Assembly (NCBI GenBank): GCA_017506865.1
Contig: JAFCMP010000490.1
Span: 124,001 to 188,000, forward strand
Length of the DNA stretch: 64,000 nt
Direction: 5' to 3'
DNA from: Tribonema minus
Taxonomy: Eukaryota > Sar > Xanthophyceae > Tribonematales > Tribonemataceae
A program made the translations under genes and the position numbers. Positions within the stretch are counted from its first letter, which is position 1. The number at the start of each line of letters is the position of its first letter. Under the pieces are notes generated by a model. The model was given only the letters and a program-made list of their open reading frames with translations. It was not told the DNA's origin and did no database searches. Shown here in pieces: positions 1 to 64,000 of the stretch.

Positions 1-270
1 CTCAACGCTTCTGTTGCAAGCACCCGACCCGTTTTGTAACCGTGACCAGCAGCTTGCATCGACAACTTGTTTCCATCGAGTGTGTGGTGTGTGATCCGCA
101 TTGATTACGTTGCTGCTACTTCAAGTACGGGCACAATGCTCGCGGACATTGCTCAAGAGCATCGACAGCTGCCCACAAAAACCATTTTGAAGGCAAAGAC
201 AAAACAAGTGGGTAGGTAGCCCAACGCCTCAGGCGTACCGCTGCTCACCAGTATACCACACGTATTATAC

Positions 271-460
271 TTACCCCACTCTCTTGGTTGCTCTGGTAAC
301 CAGCAGCTTACATACTGTAGTCATCACAAGCTTATCTCTCAGATAACCAGCAAAATACCATAGTCATCACAAGCATACCTACCATCCACAAGCAACAATA
401 CATACATACCCCACCCCCTTGGTCGCTCTGGTGAACAACAGCGCTCCGTAGTCATTCTAA
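271..460 (-). repeat. Decayed copies of an annexin exon end and its splice donor
   Basis: Two clear degenerate copies (about 409-455 and 271-330) and a weaker one (about 340-372) repeat the end of the annexin exon at 523-670: the coding stretch for DDYGALLFTRATKGVG followed by a GT donor. The copies end in GTATGT and GTAAGT-like donors, arguably better than the GTGCGC donor of the parent exon, so the true 3' end of this exon is uncertain. The same type of repeat is seen throughout the dynamin gene. Positions 1-270 hold nothing I can recognise. Confidence 0.7.
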
Positions 461-522
461 GCATAACATACCTACATACCATCCATAAGCATAGAAGTAT
501 ACTTCTTGAAGAACATGCGCAC

Positions 523-670
523 CCCACTCCCTTGGTCGCTCTGGTGAACAGCAGCGCTCCGTAGTCGTCAACATCCATCAGCGCATAGCCAATAAGCTTG
601 CCAAATGCGCCGCTGACATCGCTCTCCACTATCGCTCGAAGCGGCTTGCCATGCTTCTTCACCATCGCGG
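523..670 (-). CDS. Annexin, internal exon (partial gene)
   Basis: Annexins are cytosolic proteins that bind phospholipid membranes in a calcium-dependent way. The exon encodes a stretch ending SGAFGKLIGYALMDVDDYGALLFTRATKGVG, which matches the junction between two annexin repeats (SGxFxxLLxxLL ... DAxxLxxAxKGLGTDE). It follows a CAG acceptor (671-673) and ends at a possible GTGCGC donor (522-517). The Thr-Asp-Glu that should follow KGVG must lie on the next exon, beyond the left edge. It is on the same strand as the N-terminal annexin exon at 2278-2464, and both are read here as one gene. The exons that should join them were not identified with confidence. Confidence 0.65.
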
Positions 671-2277
671 CTGACGTGAGCTCCAGTTGAGCCTTGAGAC
701 ACAGTACAGTACATGCACAGTACAGAGGTCAATGACCAGTACAGGCACAGGACAGAGGTCAAGTTACAGCACAGTCGCAGTGCAAAGGGAACGCACATCA
801 CATATGTGTCAGGTCTGAACACAAGTCCCTGCACCAGCGCTGTGGGGGGTATGTGGCTCCAGTGTTGGGACACCAGTGCTTGAACTGCCTGCACTGCATG
901 CACCAAATGGTTGTTGATGGCTGGCTCATCTTTGCGGTCATTGTCTACGCAGCCTCACGAAGGTCGAGCAACTGACATTCATTTCGGATGTAGTAGCTAG
1001 GCGCGCCAAACCCCACAGGTGTGCTGCACAATGACAAGCAGTACAAATCGCCTGACGAAAACTGTACGGATGTTGCACTGCTCTGCAGTTAGGAGCACGC
1101 AGCCTGGTTGTGGCATGTAACGCTGCACTCGAGGCTTTCCAGCAATTATATCCGTAATTGTGTTCGTGGGCAGGTCATTGTGCGTGTCAGTCACGCTTTG
1201 TAACGTCTTCCAGAAGTAGGCGTGCTGAAATCAGGCCAGTCCAGGGTTGCACAGACTCCTGGGTTAGGGTTAGGGTTAGGGCTCATCCTGAGCAAGGCCA
1301 CACTCTCCCCTCATATGTCACAAACAGATGGCTCACGCTCACCTTGGTCCTATGACACAAAATGTTAACCTGTACAGAGAGGACAACAATACAAGCACGA
1401 CTTGGTTCAGTGAGTCAACAAGTCAAGCACGTGCCGATACGCTCCACACGACTGGCATTCTTGAACCCTTTACAGCATGGTTGCGCATGTGCCATAGCAG
1501 ACATGATGCTATTTTGCAGGTTGAAGTCTCAGCAGGGATCAAGCAGCTCGCATCTGTGGCTGCATTGGGCGTAACGTTACCAACAGGCCAAGGGCAGTAC
1601 CGCTTTGCATTCTGCTAGCAAGGCAATGCAGACGACGAGCACAGAAGGACAGTTGAAAGTGTGCGCGTTTGCTACGGCAATCTAACAATTTGCATCGAGG
1701 AAACGCGTTCACTTCCGGCGAAAGCACCAGTTGAGCTGCAAGTAGCATGGCCCACAGAACGTTCTGAAGTAAGAGCAGACAATGCTTCGAAGCTGGCTGT
1801 GCCACAAGCAGTCCATCATGAGATGAAGACTAAAAATCGGCTGGAATATTCATAAATGTGCTCGGTGATATGTCGCTGTGTCTGCCGCCTGTTGCATCGG
1901 TTAAAACTCCCAACACAGAACTTCAAACTGAGGTTTTGCCAAGTGGTGTGCTCGTCTTCAACACCAACTTCAGTCGTCAAGTGCAATTGGAAAACTTCAA
2001 CTTTATCGTTAACGACCCACAAGGCCCAACGATCTATCCACTTTCAGGTCCTTATGCACGGTCCTACAAATCAAATCCACCTTAGGGCTGCTACATAATG
2101 CAAGAATGGAAGTACATCCACACCTGTGCCACATTTTCGATGATAACATGTGGGTCACATGAACAGCCTAGGGACGCTGACATAACGGTTGAACGCAGTT
2201 GCAAATGATTCGTGCTGCAAACAAAGCTGCGTAGCCTTAGAACACCAGGAATAAGCCATGTTTGTCGCGCGAACTAC
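671..2277 (-). other. Annexin intron region with unresolved exons
   Basis: This should contain the exons joining the two recognised annexin exons. A stretch near 997-1194 on the minus strand reads ...TITDIIAGKPRVQR..., which resembles the end of an annexin repeat, but no clean splice sites frame it. A plus-strand open frame at 1858-2085 (75 codons) has protein-like composition but no recognisable family. A telomere-type tract lies at 1261-1281. Confidence 0.3.
1261..1281 (+). repeat. Interstitial telomeric repeat (TTAGGG)n
   Basis: About three and a half uninterrupted units of the TTAGGG motif. Similar short tracts recur at 6914-6961, 14211-14258, 19484-19508, 26651-26664, 29926-29944 and 36208-36236, in either orientation. 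They suggest that the host telomere repeat is TTAGGG. Confidence 0.85.
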
Positions 2278-2464
2278 TTTCAAAAGACTCACAAGCCTGC
2301 CCTCGTCGGTCCCCAGACCCTGCGTCGCCTTTTTTATCGCGGATGCATCCTCTGCCGCTATGAACTCCTTGAGCTTTATGTTCTCTTCAGCGAGCGCCTG
2401 AGTAACCAGCGGCAGGTCGCCGGGCTCCATGCTGTCAATATCGGCTGGTGTCAGATGTGTCATC
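2278..2464 (-). CDS. Annexin, N-terminal exon
   Basis: The exon starts after a TTTGCCAG acceptor (CAG at 2467-2465) and ends before a GTAGTT donor. It encodes about 62 residues, with DASAIKKATQGLGTDEGRL near the end. This is the first half of an annexin endonexin fold (DAxxIxxAxxGLGTDExxL). The preceding leader (MTHLTPADIDSMEPGDLPLV...) has no annexin signature and is probably the variable N-terminal region. The first methionine of the exon, one base in, is a possible start codon, but an upstream exon cannot be excluded. The gene continues leftward to the exon at 523-670. Confidence 0.7.
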
Positions 2465-3420
2465 CTGGCAAAGCGCAAGGGAACGCAGAGCAAGTGCAGC
2501 TTAAATTGGTACTTCACAAGTGTGACAAGGAACACGGCGAGCTGGATTGTGTACGTCAGCGTCAGAGAGTTCACATATAGTCAAAACACAGTGATGAGGC
2601 ATGAGGCCAGAGCGCAGCTCCACGAGGGTCTACCTGCTTGCCCCCACTCCTCCTGTTTTATTGCTGCCTGCCATCACCAAGCTCGCCATTGTCAATTTGT
2701 GTGATGCCTTCGAACGCAGGTCGCCAACGTCTGGCGCTTTCTGCCTCCTTGTCTCTCTCACTAAGGTTTGCTTGTGCCTAGTTTGTCGCCGTGTGCTCGA
2801 GCTGCTCACTAGTTCAACTTTTCAGAGGCAGTTCGAGCGAGTTCCAGGAAAGCGGGGGGGTTCCAGGGAACCAGAACTCGCCCGGGAACAGCACGCCGGC
2901 TGAGCAAAAAGCTACATACAGGCGGAGGCTGCACGCTGTTGCTGCTGAACGCAACGCTGCTGGAGATGGTGGGCTAACGTGAGTTCCAGGCGCTGCGCAG
3001 ACGCTGCCTGCCGACGCATATTGCCATGGTGCCGCTGAATCTGGCACCACCGCTGGCGCTCCGAGTGACTCCCGCGCTGCTGCAGTCGCCACTGGTCCCC
3101 CATCCGCCGCCGCTGCGCCAGTGGAGCCACCACTCAGCCCCCCCGACGTCGCAACCGCGCTGCAAAAGCGGTGGCGGCGATGGCAGCCAACAAGATCCCC
3201 GTGCACCATGGTCACGCTGCTGGCGCCCGCTCAGGCTGCGCAGCGCGCGCCGGCCGGTGCGGTGGCCATTTTGGTTTTGCGCCCCATACCTTCGCTGGAC
3301 TTCTCGCTGGAGCCGCCGCTGCGCATGCTGAGCCTTGATACAAACCTCATGTCACTCTACGCGCTCACGATTGAGCCCTACGTGGTTGCAATCGGCGGCT
3401 CCACGACGCTGCGCTGCGCG
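2465..3420. other. Intergenic, GC-rich, no gene recognised
   Basis: No recognised gene. From about 2930 the sequence becomes very GC-rich with Ala, Pro and Arg-rich frames on both strands. A plus-strand open frame at 3121-3516 runs into the diverged repeat copy that follows; it has no recognisable domain. Confidence 0.4.
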
Positions 3421-4656
3421 GCGTGCGAAGCGCTACGCGCACTGTGGCTGCTCACGTGGCACCACATGTGCACGCGCGCGCTCGTGCTGCCGATGGCCGA
3501 GGTCTATGCGTTCTGAAGCACCAAGGCGCAAGAGGACACGTGTCGATACGATGCGGGAGCGGGGCGTAGGGGCGGCTGACAGGGTGGCCGCAGCGGCGGC
3601 GGCGGCGTTCTACCGTCGCCGACGCCTGGTGACGATGACAGCAGCGGTACCGGCGGCAGCAGCGGCAGACACCCCTTCTTCGCAGGAATCGATACAGACA
3701 TCATGGTGGTGCGTATCGCACAAGGGGCGCCACCAATTTCTGAGTCACCTGCAGCAATGCCTGCACCGGCGCAGATTGTCTTTGCGGCTCCGGAGGCAGC
3801 GGCTCTGGCACCGTCGGCGGCTGGCTAGGGGTGCTGCCAGTGGGTCTGGGGGCTGCAGCTGCGGAAATCATGCGCAGCGTCCGTGCCGCAAACGGCGGGC
3901 GCGTGTGGCGGTGTGTGATGCGGCTTTGGGCCTGGCACGACGGCGCTGGAGTGGTCACGGCGCATGCTGCGGCAGGCCATACACTGTCAGATAGACCTGA
4001 ACAATGACGAGGTAGTGCCGCTGCCGCCAATACGCAGCGGTGCCGCGGCGGCGGCGTGGCACCGCTGTTCCCACCTGCGCGGCGTCAGAAGGTGCGGCAG
4101 TGCTGCCCGTGACAGCGCTGCTTGAACTGCGAAGCGCGTGCAGTGTCACTGTACCCGGACCCCGCGAGCTTCGACCGTATCACCGGCGGCCGCGATGCCA
4201 GCGGCTCGCATGTCATCAGTAAACCCGGCGGTGGACTCCACGCGGAGCAGCGGAGGTGTTGTCTTTGCTGACGTTGCCGTCAAATTTAGACACTGGCGCC
4301 GATGCAAGCGCTGGCACGCGGCTCGATCACGTGGCCAGCCCGTAGCAGCGGCGGCGGCGCGAGGCGGCGGAAAGAGGCAGAGGTGGCGGCAGTGGCGGCG
4401 ACGCTCGCACATTTCCCATGCCATGCTAGATTGGTGCCATCATGATCGCTCCTGGCACATGCACATGGCGCACAACAAAGAGCCAGGCGCCAAGGATTTA
4501 AAACGGGTCACGCAGTGGGCGACCGTCAGTGACTGTAGCGTAAGCAGCGATAGCACCAGCAGCCGCTGCGGCAATGGCGGCAGTGTCGGTTGGAGGCGCA
4601 GCCGCTCCTGCAGCAGCAGCAGCAGGCCGCGCTACCGACCTATGGCAGCAAGGGTT
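3421..4656 (+). repeat. Copy 0 of the tandem unit (diverged, partial)
   Basis: This stretch resembles 8958-10235 and 16255-17530 but is clearly more diverged. Shared landmarks are the block around TGGCACCA with GCTGCCGA, the CCGGAGGCAGCGGC block, and the end with a CAGCAGCAGCAGCAGG run followed by CTACCGAC. It corresponds only to the last 1.2 kb of the unit, so the array probably began with an older, truncated copy. Frames here are Ala/Arg-rich and broken. Confidence 0.65.
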
Positions 4657-5951
4657 ACATGACCAGCAGCAATGGCTGCAGGCGGCGTGGTCGCTCTAGC
4701 GCCGGCCGCTAGTGCACAGCCATCTTGGCAGCTTGCGGTTGCCAGTGAATCAGCGGCCGCGGCGGCAGCGGCACCAACAGCAGCGGCAGTGACACAGCAC
4801 ACCTACTCGTACGGTCTGCATGGCGGTCCTATGTATGTAAACAGTAACAGCAGAAGCTGATGCTTGAAGGTCCTCCTGCCGTCGACCCCACTGACACGCC
4901 ACTCAGAAGCTACTAGTAGTACGCCGTAGTATCAACACTGCAAGTAAATAACAATAGCCACACATCTGACAAGCCGGCCGCTGGCAAAAGACCTCAGAAT
5001 GACATGGACACTATAGTATAAGCGGTAGAGACACATAATACATCACCCTGGCAACAAAACAGTTGGCCTGCTTTGCGGCATTATGCACAGTTGTCCAATT
5101 AAATTTTGCTGTCATGATGTGCATGAACTGTGTGCGCACCTGCCTGTCAACATACAGCCTAGGAATTTGAAGGCGGGCGCCAGGACTGAGCCTGATGAAT
5201 GTCTCATGACTTTTGGAAATAGGATAGGGTGCACTGTGTAAGAAAATCACGCACAGGCAGGCACACCATACCGATGCTACATGCAAAGGCAACAGAGGCA
5301 GCTGAAAGGCGACACACAGACCCCGTGTGCTGAAAAGGAGTAATATTATATAGTAGGCATGAAAACGTGAACTGTGCCAGCTCTGCATCGCTGAGTCATC
5401 ACGCTCCAAGATCTTCAACACATCTGGGACAAATCTCAAACAAAACCACAAGGGAAAGTGCAATGCCAAGTGCACAACTTGAAGTGCAACCTGACTGCAC
5501 ACCAAAACAGAGCTCGTTTCAACGCACTGTGGCTGTCACAGAACAGCCATTGGGTTGCTCTAATACAGGCACGGGAACACATGGTGTCCTTGACTCACAA
5601 GGAGCATATACCACTCTGTCTCCCTCAAGAGCTGTGTGGCTGTCCACATACTCACGGAGCTCCACATACTGTAGTAGTCTCCTGCATATAGGATGCTTGA
5701 AGGCGCCAATTGCATAGTATCACATGCTGCTACCGGACACAAACAATGCTCAGAGGCTGCAGCGTGGATCAACGCTCACAGAACAATGCGCCAACTGCAT
5801 CCACATTGCCTCGCAACACCTCAGTCCCCCCCCCCCCCCCCCTCCCGTCCTCTGAGACGTGACTGGCCACTGGATTGCCAGCCTGAGACGCAATCACACG
5901 GCAACCGTCCTGCTGCTATGCAGACACCGCAGCATCAGTCAGATTCGATGC

Positions 5952-8850
5952 CTACTTAGCTGCCACCTCAGTGTTGGAATATGTAGAAGGGTCATTGTAT
6001 TCTGCAGAAGTTTCCTAGGTTTCCCTTGCAAGTTCTGGCACGTTCTTGCGTGTTCTGGCAAGTTCTAGTGCCCCGTGCTGTAGGGAAGCAATTCCACCAC
6101 CTTGTGTCTTGTGCATCCTGTGAATACCTCACTTCCTTTGCATCCACACAAGTTGGAACTCTCTTCTGCCTCTTGTGCTCTGCAATCATGCCTGGTCAAG
6201 ATGATGTGCAACACGAAGGTGAGGAGGACATATTGCTTCCGCTGGCTGGCACTCTGGGCGGTGTCAAGAAACTAACCTCAGGCTTGTCCGTCGCAAGCAC
6301 AAGGCGCCAGTGCAGCGCAGGTTGCAGCCCTGTGCCGTCCACTATCGTGCAGCCAAAGTGTCCTGCAGTCAACGTGGTCTTGTACTCCGTGCCGTGATCG
6401 TCGACGGTCACGGGCACCGAAACTGTGCCCGAAGGGACGTCGCTCGTGTCGACAAATGGCCACTCCGGCTGCTGTTCAGCGGTACCATGCGTGGCTGCCG
6501 GTGCAGCATCCGCCCATCTATCTTTGAAAAGGTACGACCTGGCACGCGACAGCAACATTGGCACGACAGTCGACCAGACGGATACATGTCAGCAACTTGA
6601 CAGCAAGCTCACATGCGGGCCAACAAGGTGCAGCAAGTAGGGGCAGGATCATCACGATGCATCTGCACAGCAGCACCAGCAGCTTGTCGGTGAATGTCAC
6701 ATGAGGGTTCGTGAACGCAGCTGATGTACAGCTTTGTAAACATAAACAGTAAAAGCGTGAACACCTTGACCAGACCCAGCAGGCGGCCCATCGAATTCAA
6801 CACGATCAACCTGACCATAACCATTATAGACAACATCCTCAGGCCAAAATGATCGTTTGTGGCGCTACGATGGCCTGTCACACAGTCGGGCCTCGTCGCG
6901 ACGGCGACGGCGGCCCTAAACCTAACCCTAGCCCTAACCCTTACCCTAAACCTTACCCTAAGCTGGACGCGCTCACCCTGTCGTGCGAAGACTCGCGCAC
7001 CTGAGGGCGGAGTGGAAGCAACCGTCAGTGACCCTAACCCTTCGTCTAGTAGGCTAGTAGCCCTGACTCTAATCCTAAACCAAACCCTAACCCTGCCAGC
7101 GGCACGCGCCATAGTCATGTAAACGGTCGAGTGGGGCACGGTCAGGAGCTTTGCGGGTGCGTAGCACCCGGCGCTTGCGGTGTAGCAATGGACCAGATAT
7201 CACCAGAATGAACCAGCTACAGGCACAACAGATGGGTTGTATGACAACTTGTGTCAGCTCTAGGCCTCCATCTCAAGCCGGCATGATCTAGAACGTTCAC
7301 TGCCACCCTAAATCGAACTTTGCTTTCAGCTGTAGTGACACAAGCCAGCGTGTACAGCACTCTGTTCAGAACCGTTGGCTGTTCTGGGAGGCCTCGAGGG
7401 AAGTGCGCGATACGACATCCAAGCAGCACTCCGCGCCTAGGATCTCTGACTATGGCCAGAAGTGCGATGATCACGACTTGAAGTTTCACATCTGCAGCAA
7501 GAGTCAAACTCGGAACTCCGAGTCACTCATTCCACCCGTGACCAAGGCTTGCGGCGCCTTCAAGTTGCTCACTGACACATGCCATCATGATCACACACCA
7601 TACAATTGCAAATTGGAGCTTTTGGCAAGCAAGTGCGCTACGTGTTACTGGCCGGAGGCGTTATCAACCACCGTGCCTCTGCAACAGTATCATGAGTAGC
7701 CTAATATAGTAGTGGATGACAGCATGTTCAACTTCAAGTTGTCACAGACATGACGTGTAGTGACAGTTCAACTTGTCACAGAGAGTCTCACTCACCCCAA
7801 CGAGGCTTTGCTGCGCCCCACCCACTTCCCCTTCTCATTGAACACCGCAAAGGCCGTGACCCAGCCGCTGAGGTACGTAGGCCCGGACGCACCGCCAATG
7901 CGGTGGCAGACTTTGGACCAGAAGTCAGTGGAGGGCTTGCCCTGCGCTGACAGCGTGAATTGCTCCAGGATGGGCGCCAGAAGGCCTGACCATTCGGCCA
8001 TCAGGCCGTCGCCGGCATCGAAGTCGGCCAATCGCTTCGCGCGCGCCTCTATCTCCTGCCAATCAGAAAGCTCACCGAGGAGTGTCACTGATGGAAGGCC
8101 GCAGGAGAGCCTCATCTTAAAGCTGAAGTACTTTTGCATGGCGGCCATGAGCACCACGGATCCAACCACCTGCGCATGGCAGTGGATTTCAAGGTCATCG
8201 TGGCTCAGCGCTTTGGCAGGTTCTTGCAACAGTTAATGACCCCACCGGCAGGGCCTGCTGACTAATTCAAAGGCAATTGATAGCCTGTCGGACACTCGAC
8301 GAACAGAACCAACGACATCTGAGGCGTAGAGGACCTGCTGAAGGGCACATCACAACAGCACAAGGAATCATAGCATGATGATGCATACTCCTACCTTGTC
8401 ATGGTCCGTGGTTGTCGTGAATCCAGGTAGCACCCATTCCCTGATGCTGGGATCCTTGATGTTCTTAGCGATCTCGCCACTCATCAGCGTCGCCAGCGCA
8501 GCATAGTCCGCAGTGAATAGCGAGCCGAAGCCATCAACCACCAGCTCTTTCTTCCCCTGGAAGTCGACGAAGATGGGACGGAGCTTCTCCGCGTGCAGGT
8601 TGACATAGTAGCTGAACTGGATAGTAATGGCAGACCACACATCATCAGGACGGATGATCAGGTGGTGATGCTCGTTGTAGGCGTGCACTATCGTGTCCAC
8701 GAAGCCGTTGCTCTTGGTCATGTACGTCGGCTCCGATGCATCTGGCAGGGAGCTCGCGATGAAATCTTTGCTGTTGGCCTCCTGCTCCGGACGACCGTAT
8801 TGAGTTACAACAGCGGCATCGTGAACCGCAACCTTGAAGGTGCTGGACAT
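5952..8850 (-). CDS. DUF4419 family protein, copy 1 (N-terminus truncated)
   Basis: The function of DUF4419 proteins is unknown; they occur in fungi and protists. The model is exon 1 8850-8395, exon 2 8169-7796, exon 3 6538-6277 and exon 4 5966-5952, giving 368 residues. All junctions are GT-AG and keep frame. Hallmarks are [25 protein letters not shown] in exon 1, [14 protein letters not shown] and [19 protein letters not shown] in exon 2, and [14 protein letters not shown] and TAGHFGC motifs in exon 3. The last intron (6276-5967) is absent from copies 2 and 3. Upstream of the first ATG, a frame with residual hydrophobic codons meets a stop, so the signal segment seen in copy 3 is lost here. 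Confidence 0.75.
5967..6276 (-). mobile_element. 310-bp insertion acting as a new intron (introner-like)
   Basis: Copies 2 and 3 run straight through GCCACCTCAGGCTTG; copy 1 has 310 extra bases there, flanked by a direct repeat CCTCAG (5966-5971 and 6276-6281). On the gene's strand the insertion starts GTTAGT and ends ACTGAG, so removing exactly 310 bases as a GT-AG intron restores the GAG-GTG junction and the VAAK ending of the other copies. Left unspliced it would shift the frame (310 is not a multiple of 3). One end, TGTTGGAATATG, resembles the LTR end TGTCGGAATATG of the retrotransposon at 58455-61152, so it may derive from a related LTR element. Confidence 0.7.
6914..6961 (-). repeat. 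Degenerate CCCTAA telomeric tract inside DUF4419 intron 2
   Basis: A run of CCTAACCCTAGCCCTAACCC-type units lies in intron 2 of copy 1. It recurs in copy 2 (about 14211-14258) and, shortened, in copy 3 (about 19484-19508), so it predates the tandem duplication. Confidence 0.75.
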
Positions 8851-10704
8851 GCTGAAAATGACGAGGCTGATCAGTACAGTGAAATGACGAGGCTGTCACT
8901 GTATACCGAAAGGAGAAGTGGGAACGTCCCACTTGAAGTGTGTGACCCACACGGCTGGGCTGGTCATGTGGCACCATGCGTGCGCGCCCATGCTGCCGAC
9001 GGCCGAAATCCATGCCTTTTGGAACACCAACTTGAAGGTGCAGGAGCGCACAATCGCGGCCCCGGGGGCGGAGCGCAGGGGTGGCACTGCAGAGGGGGGC
9101 GGCGGCGGCGACGGCAATGGCGGCGCTTCGGCGTCACCGACTCGGACGTCTGGTGGCGACAACAGTGGCGGCATTGGCGGCAGCGGCGACAGACACTGTC
9201 ATTTCTGCTTTGTAGCACTCGACGGAGACACGGTGCGCATTGAACAGCGGGCACCACCGATAGTTTAGTAAGTCACCTGCAGCAACTCGAATGCCTGCGC
9301 CGGCGCAGATGGTCTGACTCTTCGCGGCTCCGGAGGCAGCGGCCGCGGCACGGGAGGCGGCTGGCTAGGGGTGCCGCCTCTGGGGGCTGCAGCCGCGAGA
9401 TACCTGCGCAGTGTCGGTGTCGCCAACGGCGAGCGCGCCCGGCGGCGCGTCACCTGGCTCCGCCGGACCTGGCACGGCCGCGCTGGAGTGTGTGCGGCGC
9501 ATGCTCAGCGGCTGCGGCAGGCCGTACAATTAGACCTGGACAACTGTTAACAACCAGGTAGTGCCGCTGCCGCCAACTTTAAAGTGAAACTGCAGCAGCG
9601 CGGCGGTGCCACCACGCTGCTGCTGATCCGCAACTACGTGGCGTCAGAGGCTGCGGCGGCGCTCCCACTGGCAGCGGCGGCGCTGCAGCATGCGTGAACT
9701 GCAGAGCGCGTGCAAAGCCATTGTGTCCGGACCCCGTGAGCTTCGGCCGTATCCTTGCCGGCGGCCGCGACGTCAGTCACTGTGGCATGCACATATGTCA
9801 TCAGTAGCTCTGGTGGTGGAGCGGCGGAGGTGCTGTCTCCGCCGGCCGCGCCGTGAAATCTAAACGCTGACGCCGGTGCAAGCGCCGGCGCGTGGCACAA
9901 TTAGGTGGCCAGCCCGCAGCAGCAGCGGCGGCACCAGGCGGCGGAAGGGGGCACAGGTGGCGGCGGCGGCGGCGGCGGCGCTCGCGCATTTTCCATGCCA
10001 TGTTCAGTGCCATCGCTCCTGGCGTATGGACGTGCGCACACTGTTGGCAACATCGAGCCAGCCCGCAAGGATTTGAATCGATTCACGTAAGTGACCGTCA
10101 GTGACTGTAGCGTAAGCAGCCATTATGATAGCACCAGCAGCCGCTGCGGCAATGGCGGCAGTGTCGATTGGAGGCGCAGCCGCTCCTGCAGCAGCAGCAG
10201 CAGGCTGCACTACCGACTTATGGCGCCAAGCGTTTTCCTAGGGACGAAGTCACTAGGTCTCCGTTTGCACATCGTGCAAAAGACCCAAAATCGCAACAAC
10301 TTCTGAACTAGAAGCCTGTTTCTCATCCTGTTTGGTGCATGGTACAGACAATACTGTTAGGTATAATGATGATGCAACAGATCTGCAGGAGACCAGCTGT
10401 GTGATGCTGTGGGTAATTACAAAGCCTCAAAAATAAGATTTATTCGGATTAAAAGAGTTGTCTGTCTGTGTGTCCACCGAAAACCCGATAAATCGCCGGT
10501 ACTCATGTCACTCATGAACAGCTGGCTCGACGAAGACAAGCTACGAAGTGAGTGCAGAGGTCTTGTGAGCCTGTAGCAAGTGGTGAGCCTAGCTCAAAGA
10601 ATAGACGCGTGCAACGTGAAGGAGCAGCCCCCGTGCGGACAGCTCGCGGAGAACACAGCGGAGCCTGAGCCAGGCACCCTAACGCAGCACGAGAGCAGGC
10701 GCCG

Positions 10705-10990
10705 AGTGAGGTGCAGCAACAGCCCTTGCTTCACGGTGAGCAGTGCTGAGCCACGTGTGGCAGCAAATGCTGGTGTTGACAACGGCGAATGAAGCCCATG
10801 GTAATGGCTGGAGAAGCAGCACCACTGGATCCGCAATCAGCACCTGTGTGCCAACACAGTGGAGCTGCGTGCAACGAGGCAAGGCAGCACGCGAGAACAA
10901 GTGCCGAGTGAGGTGCAGCAACAGTCCTTGCTTCACGGGAAAACGTGCTGAGCCACGTGTGGCAGCAAGTACTGGCGCTGACTACGGCAA
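10705..10990 (+). repeat. Two tandem copies, period about 200 bp
   Basis: The block GTGAGGTGCAGCAACAG followed by CTTGCTTCACGG and CTGAGCCACGTGTGGCAGCA occurs near 10708 and again near 10910. It lies inside the 2-kb insertion and does not encode a recognisable protein. Confidence 0.7.
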
Positions 10991-11228
10991 ATACAAACCA
11001 TGCATGGCGGGGAAGCTGCAACTTGGTGTTTCGTGAACTACACGTAAGGGTTAGGTTTAGCCCCAGTGCAACTGTTGAGCAAGCTGTACCCATGGCGTGC
11101 GCTGCCTTGACGGACGGAGCGTGTCGTGTTGTGTTCCGACGATGGGCTGCCACAGAAAAGACCAAGTTAAGCATGCAGATATGCAGCAAATTGTGGTTGG
11201 TGGATTTTGGCAGCAATAAACCTCCATA

Positions 11229-11760
11229 GGTGGTGCTTGCCAACTGTTCGCAACAGCAACTGGCCTGGCTGGCTGAAGCTGGAGCCATGATTCAAAATAC
11301 AAGCCTGAGGCTTGCAGAGCTGCATGCTGTCAAATGAGGCAGTAAGCAGGCAGAAGACTGCGATCGATTGACTTGGCGACCCACCAGTCTTGAATTTTCA
11401 TGGCTGGCACTTGCCAACTGTTTGCAACGGCGACCGGCCTGGGCTGGCTGCAGCTCAAGACATGTGCAACATGCGAGGCTTGCAGAGCTGCCAGTGCATG
11501 CTGTCACACTGGGCCGTGTATGCAGTGAGCACGCATCAGGTTGCGGTCGGTTGAATTGGCGACTCATGAGCATTGCACTGCGATGGCCGGTCCTTGCCAC
11601 CTGTTTGCGATGGTGACTGCCTTGGGCTGACTGCAGCTGAAGACATATGCGAGGCTTGCGGAGCTGCCTGTGCATGCTGTCACACCGGGCCATGTATGCA
11701 GTGAGCACGCAGCAAGTTGTGCTCGGTTGACTTGGCGACTCGCAAGCTTTGGACTGCCAT
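11229..11760 (+). repeat. Nearly three tandem units of about 182 bp
   Basis: The landmark CTTGCCAACTGTT recurs near 11229 and 11411, and as CTTGCCACCTGTT near 11594. In each unit it is followed by a GAGGCTTGC-GAGCTGC block, a CATGCTGTCA block and a GGTTGA(C/A)TTGGCGACTC block. The repeat lies inside the 2-kb insertion. Confidence 0.75.
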
Positions 11761-12244
11761 CTGGCAGCAGGTGCCATGGTCATGCATTCTTCATGAGGCC
11801 AGGTGATACCAACAACGCACTGGTGTCAACAGCATCATGTGGTATGAGAGCAGCTGAGGCGCAGACCAAGCTGGCACAGCAGGACGTGATAGCACACTTC
11901 TGATACTGCCATGAAACCTGCATGGAGTAAGTCCTCTGGACAGTGCATGCGCTTGAAGCTACGTAAAGTGGTATCAACAAGCATGTGTGCTGCACTCCTG
12001 CTTTGCCATGCTTGCCAACATCTTTGTCACATGTGCCGCCTCCTGTGCCCCCTGCTTCCACTGCTGTGCATTGACAACGGTGTGCCTGTCTGCATGGACA
12101 GCTTTCTAACATGCTGCAATACGCAAACCCTGCCATGGAATTTCCAAAGCTTGTGAGCAAACACAATGCTCTTCTTGCGTTTTGTAGCACCATGGTGCGC
12201 TCTATCTGCACGCGTCCCTAGGACTTTCCCCCAGCCCGCAGGGC

Positions 12245-15200
12245 TATTATAACTTATATATGAGACCAGCGGCAACGGCTGCAGGCGGCGCGGTCGCTCT
12301 AGCGCCGGCCGCTAGTGCGCAGCCACCTTGGCAGCTCGCTGTCGCCAGTGAACCAGCGGCCGCGGCGGCAGCGGCACCAACAGCAGCGGCAGTGACACAG
12401 CACACCTACTCGTACGGTCCCCATGGGCATGGCGGTCCTATAGTAAACAGTAACAGCAGAAGCTGATGCTTGAAGGTCCTCCTGCGGTCGACCCCACTGA
12501 CACGCCACCCAGGAGCTTGCGTCGTAGTACCCGAATAGCATTGCAAGCTAACAACCATGGCCACACATCTGACAGGCCGGCCGCTGGCAAAACAGCTCAG
12601 AATGACAGCAATATAAGCAGTGCAGATGCACAATACATCAGTGAAGTCTAAGCTTAGCAACAAACAGTTGGCCTGCTTTGCGGCGTAATGCACAGTTGCC
12701 CATTTTGCTGCCATGATGATGTGCATAAATTGTGTGCGTACCCGCCTGTCACCATACGGCCTAGGAACTTGAAGGTGGGCGCCAAGACTGAGCCTGATGA
12801 ATCCCATACCTCTTGGGTATAGGATGGATACACTGTGTTAAAAAATCACGCACAGGCTAGCACACAGTAGTACCAACACCATATGCAAAGGCAACAGAGG
12901 CAACTGAAAGGCGACACACAGACCCCGTGTGCTGAAAAGGAGTGATATTATATAGTAGGCATGAAAACGTGAACTGTGCCAGCTCAGCATCGCTGAGTCA
13001 TCACGCTCCAAGATCGTCAACACATCTGGGACAAATCTCAAACAAAACCACAAGGGAAAGTGCAATGCCAAGTGCACAACTTGAAGTGCAACCTGACTGC
13101 ACACCAAAACAGGGCTCGTTTCAACGCACTGTGGCTGTCACAGTACAACCATTGGGTTGCTCTAATACAGGCATGGGCACACATGGTTTTCTTGATTCAC
13201 AAGGAGCGTTATACCACTCCGTCTCCCTCAAGGGCTGAGTGGCTTTCCACATACTTACGGAGCTCTACATATTCTCCTGCAATTGGATGCTTGAGGCCAG
13301 CAATTGCGTAGTATCACATGCTGCTACAGGACACACACAATGCTCAGATGCTGCAGCGTTGATCAACGCTAACAAAACAATACTTCGAAGTAAGCCAATT
13401 GCGTCCACATGGCCTCGCAACACCTCAGCCCCCCCCCCCCCCCCTCCCGTCCTCTGAGACGTGGGTGGCCACTGGATTGCCAGCCTGAGACGTAATCACA
13501 CGGCAACCGTCCTGCTGCTATGCAGACACCGCAGCATCAGTCAGATTCGATGCCTACTTAGCTGCCACCTCAGGCTTGTCCGTCGCAAGCACAAGGCGCC
13601 AGTGCAGCGCAGGTTGCAGCCCTGTGCCGTCCACTATCGTGCAGCCAAAGTGCCCTGCAGTCAACGTGGTCTTGTATTCCGTGCCGTGATCGTCGACGGT
13701 CACGGGCACCGAAACTGTGCCCGAAGGGATGTGGCTCGTGTCGACAAATGGCCACTCCGGCTGCTGTTCAGCGGGACCATCCGTGGTGTTTGTGGCTGCC
13801 GGTGCAGCATCCGCCCATCTATCTTTGAAAAGGTACGACCTGGCACGCGACAGCAACATTGGCACGACAGTCGACCAGACGGATACATGTCAGCAACTTG
13901 ACAGCAAGCTCACATGCGGGCCAACAAGGAGCAGCAAGTAGGGGCAGGATCATCACGATGCATCTGCACAGCAGCACCAGCAGCTTGTCGGTGAATGTCA
14001 CATCAGGGTTCGTGAATGCAGCTGATGTACAGCCTCGCATTAGCAGTAAAAGCGTGAGCACATCGACCGGCCCCAGCAGGCGGCCCATCGGATTCAACAC
14101 AACCAACCTAACCATAACCATTATAGACAACATCCTCAGGCCAAAATGATTGTTTGTGGCGCTACGATGGCCTGTCACACAGCCGGGCCTCGTCGCGACG
14201 GCGACGGCGGCCCTAAACCTAACCCTAGCCCTAACCCTTACCCTAAACCTTACCCTAAGCTGGACGCGCTCACCCTGTCGTGCGAAGACTCGCGCACCTG
14301 AGGGCGGAGTGGAAGCAACCGTCAGTGACCCTAACCCTTCGTCTAGTAGGCTAGTAGCCCTAAATCTAATCCTAAACCAAACCCTAACCCTGCCAGCGGC
14401 ACGCGCCATACTCATGTAAACGGTCGAGTGGGGCACAATCAGGAGCTTTGCGGGTGCGTAGCACCCGGCGCTTGCGGTGTAGCAATGGACCAGATATCAC
14501 CAGAATGAACCAGCTAAAGGCACAACAGATGGGTTGTGTGACAACTTGTGTCAGCTCTAGGCCTCCATCTCAAGCCGGCATGATCTAGAACGTTCACTGC
14601 CACCCTAAATCGAACTTTGCTTTCAGCTGTAGTGACACAAGCCAGCGTGTACAGCACTCTGTTCAGAACCGTTGGCTGTTCTGGGAGGCCTCGAGGGAAG
14701 TGCGCGATACAACATCCAAGCAGCACTCCGCGCCTAGGATCTCTGACTATGGCCAGAAGTGCGATGATCACGACTTGAAGTTTCACATCTGCAGCAAGAG
14801 TCAAACTCGGAACTCCGAGTCACTCATTCCACCCGTGACCAAGGCTTGCGGCGCCTTCAAGTTGCTCACTGACACATGCCATCATGATCACACACCATAC
14901 AATTGCAAATCGGAGCTTTTGGCAAGCAAGTGTGCTACGTGTTACTGGCCGGAGGCGTTGTCAATCACCGTGCCTCTGCAACAGTATCATGAGTAGCCTA
15001 ATATAGTAGTGGATGACAGCATGTTCAACTTCAAGTTGTCACAGACATGACGTGTAGTGACAGTTCAACTTGTCACAGAGAGTCTCACTCACCCCAACGA
15101 GGCTTCGCTGCGCCCCACCCACTTCCCCTTCTCATTGAACACCGCAAAGGCCGTGACCCAGCCGCTGAGGTACGTAGGCCCGGACGCACCGCCAATGCGG

Positions 15201-17530
15201 TGGCAGACTTTGGACCAGAAGTCAGTGGAGGGCTTGCCCTGCGCTGACAGCGTGAACTGCTCCAGGATGGGCGCCAGAAGGCCTGACCATTCGGCCATCA
15301 GGCCGTCGCCGGCATCGAAGTCGGCCAATCGCTTCGCGCGCGCCTCTATCTCCTGCCAATCAGAAAGCTCACCGAGGAGTGTCACTGATGGAAGGCCGCA
15401 GGAGAGCCTCATCTTAAAGCTGAAGTACTTTTGCATGGCGGCCATGAGCACCACGGATCCAACCACCTGCGCATGGCAGTGGATTTCAAGGTCATCGTGG
15501 CTCAGCGCTTTGGCAGGTTCTTGCAACAGTTAATGACCCCACCGGCAGGGCCTGCTGACTAATTCAAAGGCAATTGATAGCCTGTCGGACACTCGACGAA
15601 CAGAACCAACGACATCTGAGGCGTAGAGGACCTGCTGAAGGGCACATCACAACAACACAAGGAATCACAGCATGATGATGCATACTCCTACCTTGTCATG
15701 GTCCGTGGTTGTCGTGAATCCAGGTAGCACCCATTCCCTGATGCTGGGATCCTTGATGTTCTTAGCGATCTCGCCACTCATCAGCGTCGCCAGCGCAGCA
15801 TAGTCCGCAGTGAATAGCGAGCCGAAGCCATCAACCACCAGCTCTTTCTTCCCCTGGAAGTCGACGAAGATGGGACGGAGCTTCTCCGCGTGCAGGTTGA
15901 CATAGTAGCTGAACTGGATAGTAATGGCAGACCACACATCATCAGGACGGATGATCAGGTGGTGATGCTCGTTGTAGGCGTGCACTATCGTGTCCACGAA
16001 GCCGTTGCTCTTGGTCATGTACGTCGGCTCCGATGCATCTGGCAGGGAGCTCGCGATGAAATCTTTGCTGTTGGCCTCCTGCTCCGGACGACCGTATTGA
16101 GTTACAACAGCGGCATCGTGAACCGCAACCTTGAAGGTGCTGGACATGCTGAAAATGACGAGGCTGATCAGTACAGTGAAATGACGAGGCTGTCACTGTA
16201 TACCGAAAGGAGAAGTGGGAACGTCCCACTTGAAGTGTGTGACCCACACGGCTGGGCTGGTCATGTGGCACCATGCGTGCGCGCCCATGCTGCCGACGGC
16301 CGAAATCCATGCCTTTTGGAACACCAACTTGAAGGTGCAGGAGCGCACAATCGCGGCCCCGGGGGCGGAGCGCAGGGGTGGCACTGCAGAGGGGGGCGGC
16401 GGCGGCGACGGCAATGGCGGCGCTTCGGCGTCACCGACTCGGACGTCTGGTGGCGACAACAGTGGCGGCATTGGCGGCAGCGGCGACAGACACTGTCATT
16501 TCTGCTTTGTAGCACTCGACGGAGACACGGTGCGCATTGAACAGCGGGCACCACCGATAGTTTAGTAAGTCACCTGCAGCAACTCGAATGCCTGCGCCGG
16601 CGCAGATGGTCTGACTCTTCGCGGCTCCGGAGGCAGCGGCCGCGGCACGGGAGGCGGCTGGCTAGGGGTGCCGCCTCTGGGGGCTGCAGCCGCGAGATAC
16701 CTGCGCAGTGTCGGTGTCGCCAACGGCGAGCGCGCCCGGCGGCGCGTCACCTGGCTCCGCCGGACCTGGCACGGCCGCGCTGGAGTGTGTGCGGCGCATG
16801 CTCAGCGGCTGCGGCAGGCCGTACAATTAGACCTGGACAATCGTTACACAACCAGGTAGTGCGGCTGCCGCCAACTTTAAAGTGCAACTGCAGCAGCGCG
16901 GCGGTGCCACCACGCCGCTGCTGATCCGCAACTACGTGGCGTCAGAGGCTGCGGCGGTGCTCCCACTGGCAGCGGCGGCGCTGCAGCATGCGTGAACTGC
17001 AGAGGGCGTGCAAAGCCGTTGTGTCCGGACCCCGTGAGCTTCGGCCGTATTCTTGCCGGCGGCCGCGACGTCAGTCACTGTGGCATGCACATATGTCATC
17101 AGTAGCTCTGGTGGTGGAGCGGCGGAGGTGCTGTCTCCGCCGGCCGCGCCGTGAAATCTAAACGCTGACGCCGGTGCAAGCGCCGGCGCGTGGCACAATT
17201 AGGTGGCCAGCCCGCAGCAGCAGCGGCGGCACCAGGCGGCGGAAGGGGGCACAGGTGGCGGCGGCGGCGGCGGCGGCGCTCGCGCATTTTCCATGCCATG
17301 TTCAGTGCCATCGCTCCTGGCGTATGGACGTGCGCACACTGTTGGCAACATCGAGCCAGCCGCCAAGGATTTGTATCGATTCACGTAAGTGACCGTCAGT
17401 GACTGTAGCGTAAGCAGCCATTATGATAGCACCAGCAGCCGCTGCGGCAATGGCGGCAGTGTTGGTTGGAGGCGCAGCCGCTCCTGCAGCAGCAGCAGCA
17501 GGCTGCACTACCGACGTATGGCGGCAAGCG
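12245..17530. repeat. Tandem unit copy 2
   Basis: The complete 5.29 kb unit, from TATATATGAGACCAGCGG to the GGCGGCAAGCGTTT end, directly followed by copy 3. It is nearly identical to copy 1 over 7.1-10.2 kb and lacks the 310-bp insertion. The first 1.3 kb (to 13553) contains no recognised gene; a poly-C run lies near 13431. Confidence 0.85.
13554..16147 (-). CDS. DUF4419 family protein, copy 2 (N-terminus truncated)
   Basis: Exons 16147-15692, 15466-15093 and 13839-13554 join in frame to 371 residues. The protein ends DKPEVAAK without the extra intron of copy 1, and has a few extra residues (NTTDG) before the EWPFVDTS segment. The DUF4419 hallmarks are those of copy 1. As in copy 1, the sequence upstream of the first ATG differs from copy 3, and no in-frame signal-peptide start remains. 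This is the only one of the three copies without a stop or a new intron in the conserved part. Confidence 0.75.
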
Positions 17531-20500
17531 TTTCAACGTATATATGAGACCAGCGGCAACGGCTGCAGGCGGCGCGGTCGCTCTAGCGCCGGCCGCTAGT
17601 GCGCAGCCATCTTCGCAGCTTGCGGTTGCCAGTGAACCAGCGGCCGCGGCGGCAGCGGCACCAACTACAGCGGCAGTGACACAGCACACCTACTCGTACG
17701 GTCCCCATGGGCATGGCGGTCCTATAGTAAACAGTAACAGCAGAAGCTGATGCTTGAAGGTCCTCCTGCGGTCGACCCCACTGACACGCCACCCAGGAGC
17801 TTACGTCGTAGTACCCGAATGGCACTGCAAGCTAACAACCATGGCCACACATCTGACAGGCCGGCTGCTGGCAAAACAGCTCAGAATGACAGCAATATAA
17901 GCAGTGCAGATGCACAATACATCACCTTAAAAGTCTTAGCAACACACAGTTGGCCTGCTTCGCGGCGTAATGCACAGTTGCCCATTTTGCTGCCATGATG
18001 ATGTGCATAAATTGTGTGCGTACCCGCCTGTCACCATACGGCCTAGGAACTTGAAGGTGGGCGCCAAGACTGAGCCTGATGAATCCCATACCTCTTGGGA
18101 ATAGGATGGATACACTGTGTTAAAAAATCACGCACAGGCTAGCACACAGTAGTACCAACACCACATGCAAAGGCAACAGAGGCAACTGAAAGGCGACACA
18201 CAGACCCCGTGTGCTGAAAAGGAGTAATATCATATAGTAGGCATGAAAACGTGAACTCTGCCAGCTCAGCATCGCTGAGTCATCACGCTCCAAGATCTTC
18301 AACACATCTGGGACAAATCTCAAACAAAACCACAAGGGAAAGTGCAATGCCAAGTGCACAACTTGAGGTGCAACCTGACTGCACACCAAAACAGAGCTCG
18401 TTTCAACGCACTGTGGCTGTCACAGTACAACCATTGGGTTGCTCTAATACAGGCACGGGCACACATGGTTTTCTTGATTCACAAGGAGCGTTATACCGCT
18501 CCGTCTCCCTCAAGGGCTGAGTGGCTTTCCACATACTTGCGGAGCTCTACATATTCTCCTGCAAATTGGATGCTTGAGGGCAGCAATTGCGTAGTATCAC
18601 ATGCTGCTACAGGACACAAACAATGCTCAGATGCTGCAGCGTTGATCAACGCTAACAAAACAACACTTCGAAGTAAGCCAATTGCGTCCACATGGCCTCG
18701 CAACACCTCTGTCCTTCCCCCCCCCCCGGGTCCTCCGAGACGTGGGTGGCCACTGGATTGCCAGCCTGAGACGCAATCACACGGCAACCGTCCTGCTGCT
18801 ATGCAGACACCTCAGCATCAGACAGATTCGATGCCTACTTAGCTGCCACCTCAGGCTTGTCCGTCGCAAGCACAAGGCGCCAGTGCAGCGCAGGTTGCAG
18901 CCCTGTGCCGTCCACTATCGTGCAGCCGAAGTGTCCTGCAGTCAACGTGGTCTTGTATTCCGTGCCGTGATCGTCGACGGTCACGGGCACCGAAACTGTG
19001 CCCGAAGGGATGTCGCTCGTGTCGACAAATGGCCACTCCGGCTGCTGTTCAGCGGTACCATCCGTGGTGTTTGTGGCTGCCGGTGCAGCATCCGCCCATC
19101 TATCTTTGAAAAGGTACAACCTGGCGCGCGATAGCAACATTGGCACGACAGTCGACCAGACGGATACATGTCAGCAACTTGACAGCAAGCTCACATGCGG
19201 GCCAACAAGGAGCAGCAAGTAGGGGCAGGATCATCACGATGCATCTGCACAGCAGCACCAGCAGCTTGTCGGTGAATGTCACATCAGGCTTCGTGAACGC
19301 AACTGATGTTCAGCCTCACGCAACCAGTAAAAGCGTGACCGGCCTCAGCAGGCAGCCCCCATCGGATTCAACACAACCAACCTAACCATAACCATTATAG
19401 ACAACACCCTCAGGCCAAAATGATTGTTTGTGGCGCTACGATGGCCTGTCACACAGTCGGGACTCGTCGCGACGGTGACGGCGACCCTGACCCTAACCCT
19501 AACCCTAAGCTCGACGCGCTCACCCTGTCGCGCGAAGACGCGCGCACGCTGTGGGCAGAGTGGGAGTAACCCTAACCCTAGCAACTCTACTAGGTAACTG
19601 TAGCCCCAACCCAGCGACGCGCGCCATACTCATGTACACGGTCGAGTGGGACACGTCGTTCAGGAGCTATGCGGCCGCGTAGCGCCAGGCGCTTGCGGTG
19701 CAGCAGTGGACCAGATATCACTGGAGTGAACCAGCTGCAGGCCCAACAGATGGGATGTGTCAGCTCTTGGCCTCAGCTCTTGGCCTCCATCTCAAGCCAT
19801 CATGGTCTACAACGTTCACTGCCAATCTAAATTGAACTTTGCTTCAGTTGCAGTGATACAAGCCAGGCTGTACAGTGCTATCCCTGTTCAGAAGCGTTGG
19901 CTGTTCTGGGAGGCCTCGAGGGAAGTGCGCAATACGACACTTGAGCAGTTACTGCAGCACTGCGCGCCTACTTAGGATCTCTGATTATGTCCAGGCGTGC
20001 GATATTCATGACTAAAAGGTACATGTTTGCAGCAAGAGTCAAACTCGCAACTCACTCATTCCACCCGTGCACCAAGGCTTGGGGCGCCTTGCTCATATGC
20101 CATCATCATCACACACCATACAACTGCAAAGCGGATTGTTTGGCAAGCAAGTGTGCTATGTGTTACTGGCCGGGGGTGTCACCAACCACCGTGTCTCTGC
20201 AGCAGTACCATGCCTAATAGTAGTGGATGACAGCATCTTCAACTTCAAGTTGTCACAGACTTGACGTGTGTAGTGACAGTTCAACTTGTCACACAGAGTT
20301 CTCACTCACCCCAGCGAGGCTTTGCTGCGCCCCACCCACTCCCCTTTCTCATTGAACACCGCAAAGGCCGTCACCCAGCCGCTGAGGTACCTAGGCCCAG
20401 ACCCGCCGCCGATGTGATGGCAGACTTTGGACCAGAAGTCAGTGGAGGGCTTGCCCTGCGCTGACAGATTGAACTGCTCCAGGATGGGGGCCAGAAGGCC

Positions 20501-21412
20501 GGACCATTCGGCCATCAGGCCGTCGCCGGCGTCAAATTCGGCCAATCGCTTTGCGCGCGCCTCTATCTCCTGCCAATCAGAAGGCTCGCCGAGGAGCGTC
20601 ACTGATGGGAGACCGCACGCGAGACGAAATTTATAGCTGAAGTACTTCTGCATGGCGGCCATGAGCACCACGGATCCAATCACCTGCACAGGGCAGTGGA
20701 TTTCAGGGTCATCGTGACTTAGCGCTTTGACAGGTTGTTGCAACAGTTAATGACCCCACCGGCAGGCCCTGCTGACTAATTCAAAGGCAGTTGACAGCCT
20801 GTCGGACACTCGACGAACAGAACCAACGACATCTGAGGCGTAGAGGACCTGCTGAAGGGCACATCACAACAACATAAAGAATCATAGCATGATGATGCAT
20901 ACTCCTACCTTGTCATGGTCCGTGGTTGTCGTGAATCCAGGTAGCACCCATTCCCTGATGCTGGGATCCTTGATGTTCTTAGCGATCTCGCCACTCATCA
21001 GCGTCGCCAGCGCAGCATAGTCCGCAGTGAATAGCGAGCCGAGGCCATGAACCTTCAGCTCTTTCTTCCCTTGGAAGTCTACAAAGCTGGGGCGGAGCTT
21101 CTCAGCGTGCAGGTTGACGTAGTAGCTGAACTGAATGGTAATGGCAGACCACACATCATCAGGGCGGATGATGAGATGGTGATGCTGGTTTTAGGCGTGC
21201 ACTATCGTGTCCACAAACCCGTTGCTCTTGGTCATGTATGTCGGCTCCGATGCATCTGGCAGGGAGCTCGCGATGAAATCTTTGCTGTTGGCCTCCTGCG
21301 CGCCACCGCGTTGAGTCACAGTAGCGGCATCGTGAACCGCAACCTTGAAGGTGCTGGACATGCTGAAAGTGACGAGGCTGATTAGCACCAGCGCGATCAA
21401 GAGAGCGCACAT
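17531..21412. repeat. Tandem unit copy 3 (shorter, more diverged)
   Basis: It starts at TATATATGAGACCAGCGG and ends at the start codon of its DUF4419 gene; the GC-rich 1.3 kb that ends copies 1 and 2 is absent. Relative to copy 2 the offset changes from about 5281 to 5217 between 14.2 and 15.0 kb, a net loss of about 64 bp around the telomere-like tract. Up to 18834 no gene is recognised. Confidence 0.8.
18835..21412 (-). pseudogene. DUF4419 family protein, copy 3 (signal peptide kept, premature stop)
   Basis: Exons are 21412-20909, 20683-20310 and 19120-18835. This copy alone keeps a hydrophobic N-terminus starting MCALLIALVLISLVTFS, upstream of the MSSTFK that starts copies 1 and 2, so the ancestral protein was probably secreted or endomembrane-directed. 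A TAA at 21193-21191 replaces the Tyr codon of the VHAYNEHH motif (TAC in copies 1 and 2) and cuts the product after about 73 residues. The rest stays open and conserved (for example [15 protein letters not shown] and HHIGGGSGPRYLSGW). A recent nonsense mutation is the simplest reading. Confidence 0.7.
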
Positions 21413-22117
21413 GCTTTTGTGAATGCTTTTTGTGAACGAAGAGGAGGCCAGGAACGTTCGGCGGATAAACTTTCTCCACTAACTTTTTTTTTCGAAAGCG
21501 CATAGCTGGAGCCTTGGGGAAGCTGAACACATGCAACGTGGGGTGCACGCTCATAAGCCACATCAAAGCATTCAGTGATATGTAGGTGTCCGCCGTAAGC
21601 GTACGACCAGGCTGGGATGAGAATGTCCCCAACGTCCAAGTGGTGTCCGTGCCGCCTACGACGATATGTACCTGCGCACACACATACACCACAGCTTTCT
21701 AATGTCAACTGTGCTCTTCTCTTTCAGTGCGCATCGTGCAACTTTTCTCCACGTTAAGAACCTGTGATGAGTAGGGTTACGTGGGCTGACGAACCCTAGG
21801 GGGTTCGTTCGCGGACGATTGGCAGTTGTGCAATTAATCGGAGGTTGCGCACAGCAAGCGACCACCGCGCGTGACATCAGGCCAGAAAACCGCCGCCGAC
21901 ACAGCCAGCAAAGAGTTAAGTTGAGCGTCTGCACCAGCTTCATGCGCACAGGGCGTGTTGGCGTCAGTTTGCAGCAGAAGCTGGCAACCAGAGTAACGAA
22001 GGGCAACAGCAGAACGCGGTGCTAGTGCCTCGTTGTCAGCCAACGCAGCAAGCCAGCAGCAGTCAAAGCCGCCAAGCCTTTACACGATCGGCAGGCTCTG
22101 CGCTGCCACTGACCACA
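21413..22117. promoter_or_regulatory. Divergent intergenic region between DUF4419 copy 3 and the dynamin
   Basis: This 0.7 kb separates two start codons facing away from each other, so it should hold both promoters. I see no clear TATA box or known motif. The open frames across it show no recognisable protein family. Confidence 0.4.
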
Positions 22118-25100
22118 ATGAGGAAGCGACCTCTCTCTTCGTCAGCCGTCTCGACAGCTGTGTCTGGGTTTGCGTTGCTGGCATCACTGCTGCTGACGGG
22201 CGTGGCGAGGGCAGCTCACGGCGATTTTCGAAGGCTGAGCTTACAGGGGCTGCTGGAGTGCGATGGTGGCAATGCGGCTGCGAGGGGTGCTGCTGAGCGA
22301 TTGAGAGGCGGTGCGGCGTTACCACAGGAACCACCGGAAGCGGTTGGCAAGCAGGAGCACAGAGAGCAGCTATATGAGGCCTACAACATGCTGCACTCAC
22401 TAGCTCAGGTGAGAAAACCAGTCGAAAACATCTTCTTTGTAGCCAGATCGAGCGCTCAATGGGTCCATGTGCGGATGCGTCAGTGACTAAGCGGCAGTTG
22501 CACGCACACTGTCCAACTTCTAAACAGGCAGCACCAAATGGCAGTTGCCGTGTGTGCACCTGTGTTTTACGAGGAGCACCTGGCTAAATCAGCGGCAGTA
22601 ACAAGAAGCAACTGGCGTGCATCGGCAGCTACAGTAATCTGTCAGTTACGTCAATACTTCAACTAGAGCTTGAAGCCCGATGCCAAGCGACACACCAAAG
22701 CCACTCTTCAATCACGCTTGCGGTAATTGTCGCGTCTTTACATTAGACAAGCTCTGCATCAGTGCTGCCAGTCAGTGAGCCCCATGCGCTCCACACATCT
22801 GCTCCAACTGTCAAATATGTACCGTTCTGCTGTGTCGCTGTGCAGCACACCTGAATTGCTAGAGAAGATGTAAGAGGGGTGCATGCGGTGCCTACATTGC
22901 ATGACAGCGCAGAAGAGTGGTTGCGCATGAATATGTCATGCTGAACACAGCAGCGAACAATGAGAATAAACCTCATTGTTGTTTGTTGGTACGGCGTTGA
23001 CAATAGTCACGCTGCACACGGTGTGCACCGAGTGCCTTGACGCAACGGTTCGACACGTAGCGTATGACAACAAGCTACTTGTGCATATTTGTCAATTCGT
23101 AGGCTGTCGCACGTTGTGAAGAAATGTGTAAAGCAGTGCTTGGCTCAGCTCGCACTAAGTATCGTGTAATGTGGAAGTTACGATACGGCGAGAGCATGTC
23201 GCTGTGTGACCGACAGTCTTGCGCACGGCCAAGCGCGCGGGCAACTGCGTCAACAAATAACCTCATAGGTCATTATCAAGAGACCAAGTGAAATGAGAGC
23301 TTGGGAGCAGCATGTCGCATTAGTTAACGTCACAGTACATGTGCAGCGGTACTACCACGTTGATTGCAAGTTAATTCCGTGTTGCCAACACAAGGTGCCA
23401 GCGTGGGCACGCAGCCCCCAAGACGCTGGCTGATGTGTTGGTTGGCGATTATCGTAGCATCACAAATCTGCAACAGCTGTGGCTCCGTATTCTTCGCACA
23501 ATGCATGCAAATCGCAGGGCTGCGTCGGACATCTGATTGCGTCACTGTCTGATGAACAGGGTTCTGAAGCCCCCACAAACTGATTGCTGGTCTCACCCGC
23601 ATGTGCACAGTACTTGCACACACCACTTAATTCCCTGACGGTGCCAACAGTGGGTCTTTGCAGTAGCGACCGGGCGCTCGCACAGAGGCGCTCCTGAAAA
23701 GAAGAAAAAACAATCAATGATCCGTACTAGTAGGATTGGGTGTCGTCCATCACCTGCACCTGACCCCTGAAACAGCGAACGTGCAAACACTCAATGCCAA
23801 CGCATGCGCATTACATGCGCACGTCACCCCCTTGCAGGACTTTCACAAGCCATTTGATTCGCCGGCGGTGCTGGTGGTGGGCCACCAGACCAGCGGGAAG
23901 AGCGCCTTAATAGAGGCGCTCATGGGGTTCCAGTTCAACCAGGTGGGGGGGGGGACCAAAACGCGGCGGCCGATAGCACTGCGCATGCAGTACAACCCGG
24001 ACTGCGACCAGCCGCGCTGCTATCTGACGCTGGAGAACGGGCGGGAGGAACCGCGGTGAGTCACTGATTTGAACTTGAACTTCAGCTGTCATCTTAGCAT
24101 ACTTCAACACTTGAGCTGGTCGTCAACAGAGAAAGCGCTGCGAGCATGCTTCGATACCCAATTGAACATCCTCTACTTGGCTGCAACACGCTTCTGCCAC
24201 ATTAAGCACAGTTCATGTTGAACAGCAGCAGCAGTGGTGGCATTGATCAGGTGGGGGGGGGGGGGGGGCGAAACGCGGCGGCCGATAGCGCTGCGTATGC
24301 AGTACAACCCAGACTGCGACCAGCCGCGCTGCTACCTGACGCTGGAGATCAGGCGGGCGGAGCCCAGGTGAGCGTATTTCGACACTGAGTTGAACTTGAA
24401 CTTTGGTCTATAATTTGCGCGGAGCCAAAGGTGACACGCCCCTGGCCTTTTCTTCAACGCATACATGGCAATGGAACACGGTATGAGCATATGGATTGAA
24501 AGGCAGCACACCCTGGGTGATGGCAATCAGCTGGGCTGTCCGGCTGCCGTGGACGTGGGCGGTAGCGACCACAATCACTATTACTGCAGGTCATTTTTTG
24601 CTTCACAGTGCAGTGCGTGTTGAATGAAGAAATTCTTGAGCCAATGATGTACTTTGATAAAGTACAGTATGGGAATCACGCATGTTCTCATCGAGAAGTG
24701 CTGCGCTCTGTGGTGAATGTAGGCTGGTGTTTCTACAAAGGCGCTTACCTGCCCCTCTCGTGACCTAGCTACAGTACTCGTCAAACATATCACTAATGTA
24801 TGGGGTGATGCTGCCTGTGCCACAGGTTCTGTTCGCTCTGTGCCTGCAGCTGACAGTTACCCCAAGGTGAAGTGCAACTCTGCACGGTGATGCCCCAGCC
24901 GCAAGAGCAAGCCAGATTGCAACTCTCAAGTTTAGGGTATGATGTCAGGAGCTGGACTCTGTGGCATAGTCGCAGCATGCAGTGAGAGCATGGTGATGAT
25001 CTTGCCACTTTACTTGAAGGTTCTTTTGAAGTGCCTTACTTGAAGTTTTGCTACTCCACGTCTGTGCTCTGTGGACCAGGTCTCTGTCAGAGATCCAGGC

Positions 25101-28100
25101 GTACATTGAAGCGGAAAACAAGAGGCTGGAGAGGGACCCAATCAGGTATGTATGAATGTATGCATGTATATGTTGAGGTACATGTCGAAGTATATCATGC
25201 TTGCACCTTTCATTTATGCACCCATGTGTCGCTAGCATCGCAGCCATCTCTGTTGTGCTGTGCTCATGAACTTCTGTAGCATAGAGTTTACACAGCTGCT
25301 TGCGTAGCGTAAGGGATAGGGTTAGGTAAACCCTACCCTCTGCTGCGCTGCGCCGAGTTGCACGTTACTCTACCGTGCGTGCAAGTTGCTGGTGCCTGTG
25401 CTGCACACGACACCTGGCTTGCAAGTTCAGTGTTGTACCATGTGAAGCGGCATCCGACACGAAGCGGCGACTCCGCTTTAATCAGCTGAGCATTGCGGCC
25501 ATATCTGCGAACCCTAACATCTAGGTCCATGACGTCTGCAGGTCACCATGTCGGTGGCAGCCACGTTTGCAGAAGGTGCACCCATTGTCAGCCACATTCT
25601 AGGCTGTGTGCATTTGCTGACACATGTGCACGAGGTATGCGCGTGAAAGACTGACTTCCTTGCAGCATGCAGAGTATGATGCTTTCTGAATAGATTTACT
25701 TGCCTGATGTCAATGGCCTTCGTGTTAACGACCGATGGAATATTAAAGTTGCGCCATGTGACTGCACAGGTCGTTCGACGCGCGAGAGATCATGATCCGC
25801 ATGGAGTACCGGTTCTGCCCCAACATGATCCTCATTGACACCCCCGGCCTCATTCAGGCACCCAGGGGCAAGCATCTCAACGCTCAGCAACAAGCCCTGC
25901 TTCAGGTATGTGTGAGTATGTGTTTAGCCGCAATATGATACTCATTTACACCCCGGGCCTCATATGTACAGGCGCCCAGGGGAAAACATATCAGATGCTC
26001 AGCAACAACAACAAAAAAGCGCTGCCACAGGTATGTACGAGCGTGCATGCGCCTACATACCACTCTGTACTGTTTGCTACTGGATTGGGGGCAAGCATCT
26101 CAATGCTCAGCAAGTGCCGCTACACGTGTGCACAGGTGTCCATGCATGCACCTACGTGCCTATTCTACAGTGCTGCCGTCAAAGCAGATATCTGTCTGGC
26201 CCCACCTAACCCATAATGGAGCTGATGTCGAAATTGTAGTAGACCGACTTGTTCGTCCTCAACTCACATCACCATAAGTTCAACAGCAAGTTCAACATTC
26301 TCCTCAGGGCGGTCCTGTCTCACACAAACTGCATGAGCCCGCATGCATACTTACACACATGATGCACAATGGCACTGCACCATCTGCACTGTTTTGCCTG
26401 CCGCTTTCGGCGCGCTTACCGCCCTGCATGAAGGCACGCAGCTAGACTAGTCATGTTGCTTGTGGCTGTGCACATCATCAAGTACTCAGGCTTTGCAGTG
26501 TTTCATGCGACTGAGTGAGCATGTTATGAATGCTGCTGCGACTGCTGTGTACTCTGTGTAGACCACATTCGGAATACCTGTGTTTTGACTTCTGGGTGCA
26601 ATGTAACATTTGCCATGCAGCCCCCCTTACGCTTAGGATCAGACCCTAGGTTTAGGGTTAGGGCTCGGACTCTGCATACAACATGCTTCGAGTACGTACA
26701 CCTACATAGGGTATGTAGGGTATGTTGTGCACTGCATACCTATACTATGCTCATTTGTGTGATCTGATGATGCTGAGAGTCCACAGGTGGCCAGGGAGAG
26801 TGAACAGCTGGTTCTGCAGAAGATGCGGTGCGAGGACTACATCATACTGTGCGTCGAAGACACCACCGACTGGAAACACGCAACGACGCGCAACGTCGTC
26901 ATGCAGGTATGTAGGTAGCCAATCAACGCATACCCTGTATACATACTCTACGTTTCTGATCGTGCATTGAGGACACCACCGACTAGAAACACGCGACCAC
27001 GCGCAATGTTGTCATGCAGGTCAGTGTGCATACCCTACATACCCCCAATGCGCTCTTTGTGCAACTGGTAACTTGAGTCGGCAATGTGCCATGATAAACA
27101 ACGTTGTTGTGCAGGTATATATGTAGCGTGCGTACGTACACTGCATACCCCAATGCGGTCTTTTCATTCGTGCATACTTTCAGTTGATAATTGCACTGCT
27201 TGGAGAATATGATTCCAACTATATTTAGCGGGCCTCGAGTAGAAGTCGTGTAAACCATGATCTATGGTATCAAAGCGCTGCCACAGTGCCAGCGGGAGCA
27301 ACTTCAGCCCTTATCTGTGTCTGTGGGTGGCTGAAGTATGTATGCAAGCACCTGAAGTTTGCAGTGTACTTACAATGGCGGCTTACATTTTGTGTTTCAT
27401 AACATGAACACAGGTGGACCCCTCTCTGGTCATGACATACATACATACATACATACCCCATATGTGTGGCACGCAGGTGGACCCCTCTCTGGAACGCACC
27501 GTGCTGGTGTGCACTAAGCTGGACATGACATACATACATGCCCCTCTCTGGTCATGACATACATACATACATACCCCATATGTGTGGTGCGCAGGTGGAC
27601 CCTTCTCTGGAGCGTACCGTGCTGGTGTGCACTAAGCTGGACACCAAAATACCGCAATTCAGCACGGGAGAGGACCTGCAAGACTTCATCGAAGCGCCCC
27701 TCATGCAGAAGATGTATGGGTCGCTGCTTGGCGGGTGAGTCATTGAGTCCAAATCATTGAGTACTTGGAGCGGTGGATCATCGAGCAAAGTCAGTGAGTG
27801 CACGAGAACAGCGTTACGGGCCCGTCGTTCAGGACAGACATGAGCCGCTGCAGCGTGGGTGAGTCATTGAGTAAAGTCAAAGTTTTTGAACACACACAAG
27901 GAGACAAGGCATTATTATGCCTTGTCCGACACAAACATGATGCGCCTTGTCAGGTACAAGAGGCATGGGCTGCTGCACGGCAACAGAAAGTCATCAACGC
28001 TTTTTATGATCGCACACAACGTATATGTGCGCTGAGTGGTTGATTGATCTAACACTAGCAACACCTGGTTTCTCGTTGATTTGTCAACAGCCGGCTGTAG

Positions 28101-31100
28101 TACGTGCGCTGAGTGGTAGATTGATCTAACAATAGTAATACCTGGTTTCCTGTACATTTGTCAACAGTCGGCTGTAGTACACCACTGCAATGTACAACAG
28201 CAGTGGCGGAGTCGCAGCACGGTCAATGGTACAGTGGTTCAGAGTCCTTCGTTTGCGCATCAAGGCACCTCACTCTACTTGCAAGAGTCACGCTGATGTA
28301 TGGTGCAGCAACACCACAAAAAGGGTTTTTGATTCGTTTCCACTCATGCCATGTGCATGATGCAGGCCGTGCTTCGCCAGCGTGCCGTCAGGCCGTGTGG
28401 GCCGCGGAGTCATTCATGAGGCAACAATGCGCCAAATAAGCACGCACTCACACATGTGCTTACGTGTGATTGCTAATCGAGCATCACTACTATGTGCATA
28501 TCGCAGGCCGTTTTTCACTAGCGTGCCGTTGGCCACGGTCGCAAGTCATTCGTGAAGCAAAAACGCAGCAAATAAGCACACACGCTCACATGCGCATACG
28601 TGCGTGCTACACGTTGCCTAATCGAGTACAATTACTTCGTGCACATTGCAGGCCGTTCTTCACCAGCGTGCCATCGGGCCGCGTCGGACGCGGCCGCGAG
28701 TCCACCTACCTGAGCAATGAGGCCTTTGTAGCAGGCGTCAGACGCGCCGAAAGGGACGACTCCATGGGCGTTGCGGCAAAGCTGGGGCCGGCGGCGGGGG
28801 CGTACTGCCTGCCGCGTGTTGGCGTGTCACGGCTCAGGCGGTTCCTGGAGCGTCGCGTTGAAGATTGCTACAAGTGAGTTGAAGTAGTAGAAAGGGTGTA
28901 CCCATGCTGCGCATTGACGTGTCACAAGCTTAGACTGTTATTGGAGCGCCAAGTTGAAGATTGCTGCATCTGAGTTGAAGTACTGGTAAGGGTGACGCGT
29001 GTCGGCGTGTTACGGCTCAGGCGGTTCCTGGAGCGTCGCGTTGAAGATTGCCACAAAAGAGTTGAAATAGTAGGAAAGGCGTGTGCCTAGCAACCGGCTG
29101 AGATCAACCGGAAGCCGATGTAGTGAGAATTCGAGATCTCCTGCAGGTTCACTGGCCTCCACAATTCACAAGGTCAAAGGTTGCCTGTGCAACGTCCAAC
29201 GTCGATATGCCTTGCACGTTTATGCTCTGTGATTACTCTCGAGTGGGGGAGATGCATTTGCCGAAGCGCTGCTTGTGCATCTGACCGGCATTGCGTCATC
29301 ACATGTTGTGCATGCACGGCAGGCGGCATGCAATACTGCATCGTGTACTCTGCATGTCCTCTTTGTGTACCCCGCATGCACCCACTCGAGTACTACTGAA
29401 CCCTGCTGCCTGCGCAATCTGACCGCCATCGCCACACGGTGTACGCGTTTCTGCATCTGCAGGCGCAACGTGGCGCGCATCGTGCCGCTGCTGCAGCGTG
29501 AACTGACTAAGGCGGAAGCGCGACTGCTGGCCACGGAGCGCGAGATGTCGGTTAGTCAGCACTGCTATTAGCCACGTTCTCGCTTCAAGTGTGGCCTTGG
29601 AACAGGAGCAATTGTGATGGAAGGTCTTCACTGGTAATGTGACATCACGTACATGCATGATTGACAAACCTACGTCGGCACTGCTATTAGCCATGTTGTC
29701 GCTTCAAGTGTGACCGCGTCTCGTGTGTCAGCACGAGCTGGTCCAGGCAGACATACGGCTGGTGACCACGAGATATTGCCACATGTGCTTGCAGCTGTGC
29801 AGATGAGCTCAGAAGAGCGTGTGTCGCTGCAACCAATTCACAAGTGTGTGGCCTTTGAAACAGCGGTTGCCGGCATTGGCACAATGGCATGATGGCGCAT
29901 CATCTTTGCAGTCGGAAGGTGTGTAACCCTAACCCTAACCCTTAATGTGTCACAGCGTACGCAGTGGTACATAGGTAGGTACCGTGCAACGGTAAACTGC
30001 AACTGTCGGCGCGCCACAAGCACAGTTCTGAGGCGCGAGCACACGCAGAGGAACATCGCGCGCACCTCTTTTTCCTGAATTGCGTGAATTTCCTGCGTTT
30101 TCTTACAGGCGCTTGAGCATTATCGCAAGCACTCTGTTTTTATTATTATTGAGCTGCATGGATTTTTCTGCGTTTTCTCACAGTCAAGCCACATTGCAGG
30201 CACTCTTTTCCCTGAGCTGCGTGATTTTTCCTGCGTTTTCTCACAGGCGCTCAGCCTGGACCAGCTGAAAGCAGGCGCAAAGGACTACAGCGAGCACTAT
30301 CTTTCCTGAGCTGCATGCACTTTCCTGCGTTTCCTCACACACGCCTATCTTTTCCTGCATTGCATAAATTTTCCTGCATTTTCTCACAGGCGCTCAGCCT
30401 GGACCAGCTAAAAGCAGGCGCGGAGGACTACCGCGAACACTTTGTGCGCGCACTCGGCAGCGCCATACAAGGCACCATTCAGGCGCCGCCGGACCAGTTT
30501 GGCGAGACCCTGGAGAGCGAGCAGTTACAGGCCGGCAGTTTCATCGACGCCGGCCGCGTGGACACCGACCAATGGGATCGCCTCATGGAGGTGAATTACA
30601 TACTAGTGATATAAGCGTTGCTTGTATTCAAAGTGTATACTTCTACGTCGAAGTATATAGAGCTGCCTTGAGTCTGGCCGCGTGGACACCGACCAATGGG
30701 ACCGCCTCATGGAGGTGACATACAATACATGCGAAGCTTGGTGAACGCGCGCATGTATCATTGTACTTCTACTTTGTTCACTTCCAAAGGGGCGGAACCC
30801 CAGCTACTGCAGAACAAGTATACTTCGAGGTACTTGAGCATCATTGGTGCCGGCGGTGCGCACAACGACCAATAGAATCACCTCATGAAGGTGAGCGCAT
30901 GCATGTGCATGGCTGGGCCCCAATATAGCATCTCCCTCACCGCCTCTTCAGGGGCGATTAGTGCGTGCAACATGATTAGAGTTCATCATACATACCCACA
31001 TGCACAAATACACATGCACGCTACCTTGCATTTTTCATCGTCAGATTCTATGACAGGTGGCATCATCGCTCGTCGCCGGCTGCGCGAGTTAGCTTCAGTG

Positions 31101-34100
31101 TACATACCTACATGTATACGTTGCAATGGCCTGTTCAGCGATGCGCGCAGGGCCACCTTTACTACACGAGTTTGCCGCCTACATGCATACATGCCCTCAC
31201 TTAAGTCCTCACAAAACGGCTGTGCAACAGGCGAAGGTCGGCAACAGCGCACACCGCTTGTTCGGCGACAAACGCCATACTGCACAAGTTCGGCTTTTAC
31301 ATGTATATTAACATGCACACATACGCAAATACCTTAGGCTGAATGTTCGCGAGGTTGTCTTCACCTTCTACTGTGCATGTTTACCTACATGCACGCATAC
31401 CCACATACGTACCCTAACTGAAGTTTGCAATTATCATGACAGGTGGAGGTCGGCAACAGCGCTCACCGGCTCTTCGGCGGCGCGCAGTACCCACCTTTAC
31501 TTACAAGTTCACCTTCTACATACATTCGTACCCTTACCTGACCCCCTCTCAAATGGCTGTGCGACAGGTGGAGGTCGGCAACAGCGCTCACCGCCTGTTC
31601 GGCGGCGCGCAGTACCACCGCCTGCTGCGTGAGTTCGCGTTCGCCGTGCGCCAGATGTATACCTGCATGCTCGCATACCTACATACGTACCCTAACTTAA
31701 GTCTGCAATCCTCACGACAGGTAGAGGTAGGCAACAGCGCTCACCGCCTGTTCGGCGGCGCGCAGTACCACCGCGTGCTGCGCGAGTTCGCGTACGCCGT
31801 GCGCCACATGTCATCCCCCGAGATCACCGAAGACGAGATCGCCAACGCGGCGGGCATGGGCGACATGCACGACGGCGTGAACTTCATGCGCGCGGCGTGC
31901 GTTATCGCCGTGGAAAAGGCGCGGCTGGGCTTCGATCCCCTGCTGGAGAGCTTGCGAGTCAGGGCGGTGCACGTGCTGAAGCGCGTGTTTGCGGTGGTGG
32001 AGCACATGTTGAAGAGGGATGGGCTCGCCATGAGCGAGGGCCACCAGAAGCCGTTCTCGTTCATCGTGCGCCGCATCTACGAGAACTTCATCGAGGTGCG
32101 TGCTGCTATGGTTTCAGGCGTGGGCATGTATGCATGCATTCATAAGAACTTTATAGAGGTATGTGTGTACGCTTCAGATGTAGGCATGTAAGTGCGCTTT
32201 CTAATTTCATGATGGTACTACCAGAAGCTGTTCTCATTCATTGTGCACGAGAACTTCATGGAGGTATGTACGTATGCTGCATGCATATAGGTATGCATGT
32301 AGGTGCATTTCTTGATCTCATAGCCGCTCTCGTTCATCGTGCGGCGCATCTACGAGAACTTCGTTGAGGTGTGCTGTGTCTGTAGGTGTGCCTCAGAGGT
32401 AGGCCTACATGTATGAGAACTGGATGAGGTATGCATATACGCTTCAGGTATAGGCATGTATGTACATTGGGGTTTAAGCATGAATGAGAGCCATCCAAAG
32501 CCGTTGTCATTCATCGGGCATCTGTGCATACCTGTTGTTTGCTTCAGGTGAAGGCAAGTATGTATTGCAACAAGTGAGAGGTGCGCCACCTGCATATTCA
32601 TTGGTGCATGCAGTACGTCTCATACTTCGTACTTCAAAAAAGTAGTTCACATTCTGACAACAGTCCACTCCGCAGTCCACACTCAGTTCACACCATGATC
32701 ACCTTTACCCGTCAAATGCACACCTGGGGTCGCTGACGTTTTTTTCCTCACACAACACATGTGCAGGCCAGCATGGACGACTGCCTGATGCAGTTCATAT
32801 ACAGTGTCCACCATGATTACGTGTACCCCATCAAATGTACACCTGACCTCCACTCAACCATTCTTCACTTACACGCCCTCTGCAGGCCAGCGTGGACGAC
32901 TGCCTGGCGCAGTTCATATACAGTACACACACGGTACATGTACCTGTCAGAATGCACATTTACCTCACCACCACTCAAACTTTCTGCACTCAACTTGACC
33001 TTTGAAGGCCAGCGTGGACGACTGCCTGGTGCGGTGCCGCGACGATCTCAAGGCGCTCACGCGCTTCGTCACCTGGGACCTCGGAGAACGTTCCTCGGGC
33101 GCGCTCCACAGATCTCTCCCCGACACCACCACCGTCCAGATCTGCTCCCTAGCCGTGCAGCAGCGCAACCGCCGCCACGGCGTCAGTTCAGGATCGCGCG
33201 GCGGAACGGCGCCCGCCAGGGAGAACGTTCTTGACCAGTGGCAGGCTGCCAATAGCGCGGGGTTGGGAGGCGCGGGGGCTGTGACCAATCAGAGGGACTA
33301 TCTGGACCTGATGCAGCTGATGGAGGAGGCGGCATGCACGCGCAGGTGTGTGAATTTACGCAGTGAATGAATGAGTTCATGAATGCATGCATTGGTTGAG
33401 CAGACGATGGAGGAGGCGGCGTGCACGCGTAGGTGTGTGAATTCACGTGGTGAATGAATGAATTCATGAGTGAATGCATTGTTTGAGCAGACGATCGAGG
33501 AGGCGGCGTGCACGCGCAGGTGTGAATTCATCAGCGAAAATCACAAGTGAATGCATTGGGCAGATGCCGGTGAAGCTGCGGCTGACTGACACGAATGAGA
33601 AGAGTGGCACACTCATTTATAAATGTGTGCACATGGGCTGTTTCATCACTGGCCCAGTACGGGTGCGGATGGAATGGGGATGATGATGCTCAGCAGTGGT
33701 GGCAGTGCTCAGATGCCTTCTACCGATGGCATGCTCTGCAGTTTTCTTCTTCTGCAAGGCATGCATTCAGCCCCCAGCACAGATCTATCTATGCATTGAG
33801 CAGTGTGGAAACTCAACAACTCATATATGCCCATGGTGTCCGGGCGCATGTGGCGTCGGGCCTGCAACATGAGACTGGAGCAATTCAGAGCATGCACGTC
33901 AGCAGTACACACCAGCAGGCACTCATTGTTGAACAAATAAATTGTTTCTCCCGTCCTATGTACGTGTGCACGTTGCAGCAATGCGGACAGGACGGGGGCA
34001 GTGGTGGCAGCGCTCGTGCGCCACGTGATGGGGTCGTGGCGCGAGCACTTTGCAAGGAGCGTCGCCATGAAGTTCAACTGCTTCTTCCTCATGCCCTTTG

Positions 34101-35731
34101 TGGACACCTTCCCGTTCTACCTGCGCACCGAGCTAGACAAGGTGAGCGTCTGCAAGCCCTGCGGTGGTCAACGCCACTGTCAGTACCAAAAACGTCGTTG
34201 TGGATGCTTGACGTAGCTCAGGGGGAGTGGGGTGCGATGCACAACGGGACATGATATGGGGGCACCCCTCTTTGGCAACTTCAATACTGACTTCAAAATC
34301 ACTCATGAACGTTTTTGAACTTTGCCAAAGCCCGTGCAGCGCTCGCAAGGGCGATGCTGGCTGACTCTGTCGTCAGCTGCTAGCCGCCAAATTGAACTTC
34401 AAGGTTTGATCACCTCATCTGATGAGCCTAATCATCTATGTATGCGCTGCACAGGTCTACAGCGGGGATCTGGCGGGGCTCTTTGACATTGCCGAGGCAC
34501 GCGCAGCGCTTGCAAGGCGACGTGAGGAACTCATTGCGGAGTGCAAGGCGTGCCACCAGATTCAGGTGTGCATGTACTTCTATGCTTTTGCACAACGCTC
34601 AGCCATGTAGGGTTAGCGTGAGGGTTAGGTCTGGAGTGCAAGGCGTGCCACCAGATTCAGGTATGTATGTATGTATGTATGCATATGCACAACGCTCAGC
34701 CATGTAGGGTTAGCGTGAGGGTTAGGTCTGGAGAGCAAGGCGTGCCACCAGACATCAGGCATGTATGTATGTATGCTTGTGCACAACGCTCAGCCATGTA
34801 GGTCTAGCAGAAGCATTAGGTGTCGAGAGCAAGGCGTGTCACCAGAGAGCAGGTATGTGTGGGTATGCATATGCACAGCTGCAGCATGTACTTCATTTAC
34901 TTCCGCTGGAGGGGCAGAAACCCTATGCCAATCCCCACATGCGCTGTGCATGTCGCTGGACACACGCAGCATGTACTTTTTATCAATTCTCGCTCAGGGC
35001 GCGTAAAAGCCCAGATGAATGGTATCCAAGTTTGCTGTATGGAATCTACATGTCATGTGACAGTCTGAAAGTGTCTCAATGATGACCGCAGCATGTACCT
35101 ACACGCCCCCCACACCCCTCTCTCACCCACCATCCCGCCTGAACCCCCCCCCCCCCCCCACCCCCCCTTCCCCCTCCAGGGCAAGTTTGACCTCATCAAC
35201 GCTCAGCTCAACGCGGCGCACGCGCTGTACGACAGAGACGCCGCCGACACGGCCGACGCGCTGGCATCGCTCGACGCAGGCGCAGGCGGCGGCTGGTCAT
35301 CACTTGAACTTGAAGATGATGAAGACAGCGCCGACGAGGGTTTGGGGGCGCTGTTCGGGGAAGCTGCGGGGGGCGATGTTGCGACTGCAGAGGGCGGGAG
35401 GGGGGCGTCGCAGAGAGCGGGGGACTCCCTATTCGATGACCTCTCGGAGGAGGAGAAGGGGGGCGTGATCGTCAACGCGATGCGCTACGGTGACGACTCG
35501 GACTGGGACCTGTCCGAGTTTGAGTCTGAGGCGCCGGAACTGCAGACACAATCGCGGCGGCGGCAGCAGCGATATCCGCCGTACGTTGCTGCCAGGGGGG
35601 ATTCGCCGCAGCCTGCTGTGAGCTTGGGGGGCGGTGGTGCAGGGCGGGCTAGTCAGCGACCCACCGCTGCTGCGTTCAACCGCCAGTCCTCTAAGCGGCA
35701 TCGGCAGCAGTGGCGCAACAACGAGCTGTAG
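22118..35731 (+). CDS. DRP5B: Plastid-division dynamin-related GTPase (ARC5/DRP5B type), 14 exons
   Basis: DRP5B forms a contractile ring on the outside of the dividing plastid. Exons: 22118-22408, 23838-24055, 25080-25145, 25770-25905, 26787-26906, 27595-27734, 28652-28873, 29463-29550, 30390-30590, 31721-32095, 33008-33345, 33979-34141, 34455-34565, 35180-35731. All junctions are GT-AG and phases agree, giving 1006 residues. The P-loop GHQTSGKS is at residues 112-119, DTPG at 215-218 and TKLD at 290-293. ARC5-specific stretches include LYEAYNMLHSLAQ, GFQFNQVGGGTKTRRPI, PFFTSVPSGRVG, APPDQFGETL, LFGGAQYHR and MKFNCFFLMPFVD. Two features are unusual. Residues 1-32 look like a signal peptide (basic start, hydrophobic 13-29, ARA end). 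The last 183 residues form an acidic then Gly/Arg/Gln-rich tail beyond the usual ARC5 end. Confidence 0.9.
24248..24368 (+). repeat. Echo of exon 2 (3' half plus donor)
   Basis: This repeats 23938-24058 with few changes: the poly-G run, AACGCGGCGGCCGATAGC, the TACAACCC-GACTGCGACC block and a GTGAGC donor. It sits in intron 2 and has no matching acceptor, so it should not be spliced as an exon. The poly-G run differs in length from the parent. Confidence 0.85.
25910..26135 (+). repeat. Two echoes of exon 4 (3' end plus donor)
   Basis: At 25910-26036 a degenerate copy of the CCGCAACATGATCCTCATT, CACCCCGGGCCTCAT, CAGGCGCCCAGGGG and CTCAGCAACAA blocks ends in CAGGTATGT. A shorter one at 26090-26135 keeps GCAAGCATCTCAATGCTCAG and ends in CAGGTGTC. 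Confidence 0.75.
26965..27125 (+). repeat. Echoes of exon 5 (3' end plus donor)
   Basis: At 26970-27025 the ACACCACCGACT-GAAACACG and GTTGTCATGCAGGT blocks recur with in-frame breaks (TAG for the Trp codon). A remnant at 27098-27125 keeps AACGTTGTTGTGCAGGTAT. Confidence 0.75.
27414..27535 (+). repeat. Two echoes of exon 6 (acceptor plus 5' end)
   Basis: CAGGTGGACCCCTCTCTGG occurs at about 27412 and 27475, the second continuing to ACTAAGCTGGACATGACAT before breaking off. Each copy is preceded by ACATACATAC repeats and followed by TCATGACATACATAC-type sequence. The true exon 6 starts at 27595 behind the same leader. Confidence 0.85.
27815..27875 (+). repeat. Echo of exon 6 (3' end plus donor)
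   Basis: GCCGCTGCAGCGTGGGTGAGTCATTGAG mirrors the real end of exon 6 (GTCGCTGCTTGGCGG then GTGAGTCATTGAG). The coding part is strongly decayed but the donor is intact. Confidence 0.65.
28365..28566 (+). repeat. Two echoes of exon 7 (acceptor plus 5' end)
   Basis: Degenerate copies at about 28365-28425 and 28503-28566 begin GCAGGCCGT and keep CAGCGTGCCGT or TAGCGTGCCGT, then a GGCCG-like block. They lie upstream of the real exon 7 (28652) with similar spacing, each behind an ACACGCTCACA or CATGTGCAT-like leader. Confidence 0.8.
28918..29090 (+). repeat. Two echoes of exon 7 (3' end plus donor)
   Basis: The second copy (about 29000-29085) is good: GGCGTGTTACGGCTCAGG, then CGGTTCCTGGAGCGTCGCG, then TTGAAGATTGCCACAAAAGA. 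The donor GT is lost there (AAGAGTT). The first (28918-28985) is decayed. Confidence 0.8.
29660..29715 (+). repeat. Repeat of the start of intron 8
   Basis: The intron sequence after exon 8 (CAGCACTGCTATTAGCCACG then TTCTCGCTTCAAGTGTG) recurs here as GGCACTGCTATTAGCCATG then TTGTCGCTTCAAGTGTG. A duplication therefore included the intron flank. Confidence 0.8.
30165..30300 (+). repeat. Echo of exon 9 (acceptor plus 5' end)
   Basis: TTTTCTCACAGGCGCTCAGC followed by CTGGACCAGCTGAAAGCAGG and GACTACAGCGAGCACT copies the start of exon 9 at 30390. The TTCCTGCGTTTTCTCACA leader also recurs at about 30090, 30165 and 30320. The copy has an intact acceptor. Confidence 0.85.
30676..30895 (+). repeat. 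Two echoes of exon 9 (3' end plus donor)
   Basis: At 30676-30720 the GGCCGCGTGGACACCGACC then AATGGGACCGCCTCATGGAG block and a GTGACA donor are almost unchanged. At 30850-30895 a more decayed copy ends CCTCATGAAGGTGAGC. Confidence 0.85.
31208..31655 (+). repeat. Three echoes of exon 10 (acceptor plus 5' end)
   Basis: Copies start at about 31232, 31443 and 31568; the real exon starts at 31721. Each has an ACAG acceptor followed by AGGTCGGCAACAGCGC and CACCG-CT-TTCGGCG. The third keeps the exon frame for over 25 codons (through the LFGGAQYHR motif). All share a CTCACAAAACGGCTGTGCAA-like leader. These acceptors could compete in splicing. Confidence 0.9.
32138..32440 (+). repeat. Four echoes of exon 10 (3' end plus donor)
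   Basis: Copies end near 32165, 32265, 32372 and 32435. The best one (32320-32372) keeps TCTCGTTCATCGTGCGGCGC then ATCTACGAGAACTTCGTTGA before GTGTGC. Others end in GAGGTATGT. The real exon ends at 32095. Confidence 0.85.
32762..32935 (+). repeat. Two echoes of exon 11 (acceptor plus 5' end)
   Basis: TGCAGGCCAGCATGGACGAC (about 32763) and TGCAGGCCAGCGTGGACGAC (about 32881) precede the real exon (33008). Both continue TGCCTG then run into GCAGTTCATATACAGT. Confidence 0.9.
33398..33535 (+). repeat. Two echoes of exon 11 (3' end plus donor)
   Basis: GGAGGAGGCGGCGTGCACGC followed by (G/T)AGGTGTG occurs at about 33408 and 33498 after the real exon end at 33345. The intron flank (GAATGAATGAATTCATGAG type) is duplicated with it. 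Confidence 0.9.
34326..34362 (+). repeat. Weak echo of exon 13
   Basis: GCCCGTGCAGCGCTCGCAAG then GGCGATG resembles the exon 13 stretch for ARAALARRRE (34498-34530). No splice site is attached. Confidence 0.5.
34628..34862 (+). repeat. Three echoes of exon 13 (3' end plus donor)
   Basis: GCAAGGCGTGCCACCAGATT with CAGGTATGTATG (34639) and two decayed copies (34736, 34830) follow the real exon end at 34565. A TATG microsatellite and an ACAACGCTCAGCCATGTAGG block are duplicated with each copy. Confidence 0.85.
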
Positions 35732-37326
35732 CACGCGAAGGACAGGGGCGATCGAATGCGTGCGTGGCGTTGCGCTCGTATCACATGGGGGAAAAGGGGG
35801 GGGGGGGAAGCAGTGCTCAGGCGGCGCGGCGGCTGGGGGAAGTTGTGTCAACTTCAACTTGTTGCTTAGAGGGCAGGGGGCGGGGGATGCCCGCGTGGAG
35901 ACGGGGATTATGGGGTGCGTATTGTGCGATTTATTCCCGTTGGGCACCCTCTCGTGGCGGGGCGCTTTCATATGTACAGTGCGGCGCCTGTTAAGAGGGG
36001 GGCGGGGGGGGGGGCAGGGCTCACGCAGCATGAGCGTCAGACCCCCCTGCAAGCTGCTGCAGAAAGAAGCACGAAGTAGTCTATAGTGTGCCGTGGTAGC
36101 GGGGGGCAAGAGATGGTAAACTGTGTGTGGGCAGCTGGGGGGGGCGTTGGCCGGTGAGTTACAGTATCTTATGCTCTTCCACACATGGCGGAGGAGGCGG
36201 TTCACAAGGGTTAGGGTTAGTAACCCTAACCCTAACAAGAGCAGCCCCCCTACATGGAATACTGCAGAGAGAGGTCGAGCGATGCCCCCCGCGCGTCCAA
36301 TCGGATTGGGTGAGGGGTGGGGGCTGGGCCTGCATACCCCTACCTACCCTCGTAACGCGTGACAGTGCTCGTTGCAGGGCAGACCTGTTGTCTGTTGCCC
36401 ACCCTGCCTCATTCAATGTAAAGCAACTTGTCTTTTGCGAGCGTTGCATGGCACATGTCGCATGGGCTTTTTGCTGTCCTGCAAGCTGCCTGCTGCAATG
36501 CGGTGCGCACGCTGTGTTTGTATATACTGCGTCTCGCACACAAGTCCCCCACGGCTTCTCAGCGCTGCTACCGCAGTATAGCTACCAGACTCAGCGGAAG
36601 GTGTGCCAATTTGCAACAAGGAGTGAAATCTATTGCGCATGCACTGTTCAAAATGCAAAGTCTTTGTGCGATGGGACAAGCATGAGTGTCAAAATTTACG
36701 CCCGCACACATGAATATTTATAAACAAATATCAGTGTATGCGCACGCCTTTCAACACAAGTAACCAGAGCTGCTTCTATTTGGGACAGACTGACCCACAT
36801 GGGCCCCAGGGCTCTGGAAGTAGAAGATCAGATAGGGCTAGGGCGGTAGGTGCTCTCGTCAAGCTGGCAGCCGCCTGTGACGTTCTCAGTTTCGGCAACC
36901 TGCCCTCGCCCATGGGGTTCAATTTGCACACCTGCTGGCGCCACACAGCCAAGGCTCACACACAGGTGCATGCCGCTGACTCACGGAGGTGCGGGCTCTG
37001 TCCCACGCTCTGCGCTCAAAACAGAACAACAGTGCCGCCATGCAAAGCGCGTCTCTCAACAATTATGGTTTGTCGTGTCAATCAAAAAATGGGAGGGCCT
37101 GCTTACCCCAGCTTTGAAGTATGAGGTATGGGGACATCAATGCGCAGTGGGAGAAAGACTCTGACTTGCGAATAATAACTCTGACTTGCGAATAAACACC
37201 CAAAGCTGGATGCTCTCACTTCAGACACAGACACACTGAGACACTGAGCCAGAGCCATGCACGTGGAGCAGGTAAGGATCTGTTGCAATATCCAGCGCAG
37301 CTGCTGAAAATGAATTCACAGTGAAC
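35732..37326. other. Intergenic region after the dynamin, no gene recognised
   Basis: It holds long G runs (35795-35810 and 36000-36013 areas) and a telomeric palindrome at 36208-36236. Open frames on both strands lack any family signature. No clear polyadenylation signal was identified. Confidence 0.4.
36208..36236. repeat. Head-to-head telomeric repeat palindrome
   Basis: GGGTTAGGGTTAG is followed directly by TAACCCTAACCCTAAC, two G-strand units meeting two C-strand units. This is the arrangement left by telomere-telomere joining, though a hairpin-forming chance repeat is possible. Confidence 0.7.
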
Positions 37327-37784
37327 ATGTCAAACTCGCTTTTGCTAAGATCACGATCAGATAGCGCTCGCGAGGCGGCACATGCGGCAAGCCTCAATGT
37401 GCTGCTTCGCGGCTATGACACAATGCAGCGCTGGCTTGACTCTTGCCTTACACTTGGTCTTTATTTGTTCCGTGAGCCTCAGATGAGCGTAGAGGAGGTC
37501 ATCGCGGCTATCCAGTCTGCACTGAAAGAGCTCACTCAGCAGCTGATACCGCTGGAAAAGCTGTCTGACCACAGTGCGACAGCAGCTGCCGCGCGTCGGC
37601 TCGACGAGTCGAGGGTGCAGGTGAAAGAGGGATTGCGCGGGGAGGGCGCGCTGTTACGTCGCAGCGTAATCGACGGTTCAGGGACAAAGCGGAGGCTGCG
37701 CGCAAAGCTGACGACAACAAAACCCTGCTCGTCTACGGGCCGTGGGGCGTTGGCAAGACAACTTTGGTGGCCGCTGCTCTGCAG
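37327..37784 (+). CDS. P-loop NTPase, N-terminal exons only
   Basis: Exon 1 (37327-37620) starts MSNSLLLRSRSDS and encodes 98 residues with helical character (QSALKELTQQLIPLEKL). A 44-base GT-AG intron (37621-37664) would join it in phase to exon 2 (37665-37784), which encodes KADDNKTLLVYGPWGVGKTT and a few more residues. GPWGVGKTT is a Walker A motif of the type found in AAA+/STAND ATPases. Exon 2 ends CAG before GT, in phase. No Walker B or later part is found downstream on this strand, and the compact gene block starts 6 bp later. A one-base frameshift could replace the tiny intron. Confidence 0.5.
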
Positions 37785-37789
37785 GTTCG

Positions 37790-38047
37790 ATGAAATTACA
37801 TGCCATGCGCACTCAAACTTGCATGCGGTCAAGCATCATCACAGGCCTGGTGCTGGCAGCGACCATCCTACACTACGTTCTTCTCCTCATCCGTTCACCG
37901 GATATCAAAGTGATCACGGGGGGCGACGGAACGAGGACTGCAGCTTGCAGTGATTGTGCGACAGACGACCAAGTCTCACTTCTGCTTGAAAAGATTGATG
38001 TAATACTCAGCGCCTTGCTGGCCGACCGCATGTTAGTGTCGAGTTGA
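37790..38047 (+). CDS. Small single-pass membrane protein
   Basis: 85 residues, starting MKLHAMRTQTCMRSS, with one strong hydrophobic segment (roughly residues 16-35, ITGLVLAATILHYVLLLI) after a basic start, so an N-terminal anchor. The C-terminal half is soluble with a short helix (VSLLLEKIDVILSALL). I do not recognise the family. It is the first gene of the compact, intronless block. The longer frame from 37742 overlaps the preceding NTPase exon and is less likely. Confidence 0.45.
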   Translation: MKLHAMRTQTCMRSSIITGLVLAATILHYVLLLIRSPDIKVITGGDGTRTAACSDCATDDQVSLLLEKIDVILSALLADRMLVSS

Positions 38048-38164
38048 CGCGACCGGCTGGTAATAAATGAATGAATGCACTTTCACATCTATCCGCTAAC
38101 ATCTTCGCGCAGTGCTGCCCTGCTTCGCATATGCTCGCGTCTGTCGATTGCTGACTCTGCCGAT

Positions 38165-39130
38165 TCAAGCGATGGCGCTGCCGTCCCACTCGGGTCGCAT
38201 GAGCTTCGTCAATCGAACGGCGAACCCCAGTATGAAGCGGCGCATGGCCATGGCTAATCTTTCAACGTCGTTGTCATCATCAGCATATGTCGGTGCGTTG
38301 CCCACTGCGCCGATCTCATCCATGCGCTCTTGCACGTCATCGCTCGAAATGAAAACCATCTCTCCCGTGCCCCTCTCATTCCAGCGGTGGAGTGTCAAGT
38401 GTGCGAACCAGAGTGTCCACGACGCGCAAAAGCCTGCTGGGGTCTGAACCATGCCGTCAGTGGTCACTTTATCGCGGGTCTCAGTATGTTGAGGTCCGTG
38501 TGCTGGGACAAGCCCTGTCGAGGTCTCGTTGCATGTCCACTTTTTCTGCTGCATCCTCTCTCTCAAGAATCCGCGGTGTGGCTTGTATCTGTTGAGGACT
38601 GAGCCATGCGGCTCGTAGACCTTCACGGCTCTGGTGCGACCGTCGAACACCATGAAGTTAGCGTGCCCGGACCCGGTGTCCGTGTTTTGTATTGACAGAA
38701 AGACTGGCAGCCACGTCTGCGTCCGCACTAAGCGGTCGAGCAGCTTGATGATGTTCACGTGTACTTCTTGACCGCTTTCCCGTATGCCCGACATCGACAA
38801 GACGGGCGGTTCCGCGCCGACCTTGATTGTCGTCAAGTACACGAGGTTGTCTATCATCGGAAAATTGTGAGTTCGAAGGAGGAACCTCAATCCTCGCAGC
38901 GAAAAGCCGACAAGTGAAGTGTGCGCGACGCTGGTCGCCTCTGACAGGCGACGTATGCAAGGGCGGGTCAACACCGTCGATACCGGTAGCGCACCTGCCT
39001 GCAATGCATCGCGCTTACCGCCCCTGAGCGAGTTCATCGCTTGCACGGGTGAGCTCGCGCGTGGTGCTGCTGGTTTTACACGGGGTGCTGCAGGGTGTCG
39101 CGCTTTGGGCTGTTCAATAGCACGTCGCAC
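38165..39130 (-). CDS. Adenain/Ulp1-like cysteine protease
   Basis: 321 residues. The catalytic pattern of the C5/C48 clan is visible: His156 in SGHANFMVFD, Glu173 in VYEPHG, Gln229 and Cys235 in MVQTPAGFCASW. The His-to-acid spacing of 17 equals that of adenovirus protease, and the Gln-to-Cys spacing of 6 equals that of Ulp1. Residues 1-60 are basic and Pro/Ala-rich. Such proteases mature capsid proteins in adenoviruses, polinton-like viruses and several giant viruses, and remove SUMO in eukaryotes; which role applies is unknown. It lies 21 bp after the histone H4 gene on the same strand. Confidence 0.65.
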   Translation of the reverse strand: MRRAIEQPKARHPAAPRVKPAAPRASSPVQAMNSLRGGKRDALQAGALPVSTVLTRPCIRRLSEATSVAHTSLVGFSLRGLRFLLRTHNFPMIDNLVYLTTIKVGAEPPVLSMSGIRESGQEVHVNIIKLLDRLVRTQTWLPVFLSIQNTDTGSGHANFMVFDGRTRAVKVYEPHGSVLNRYKPHRGFLRERMQQKKWTCNETSTGLVPAHGPQHTETRDKVTTDGMVQTPAGFCASWTLWFAHLTLHRWNERGTGEMVFISSDDVQERMDEIGAVGNAPTYADDDNDVERLAMAMRRFILGFAVRLTKLMRPEWDGSAIA

Positions 39131-39151
39131 AGCTTTCGAGCGCTTTGGAGG

Positions 39152-39475
39152 TCAAGCTGTCTCACTCCCGAACCCGTAAAGCTGTCGACCCTGTCCTTTA
39201 AGGGCGTAAACCACGTCTAAGGCACTGACAGTCTTGCGCCGTCCGTGTTCGGTACAGGTTACTGCATCTCGCAGCACATTCTCCATGAACACGCGAAGAA
39301 CACCGCGCATCTGCTCGTAGATGAGTCCGCTGATGCGCCTCACACCGCCTCGACGACACAATCGCCTAATAGCAGGTTTCGTGATGCCGAGGATACTGTC
39401 GCGCAGGGCCTTGCGATGACGCACAAAACCACGTTTGCGTACACCGCATTTGCCGCGTTTGGTTACGCCGCTCAT
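39152..39475 (-). CDS. Diverged histone H4
   Basis: 107 residues with the complete H4 fold. [38 protein letters not shown] and [18 protein letters not shown] are near-canonical and it ends LYGFGSETA. The N-terminal tail is unusual: the Gly-Lys repeats are replaced by [15 protein letters not shown], lysines become arginines, and a Cys appears. Eukaryotic H4 is nearly invariant, so this much change fits a virus-encoded or specialised copy. No H3 partner lies nearby. The gene is intronless and is followed closely by the protease. Confidence 0.85.
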
Positions 39476-39713
39476 CGTTCTCTATTCTGAACACAATTGT
39501 TCATCTGCTGGTGCCATCGTCAGGTCAGCATGTGCGGATCATCCGACACCTTGAACCGCAAAGAGGGCAGTCGCGCGATGCAAGAACATCGTCTGATGCA
39601 ACAGCATATACCGGGCAAGCACACGTGAGAGCAGGAGGAAGTCGTGTGAGTGGTGCGTCGCATCGTACACACATTGTGTTATGCTAGTGCGTGGTTCCGC
39701 AAGCCTGTCGTAC

Positions 39714-42193
39714 TCACAGGTGTGCGAAGACCCACGCTGCGACCTCGAAATGCTTTTTCCCTAGAGCACGCCGGACGACGTTGCGGTCGGTCGGGCAACC
39801 TCCTCGCACGAGATACTTGACCTCTCGGAGCATGTCGTTATCGACTGCGGCATTGACTGTGTTTACGCTCCAGGGGCAGTTGTTGCGCCATAGCCACTCC
39901 AGGGTAGCCAGCCGTCCGCAGCCCGCCGCTGCCGTGCAGGTACCGGCCGTGAGCGCGCACCCCCTCTCGCTCGCCCACTCCAGCATCGTGATGTCGCCGT
40001 GCCGAGCAAGGGCGTTCGCCGTCGACGCAGTCAGGGCCCATCCGCTCGTGTAGAGCATATTGAGGGCTTCGCAACGCTGCTGCGGGTCATACCGCGCTGC
40101 GGCGGCGGCAGTGACGTCTGTAGATACGCCTGCGGGTTCCGGTCCGCAATCCTGCTCGTCGAGCAGATGTAGTGTGGCCATACTGCCATCTCGTGCGGCC
40201 GCGGCGACGACTCTTGCGGATATCGGACAGCCGTAGGAGACAAGCAGTCGCTGAACTGTGGCTGTCGGTGTGAGTCCCCACAGACGCATCTGGTAGTCGA
40301 CGACGCCCTCGGCGACGACGTCGGACAGCCCGGATCCTCGGGCAATGAGGTACTCCAGGAGAGGGGTGTTGTCTGTGTTCGCGGCGATCTCGCGCAGCTC
40401 CGTCGGGACGTGCAGGCAGCAATGGTCGACGAGCAGGGTTCGCTCGGTCTGCAAGCTGCAGTTGTTGGCTGCTTCCGCGGCGACCACGGGGCTCAACGGG
40501 CAGCCATTCGCGCTGAGCCATAATAGGGTGTCGTCGTGGCCGCCAGCGGCAGCCTCCTCCGCGATGCGAGCCTCTAGCCGTCCCATCCGCTCGCAGCACC
40601 ACTTGACGACGTCGAGGTGACCCGCTGCTGCGGCGCGGATCAGGACTGTCCGTCGTCCTCGAAACGGAGGTCCCCTGCCCATTCGAGTGCGTAGAGAAGC
40701 CCCCGCGCCGCCAGCAGCTCGCATACCTCGCCCGCAACGGGACAGCCGTTATCTACGGCCCACTTGAGGACCTCGACATGCCCGCCTGCCGCAGCTCTCA
40801 AGGTGGTCATGACGTCCCACTGCGCTCCGTTGGCTCTCAGGAAGCGGAGCGCACTGAGATGACCGTGGCCGGCTGCTGCCGCGCACTTGTCGTTCCGTGA
40901 CGACACTCCGCCCGTCGTGAGCAGCCAGAGCAACGTTTTGTGGTGTCCTGTCGCGGCCGCAAACGTTAACGCCATCCCCCGATTAAGGGAGTTGTCGTGC
41001 GACTTCGTCATGAGCCACTGGAGCACCGACAGTCTGCTGCACGCAGCTGCTGTCTCTGCTGCGATGTACGGGTGAAGCACGTCCACCTCGTTGACCCACG
41101 CGAGAATCGGGATGTGGCCTGCCTCTGCCGCGCGTGAGGTGATCGCGTCAAAGTCGAGCTGGAAACCGTTAGCCCACATCCACTTGAGCACCCATATCCT
41201 GCCGTGCGCGGCGGCAGCAGCTCCCGCAGGCAGGAGCAGCAGGATGTCGCGGTAGAATGCGGAGCAGTAGCTGATGGTGGTGACAGTCGCTATCGCGGCT
41301 GTGACCCGCATAGTTGTAGGCGTACACCAGTTGGTGCACCACCGCTTGCATGTGGGGGCGACCAGCGCGAACGAGTCGGCGACCGCCGAAAGGATGTTCT
41401 GTAGAGTAACATCGTGGAGGGCGGCGGTGATGTCCGTTGCATCTGTCGCACCAGCATTGCGGAACGGCTTCGTGCCACGATCGGCTCCTCGGCTTGTAGT
41501 GGCCTCCTTCGCTGCTGCAGCATGCGCCGATGCGGCATGCGCCGATGCGCCATGCGCCGATGCGGCGTGCGCCGATGCGCCATGCGCAGGTGCGGCATAC
41601 ACAGCCGTCGTATCGGCGACGATCTCCTGCCAGCGCATTGGCGCCGTGGTCACGCGCAAGGTCGCATCGGCGACTTGACGGAGCATGCGGTCGTTCAGGT
41701 TGCGCTGATATCGCGGTAACACTGCCCGAAAGGCATACTGTTCGGTGGTGGGGTTTATTCCTGCATCGAGCAGGGCGCCGACAGCCATTTCCCAGCTCAT
41801 GTTGTCGTACGCGTGGTGCAGGCACTTGAAGAGTATTGGGCAGCCAGCGAAAGTGGCATTCGCATCTGCACCGGCGTCCAGCAGATTGACGATGAGCGCT
41901 GGAGAAGTCGCCATGGAGAGAGGCGTATGGCCGTCGCCGTCTGTCGCATCCACGTCAGCGCCGTGTTGCAGAAGAGCTTTGACCACGCTGACGCAGTCCA
42001 TCCTAGCCATTATCGCCATGTGCATGAAGGTACCCGTGTAGCCATGTGAATAGTGCAGAGCATTGATGTCGATGATTTGACCGTGCTCTCTCAACAGAGC
42101 ATCCACGGCAACGGCATCGCTTGTGAGTATGCTGTCCAGCAGCAGGGTCACGGTATCGTTGATCATGTCCACAATGTCTTTGAACATCTGCAC
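39714..42193 (-). pseudogene. Large ankyrin-repeat protein, one frameshift
   Basis: Two overlapping frames (42193-40640 and 40724-39714) form one protein of about 830 residues. The first ends GDLRFEDDGQS and the second resumes VLIRAAAAGHLDVVKW, a one-base shift near 40650. N-terminal canonical ankyrin repeats (ALLQHGADVDATDGDGHTPL, NLLDAGADANAT) are followed by an Ala/His/Ser linker of AHGASAHAA repeats (41515-41595). Next comes a helical stretch reminiscent of an F-box (LQNILSAVADSFALVAPTCKRW). Then come many giant-virus-type ankyrin units of the form LxxLxWLxxNGCP. Proteins of this layout are abundant in giant viruses, where F-box/ankyrin proteins recruit host ubiquitin ligases; the role here is inferred only. 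Confidence 0.7.
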
Positions 42194-42477
42194 GATTTTG
42201 TGTGGGATTTGGAGCGAGATCCAACTGCCTCGCTGTTGCTACTTCAACTTACTGCCAGGCAAACACCCGGTCTAGAGGTCACAAGTGAGACTACTTTCAC
42301 ACTGGAGCAATGGCATCAGCAGGGCGCATCGGCTTCCGCTCTGCACTCGTTCCTCGCAATGCAGTCGTTCCCCGCACCGTGCCCGTACGGCTGCATCCTG
42401 TGGTGGAGGAAGTGCCTCCGTGCCTCTGCACTGCAGCGAGTGCTCGTCTGTTCACAGACTTCTGTTGCTGTGTCAAC

Positions 42478-43332
42478 ATGGCCTGCCTGGCTCGAGATCG
42501 TCCGAAGCAGCTACCAGGGACGATCGTGAGGCCAGAACATCCGATACCGAAAACTGCACAAGCGGTTCTAGTTCTTCAACAGTGGCAGAAGAAGGTGGCA
42601 GCAGCTGAGGCCGCCCTACTGTTGATCGAGACCTCCATTCCGCGGTCCGCCAGAGCGTCATCGATGATCAAAGATCTTCAGCACGAGCGTCTGTGCCTCA
42701 AGAGACAGGCAGACACTGCATTCTGTGTGCAGCTGGGCTATCGCGACGTCGATGATTTCCGCGAGTGGAGAAGCGCGAGACGTCGCGAGCAACGTATGGT
42801 CGCACTCGCAAATGAGTCGCAAGCTCACATCTGCATGTTCGCCGACCACTGCCTCGCGGACCGCAATGCTCTTGGGTGCAAGATGCCGTGCCTGGCCGAC
42901 CTGGCCGACGTCCCTTCTTTCGACAGCGTCATCTACGGCACCCTGGCCGTCAAGCTGGACCGCGTGGCTTGCGACATGCTCAATGTCTTCGAGATTGAGG
43001 TAGAGGCGCTGGGCAGCAGGAGACTGCTCGCTCACAAGAACAGGCGCAGATCGTCGCGCTCAGCAGCCGATGTCAACGACACTGCCGCTGATGAAGAAAG
43101 CAGCCAAGACTATCCACAAGCAGTGGTCATACAGGAGCTACGACAGGCGGAGGTAGACACATGCCTGCTAGAGAAGATGGGACTAAAAGGATTCATTGTG
43201 AGATCGGTGACGACGAGGACACCATCCAAGAGGGTGCACGACGGACTCCGTCGTCTACTCAGAGCGGCACGCGAGCCGGAGGCTAGGGTAATTATGGCCA
43301 TGCTGCCCGCTCACAACCGCTTCCGACCTTGA
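42478..43332 (+). CDS. Hypothetical protein, basic, helical
   Basis: Start chosen at MACLARDRPKQLP; the frame is open from 42310, but the earlier part overlaps the upstream region with little protein character. About 284 residues, rich in Arg and Ala, with helical segments (AVLVLQQWQKKVAAAEAALL, DDFREWRSARRREQRM) and a Ser/Asp-rich linker before the C-terminal part. No family recognised. It diverges from the ankyrin gene to its left. Confidence 0.45.
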   Translation: MACLARDRPKQLPGTIVRPEHPIPKTAQAVLVLQQWQKKVAAAEAALLLIETSIPRSARASSMIKDLQHERLCLKRQADTAFCVQLGYRDVDDFREWRSARRREQRMVALANESQAHICMFADHCLADRNALGCKMPCLADLADVPSFDSVIYGTLAVKLDRVACDMLNVFEIEVEALGSRRLLAHKNRRRSSRSAADVNDTAADEESSQDYPQAVVIQELRQAEVDTCLLEKMGLKGFIVRSVTTRTPSKRVHDGLRRLLRAAREPEARVIMAMLPAHNRFRP

Positions 43333-43599
43333 CGTGTCATGCTGCAGCATTTCTTTGATATATCGGAGGTCCAAGCATGGCAAAGGTGCTACGGTTTGAT
43401 AAGCAGTGTGTATAAACATGGCAGAGGTAAGGGCACGTAAAGACAGCAAATTGATCGTAGGACCAGTCACCAGTGTCAATGTAAAATCTGTGCCATTGAA
43501 CGCGAACACATGTCGCTTGTATGAACAATTGGTGTGCCTTTGGCATTGCTTGTTGTGAGCTCTACGGCGCCACTGTATTGATCCCGACAAGTCGCTGAT

Positions 43600-44484
43600 T
43601 TACCAAAGCATTCCGTACACACGTTGCTGCTGTGCAAGTTTCCTGCGGAGTTCTTGCTGCTGCACGAATGCAACTTGTGCTTGCTGCTGCGCGAATGCAA
43701 CATGCTCGCGACGAGGATGTTCTTCGCAAGCCCAACCACACATCATGTTACGGAATGCTGAGGCTTCGCGCTCGGCAGCGTCTTTAGATGATTCGCGCTC
43801 TTTGGCTTCATGCAGCTTGAGTGAAGTGCACACGCGGTTGGGTGCGCAGGCTCGGACCTCCACCAGAGATGCTTCTACTGAAGGGGTACAGGTCCAATCG
43901 CGCCCCTCCTTGACCTTAGCATACTCTGCTGCGGCTGCAAGTGTGTGCAGACGGTCCGGATCTGTTACGGTAGTCGTGGCGAGACCGCGAACGGCGGCGG
44001 ATCTCTTCCACACACGACGGTTGGTGCACGACATCATCGACAGTTCGAGACCATCCTTGCAAAAATGAGGAGCACTCCACCTGCCATCGGCAAGGGTGAA
44101 CCCCCAATTGCGAAGCTGCTCCATTCAGTGCTTGCGGTGGAACTTGTTACGACCGGCCGCTTTGATGAAGGCAGTCACGTCGCTGACGACGAACTCTTCA
44201 TCATCATACCAGTAACCATAGGGGTTATTGTCATTGAGAAGTTCCTTGTGTAGCCTGTGGACGAAGAAGTTCTTGTTCTTGGGGGTCGCCGACATTTTGC
44301 CGGCATCCTGCAGGTGACTGTCGGTGTCGCTGTCATTGTCGCCACTTTCTTCGGTCGAAGAGCTGCCACGAAGACTCGTGTGGCGGCATCCGAGCAGATG
44401 GGGTGACGTCGCGAGCAGCACCCGCGAATTGCGGTCTGTGATCGAATGCAAAGTACTGGAATGAGCGATCGAACGACAGATCAA
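43600..44484 (-). pseudogene. HSF-type DNA-binding protein, interrupted by TGA
   Basis: Two in-frame segments (44484-44125 and 44124-43600) are separated only by a TGA. Around residues from MSATPKNKNFFVHRLHKELL (internal Met at 44295), the pattern F-x-L-...-YGYWYDDEEFVVSDVTAF, then KFHRKH, stop, MEQLRNWGFT and GRWSAPHFCKDG follows the heat-shock-factor DNA-binding domain: wing residues, then the KHxNFxSFVRQLNxYGF helix and WxHPxF. The recognition helix seems four residues shorter than usual. The C-terminal part has a Gln-rich segment (AFAQQQAQVAFVQQQ). The stop falls in the middle of the fold, so the gene is probably dead unless read through. Confidence 0.5.
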
Positions 44485-44830
44485 TCAGTACATCATAGCG
44501 GCGCGCCACACTTTTGCAATACTGTACCTGTACTTGCGCGCGTGTCCACGGGTGCTTTACTCGTCGCAGTAGTCGCACAGGTGCTGGTGTCACGAAGGCT
44601 CTTGTCGCGCAATCCTGACGATGCAAGTGGCACCCGCGAAATGCCCTCTGTGACCGAAAAACAAAGCATTGAAATGAGCGACCATGGGAGTCACGACATG
44701 AAACGACAAATCAGCAATCGATACAGAGCATCATCGAACGTGCAACCAACACGGCAGTACTTCATCAAGTTTGCAATACTGTACCTGTAAGAACTGTACC
44801 TGTGCTCGCAGTTTCCACGGCTGTTGTGTA
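44419..44830 (+). repeat. Diverged tandem duplication, period about 258 bp
   Basis: TTTGCAATACTGTACCTGTA recurs at about 44513 and 44771, and CACCCGCGAA at about 44420 and 44631. ATGAGCGA and CGACA(G/A)ATCA blocks recur between them. The segment lies upstream of the HSF-like gene and may be regulatory. The open frame at 44446-44790 looks incidental. Confidence 0.6.
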
Positions 44831-45052
44831 GGTCGCGTAGGTGTTGGTGTCGCCGCGAGCGACGGTAACCGTTGTAGCATCACGATCCTTCGCGGCACTC
44901 GTACCGGTGGCGCCCGTGGCAGTCGCAGGAGTTGTGGCCGTTGTGCTGTGGCTGCCAGCTCTCGCGGTGGCGCGTCGCTACGCTGTCACGGTCTGCTCCG
45001 CCCCGCCCTTTCGTTTCTGACCGGCGCTCGCGGTTTTTTGTGCTCGCCACTC

Positions 45053-45868
45053 TTAGACGACATCGTCTATGCTGATTCCGAGGGCTGCACCCTCTGTCAT
45101 CACAGCCCCAACGGCAGCTGCTGCTTTTCGTCGAGCTATCCCTGCAGCGTCGATTTCCTGACGGGCATAGTTGATGGCTTCTATGAAGCTAACTGCCATG
45201 TCATGCTGCTCGTGTAACGTGTTGACGGCCGTTTTGACCAAGTCTTCATACTCTGCCGCCATTGCTAGTGCTCGCTTCTTGAGTACAGTCATCTCATCAG
45301 CGATCGCCTGCAATGCGACGCGATGATGAATAACAGGTGCCTTCGCTGCCTCCATCTGGTTGAAACACACGTCACGACTACTGCAGCGAAGCGCTTGCTC
45401 CGAGGACACCTTGACCCAGTGAGCATCTGCACGAGCACTCGTGGCGAGTGCAGCGATCAGCTTTACCTTCACAGCCCTCACAGCAGCTTCCGAATCAGCT
45501 TCCGATGTTTCGCTGTTCCTGGTGATGTCGGTACCAGGCAGATCGTCGGGTAAGGGGTTGTTGCTGACATTCTTCACGTAGTCGCTGAATTCGTCCACTG
45601 TCATGAAGTCAGAACGTGTGCTGCTGGCTGGGCTGGTAGTGCTTCCACGGTTGCTCTCGCTAGTCGTCTGTCTGCTCAGACTGGGCATCTCGCTGACTGT
45701 TGTTGGAATGCTGGAAGCTGCTGTTGCTGTGTTGGATGCTGCTGCTGCTTCGCTGATAGCAAGTGACATGGGAGCCGTGGATCGAGTGACGAACTGAGGG
45801 TGATACGGTGTCTCGACTGGGATGGCTCTCAGCCCACTTGGAGATGCTTTTGCCTTGTTAGCTGACAT
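45053..45868 (-). CDS. Hypothetical protein with Ser/Thr-rich N-terminus and helical C-terminus
   Basis: 271 residues starting MSANKAKASPSG. The first 90 residues are Ser/Thr/Ala-rich and probably disordered. The second half is helical and Ala-rich (MTVLKKRALAMAAEYEDLVK, HDMAVSFIEAINYARQEI) and may form a coiled coil. No family recognised, no membrane segment. Confidence 0.5.
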   Translation of the reverse strand: MSANKAKASPSGLRAIPVETPYHPQFVTRSTAPMSLAISEAAAASNTATAASSIPTTVSEMPSLSRQTTSESNRGSTTSPASSTRSDFMTVDEFSDYVKNVSNNPLPDDLPGTDITRNSETSEADSEAAVRAVKVKLIAALATSARADAHWVKVSSEQALRCSSRDVCFNQMEAAKAPVIHHRVALQAIADEMTVLKKRALAMAAEYEDLVKTAVNTLHEQHDMAVSFIEAINYARQEIDAAGIARRKAAAAVGAVMTEGAALGISIDDVV

Positions 45869-46353
45869 CGCCTTTTTCCGTTCGTGTCGATCGTACTTGC
45901 ACGTAGGCCAGCTGGCCGTAGAACCGTTCGGAATTAAGACATCGAATCTGGTGCCACATAGCCACTCGTAAAGCTGGACCTTGCAATTGAACTTTGCCTC
46001 CGATACATCAGCAAGTGCAGCGACACCATAGGAAAGTGAGCGTTGTTATTAGAGAGCAATACATCTCGGAAAGCAGCTGTCAGAGAGCGATGCTTTCTGG
46101 AAAACAACGGCTCAACTCGAGAGCTCGATTAGAAGGCACAACAACTCGATGTTCGATAAGAGAGCACAACGGCTCAACTCGATGTTCGACAAAGGGCACA
46201 TACATAAGTAGTTGTCCGACATGCGATGACCCGTGCCTGCTCGTTACACACATCGACGGACAGGCAACCATTGGCTGAGATTAAAACCCTGTTTTTGAAT
46301 CGATTCAACTGACTCATCGATTGCTGCACTACCAGTTGCAATGGTTTCATTAA
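45869..46353. other. Intergenic with short direct repeats
   Basis: Between 46080 and 46200 the phrases ACAACGGCTCAACTCGA and AACTCGATGTTCGA recur two to three times each in alternating order, with GAGAGC spacers. The role is unknown; promoter or replication-type repeats are possible. Confidence 0.5.
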
Positions 46354-46542
46354 TTAACATTCGTCGTTTGTGTTCTCCTCCTTACGTTTCGTGATGAGCA
46401 CCGATACGACAACAATCAGCAGTAATGCGACGATTCCGACTGCAATCTTAAATGTGCGTCGTTGGCCTGCGAGTGCAGCGTCCACGCCCTGCGCGGGCAT
46501 GACAGAATCGTAACCCCACTGCTGCATTGCTGACGATGTCAC
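46354..46542 (-). CDS. Small single-pass membrane protein
   Basis: 62 residues. An N-terminal soluble part (MTSSAMQQWGYDSVMPAQG) is followed by a hydrophobic segment (residues 33-50, IAVGIVALLLIVVVSVLI) and a short charged tail (TKRKEENTNDEC). The form is typical of small virion membrane proteins, but no homologue is recognised. An AT-rich stretch (TAAAAATAAAAGTTTATTCG) lies just upstream and may be its promoter. Confidence 0.5.
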   Translation of the reverse strand: MTSSAMQQWGYDSVMPAQGVDAALAGQRRTFKIAVGIVALLLIVVVSVLITKRKEENTNDEC

Positions 46543-46649
46543 ACTTGTAAAAATAAAAGTTTATTCGAATCCTTGACATCACTGCAAGTGTCGATGTCAC
46601 TGTGCTCGACAGTCCATGATTATTATCACATCCTCAGACATATAGACAT

Positions 46650-47680
46650 ATGAGGGTCATCTCCAGGCTGATGTGCTTGTTCGCAGCTGCGGCGGTGCAC
46701 GCATCCGACTCCTCCGTGTCGTCAGACAATGCGTCCTCGATGGACAACGCGAGTGGAAGCGACGCGCCAGTACTCCACTCTGGCACCACCGACAGCAACA
46801 GTGTTGGCGGCCACTACAACCATCGCCAGTTCGCTGGAATGAGCAGGTCGCATTCCACGCGAGTGACGTTCATCGCACCACTTACGTCGGAGCAAGATTT
46901 GATTCCGATAACGCGCAGTTCGAAATGCAAAGGGAGTGGAACGTACAGTTCAGCGTGTTGACGGTGTACAGACCCATAGAGTCTGTCGGTTATGAGTATA
47001 TAAGGACGGATGGGAAGGTGCTGCAGCTGGTCACCGAAATGTCTAAGTCGATACAGGATATTGCAAACGGCTGTTACGACACTGAAGTGCGCAAGCTCGC
47101 GCGAGACATTGCGAGGAAAGGTGATACCGTCTGGATCAGAATGCTTCACGAGTTCAACAGCGACACGTACGTCTGGGGGTTGTACCCATTCACGACTGAC
47201 AAGATCAGAGCGTTCAAGCGTGCCTGGCGCAGGATCGTCAACATCTACTGCGACCAGGGCGCACCGGTGCAATTTCAGCTGTGCTTTCTGGGGACAAACT
47301 CATCAGGCGACAAAACACCGTTCTCCGCGTTCAACCCAGGACGCAACTACGTCGACCAAGTGGGTGTCGATGTTTATATCAATACCAACTCGAAGTTGGT
47401 GTCACTTAAAGAGCGCCTCGACAACGGCATCTACGACCAGCTGCTGTGGTTCAACAAGCCAATATTCTTCGGAGAGATCGGATGTACGCCGGCCATTGGC
47501 GACCGAGGCAAGTGGATGCGCGATGCGTGGAGGTCACTCGCTCTGGACTTCCCCCAAGTGAAGGCCGTGAGCTACTTTTTAGAATGCGAAGGCCCCCAAC
47601 GACCGTGGTGTTTGACGAAGCAGAGTGAGATTAACGGGTTTGTGCAAGGGCTCAAGGAGTTTAAGCGACTCACGTCCTGA
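46650..47680 (+). pseudogene. GH26-like glycoside hydrolase with probable N-terminal frameshift
   Basis: The catalytic frame (up to 47680) shows GH26 features: IRMLHEFNSDTYVWGLYPF (acid/base Glu in HExN), GVDVYIN, and KPIFFGEIGCTP (nucleophile Glu near the end of strand 7), plus IQDIANGCYD before it. GH26 enzymes are mostly beta-mannanases and related glycan hydrolases. A signal peptide (MRVISRLMCLFAAAAVHA) followed by a Ser/Asn-rich linker is encoded from 46650 but in another frame, and the two overlap until about 46960. A one-base change near 46800-46870 would join them. Secretion and host cell-wall or mucilage attack is a reasonable but unproven role. Confidence 0.6.
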
Positions 47681-47906
47681 ACACACGTGCAATATCGTAT
47701 TCACTCCCGCGAAAAATGTAGTGCAGTACTGACTTGTCACAAATGTGTGACAGTGCGACTGCGAGCATTGTGAATTATGTGTTTGCAACCATCGGCTCCG
47801 TCTTGTTGATCCAGCACCACGGTATCGCCGAGGGCATTTTCTACCTTGCAGTGTGCTCGATGCAACTCGTCGAATTTTTCATTCATGTGGATCCCGCTGC
47901 GGCGCC

Positions 47907-48449
47907 ATGAATGCAACGGCCAGCATCGCGGGGATGATCATCAACCACTTGGAACCGCTGGCGCTGTGGGCTGGCATCAAAGCCGATCACAGGGCCAAGT
48001 CGCCACCCCCATGGGTGGCGGTCTGCATGCAGCTGTACACGTGGTTTGCGCTAGCGTATACGCTCCGTGCGCTCGGTGTGCAGTGCACCACTGTAACTCC
48101 TGAGTCATACCCTCACCTCTGCTGGAATTGGAACCACAGTCCCGCACACGAGCCGCTTTACATCCTCTTTCTGGTCTGCGTCAACGGCATGTCGTGGACG
48201 TGCCTGCAAGACGGCGCGATGCACTGCGCCATGCTCACCACGTCTTACATCATCTCCTACTTTGTATACGGTAGACAGCATGCAGTCGGCGCCATGTGGT
48301 GCTATGCGGCGACAGCGGGGCCGTGGTTGTTGCTCTTGTACAAACGCATCGTGCATGCCCCGGAGGAACCACGCCGGCTACAAAGCGTGTACAACATCAC
48401 AACAGGCGTCGTCGCGGGCTTCATCGACAGGGTACGGCTCGGCGACTAG
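47907..48449 (+). CDS. Multi-pass membrane protein, unknown family
   Basis: 180 residues starting MNATASIAGMIINHLEPL. About four hydrophobic segments: VAVCMQLYTWFALAYTLRAL, YILFLVCVNGMSWTCL, AMLTTSYIISYFVYG and AMWCYAATAGPWLLLLY. It has many Cys, His and Trp residues (CWNWNHSPAHE). The later ATG was chosen because the open upstream extension lacks an ATG. No family recognised. Confidence 0.5.
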   Translation: MNATASIAGMIINHLEPLALWAGIKADHRAKSPPPWVAVCMQLYTWFALAYTLRALGVQCTTVTPESYPHLCWNWNHSPAHEPLYILFLVCVNGMSWTCLQDGAMHCAMLTTSYIISYFVYGRQHAVGAMWCYAATAGPWLLLLYKRIVHAPEEPRRLQSVYNITTGVVAGFIDRVRLGD

Positions 48450-48572
48450 CGAGGACGTGATGTCGCGCAATCAAATCTTGTGGATCAGGCACGTGAGCAA
48501 TTTTTGCATGTGACAGAAAACACCACCCGTTTTTCAGCCAGTTTTTGATAACGTGCCTTGCACATATGCGCG

Positions 48573-48725
48573 ATGGGTCGGTACTGCGCCATCTGTGGTG
48601 TCAAAATGAGCGGCAACATCGCGCAAGTAGACTGTGCCTGCATCGACGGCATATGTGAGTGCTGCGCAGAAAAGAATAGCACTGAGTGCCCGGAGTGTGG
48701 GCACTCCGTCAGTCATCTCGGCTAA
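48573..48725 (+). CDS. Tiny RING-like zinc-binding protein
   Basis: 50 residues: MGRYCAICGVKMSG at the start, then CACIDGICECCAEK and CPECGHSVSHLG at the end. Eight or more Cys/His ligands are arranged C-x2-C, C-x-C, C-x-C-C and C-x2-C-x-H, as in RING or related zinc fingers. It is too short to be a full E3 ligase. It ends overlapping the end of the convergent HNH-like gene. Confidence 0.55.
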   Translation: MGRYCAICGVKMSGNIAQVDCACIDGICECCAEKNSTECPECGHSVSHLG

Positions 48726-49957
48726 GTGTTTTGGTTGCTGACTGTCGCTGTGGCGCGACTGCAGCGCCTAGACTTTTTGACTCCTCCGCTGCGATGACGC
48801 TCGTCAGGTACGCGATCACCTTGGGGATGTCCAGAGGGTACTCTGCGAGGTTGTTGACCGACGGGCGCTCGACGTGGACGCGGACGTAGTCGTTCTCCGT
48901 GTAGTTGCAGGACTGGCACACCAGGCGGACGTTGTCGAGGTCGTAAAACGGGTTACTGTTGTCGATGCGGTCGGGAGACGCTTGGTTGCGCACGTTGGTA
49001 AAGTGCATCCAACCCCGCGCGTCGCCCTTGTCCAGCAGCGAGTCGCAACTGGGGCAGTGCATAAAGCGTCTCCGTGACATCTGCTCCAACACCGCAGTGT
49101 ATTGCTTTCGCAACTGCTTGCGTGTCGTCCCGTTGAACCGCACAACCTGGCTGCGCTCCGCCTCCGTGCGGTGCTCGTACTTGATGTTTTGATCAACAGG
49201 TTCATCCTCTTGCTGGTGGATTGCACCCTGCTACTGACTGTCGCCCGCAGCCAGTGCACGGGTGTCTCCCGCTTCACGGGAATTGCGTCGGGCTTGACGG
49301 CAGTGTTATGACACTTGGACACTATGGTGATCACCTGCCCAGGATGGCAGTACCCCAATGTGTCGTCGGCGCGGTCCGGCGAAGCCGCGTGCGCGCCGCG
49401 CAGCACCATGATCGCTTCGCATTCGGCTCGGCCGCAGTTACAGGCTGTCGTCAGGCACCTCGTGAATGCAGCGCGCAGGTTGATGGCAGCCAACTCCTTG
49501 TCGAAGTCGTGCTCACGGTGTTTGGAGTTGCCCGCCAAATTGCTCAGCGTCTTGCCCACGGTGTGCTCGACGGCGTCGACCTGGCACCGCCGTGGTTGAA
49601 AAAGCTGAAGAAGCCAGCACGATACCCTGGCTCCACCACCTCGATCTCGCGGGCGAACTCGGTTTTTCAAGTCGTCGACTCGCGCAGAATCAGCAACTGA
49701 GGCCGGCCGATGTTCTTTGCCATACTACCGTACATCCGTGCGAACTTCTGCTGCCTGTTGAACTCGATGACGAAGCTGCTGCCGCTGACGCCGAGCCACA
49801 GGATGTTCTCGTTGGTATCGAAGACCTGCTGTGCAGCAGCGACACCGCTTGAGTTCTTGATGGCCACAACCTGCGCGTTGTGCCCGCCCGAGTGCTCCAA
49901 CGTGCTCAAGGTGCGCACGACCTTCTGCTTCTTCGCCGGTCTCGGCATGGCTTGCAC
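48709..49957 (-). pseudogene. HNH-nuclease-like gene, several lesions
   Basis: Reading traces continue through three frames. The first starts MPRPAKKQKVV at 49948 and meets a TGA at 49669-49667. The same frame goes on with EFAREIEVVEPGYRAGFF and SFFNHGG. A shift near 49575 leads to NLRAAFTRCLTTACNCGRAE and ASPDRADDTLGYCHP. Another near 49230 leads to the end, with CPSCDSLLDKG, then ASPDRIDNSNPFYDLDNVRL and VCQSCN. The last is a clear HNH motif with zinc-binding Cys pairs, and the middle one looks like a second, related module. Two tandem HNH-like modules are therefore likely. One nonsense change and two indels argue for a dead gene. Confidence 0.6.
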
Positions 49958-50239
49958 GCTGCAGGCAACACCACACCGTCTAGTGCTGGTGGGCTAGATA
50001 AAAGCAGTGTGTGTCTGAACGCGGAGGCAATGTGTCCAAGCCATGTTCTGTGCCCGGGCCATGTTCTTTTCATGCGCTCTGAGGTTCTGCACACATCGCG
50101 CCAATACAGGTAGTCGCGGTGTCAAACTAAACCCTAAGCATCGCAAGACAGCATAAGCAAATATATCTCTATTGGGCAAACACGCTCCCGCAAGAAGCAT
50201 AAGTCCGGATGTCGCACAAACACTATGCTCGCGCCGTCG

Positions 50240-53200
50240 CTATTGAATCACGACCGTGACGACTTGGCCGTCCAACATAAACGTGTCTCCTTCATAGTAC
50301 CTTATGCCGTTCACGCTTACTGTGTCGTCGGCGTTGTACACTACACTCGTTGTGGAGCCGTCGCTTAACTGCAAGGTCGCAGTCTGCTCAACAGAAATGC
50401 TTTTATCAAATGGTAAGAAGATGGTGTCATTCTTCACGACGCTGATGATTCCAAGCGTCCTTACGAAGCGCGCAATCACAGTTGTTTCCGTGCCCTTCGC
50501 TGCAGTCGATACCTCGACCTTATCACCGGTATCGAACAGCTCATTGATCGCAGTTCGAGTGATCGCTGTGGCGTGCTGGCTGACGGCATCCAGGGCATAT
50601 GTCGAAGATGTGCCGCTCTTGAGGAAGGCTGCCTTGGTGAAGTTGATTGCAGATTCTGCCGGCAGCTGTACAGTGCCCGTTGTCCACAAAGATGTCACGT
50701 TGCCAACCCTTGCCAATACCTTGACCGCGTAAATGCCTTGGGGCATAAGACCCGGTATCAGGGCAGACGTCAGCGATGTCACCGAAATGAACTCAGTGAA
50801 CTCAGGGTCAGCGTCTCTGCGGTACTGCACCTTATAGCGTGCGGCCGTGGAGAGGGCTGGCCAAGAGATCTGCATGCTCACAGGCGTGGTGACGAATGAC
50901 ACAACACCGTACACCGTCGTGGAGGCAGCTGCAGTCTGGTTGCTGGACGTCACCGTGCATGTGTACAGCCCCGGTGTTACACCTGTTAGAGCACTGGTCG
51001 TGTCCCCGAGTAACTCCCCTCTCAATTGCCACTGGTACGAATACACACGTGTGCCACCGATGGTGTTCGCGGTCACTGTTGTGTTGGTGGCGGCCAGTGT
51101 CACTAGAACAGGCGCCTGCACCGTAGCCACGATGGGAACTGGTGCCACATTTGCTGACGTCACAATGCAGGTGTACACTCCGCCCGTGAGGTTGGAGATG
51201 GTCTGGCCCGTAGCACTCAGCAACTGGGCGTTTTGATACCAAGCGTAGGTATACGTACCGTCCCCGCCTTTGATATGCGCCGTGATGGAACCGTCCGTGG
51301 ATAACGGAGAGGTGGCATCGGTCACAGTTGCCGAAGGCGCTGTCAGTTGTGCGATCGATGCGACCACGTAAGTGTACATGGCTTCCTCCTGGTTGGCATC
51401 TACCACAGTCAGCTCGTAGGTGCCGGCGCTGAGCCCTGTGTGCGCTGTCAAGTCTTGTGCGGCGATCGTCGACCCCCCGTTGCGAGATGTCCAGAAAACC
51501 GTGTAAGGAGGGGTACTGTGAGTGACCGTGGTGGTCCCGATTGAGCCGTTCGTCGACCCGACTGCGCACCCCTGAACAACCCCTGCAGCGATACGAGGGA
51601 CGTCCAGAGTGGTACAGGTGACGCCCGTAGTCGTCATGAACGTAAAAGCGCCGGTCGAAGTGTTCCGCGCTCTGGCGAAGAGGTAGTATACGGTCATCGA
51701 CGCTAGACCCGTCACACTCACGGTCTGCGCAGTCGTTTGCGCCAGAGCACTGCCGCAGTCCACCATCGCCCCGCCTGTATCGTCGGTGAAGCTGCGGCTG
51801 ATCACGTAGGTGTAGCTCGCGTCTGTGCCTAGCGTCGTCAAGGTGAGAGACACAGATGCGCCAGCCGACGTCACAGACGATATGTAAACAGATCCACCGG
51901 CTGGTGAAACAGTAGTGGTAGTCGCAACTCCAGACGCTGATATGACGGTGTACGCGCTGGTGCCCGTGTTTTGGGCGCGCACCCACAGGTAGTACGTCGT
52001 ACCCGGTGTCAATCCGGTGACCGCCGCAGTCTGTGAGGATGTTTGAGCTGTCAGACTCCCGCAATCTGTCATTGTGGCCCCGCTGGAGTTGGTGGAGCTG
52101 CGGCTGACGACGTACGAGTAGGTGGCATCTGTCCCCAGAGTGGCGATCGTGGCGCTCACGGACGCTCCTGTCAGCTTCACCGAATCAAGCGTCAGCGACC
52201 CCCCCGCAGGTGAGATCGGAGTTACGACAGTCACTCCATCAATGGATATGACGGTGTGCGCGCTGGTGCCCGTGTTTTGGGCGCGCACCCACAGGTAATA
52301 CGTCGTGCCCGGTGTCAAACCAGTGATCGCCGTAGTCTGAGGTGGCGTTTGAACAGTCAGACTCCCGCAATCTGTCATGGCAGCCCCGCTCGACTTGACG
52401 GAGCTGCGGCTCACCACATAGGTATAAGTGGCATCGGTGCCAAGAGTGACGATTGTAGCGGTGACAGATGCTCCTGTCGGTGACGACGATTGAACGGAGA
52501 TAGAGCCTCCTGCTGGCTGAGCTAGGGTCGTTGCGGACGTGCCAGAGGCCATCAGCAGACTGTAGGCGTCCGAAGCGTTCTTCGCCCGCACCCACAGGTA
52601 GTAGACCGTACTCTGAGACAGGCCTGTCACCGCAACTGCCTGTGCCCCCGTTTGCGCGATGACAGTCCCACAGTCAGTCATGGCCGCTCCGGTGCTGTTC
52701 GTAGTGCTCCTACTGACTACGTATGTGTAACTGTCATCTGTCCCGAGGGTGGTGATCGCCACTGAAACAGAGGCTCCCGTAAGGCTCGTGGAGATCACGG
52801 CAAGGGACCCACCGGCAGGCTGAGCCAGTGTGGTCGCTGATGTGCCGGACGTCATGAGAAGAGTGTAGGCGTCCGAAGCGTTCTTGGCACGTACCCACAG
52901 GTAGTAGATTGTGCCCTGCGACAGGCCTGTGACTGCAACTGTCTGAGCTCCAGTTTGTGCGAGGACGGTGCCGCAATCGGTGAACGTCGCATTGACACTG
53001 TCCGTGGAGCTGCGGGATACCACGTACGTATATGTTGAATCCGTCCCCAACGTTTGGATCGCCACTGAAACAGAGGCCCCCGTGAGGCTGGTGGAAGTGA
53101 CAGAGAGCGATCCGCCAGCTGGTTGCGCCAGCGTGGTGCCTGCGACTCCACTGGTCATGAGCAGCGTGTAAGCGTCGGACGCATCCTTGGCACGCACCCA

Positions 53201-56200
53201 GAAGTAGTACGACGAACCCTGAGACAAGCCTGTCACTGCCACAGTCTGTGCACCCGTTTGCGTGACGCAGCTGCCGCAATCGGTGAACGTCGCATTGACA
53301 CTGTCCGTGGAGCTGCGGGATACCACGTACGTATACGTTGAATCCGTCCCCAACGTTTGGATCGCCACAGACACCGAAGCGCCAGTGAGCGAGGTTGAGG
53401 TCACTGAGAGAGATCCTCCGGCTGGTGCGACTGGAGTCGTGAACAAAACACCTGAGGAAATCACCACGTACACGCCCGAGACGTTCCTTGCACGCACCCA
53501 CGCGTAGTACGTCATGCCTTGCATGAGGCCTGTCATGGTCACAGTCTGCGGTGCTGTCTGTTCCACCAGATCCGCCGCGTCCGTCATAGTTGCCGCCGCG
53601 TCGTTCGTCGCCGATGTACTGATGAAGTACGTGTACAATGAGTCCGTGCCCAGCGTCGTCACGGCCGCAGTCGCAGACGCAGCCGTCAGAGTCGTCGAGT
53701 TGACCACCACCGACCCCCCCAAAGGCGGATAAGACGACGTATACACAACACCCGGGGATATCACCGCGTACGCACCGCTGGAGATGACCTTAGACCGGAT
53801 GAACAGATAGCTCCCCTGAGCCACGCTCGTAAGATCGATCGTCTGAGCCGCAAGTTGGGAGGCGAGGACAGCGAAGTCGGTCATCGTGGCCGTCGCCGAA
53901 TTGGTCGGCGCCCAGCTGGCGACGAGCACGTATTCGGCATCCGTTCCAAGAGTCGTGAAGGCGACGCTCGCCGTCTTGTTCGGCACAGATATGGCTGAGA
54001 TAACCGCGGAAGGCGGAACCGTGGGTGTCGACGGAAGCTCGAACACGTATGCTCCCCCCGCTTGTACGCTCCCGGCTACGCCTTCTTGTAGGCTCCCGCC
54101 AACACGTGTGTTCCCGAAATGGCGACCGAGAAGCTCATCGAGTCCCCTGCGAGCCCATTGCTGGCGAACCATTCCTTCTTGTTCTCCCACGCTCCTGTCG
54201 TCGAATTGCGTTTGTAGACGTACGCAGAACCGGCATCGATCTTCGACGATGGGTCCTTGATGCAACCGATGACTAAAATACGCGCCGTCCACACTGACGG
54301 CCCCTCCGAACTGATCGTTGGTAGCCGGATTGGGATTGTCTAGGATCGCAGTCTGCGTCCACACTCCGGCAATTCTCTCGAAAACGTATGCTGATCCGGC
54401 CGCAGAGAGCGAGTTGACAGTTTTACCTGTGGCACCGACCACCGCATAGCTCCCATCAATCGACACAGATACACCGAATGCCGCGGAGGTTGAATCCGAG
54501 CACGTGAGGATGCACTTCTGCTCCCAGGCTCCCGTACTGGCGTTGCGTTCGAAGATGTAAGCACCGCCACCTCCGCTCTTCGTAGATGCACCAGCGATGA
54601 TGTACGTTCCCGACACGGAAACACTGTACCCGAAAGCTGCAGCAGTGGGGAGATCACTGGGGAACATGATCGCCTTCTGCTCCCAGACGCTCGTTCCCGC
54701 ATTTCGCTCGAACGCGTACACCGCGCCCGATCCGGACTGTCCGAGCAGGTAGCGGCCGATGGCGCCGACGACCGCATACGTGCCGCTTACAGACGCTGAA
54801 TAGCCAAAGAAGTCAAGAGGAAGTCCATCGGCGGCAGTCAGCTTGGTGTTCTGCACCCACGCGCCTGTGCCAGCATCGCGCTCGAACACGTACGCCGCCC
54901 CGCCGCCGAGCTTGCTTCCTGGATCTGCACTTTATGTTCCTACCACAGCGTACGTGCCGCTGATGGACACAGATTGGCCATACTGATCGATGGTGTACAC
55001 GTCGCTCGGCGTCAGCACCGCTTTTTGCTCCCACTGGCCCGTTGTCCCGTTGAGTTCCAACACGTAAGCGCCTCCTGCGCCGCTGATATTGATAGGGTCT
55101 CTGCCGTATGCCCCGATCAGTGCGTTATCTCCATCGACGGCGACCGCATATCCGAAGTAGTCACTCACGGTTGGATCGCTCGCCGTGAGCGCCGCCGCCT
55201 CGTAGTAGACGCTGGAGGCTGACAGCGTGACCTGTGTGCCGGTCGCCGTCATCACAGTGTATGCGTCGGTCAGCACGTTTTTGGCTCTTACAAAGAGGTA
55301 GGGGGCTGTGCCCGCAGGCAAGCCTGATGGGTACGCAGTTTGCGACGCTGTTTGGGCCGCCAACAGACAAACGTTGCCCATCGTCCCTGCCACGTTGTCG
55401 GTCGCACACCACGAGAGGTAGTAAGCGTAATTTGCATCGGTTCCCAGCGTCGTCATCGTCACCGAGACGACTGCTGTCGTCGCTACTGTGGATGTTACAG
55501 ATACTGCACCACCGCTCGGCGCGCTCCCTGTCCACAGAGTCGTGAGCGTCACGCCGGCGGACGTCATGAGAGCGTAGGCACCGGTGATCACGTTCTGCGC
55601 TCTCAAGAAGAGGTAGCTCGTCGTGGATGGCGCCAGGAGAGTCAACGAAACGGATTGGAGCGTCGTCACAGCGGTCGCGGCAGACAGATTCGTCATCACA
55701 CCCCCAGTGGAATTAGTGGGCGATGAGCTGACAAAGTAGTTGTAGAGCGAATCTGTGCCCAACGTGCTCAACGCTACGCTCGCGACGCAAGCGGTGTTCG
55801 TGACGAGCGAAGGGTCCACGATGATCGATCCGCCAGCGGGCGACGTTCCTGCAAGTGTGGTCAATGTCACCCCCGTTGTGGTCACGAACGTGTAGGACGA
55901 ATCCGAAATGTTCTGAGCGCGGATGAACAGGTACTGAGTCGTGTTTGCAGTGAGACCCGACACTGCCAATACCTGTGAAGCGGTCTGCCTCTTCATCGGC
56001 ACGATGTCAGTCATGGTTCCGCCGGTCGAATTTGTGGACGACGAGGAGAGGAAGTAGTTGTACAGCGTGGCGGATACCAGCGTCGTCATCGTCACAGTCG
56101 CGGTGCACGTCAATCGCGCAATGCTGGACAGCGTGATGGATCCTCCCGATGGAGGCCAGTTGGCGCTGGTGAAAGCGAACGACGAGGAGATGACGCTGTA

Positions 56201-58454
56201 TGCAGAGCTGCTCATCACCTTTGAACGCACCCACAGGTAGTACGCGGTGCTGCCTGTCAGGCCGTCCAAAGCCACAGTCTGTGACGCAGATTGCGCCGCA
56301 CATGCACCACAGTCTACCATTGTCGCAGTGGACACGTTGGTGGTGCTGTAGCTGATGACGTAAGAGTAATCCGCATCCGTCCCGAGCGTAGAGATTGACA
56401 GTGTTACGAAGCCCGTGTCTGATAGCGAGGAGGTCGCAGCCGCAATCGATGATGATTGCGTGACGGTGGCTGTGGGAGAGAGCTCGTAGACGTACGCGCC
56501 TCCTGTCTGGAAGACGTTTGTTGCTGTCTTGCTTTGTGCGCCGGAAACGACATGGGTTCCCGACATCGAGACGGCAGTTCCCATCTTATCCTTCGCCAAC
56601 CCGTCGCTTGCTGTGAACTCTATCTTGTTCTCCCACACTCCGGTTGAGGCGTTGCGTTTGTAGATGTACGTAGATCCAGCATTTGACTTCAACAACGGAT
56701 CCTTCAGACTGCAGCCGATGACTGCGTACACGCCGTACACATTCACTGCTTGTCCGAACATATCACTTGCGACAGGGTCAGGGTTGTCGAGTGTTGCTGT
56801 CTGTGTCCACGTTCCCGAAATTCTTTCCAACACGTAAGCTCCTCCGGCGCTGCTCACTGAACTGACACTCTTGGTATTTGCACCAACCACAGCGTAGCTT
56901 CCGCTGATCGATACCGCAATACCAAAACTTGCTACGGTAGAATCCGAACATGCGAGTATTGCCTTCTGCTCCCACGTGCTACTAGTTGAGTTGCGTTCGA
57001 ACATGTAAGCCCCACCGCCTCCGCTCTTATTCATTGCTCCTACAATGGCATATGTCCCAGAAATGCACACGCTGTACCCGAATCGCGCCCCTGTGGGTAA
57101 ATCACTCGGGAACAAGCTCGATGCTTGCCCCCACACCCCCGTTCCAGAGTTGCGCTCAAACACATATGCTCTGCCTGATAACATACTTCCCAGCTGTGTT
57201 TTTCCAGACGCTCCTATGACTGTGTACGTTCCGCTCACTGATACGGAAAACCCGAAATAATCACCGGTGAGACCGTCAGCTACAACCATTTTGGTAGTTT
57301 GACCCCATACGCCTGTGCTCGCGTTGCGCTCAAAAGCATAGGCTGCACCAGAAAAGATTCTCCCTCCAGCACCAGCACCTTGCGCACCGACCACGATGTA
57401 TGTGCCGCTCACAGATACAGCACGGCCGAAATTGTCACTATTCGATCCATCGCTGGCACTAAGCATTGTCTTGTGCTCCCACTCTCCCGTGCCACTGTTG
57501 AGTTCCAGCACGTAGGCACCACCTGCACCCACAATGTTAGTAGGGTACTTGTTATATGATCCGATCACTGCGTAACCTCCGTCCACTGCAACACTACACC
57601 CGAAAGCCTCACTTGCCGCAGGGTCACTCGCGGTCAGCGCGGCTGCTTCATAGTAAATGCTCGCAGCAGACAATGTGATCTGTGTGCCGGAAGCACTCAT
57701 GACGATGTACGTGCCAGTGAGCACGTTCTTCGCCCTCACAAACAGGTAAGACGATGTGCCGCCCGGCAGTCCCGAAGGGTACACTGTCTGCGCAGTCGTC
57801 AGAGCGGGCAACAGACACCCGTTCACCATCGTTCCTGATGTCGAGTTGACGGTACACCACGAGAGGTAGTAGAAGTAATTGGCATTCGTCCCGAGGGTCG
57901 TTATGGTCACAGCGACGACAGCTGTCGTGGACGCGGCGGAGGTGACAACGATTGCACTCCCTGTTGGAGCCGTTCCTGTGCCGAGCGTCGTGAGCGTGAC
58001 ACCCACAGTCGTCATGAAGATGTACGTGCCCGTCTTCACATTCTGCGCTCGCACGAACAGGTACCTCGTCGTCGATGGAGCCAGCAGTGTGAGCGAAGCG
58101 TTCTGCGAAGCCGTCTGCGCGGTCAGCGCCGTCAGGTTCGTCATCGTTCCTGCTGTTGAGTTGGTGGGAGACGAGCTGAGGAAGTAGTTGTAGATGGAGT
58201 CCGTGCCGAGAGTGGTCATCGTCACCGCGGCCGTCGCTGAAATCGATGTCACGGAGGAAGGCGTCCCGACTGTGCCACCCGACGGAGCAACCCCTGCACT
58301 CGTCGTCAATGTCACACCTGTCGTTGTGATGAATGTGTAGGAAGAGTCGGAAAGCTTCTGGGCTCGGAGGAAGAGGTACTGGGTCGTGTTGGGTGACAAT
58401 CCCGACACCGAAAGCGCCTGCGACGTCGTCTGGCGCACCATCCCCACGATGTCA
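50240..58454 (-). pseudogene. Giant modular surface protein (left arm): FG-GAP propellers and FN3-like repeats
   Basis: One reading frame of about 2735 codons, interrupted by TAA at 54934-54932. Order: FN3-like modules; seven FG-GAP units (FGxxVxxSGTYxVVGA type); four FN3-like modules (VTMTTLGTDxxYNYFLS type); seven more FG-GAP units; eight FN3-like modules; SprB/PKD-like repeats (GGDGTYTYAWYQNA); a true FN3 (YKVQYRRDADPEFTEF); and a conserved C-terminal domain. Seven units per cluster fits integrin-alpha-like propellers. In the second cluster, blades 6-7 are in another frame (54294-54080), bounded by two compensating indels. The first module is cut at the retrotransposon and no signal peptide or start remains. 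A cell-surface or virion adhesin is likely. Confidence 0.7.
52965..53400 (-). repeat. Two nearly identical FN3-module DNA repeats
   Basis: A block of about 80 bases covering the ATFTDC and STDSVNA codons is almost base-for-base identical at about 52974 and 53274, exactly one module (300 bp) apart. Other modules in the gene are far more diverged. A recent duplication or gene conversion is likely. Confidence 0.75.
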
Positions 58455-58976
58455 TGTCGGAAGCGAAGGATCTAGCAGGAGTCTCCAGCAAGTGACCAGG
58501 CAGCAGCAAGGGCACGAGGCAGGAGGAAGAGAAACTCCGGCTTGGCCGTGTGTAGAAGAGAGAGTGAATTGATGGGAGTGAGGCGACCTTCCAAAGTGCC
58601 GAACTCCAGAGAAGCCGAGAACTCCAGAGAACTCAAGAACTCTGTAGAACCGGCCTGATGCAACTGGCCGATGTGCCGACAGGCCGAACTGTAACTACAA
58701 GTGGCCGATGTCACAACCTCAAGTTCAACTTCCTACTTCAACATGTACTTGAAGTTGACCAGCAAACTTCAACATGTACAGTTCAACCTGCTGGTGAACC
58801 CTGCTACTGCTGAGCATCGCTACGCTACAGGATAGCGCACCCAGTCATGACTCTCCTGGGGATGGGGGCATTTCACCGCTCTTGCGCACACACTAGGATG
58901 ACAGCAGCTCTTGCTACAGCTGCTGCGGTATGCTACACTAGACTCATGTGAGGGTGTACATGACCATATTCCGACA
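58455..58976 (-). repeat. 3' LTR
   Basis: 522 bp with 8-bp inverted ends. It contains an internal cluster of CTTCAACATGTACTTGAAGT and AACTTCAACATGTACAGTTC type repeats. Its outer side abuts the left surface-protein gene. Confidence 0.9.
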
Positions 58977-58987
58977 CCCCCTCTCGC
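58977..58987 (-). other. Polypurine tract
   Basis: On the element's strand, GCGAGAGGGGG directly precedes the 3' LTR, as expected for plus-strand priming. The same CGAGAGGGGG also precedes the 5' LTR on its outer side (61162-61153), which is not expected for an ordinary insertion. Confidence 0.7.
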
Positions 58988-59052
58988 ACTCAGCATGAGT
59001 CTTGGCTACTGCACATATCCTGGAGCCCCCTCTGGCTCTGACGTGGCTCACG

Positions 59053-59892
59053 CTAGAAGCCTACGTTCGGTCTAGGCTTCGTACCTGGTGTGCGGCCCTG
59101 AGCCTGGCACTCGAGATCAGAGTGCGACGTGGACTTGTGGTATTCGCACCACTTGTCTCCCAATGGTCTGGACCTGAGTGGGCACGCATTGGCCTTGTGC
59201 CCCTTCCTCTTGCAGTTGAAGCAGACAGGATTGCCGGTGGCGAGCAGTGCTGCGTCGTCGGGTGGCGGTGCGGTGGTGATACGCCGGCTGTAGAACGCCC
59301 GAATCTTGTCCTTCGTCTCTTCGTAGGTGAGGTTGTCGGCGGAGTCGAGCACAGTGGTGAGCTCGGCGTAGGCCTCCGGTAAGGCGTTGATGGCGATCCC
59401 GATGAGCCAGTCATCGTCGATGTTGCGGAGGTTTTCCCAGTAAGAGAGCTGTTTGACGACTTCGTTGACCTTGGTGAAGAGCTCCTCTGGGTCTTGAGAA
59501 GGGGTGAGCTTGATCCGCATCAGCTCGCTGAGCAGCTGTATTTTCTGTGCTCTGGTCTTGGTCTCGTACCTGTTGAGAAGTAGCTGCCAAGCTTTGTTGC
59601 CCTGGTCCTCAGGTGCTTGTGAGACGACGTTGAAAGCTGCGTCGCTGACGTTGGTGATGATGAACGTGTAGGCGGTGCTGTTCTTGGTGTCGAAGCTGGC
59701 TCGTGCACTTGGTTCAGAGGGTGGCGCTGTCCTGCCGACCATGACGTCGTACACGTCGATGAGCTTCATCCATGCTGTGAAGCGTAGTTTCCAAGGCGTC
59801 CATGCCTCGTTCTTGCCGTCGAATGGTAGTCGTGGGATTCTCGCAAGGCTCTTGAAGTCCGGTGCCGATGAAGTCTCCCCGCTATCTCCCAT
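59053..59892 (-). CDS. Retrotransposon Gag with zinc knuckle
   Basis: 279 residues starting MGDSGETSS. The N-terminal copia-type gag region has LPFDGKNEAWTPWKLRFTAW near residue 22 and AWQLLLNRYETKTRAQKIQL near 101. A CCHC knuckle follows (Cys224, Cys227, His232, Cys237 in CFNCKRKGHKANAC), then the C-x2-H-x4-H-x4-C cluster (249-262, CEYHKSTSHSDLEC) usual just before the copia protease. It ends right there, so the element keeps only its packaging protein. The frame is intact. Confidence 0.85.
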   Translation of the reverse strand: MGDSGETSSAPDFKSLARIPRLPFDGKNEAWTPWKLRFTAWMKLIDVYDVMVGRTAPPSEPSARASFDTKNSTAYTFIITNVSDAAFNVVSQAPEDQGNKAWQLLLNRYETKTRAQKIQLLSELMRIKLTPSQDPEELFTKVNEVVKQLSYWENLRNIDDDWLIGIAINALPEAYAELTTVLDSADNLTYEETKDKIRAFYSRRITTAPPPDDAALLATGNPVCFNCKRKGHKANACPLRSRPLGDKWCEYHKSTSHSDLECQAQGRTPGTKPRPNVGF

Positions 59893-60612
59893 GTCGCTCG
59901 CTGACGAAGCCCGTTAGGCGTCCACCTGTATAGGGCGAGCACTGTATGGAGTCTTGTCCGAAGATCTCGCTAGCTGCTCCCCTGTGTAGGCCGAACCCTG
60001 TGTAGAGCCTCCGCTGCGTCCTGTATAGGCCACTCCTGTGATGTAGGAGTCCTGTGTAGGACCTCGTTGCTGGTGCCGTGTTGAGACGCTCGCAGGTCAG
60101 GTCAGACCTTCCCTATTCCCGCTGCTCCTGTCCGAGGATGCGCGCAGTACTGTCCCTGCAGCTCCCGTATACGCGCTACCAGATCTCGTAATCGTTCTGC
60201 TACGCCGCCTTCTGCAAGGTGTTCGACCTACTCCAACCTGGCAGGTTCGCAGCCGTTCGCGCTAAGGCGCACACTCGCACCAGTCGCAGTGCGCGTGTGG
60301 AGAGCCGCAGCAGTGTCTCACCAAGGGGGACTTGACAGGTTTCGAACCCCAGTGCCGCCCTTGCGTGGTTTGCCCGCGCTCTGTGAACCCACACCACACT
60401 ACTCTGTGGAGCTAGGCAGCAAATGCCAGTATTGGACGTACCACGGGATGGTTGCAGTCCAGGCCAAGCTGCTCACCTGTAGAGTGATTCGATGCAGCTG
60501 ATTTGTTCTCGCACTGGTGCTGTGCGGATTGAGCCGGCTCCAAGCCGTGCACTTGACTGTGCAGATTTGATGACGCACTGGTGCTGTGCGGACTCCCTCG
60601 CTGATGGCTCCT
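59893..60612 (-). other. Retrotransposon leader (5' untranslated region)
   Basis: About 720 bases between the primer-binding site and gag. No convincing frame; it probably carries packaging and translation signals, none of which I can identify. Confidence 0.5.
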
Positions 60613-60630
60613 AAGCTGTCGGTGTGACCA
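60613..60630 (-). other. Primer-binding site
   Basis: Directly inside the 5' LTR, the element's strand reads TGGTCACACCGACAGC. The leading TGG pairs with the CCA end of a tRNA. The tRNA was not identified. Confidence 0.55.
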
Positions 60631-61152
60631 TGTCGGAAGCGAAGGATCTAGCAGGAGTCTCCAGCAAGTGACCAGGCAGGAGCAAGGGCACGAGGCAGAA
60701 GGAAGAGAAACTCCGGCTTGGCCGTGTGTAGAAGAGAGAGTGAATCGATGGGAGTGAGGCGACCTTCCAAAGTGCCGAACTCCAGAGAAGCCGAGAACTC
60801 CAGAGAACTCAAGAACTCTGTAGAACCGGCCTGATGCAACTGGCCGATGTGCCGACAGGCCGAACTGTAACTACAAGTGGCCGATGTCACAACCTCAAGT
60901 TCAACTTCCTACTTCAACATGTACTTGAAGTTGACCAGCAAACTTCAACATGTACAGTTCAACCTGCTGGTGAACCCTGCTACTGCTGAGCATCGCTACG
61001 CTACAGGATAGCGCACCCAGTCATGACTCTCCTGGGGATGGGGGCATTTCACCGCTCTTGCGCACACACTAGGATGACAGCAGCTCTTGCTACAGCTGCT
61101 GCGGTATGCTACACTAGACTCATGTGAGGGTGTACATGACCATATTCCGACA
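60631..61152 (-). repeat. 5' LTR
   Basis: 522 bp, same ends as the 3' LTR, with three differences (near 60680, 60699 and 60744). Its outer side abuts the right surface-protein gene. Confidence 0.9.
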
Positions 61153-61162
61153 CCCCCTCTCG

Positions 61163-64000
61163 ACATCTCGCCTCTCCTGGCGCAGACAGCATCACAGACA
61201 CCGAAATTGTCTGGGCTCTCCCCTTCCACGACCCGCTATCTGTTCGTTCGTGCGCAGAATGCCAGATCTGCGCAGTACATCGTGCTGTCGGCAACAGGGA
61301 CGACACTGACGACCACCGCCGGAGCAGCGCCCGCCGGAGGCAGCGTTGGGGCGCCTTCGTCGGTGACGTCCACCTCGGCGACTGTGGCGGTGACCTTGAC
61401 GACTCTGGGTTTTAATTCCAACTACAACTACTTCCTCAGCTCGTCGCCCACCAACTCGACGGGGGGAACTATGACGAATTTGAGTCCGCAGGCGGCGCTG
61501 ACGACATCCCAGAACGCCTCGCTGACACTGCTCGCCCCTTCCACCACCAGTTTCCTCTTCGTGAGAGCACAGGATGTGAAGACCGACACATACACGTTCA
61601 TGACCGTAACGGGCGTACAGCTTACGACCCCGGGAACAGGGAATGCACCGACAGGAAGCTCCGTATCCATCAGAATGCGGCGGCGTCCATCACTGCAGCA
61701 GTCGCGGTGACGATGACGACACTCGGCTCGAATGCGAACTACGTCTACTACTTGTCGTGGTGTGCGACCAATTCTTCGGGAGGGACGATGGTGAACGTGT
61801 GCCTGCTCGCGGCTCAGACGTCGTCCCAGACAGTTTACCCTTCGGGGTTGCCTGCTGGCACATCGCCGTTCTTGTTTGTGAGAGCCAAAGATGCAATCAC
61901 CGGAGCGTACATCGTCATGAGCGCATCGGGAACTCAAATCGCAATGTCCGCCTCCAGCATCTACTACGAAGCTGCTGCGCTCACTGCAAGCGACGCGACT
62001 GCCCAGGACAGATTCGGGTACAGTGTGGCAGTAGACGGATCCTACGCAGTCGTAGGGGCCAGACAGAAACGCTTGCTCGTCGGAACGCAAGCGGGCGGTA
62101 TGTACGTGCTGGAGCTGAACGGGTCGACGGGAGAGTGGGAACAGAAATCGACACTGATATCCACCAATGCCGCTCCGAATGATTCATTTGGAACCACTGT
62201 TACCATCAGCGGTACATACGCTGTGATTGGTGCTCCGCAATCCGACCCAGGAGGAAAATTGAACGCAGGCTCCGTATATGCATTCGAACGTAACTCATCG
62301 ACGGGCACGTGGGAACAGAAGGGTCAAATGGTCGCGAGCGATGGGTCGCCAGGTGATGCATTCGGCTCCAGTATAGCAGTCAGTGGAACCAATGCGGTCA
62401 TCGGCGCGGCATCACGATACCAGCTCGGAGTTTATCAATCTGGAGGAGCATACATCTTCGAGCGCAACTCAGGAACGGGTGCCTGGGAGCAGAAAGCAAT
62501 TCTCTTTCCGAACGACTTTCCCAGTGGTGCAGTTTTTGGATGCTCTGTCTCAGTTTCTGGCACGTACGCAATTGTGGGAGCGTACAACAGGAGCGGAGGT
62601 CGCGCCGGGTATGTATTCGAACGCAGTGCGGGTTCGGGTGCATGGGAGCAGAAGGCGGTTCTGACGTGCCCCGATTCAGCGATTGCGTTTTTTGGCACTG
62701 CTGTCTCTGTCAGCGGCACGTACGCGGTAATTGGAGGGCCAAACAAAACTGTTAACGGCCTTACCATTGCCGGGGGGGTGTATATGTTCGAGAGAGTCGC
62801 AGGCGCTTGGACTCAGACGACGATCGTCAACAATCCGGATCCTGTGACCAACGATGGGTTCGGAAGTGCAGTGAGCATCAGCGGTGCATACGCGGTTGTA
62901 GGCTGCTCTGCAAAGGATCCGTCATCGAAGTCTGGCGCTGGATCGACATACCTGTACAAGCGCAATTCGACGACGGGAGTGTGGGAGAACAAGATCGAAT
63001 GGGTCGCGAGTGATGGTGCAGCGAACGATATGATGGGGCTCAGTGTCTGTATATCGGGTACACACGTATTTTCAGGCGCCATCCTCAAGACGGTGACCGG
63101 ATTGGCAGCTGCAGGAGGAGCCTACGTGTACGAGCTTCCACCTTCAACTGTGACGCTCGTGACGCCATCCGCATCGTCCGCGGCGGTAGGATCGGGCACA
63201 GCCTTTGACACGGCAGCCCGCCTGAGTGCAAGCATCTTCACGTTTGGAACGGATGCCACTTATTCGTACGTTTTGAGTTACTAGAGTGGATCACAGTCGA
63301 CCTCAGCTATGGTAGACTGTGGGACATGGGTTTCTAACGGAGCGTGGATCATCGCCACAGGCCTTACGCCATACACTCAGTACTTTTTTGGGGTACGTGC
63401 CAAGGTCGTCAGTTCCTCGGCGTACACGGTGATATCTGATTACAGCATGATCACAACTGATACGGCACTGACGGGAGGCACATTGGCATTCTCTGCCATC
63501 ACGCAGCTCGCCGCCACCGCGACTGTGACGATGACGACAGTGGGCAACAATCCTGCCTACTACAGTTTCTTCGTGTCAACATCTCCCACCAACTCTACAG
63601 CAGGGGTCATGACCGATGTCAGGGCGCTCACAGGCCAGACAACTTCACAAGGTGTCGCACTCTCAGGCCTTACTCCCAACACAACACTGTACGGGTTTGT
63701 GAGGGGGCAGCACGTTATTACATCGGCCTACACGTTTATGACTACGACGGGGGTGGCGCTGACCACGACCTCCGGAGTGGCGCCCTCGGGTAGCACCGCG
63801 GGCACGCCATCATCGGTCACATCGATCTCCGCGACCGTCGCCATCACCATGACAACCCTCGGAACCAATTCCACCTACCTCTACTTTCTCAGCTCGTCAC
63901 CCACCAACTCGACGGGGGGCACGATGACAAACCTGGTGTCACTGACAGCACAGACCGCTTCTCAGAATGCATCACTCACACTCCTCGCGCCCTCTACCAC
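61163..64000 (+). pseudogene. Giant modular surface protein (right arm), partial and broken
   Basis: A paralogue of the left gene on the opposite strand, cut at the same domain position (DI..QTASQ.. of an FN3-like module). Order: FN3-like modules (VTLTTLGFNSNYNYFLSSSP, VTMTTLGSNANYVYYLSWC), seven FG-GAP units (61995-63115), then FN3-like modules running off the window. Lesions: a one-base shift near 61670 (the first frame ends RMRRRPSLQQSR, the next resumes NAAASITAAVAVTMTTLGSN) and a TAG at 63282-63284, after which the same frame continues (SGSQSTSAMVDCG) to the end of the window. Protein divergence from the left arm is substantial, so the gene duplication is old. Confidence 0.7.

Follow-up and report, generated by a model that had tools for sequence, protein, structure and literature searches.

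Partial copies of exon ends beside splice junctions in Tribonema minus: probable junction-spanning tandem duplications that lengthen introns

Introns of an ARC5/DRP5B-type plastid-division dynamin gene of Tribonema minus, and of other genes modelled in the same genome, contain diverged partial copies of the neighbouring exon end with its splice site, here termed echoes. We read the echoes, with a probability of about 0.7, as neutrally decaying tandem duplications that span exon-intron junctions, lengthen the introns and are directed to these places by the step in base composition between exon and intron.

Echoes in the dynamin gene, its paralogue and other genes

The window, a stretch of 64,000 nucleotides (C490:124001-188000) of the 158-Mb genome, comprises the dynamin gene on the plus strand in 14 exons (Table 1), with a single open frame of 1006 aa and GT-AG boundaries in every intron (13/13). 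The closest match to the encoded protein is Tribonema minus JKP88DRAFT_201174, an Ectocarpus relative bears the name ARC5, plastid-division dynamin, and a Chrysoparadoxa protein (75% identical) spliced onto the window DNA recovers 12/12 internal exons exactly; a PDB search with the whole frame gave no result. At 13/13 junctions the model coincides with P0001, the protein annotated in T. minus, which departs from it solely by the omission of 46 residues of exon 11. The corresponding codons, window 33155-33292, start with GT and end with AG, are absent also from the Ectocarpus protein and are present in the paralogue, Chrysoparadoxa and Ascophyllum, the stretch representing either an intron that is optionally removed or a mistake in the annotation.

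Self-BLAST at E<=1e-3 discloses 15 local repeat families in the window gene, 13 of which include the exon end at a junction, the other two being intron-interior. Echoes occupy 13/26 junctions and 10/13 introns, and comprise 22 exon-bearing copies, in good agreement with the roughly 25 counted in an earlier note on this DNA. They flank the donors of exons 2, 4, 5, 7, 9, 10, 11 and 13 and the acceptors of exons 6, 7, 9, 10 and 11, so that 13 of the 14 junctions named in that note are recovered; the remaining one, the exon 6 donor, falls below significance in this gene, yet is significant in the paralogue. The statement that nearly every intron is affected is too broad by three, given that introns 1, 3 and 12 carry no echo at this threshold. 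The exonic parts measure 21-114 nt, within the few dozen to about 120 bases first proposed, and the copies are diverged by ~5-30%; in the dynamin pair they are partial exon ends and not whole exons, as had also been stated.

Table 1. Dynamin gene, exons and local repeats in the window
Feature	Position	Strand	Detail
ARC5/DRP5B-type dynamin gene	22118..35731	+	Pfam Dynamin_N, relatives, protein-to-DNA splicing
Dynamin exons 1-7	22118-22408, 23838-24055, 25080-25145, 25770-25905, 26787-26906, 27595-27734, 28652-28873	+	
Dynamin exons 8-14	29463-29550, 30390-30590, 31721-32095, 33008-33345, 33979-34141, 34455-34565, 35180-35731	+	
Exon 2 donor echo	24254..24403	+	114 nt of exon, splice site and intron flank
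Exon 4 donor-side echoes, two	25914..26113	+	25914-26008, 26088-26113
Exon 5 donor echo	26962..27021	+	
Exon 6 acceptor echo	27419..27525	+	exon part 27477-27525
Intron 6 tandem duplication	28024..28180	+	entirely within the intron, no junction echo
Exon 7 acceptor echoes	28351..28527	+	exon parts 28366-28407, 28507-28527
Exon 7 donor echoes, two	28905..29087	+	exon parts 28905-28969, 28993-29056
Intron 8 repeat	29555..29715	+	starts 5 nt past the donor; classed as intron-interior
Exon 9 acceptor echo	30150..30298	+	exon part 30247-30298; more intron-flank copies at ~30038-30113
Exon 9 donor echoes, two	30676..30894	+	30676-30724, 30841-30894
Exon 10 acceptor echoes, three	31131..31658	+	exon parts 31231-31267, 31443-31491, 31568-31658
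Exon 10 donor echoes, two	32220..32463	+	exon parts 32220-32263, 32322-32368
Exon 11 acceptor echoes, two	32743..32913	+	exon parts 32767-32794, 32886-32913
Exon 11 donor echoes, two	33400..33530	+	exon parts 33400-33432, 33487-33519; period 87
Exon 13 donor echoes	34633..34890	+	within an array of ~3.2 copies, period ~94

A paralogue on C157 (L010) also displays echoes at 13/26 junctions, 10 of them the same as in the window gene (P=0.008). When the two paralogues are pooled at E<=1e-2, the donor echoes all lie downstream of their own donor (28/28, 75-581 nt in) and the mapped acceptor echoes all lie upstream of their own acceptor (15/15), the arrangement described in the earlier note. At paralogue-informative sites the echoes side with the gene that holds them in 179 cases and with the other paralogue in 40, which argues that most arose after the paralogue split, and most echoes of the two genes are thus probably independent in origin; those looking older or undecided are the window exon 2 donor echo and, in the paralogue, one donor echo each of exons 4 and 7. 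The annotated paralogue protein P0002 includes three echoes (exons 7, 11 and 13) as small coding exons, resulting in tandem peptide repeats of 12, 14 and 8 residues, of a kind found in 0/119 other relatives among the matches listed. Echoes are apparently liable to be predicted as exons in error, as may have happened in P0002, and an ab initio gene finder takes several echoes for small exons.

Solved-structure or paralogous proteins served to model ten more genes, namely (i) EHD_a, EHD_b and four DRP genes, taken from a Dynamin_N search, (ii) NAT10 and TKT, from an arbitrarily picked contig stretch, and (iii) CCT5 and CCT8, a biased sample because both were chosen after doubled exon matches had been seen in the CCT table; the dynamin pair constitutes the original finding. 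Across the 12 genes, echoes are located at 63/162 junctions: the dynamin pair as given above, NAT10 7/10, TKT 3/10, EHD_a 0/8, EHD_b 3/10, DRP_L015 2/8, DRP_L014 0/8, DRP_L016 0/8, DRP_L019 5/10, CCT5 10/20 and CCT8 7/18. Absence of the pattern from other genes, which would have told against the earlier note, is not what we find, since 8/11 other homology-modelled genes show junction echoes; the three genes of the 12 with no junction echo are EHD_a, DRP_L014 and DRP_L016. The 79 local repeat families in the 12 genes comprise 63 at junctions, 11 intron-interior and 5 of neither kind (exon-exon or exon-interior). Leaving out CCT5 and CCT8 gives 46/124 junctions and 46:8 junction to interior families; leaving out the dynamin pair as well gives 20/72 and 20:5. 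Recognisable local repeats account for 16,459/66,618 intron bases in the 12 genes, consistent with the earlier proposal that introns have been lengthened in this way.

In the DRP models small doubtful terminal exons were removed by hand, DRP_L019 being the least certain model, and DRP_L013, genes on L012, L017 and L021, and the predicted genes of C223 and C157 were excluded for want of a reliable model. Intron-interior repeats dominate some of the excluded ab initio models, including C157_1, with 12/12 families in the 'introns' of a doubtful model. Profile searches, which detect long echoes only, extend the sample: MCM profile matches, inspected by eye and without gene models, have echo-like neighbours at 3/6 loci (C445, C156 and C1), with a possible fourth case at C146, the pattern consisting of overlapping profile ranges with the exon tail repeated downstream and the exon head upstream, and a kinesin search with 132 matches gave two echo-like places (C511 and C246). 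The first part of L022-L026 (C223:1000001-1050000) is dense in predicted genes of 1-2 exons, unlike the other stretches examined.

Tandem duplication and neutral decay

The echoes are head-to-tail copies close to each other, and the mechanism that we propose for them comprises the following steps. Short tandem duplications of DNA, with periods mostly of 75-312 bp, would span the exon-intron junction, each leaving the exon end, its splice site and the adjoining intron sequence in duplicate, head to tail; the outer copy would keep the splicing role, whereas the inner copy would become intronic, be spliced out at little or no cost and decay neutrally. Recurrence at the same junctions, mostly independent in the paralogues, would lengthen introns from both ends. 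The earlier note had already suggested local tandem duplication across a splice boundary with one junction remaining in use, and the head-to-tail partial copies with a decaying inner member bear this out.

When an inner copy drifts freely from an outer copy that still encodes protein, third codon positions are expected to differ twice as often as each of the others. The substitutions at codon positions 1:2:3 in 77 exonic echo alignments of 10 genes amount to 123:105:223, which fits 1:1:2 (P=0.47), compared with 53:24:215 in real paralogous exons. Along 32 alignments covering both exon and intron, the divergence is 7.0% at positions 1+2, 16.7% at position 3 and 17.9% in the intron parts. The splice dinucleotides of the echoes are retained in 72/90 cases in the 12 genes (GT 39/51, AG 33/39), near the ~84% expected at 7-9% change per site, and read-through to the echo donor is open in 4/51 cases against 5.7 expected. 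An assembly artefact would sit badly with copies diverged by ~5-30% and with the 1:1:2 pattern.

The junction in use was assessed with EukProt proteins assembled from transcripts, whose listed identity across the query is 100%, with one residue different in TKT. Protein P0121 confirms all 10 modelled CCT5 introns and P0241 all 5 modelled TKT introns, neither carrying an echo residue, and the TKT protein reveals one additional intron upstream of the modelled part; this evidence concerns the main proteins of two genes (CCT5 and TKT), in which splicing uses the outer junction. The suggestion in the earlier note that splice sites are shifted is therefore not upheld, the outer junction being used in the homology models and in both transcript proteins, with the P0002 annotation as the exception. 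A TKT isoform, P0243 (C101 locus), agrees through the end of exon 5 and continues with 14 differing C-terminal residues, not found by exact search in three forward frames of a 30-kb C101 stretch; the ending is either a strain difference or an alternative exon. Taken together, the reading of the echoes as DNA-level head-to-tail duplications that decay neutrally is well supported in its steps by sequence, codon-position and transcript evidence.

Two alternatives bear on what the copies are and how they arose. Echoes could be functional, acting as cassette or decoy exons under selection for regulated splicing, which we regard as very unlikely. Many keep intact sites, the P0002 annotation counts three among its coding exons, several are mistaken for exons by a gene finder and indels are rarer than expected, with 6 gap events in 1643 columns of the exonic parts and 88 in 2804 intron columns, below the prediction from half the intron rate (P ~3e-6); on the other hand, the codon-position pattern is neutral, the splice dinucleotides decay about as expected, none of the echoes enters the two main transcript proteins, and the echo offsets by frame (28, 41 and 21; n=90) are uneven without favouring multiples of three (28/90). 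Coding function was accordingly rejected on the 1:1:2 substitutions and the dinucleotide decay. The scarcity of gaps may reflect a lower rate of indels outside repetitive sequence; positions 1+2 are slightly over-conserved (7.0% versus ~9%), and some echoes may be under weak constraint. RNA-mediated copying, in which reverse transcripts of mRNA or pre-mRNA are inserted locally, would fit the confinement to transcribed junctions, yet it is extremely improbable: 0/99 CDS-to-intron matches in 10 genes extend 8 nt or more to either side of an exon-exon join, which contradicts spliced mRNA as the main template, and the copies carry contiguous intron flank, an unspliced RNA template for local copying being possible. 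Six of the 99 matches, 20-27 nt long, lie on the minus strand, five of these at a single site of DRP_L015.

Junction bias and the composition step

The distribution expected of chance was simulated as random tandem duplication plus neutral decay in 10 genes, with units <=320 bp, age uniform to 0.35, indels at 0.12 per substitution and a search of 700 bp either side of the duplication. Among 2916 detected duplications 910 fall at junctions (31%; 910:2006 junction to interior), whereas 63/74 observed families do so (85%; P ~1e-21, families taken as independent). With exons masked, 29/37 families remain tied to a junction in 10 genes with homology models, or 21/37 under a strict abutting rule; the 8 genes besides the dynamin pair give 7/17 abutting families, or 11/17 counting matches that run into the exon. 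Ab initio models of 13 other genes place just 7/21 masked families at junctions, and the masked test was repeated on homology-built models because ab initio models can take echoes as exons. Young pairs are likewise concentrated at junctions, with a junction to interior ratio of 33:4 at >=85% identity and 16:2 at >=90%. The persistence of the excess in masked and in young pairs indicates a bias in origin or in very early retention, and not in decay. Two other sources were rejected as the main cause: (i) the low-complexity filter, given that the families stand at 63:12 without it, and (ii) microsatellites, which cover 4.0% of the donor side and 9.5% of the acceptor side within <=50 nt of a junction and ~1-3% further in. 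Junctions thus appear to have been struck far more often than random duplication with splicing shelter explains, an element that the earlier reading lacked.

The presence of echoes is associated with the drop in GC from exon to intron. Sorted by rising drop, the echo-bearing junctions run from 2/24 (no drop) through 7/25, 10/29, 18/32 and 14/34 to 12/18 (drop >0.20), giving P=4e-5 with junctions taken as independent; the rise is not strictly monotonic and represents a correlation only. Donors (35/81) and acceptors (28/81) of the 12 genes are affected about alike. Where a GC-rich exon gives way to a GC-poorer intron, the composition step could constitute a duplex-stability boundary at which replication or transcription pauses and template switching follows, and it is proposed as the director of the process because duplication is far commoner across the step than inside introns; we infer, and favour, the composition step as the cause of junction targeting.

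Two other accounts of the bias were weighed against this one. The first holds that duplications strike at random, exonic ones being purged and junction pairs staying visible longer as one copy is pinned; such shelter is real, and simulated junction pairs do stay detectable longer. As the sole explanation it is quite unlikely, considering that the simulation, with this asymmetry built in, places 31% of duplications at junctions against 85% observed, and that the excess survives both exon masking (29/37) and the restriction to pairs of >=90% identity (16/18), which also rejects slower decay of exon-bearing pairs as the main cause. The second makes duplication dependent on splicing itself, e.g., on transcript-DNA hybrids at splice sites, and not on composition. 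We consider it somewhat unlikely, although it deserves more credit than any other alternative: the ends of predicted CDS are poor in echoes (0/23 at 5' ends and 3/22 at 3' ends), compared with 31/64 donor and 27/64 acceptor echoes at exons >=90 nt. Against it, donors and acceptors are nearly equal, unlike the outcome of a step specific to one site, and echo presence follows the GC step, which is small at CDS ends. The GC steps predict 5.8 echoes at the 3' ends, with no clear difference from those seen, and 7.0 at the 5' ends, where selection against upstream starts may act. With steps as small as those at CDS ends, the echoes counted at stops fail to tell a composition cause from a splicing-linked one. 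One of the three 3'-end cases, on L019, is a mispredicted end within an acceptor echo, and the other two are on L017, where the terminal 68 and 25 nt of the predicted CDS recur just past the stop of two predicted genes, with no splice site.

Returning to junction-spanning duplication directed by the composition step, a broader formulation is that duplication in T. minus is targeted to exon-intron boundaries, whether through composition or through splicing, that it affects a large proportion of the splice junctions, some of them many times over, and that the introns are in consequence largely successive, eroding copies of their own ends; for this we see the odds as about even. If true, boundary-aimed duplication would constitute a distinct route of intron growth and splice junctions would be mutational hot spots.

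Relation to known systems

The Rogers model, and Hellsten et al. in 2011, reportedly describe intron gain via tandem duplication of an exon segment bearing AGGT. Gain of this type and the T. minus echoes share a short intragenic tandem duplication, one copy of which is spliced out, leaving the protein unchanged. They differ in that existing T. minus introns lengthen, with no new intron seen, and in that the duplicated unit includes intron flank and extends over a real junction, the echoes keeping their own intron side; the expected signature, an intron whose 3' end equals the upstream exon tail and whose 5' end equals the downstream exon head, is not observed in the two paralogues. Gao and Lynch in 2009 are said to have surveyed internal gene duplications in eukaryotes, some covering exon-intron boundaries; these are likewise partial within-gene copies, whereas in T. 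minus 63/79 families sit at splice junctions, donors and acceptors alike, and consist of partial copies in decay. Introners represent recurrent sequence gain tied to splice sites, with near-identical copies in unrelated introns. The repeated gain linked to splice sites is common to both, but T. minus echoes match their own junction, and matches between introns of the window gene (E<=1e-3) consist of just two simple-repeat stretches.

Decoy or pseudo-exons are also exon-like intronic pieces with intact splice sites; the T. minus echoes, by contrast, copy the adjacent exon end, appear to decay neutrally and are not seen in use in the main CCT5 and TKT proteins. Whole-exon duplication and mutually exclusive exons differ in that copies of the dynamin pair hold no complete exon. 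Tandem genomic duplication in which one copy is spliced out is an established route of intron gain (PMC3443670), with cases in Drosophila (PMC2891723), and fungal relatives of introners, or introner-like elements, are described (PMC8469720). The earlier view of an undescribed mode of intron growth hence stands in part: intragenic tandem duplication is known, whereas no report of junction-biased echoes, or of such recurrent, neutral growth to a comparable extent, was found in full-text searches, which take in few subscription papers.

To our knowledge, the origin of intron sequence, transposons apart, is poorly known, and T. minus displays source material for introns in several stages of decay. 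The pairing of a constrained exon with a free echo provides a built-in clock, with which one can measure how often, when and where junctions are duplicated and test what causes the bias. The echoes also suggest that splicing in T. minus tolerates many near-intact decoy sites beside the real ones.

Elsewhere in the window, positions 3446-21388 contain several long direct repeats spaced ~5-13 kb apart (e.g., 6275-10235 versus 13567-17533, 98% identity, and 12251-16174 versus 17535-21388, 90%). On the minus strand, positions 50240-58471 comprise two long adjoining open frames of 1563 and 1179 aa with internal repeats, both containing FG-GAP_2 domains and the first also fn3, and diverged copies of these frames (65-66% identity) are located at ~61294-63139 in the opposite orientation.
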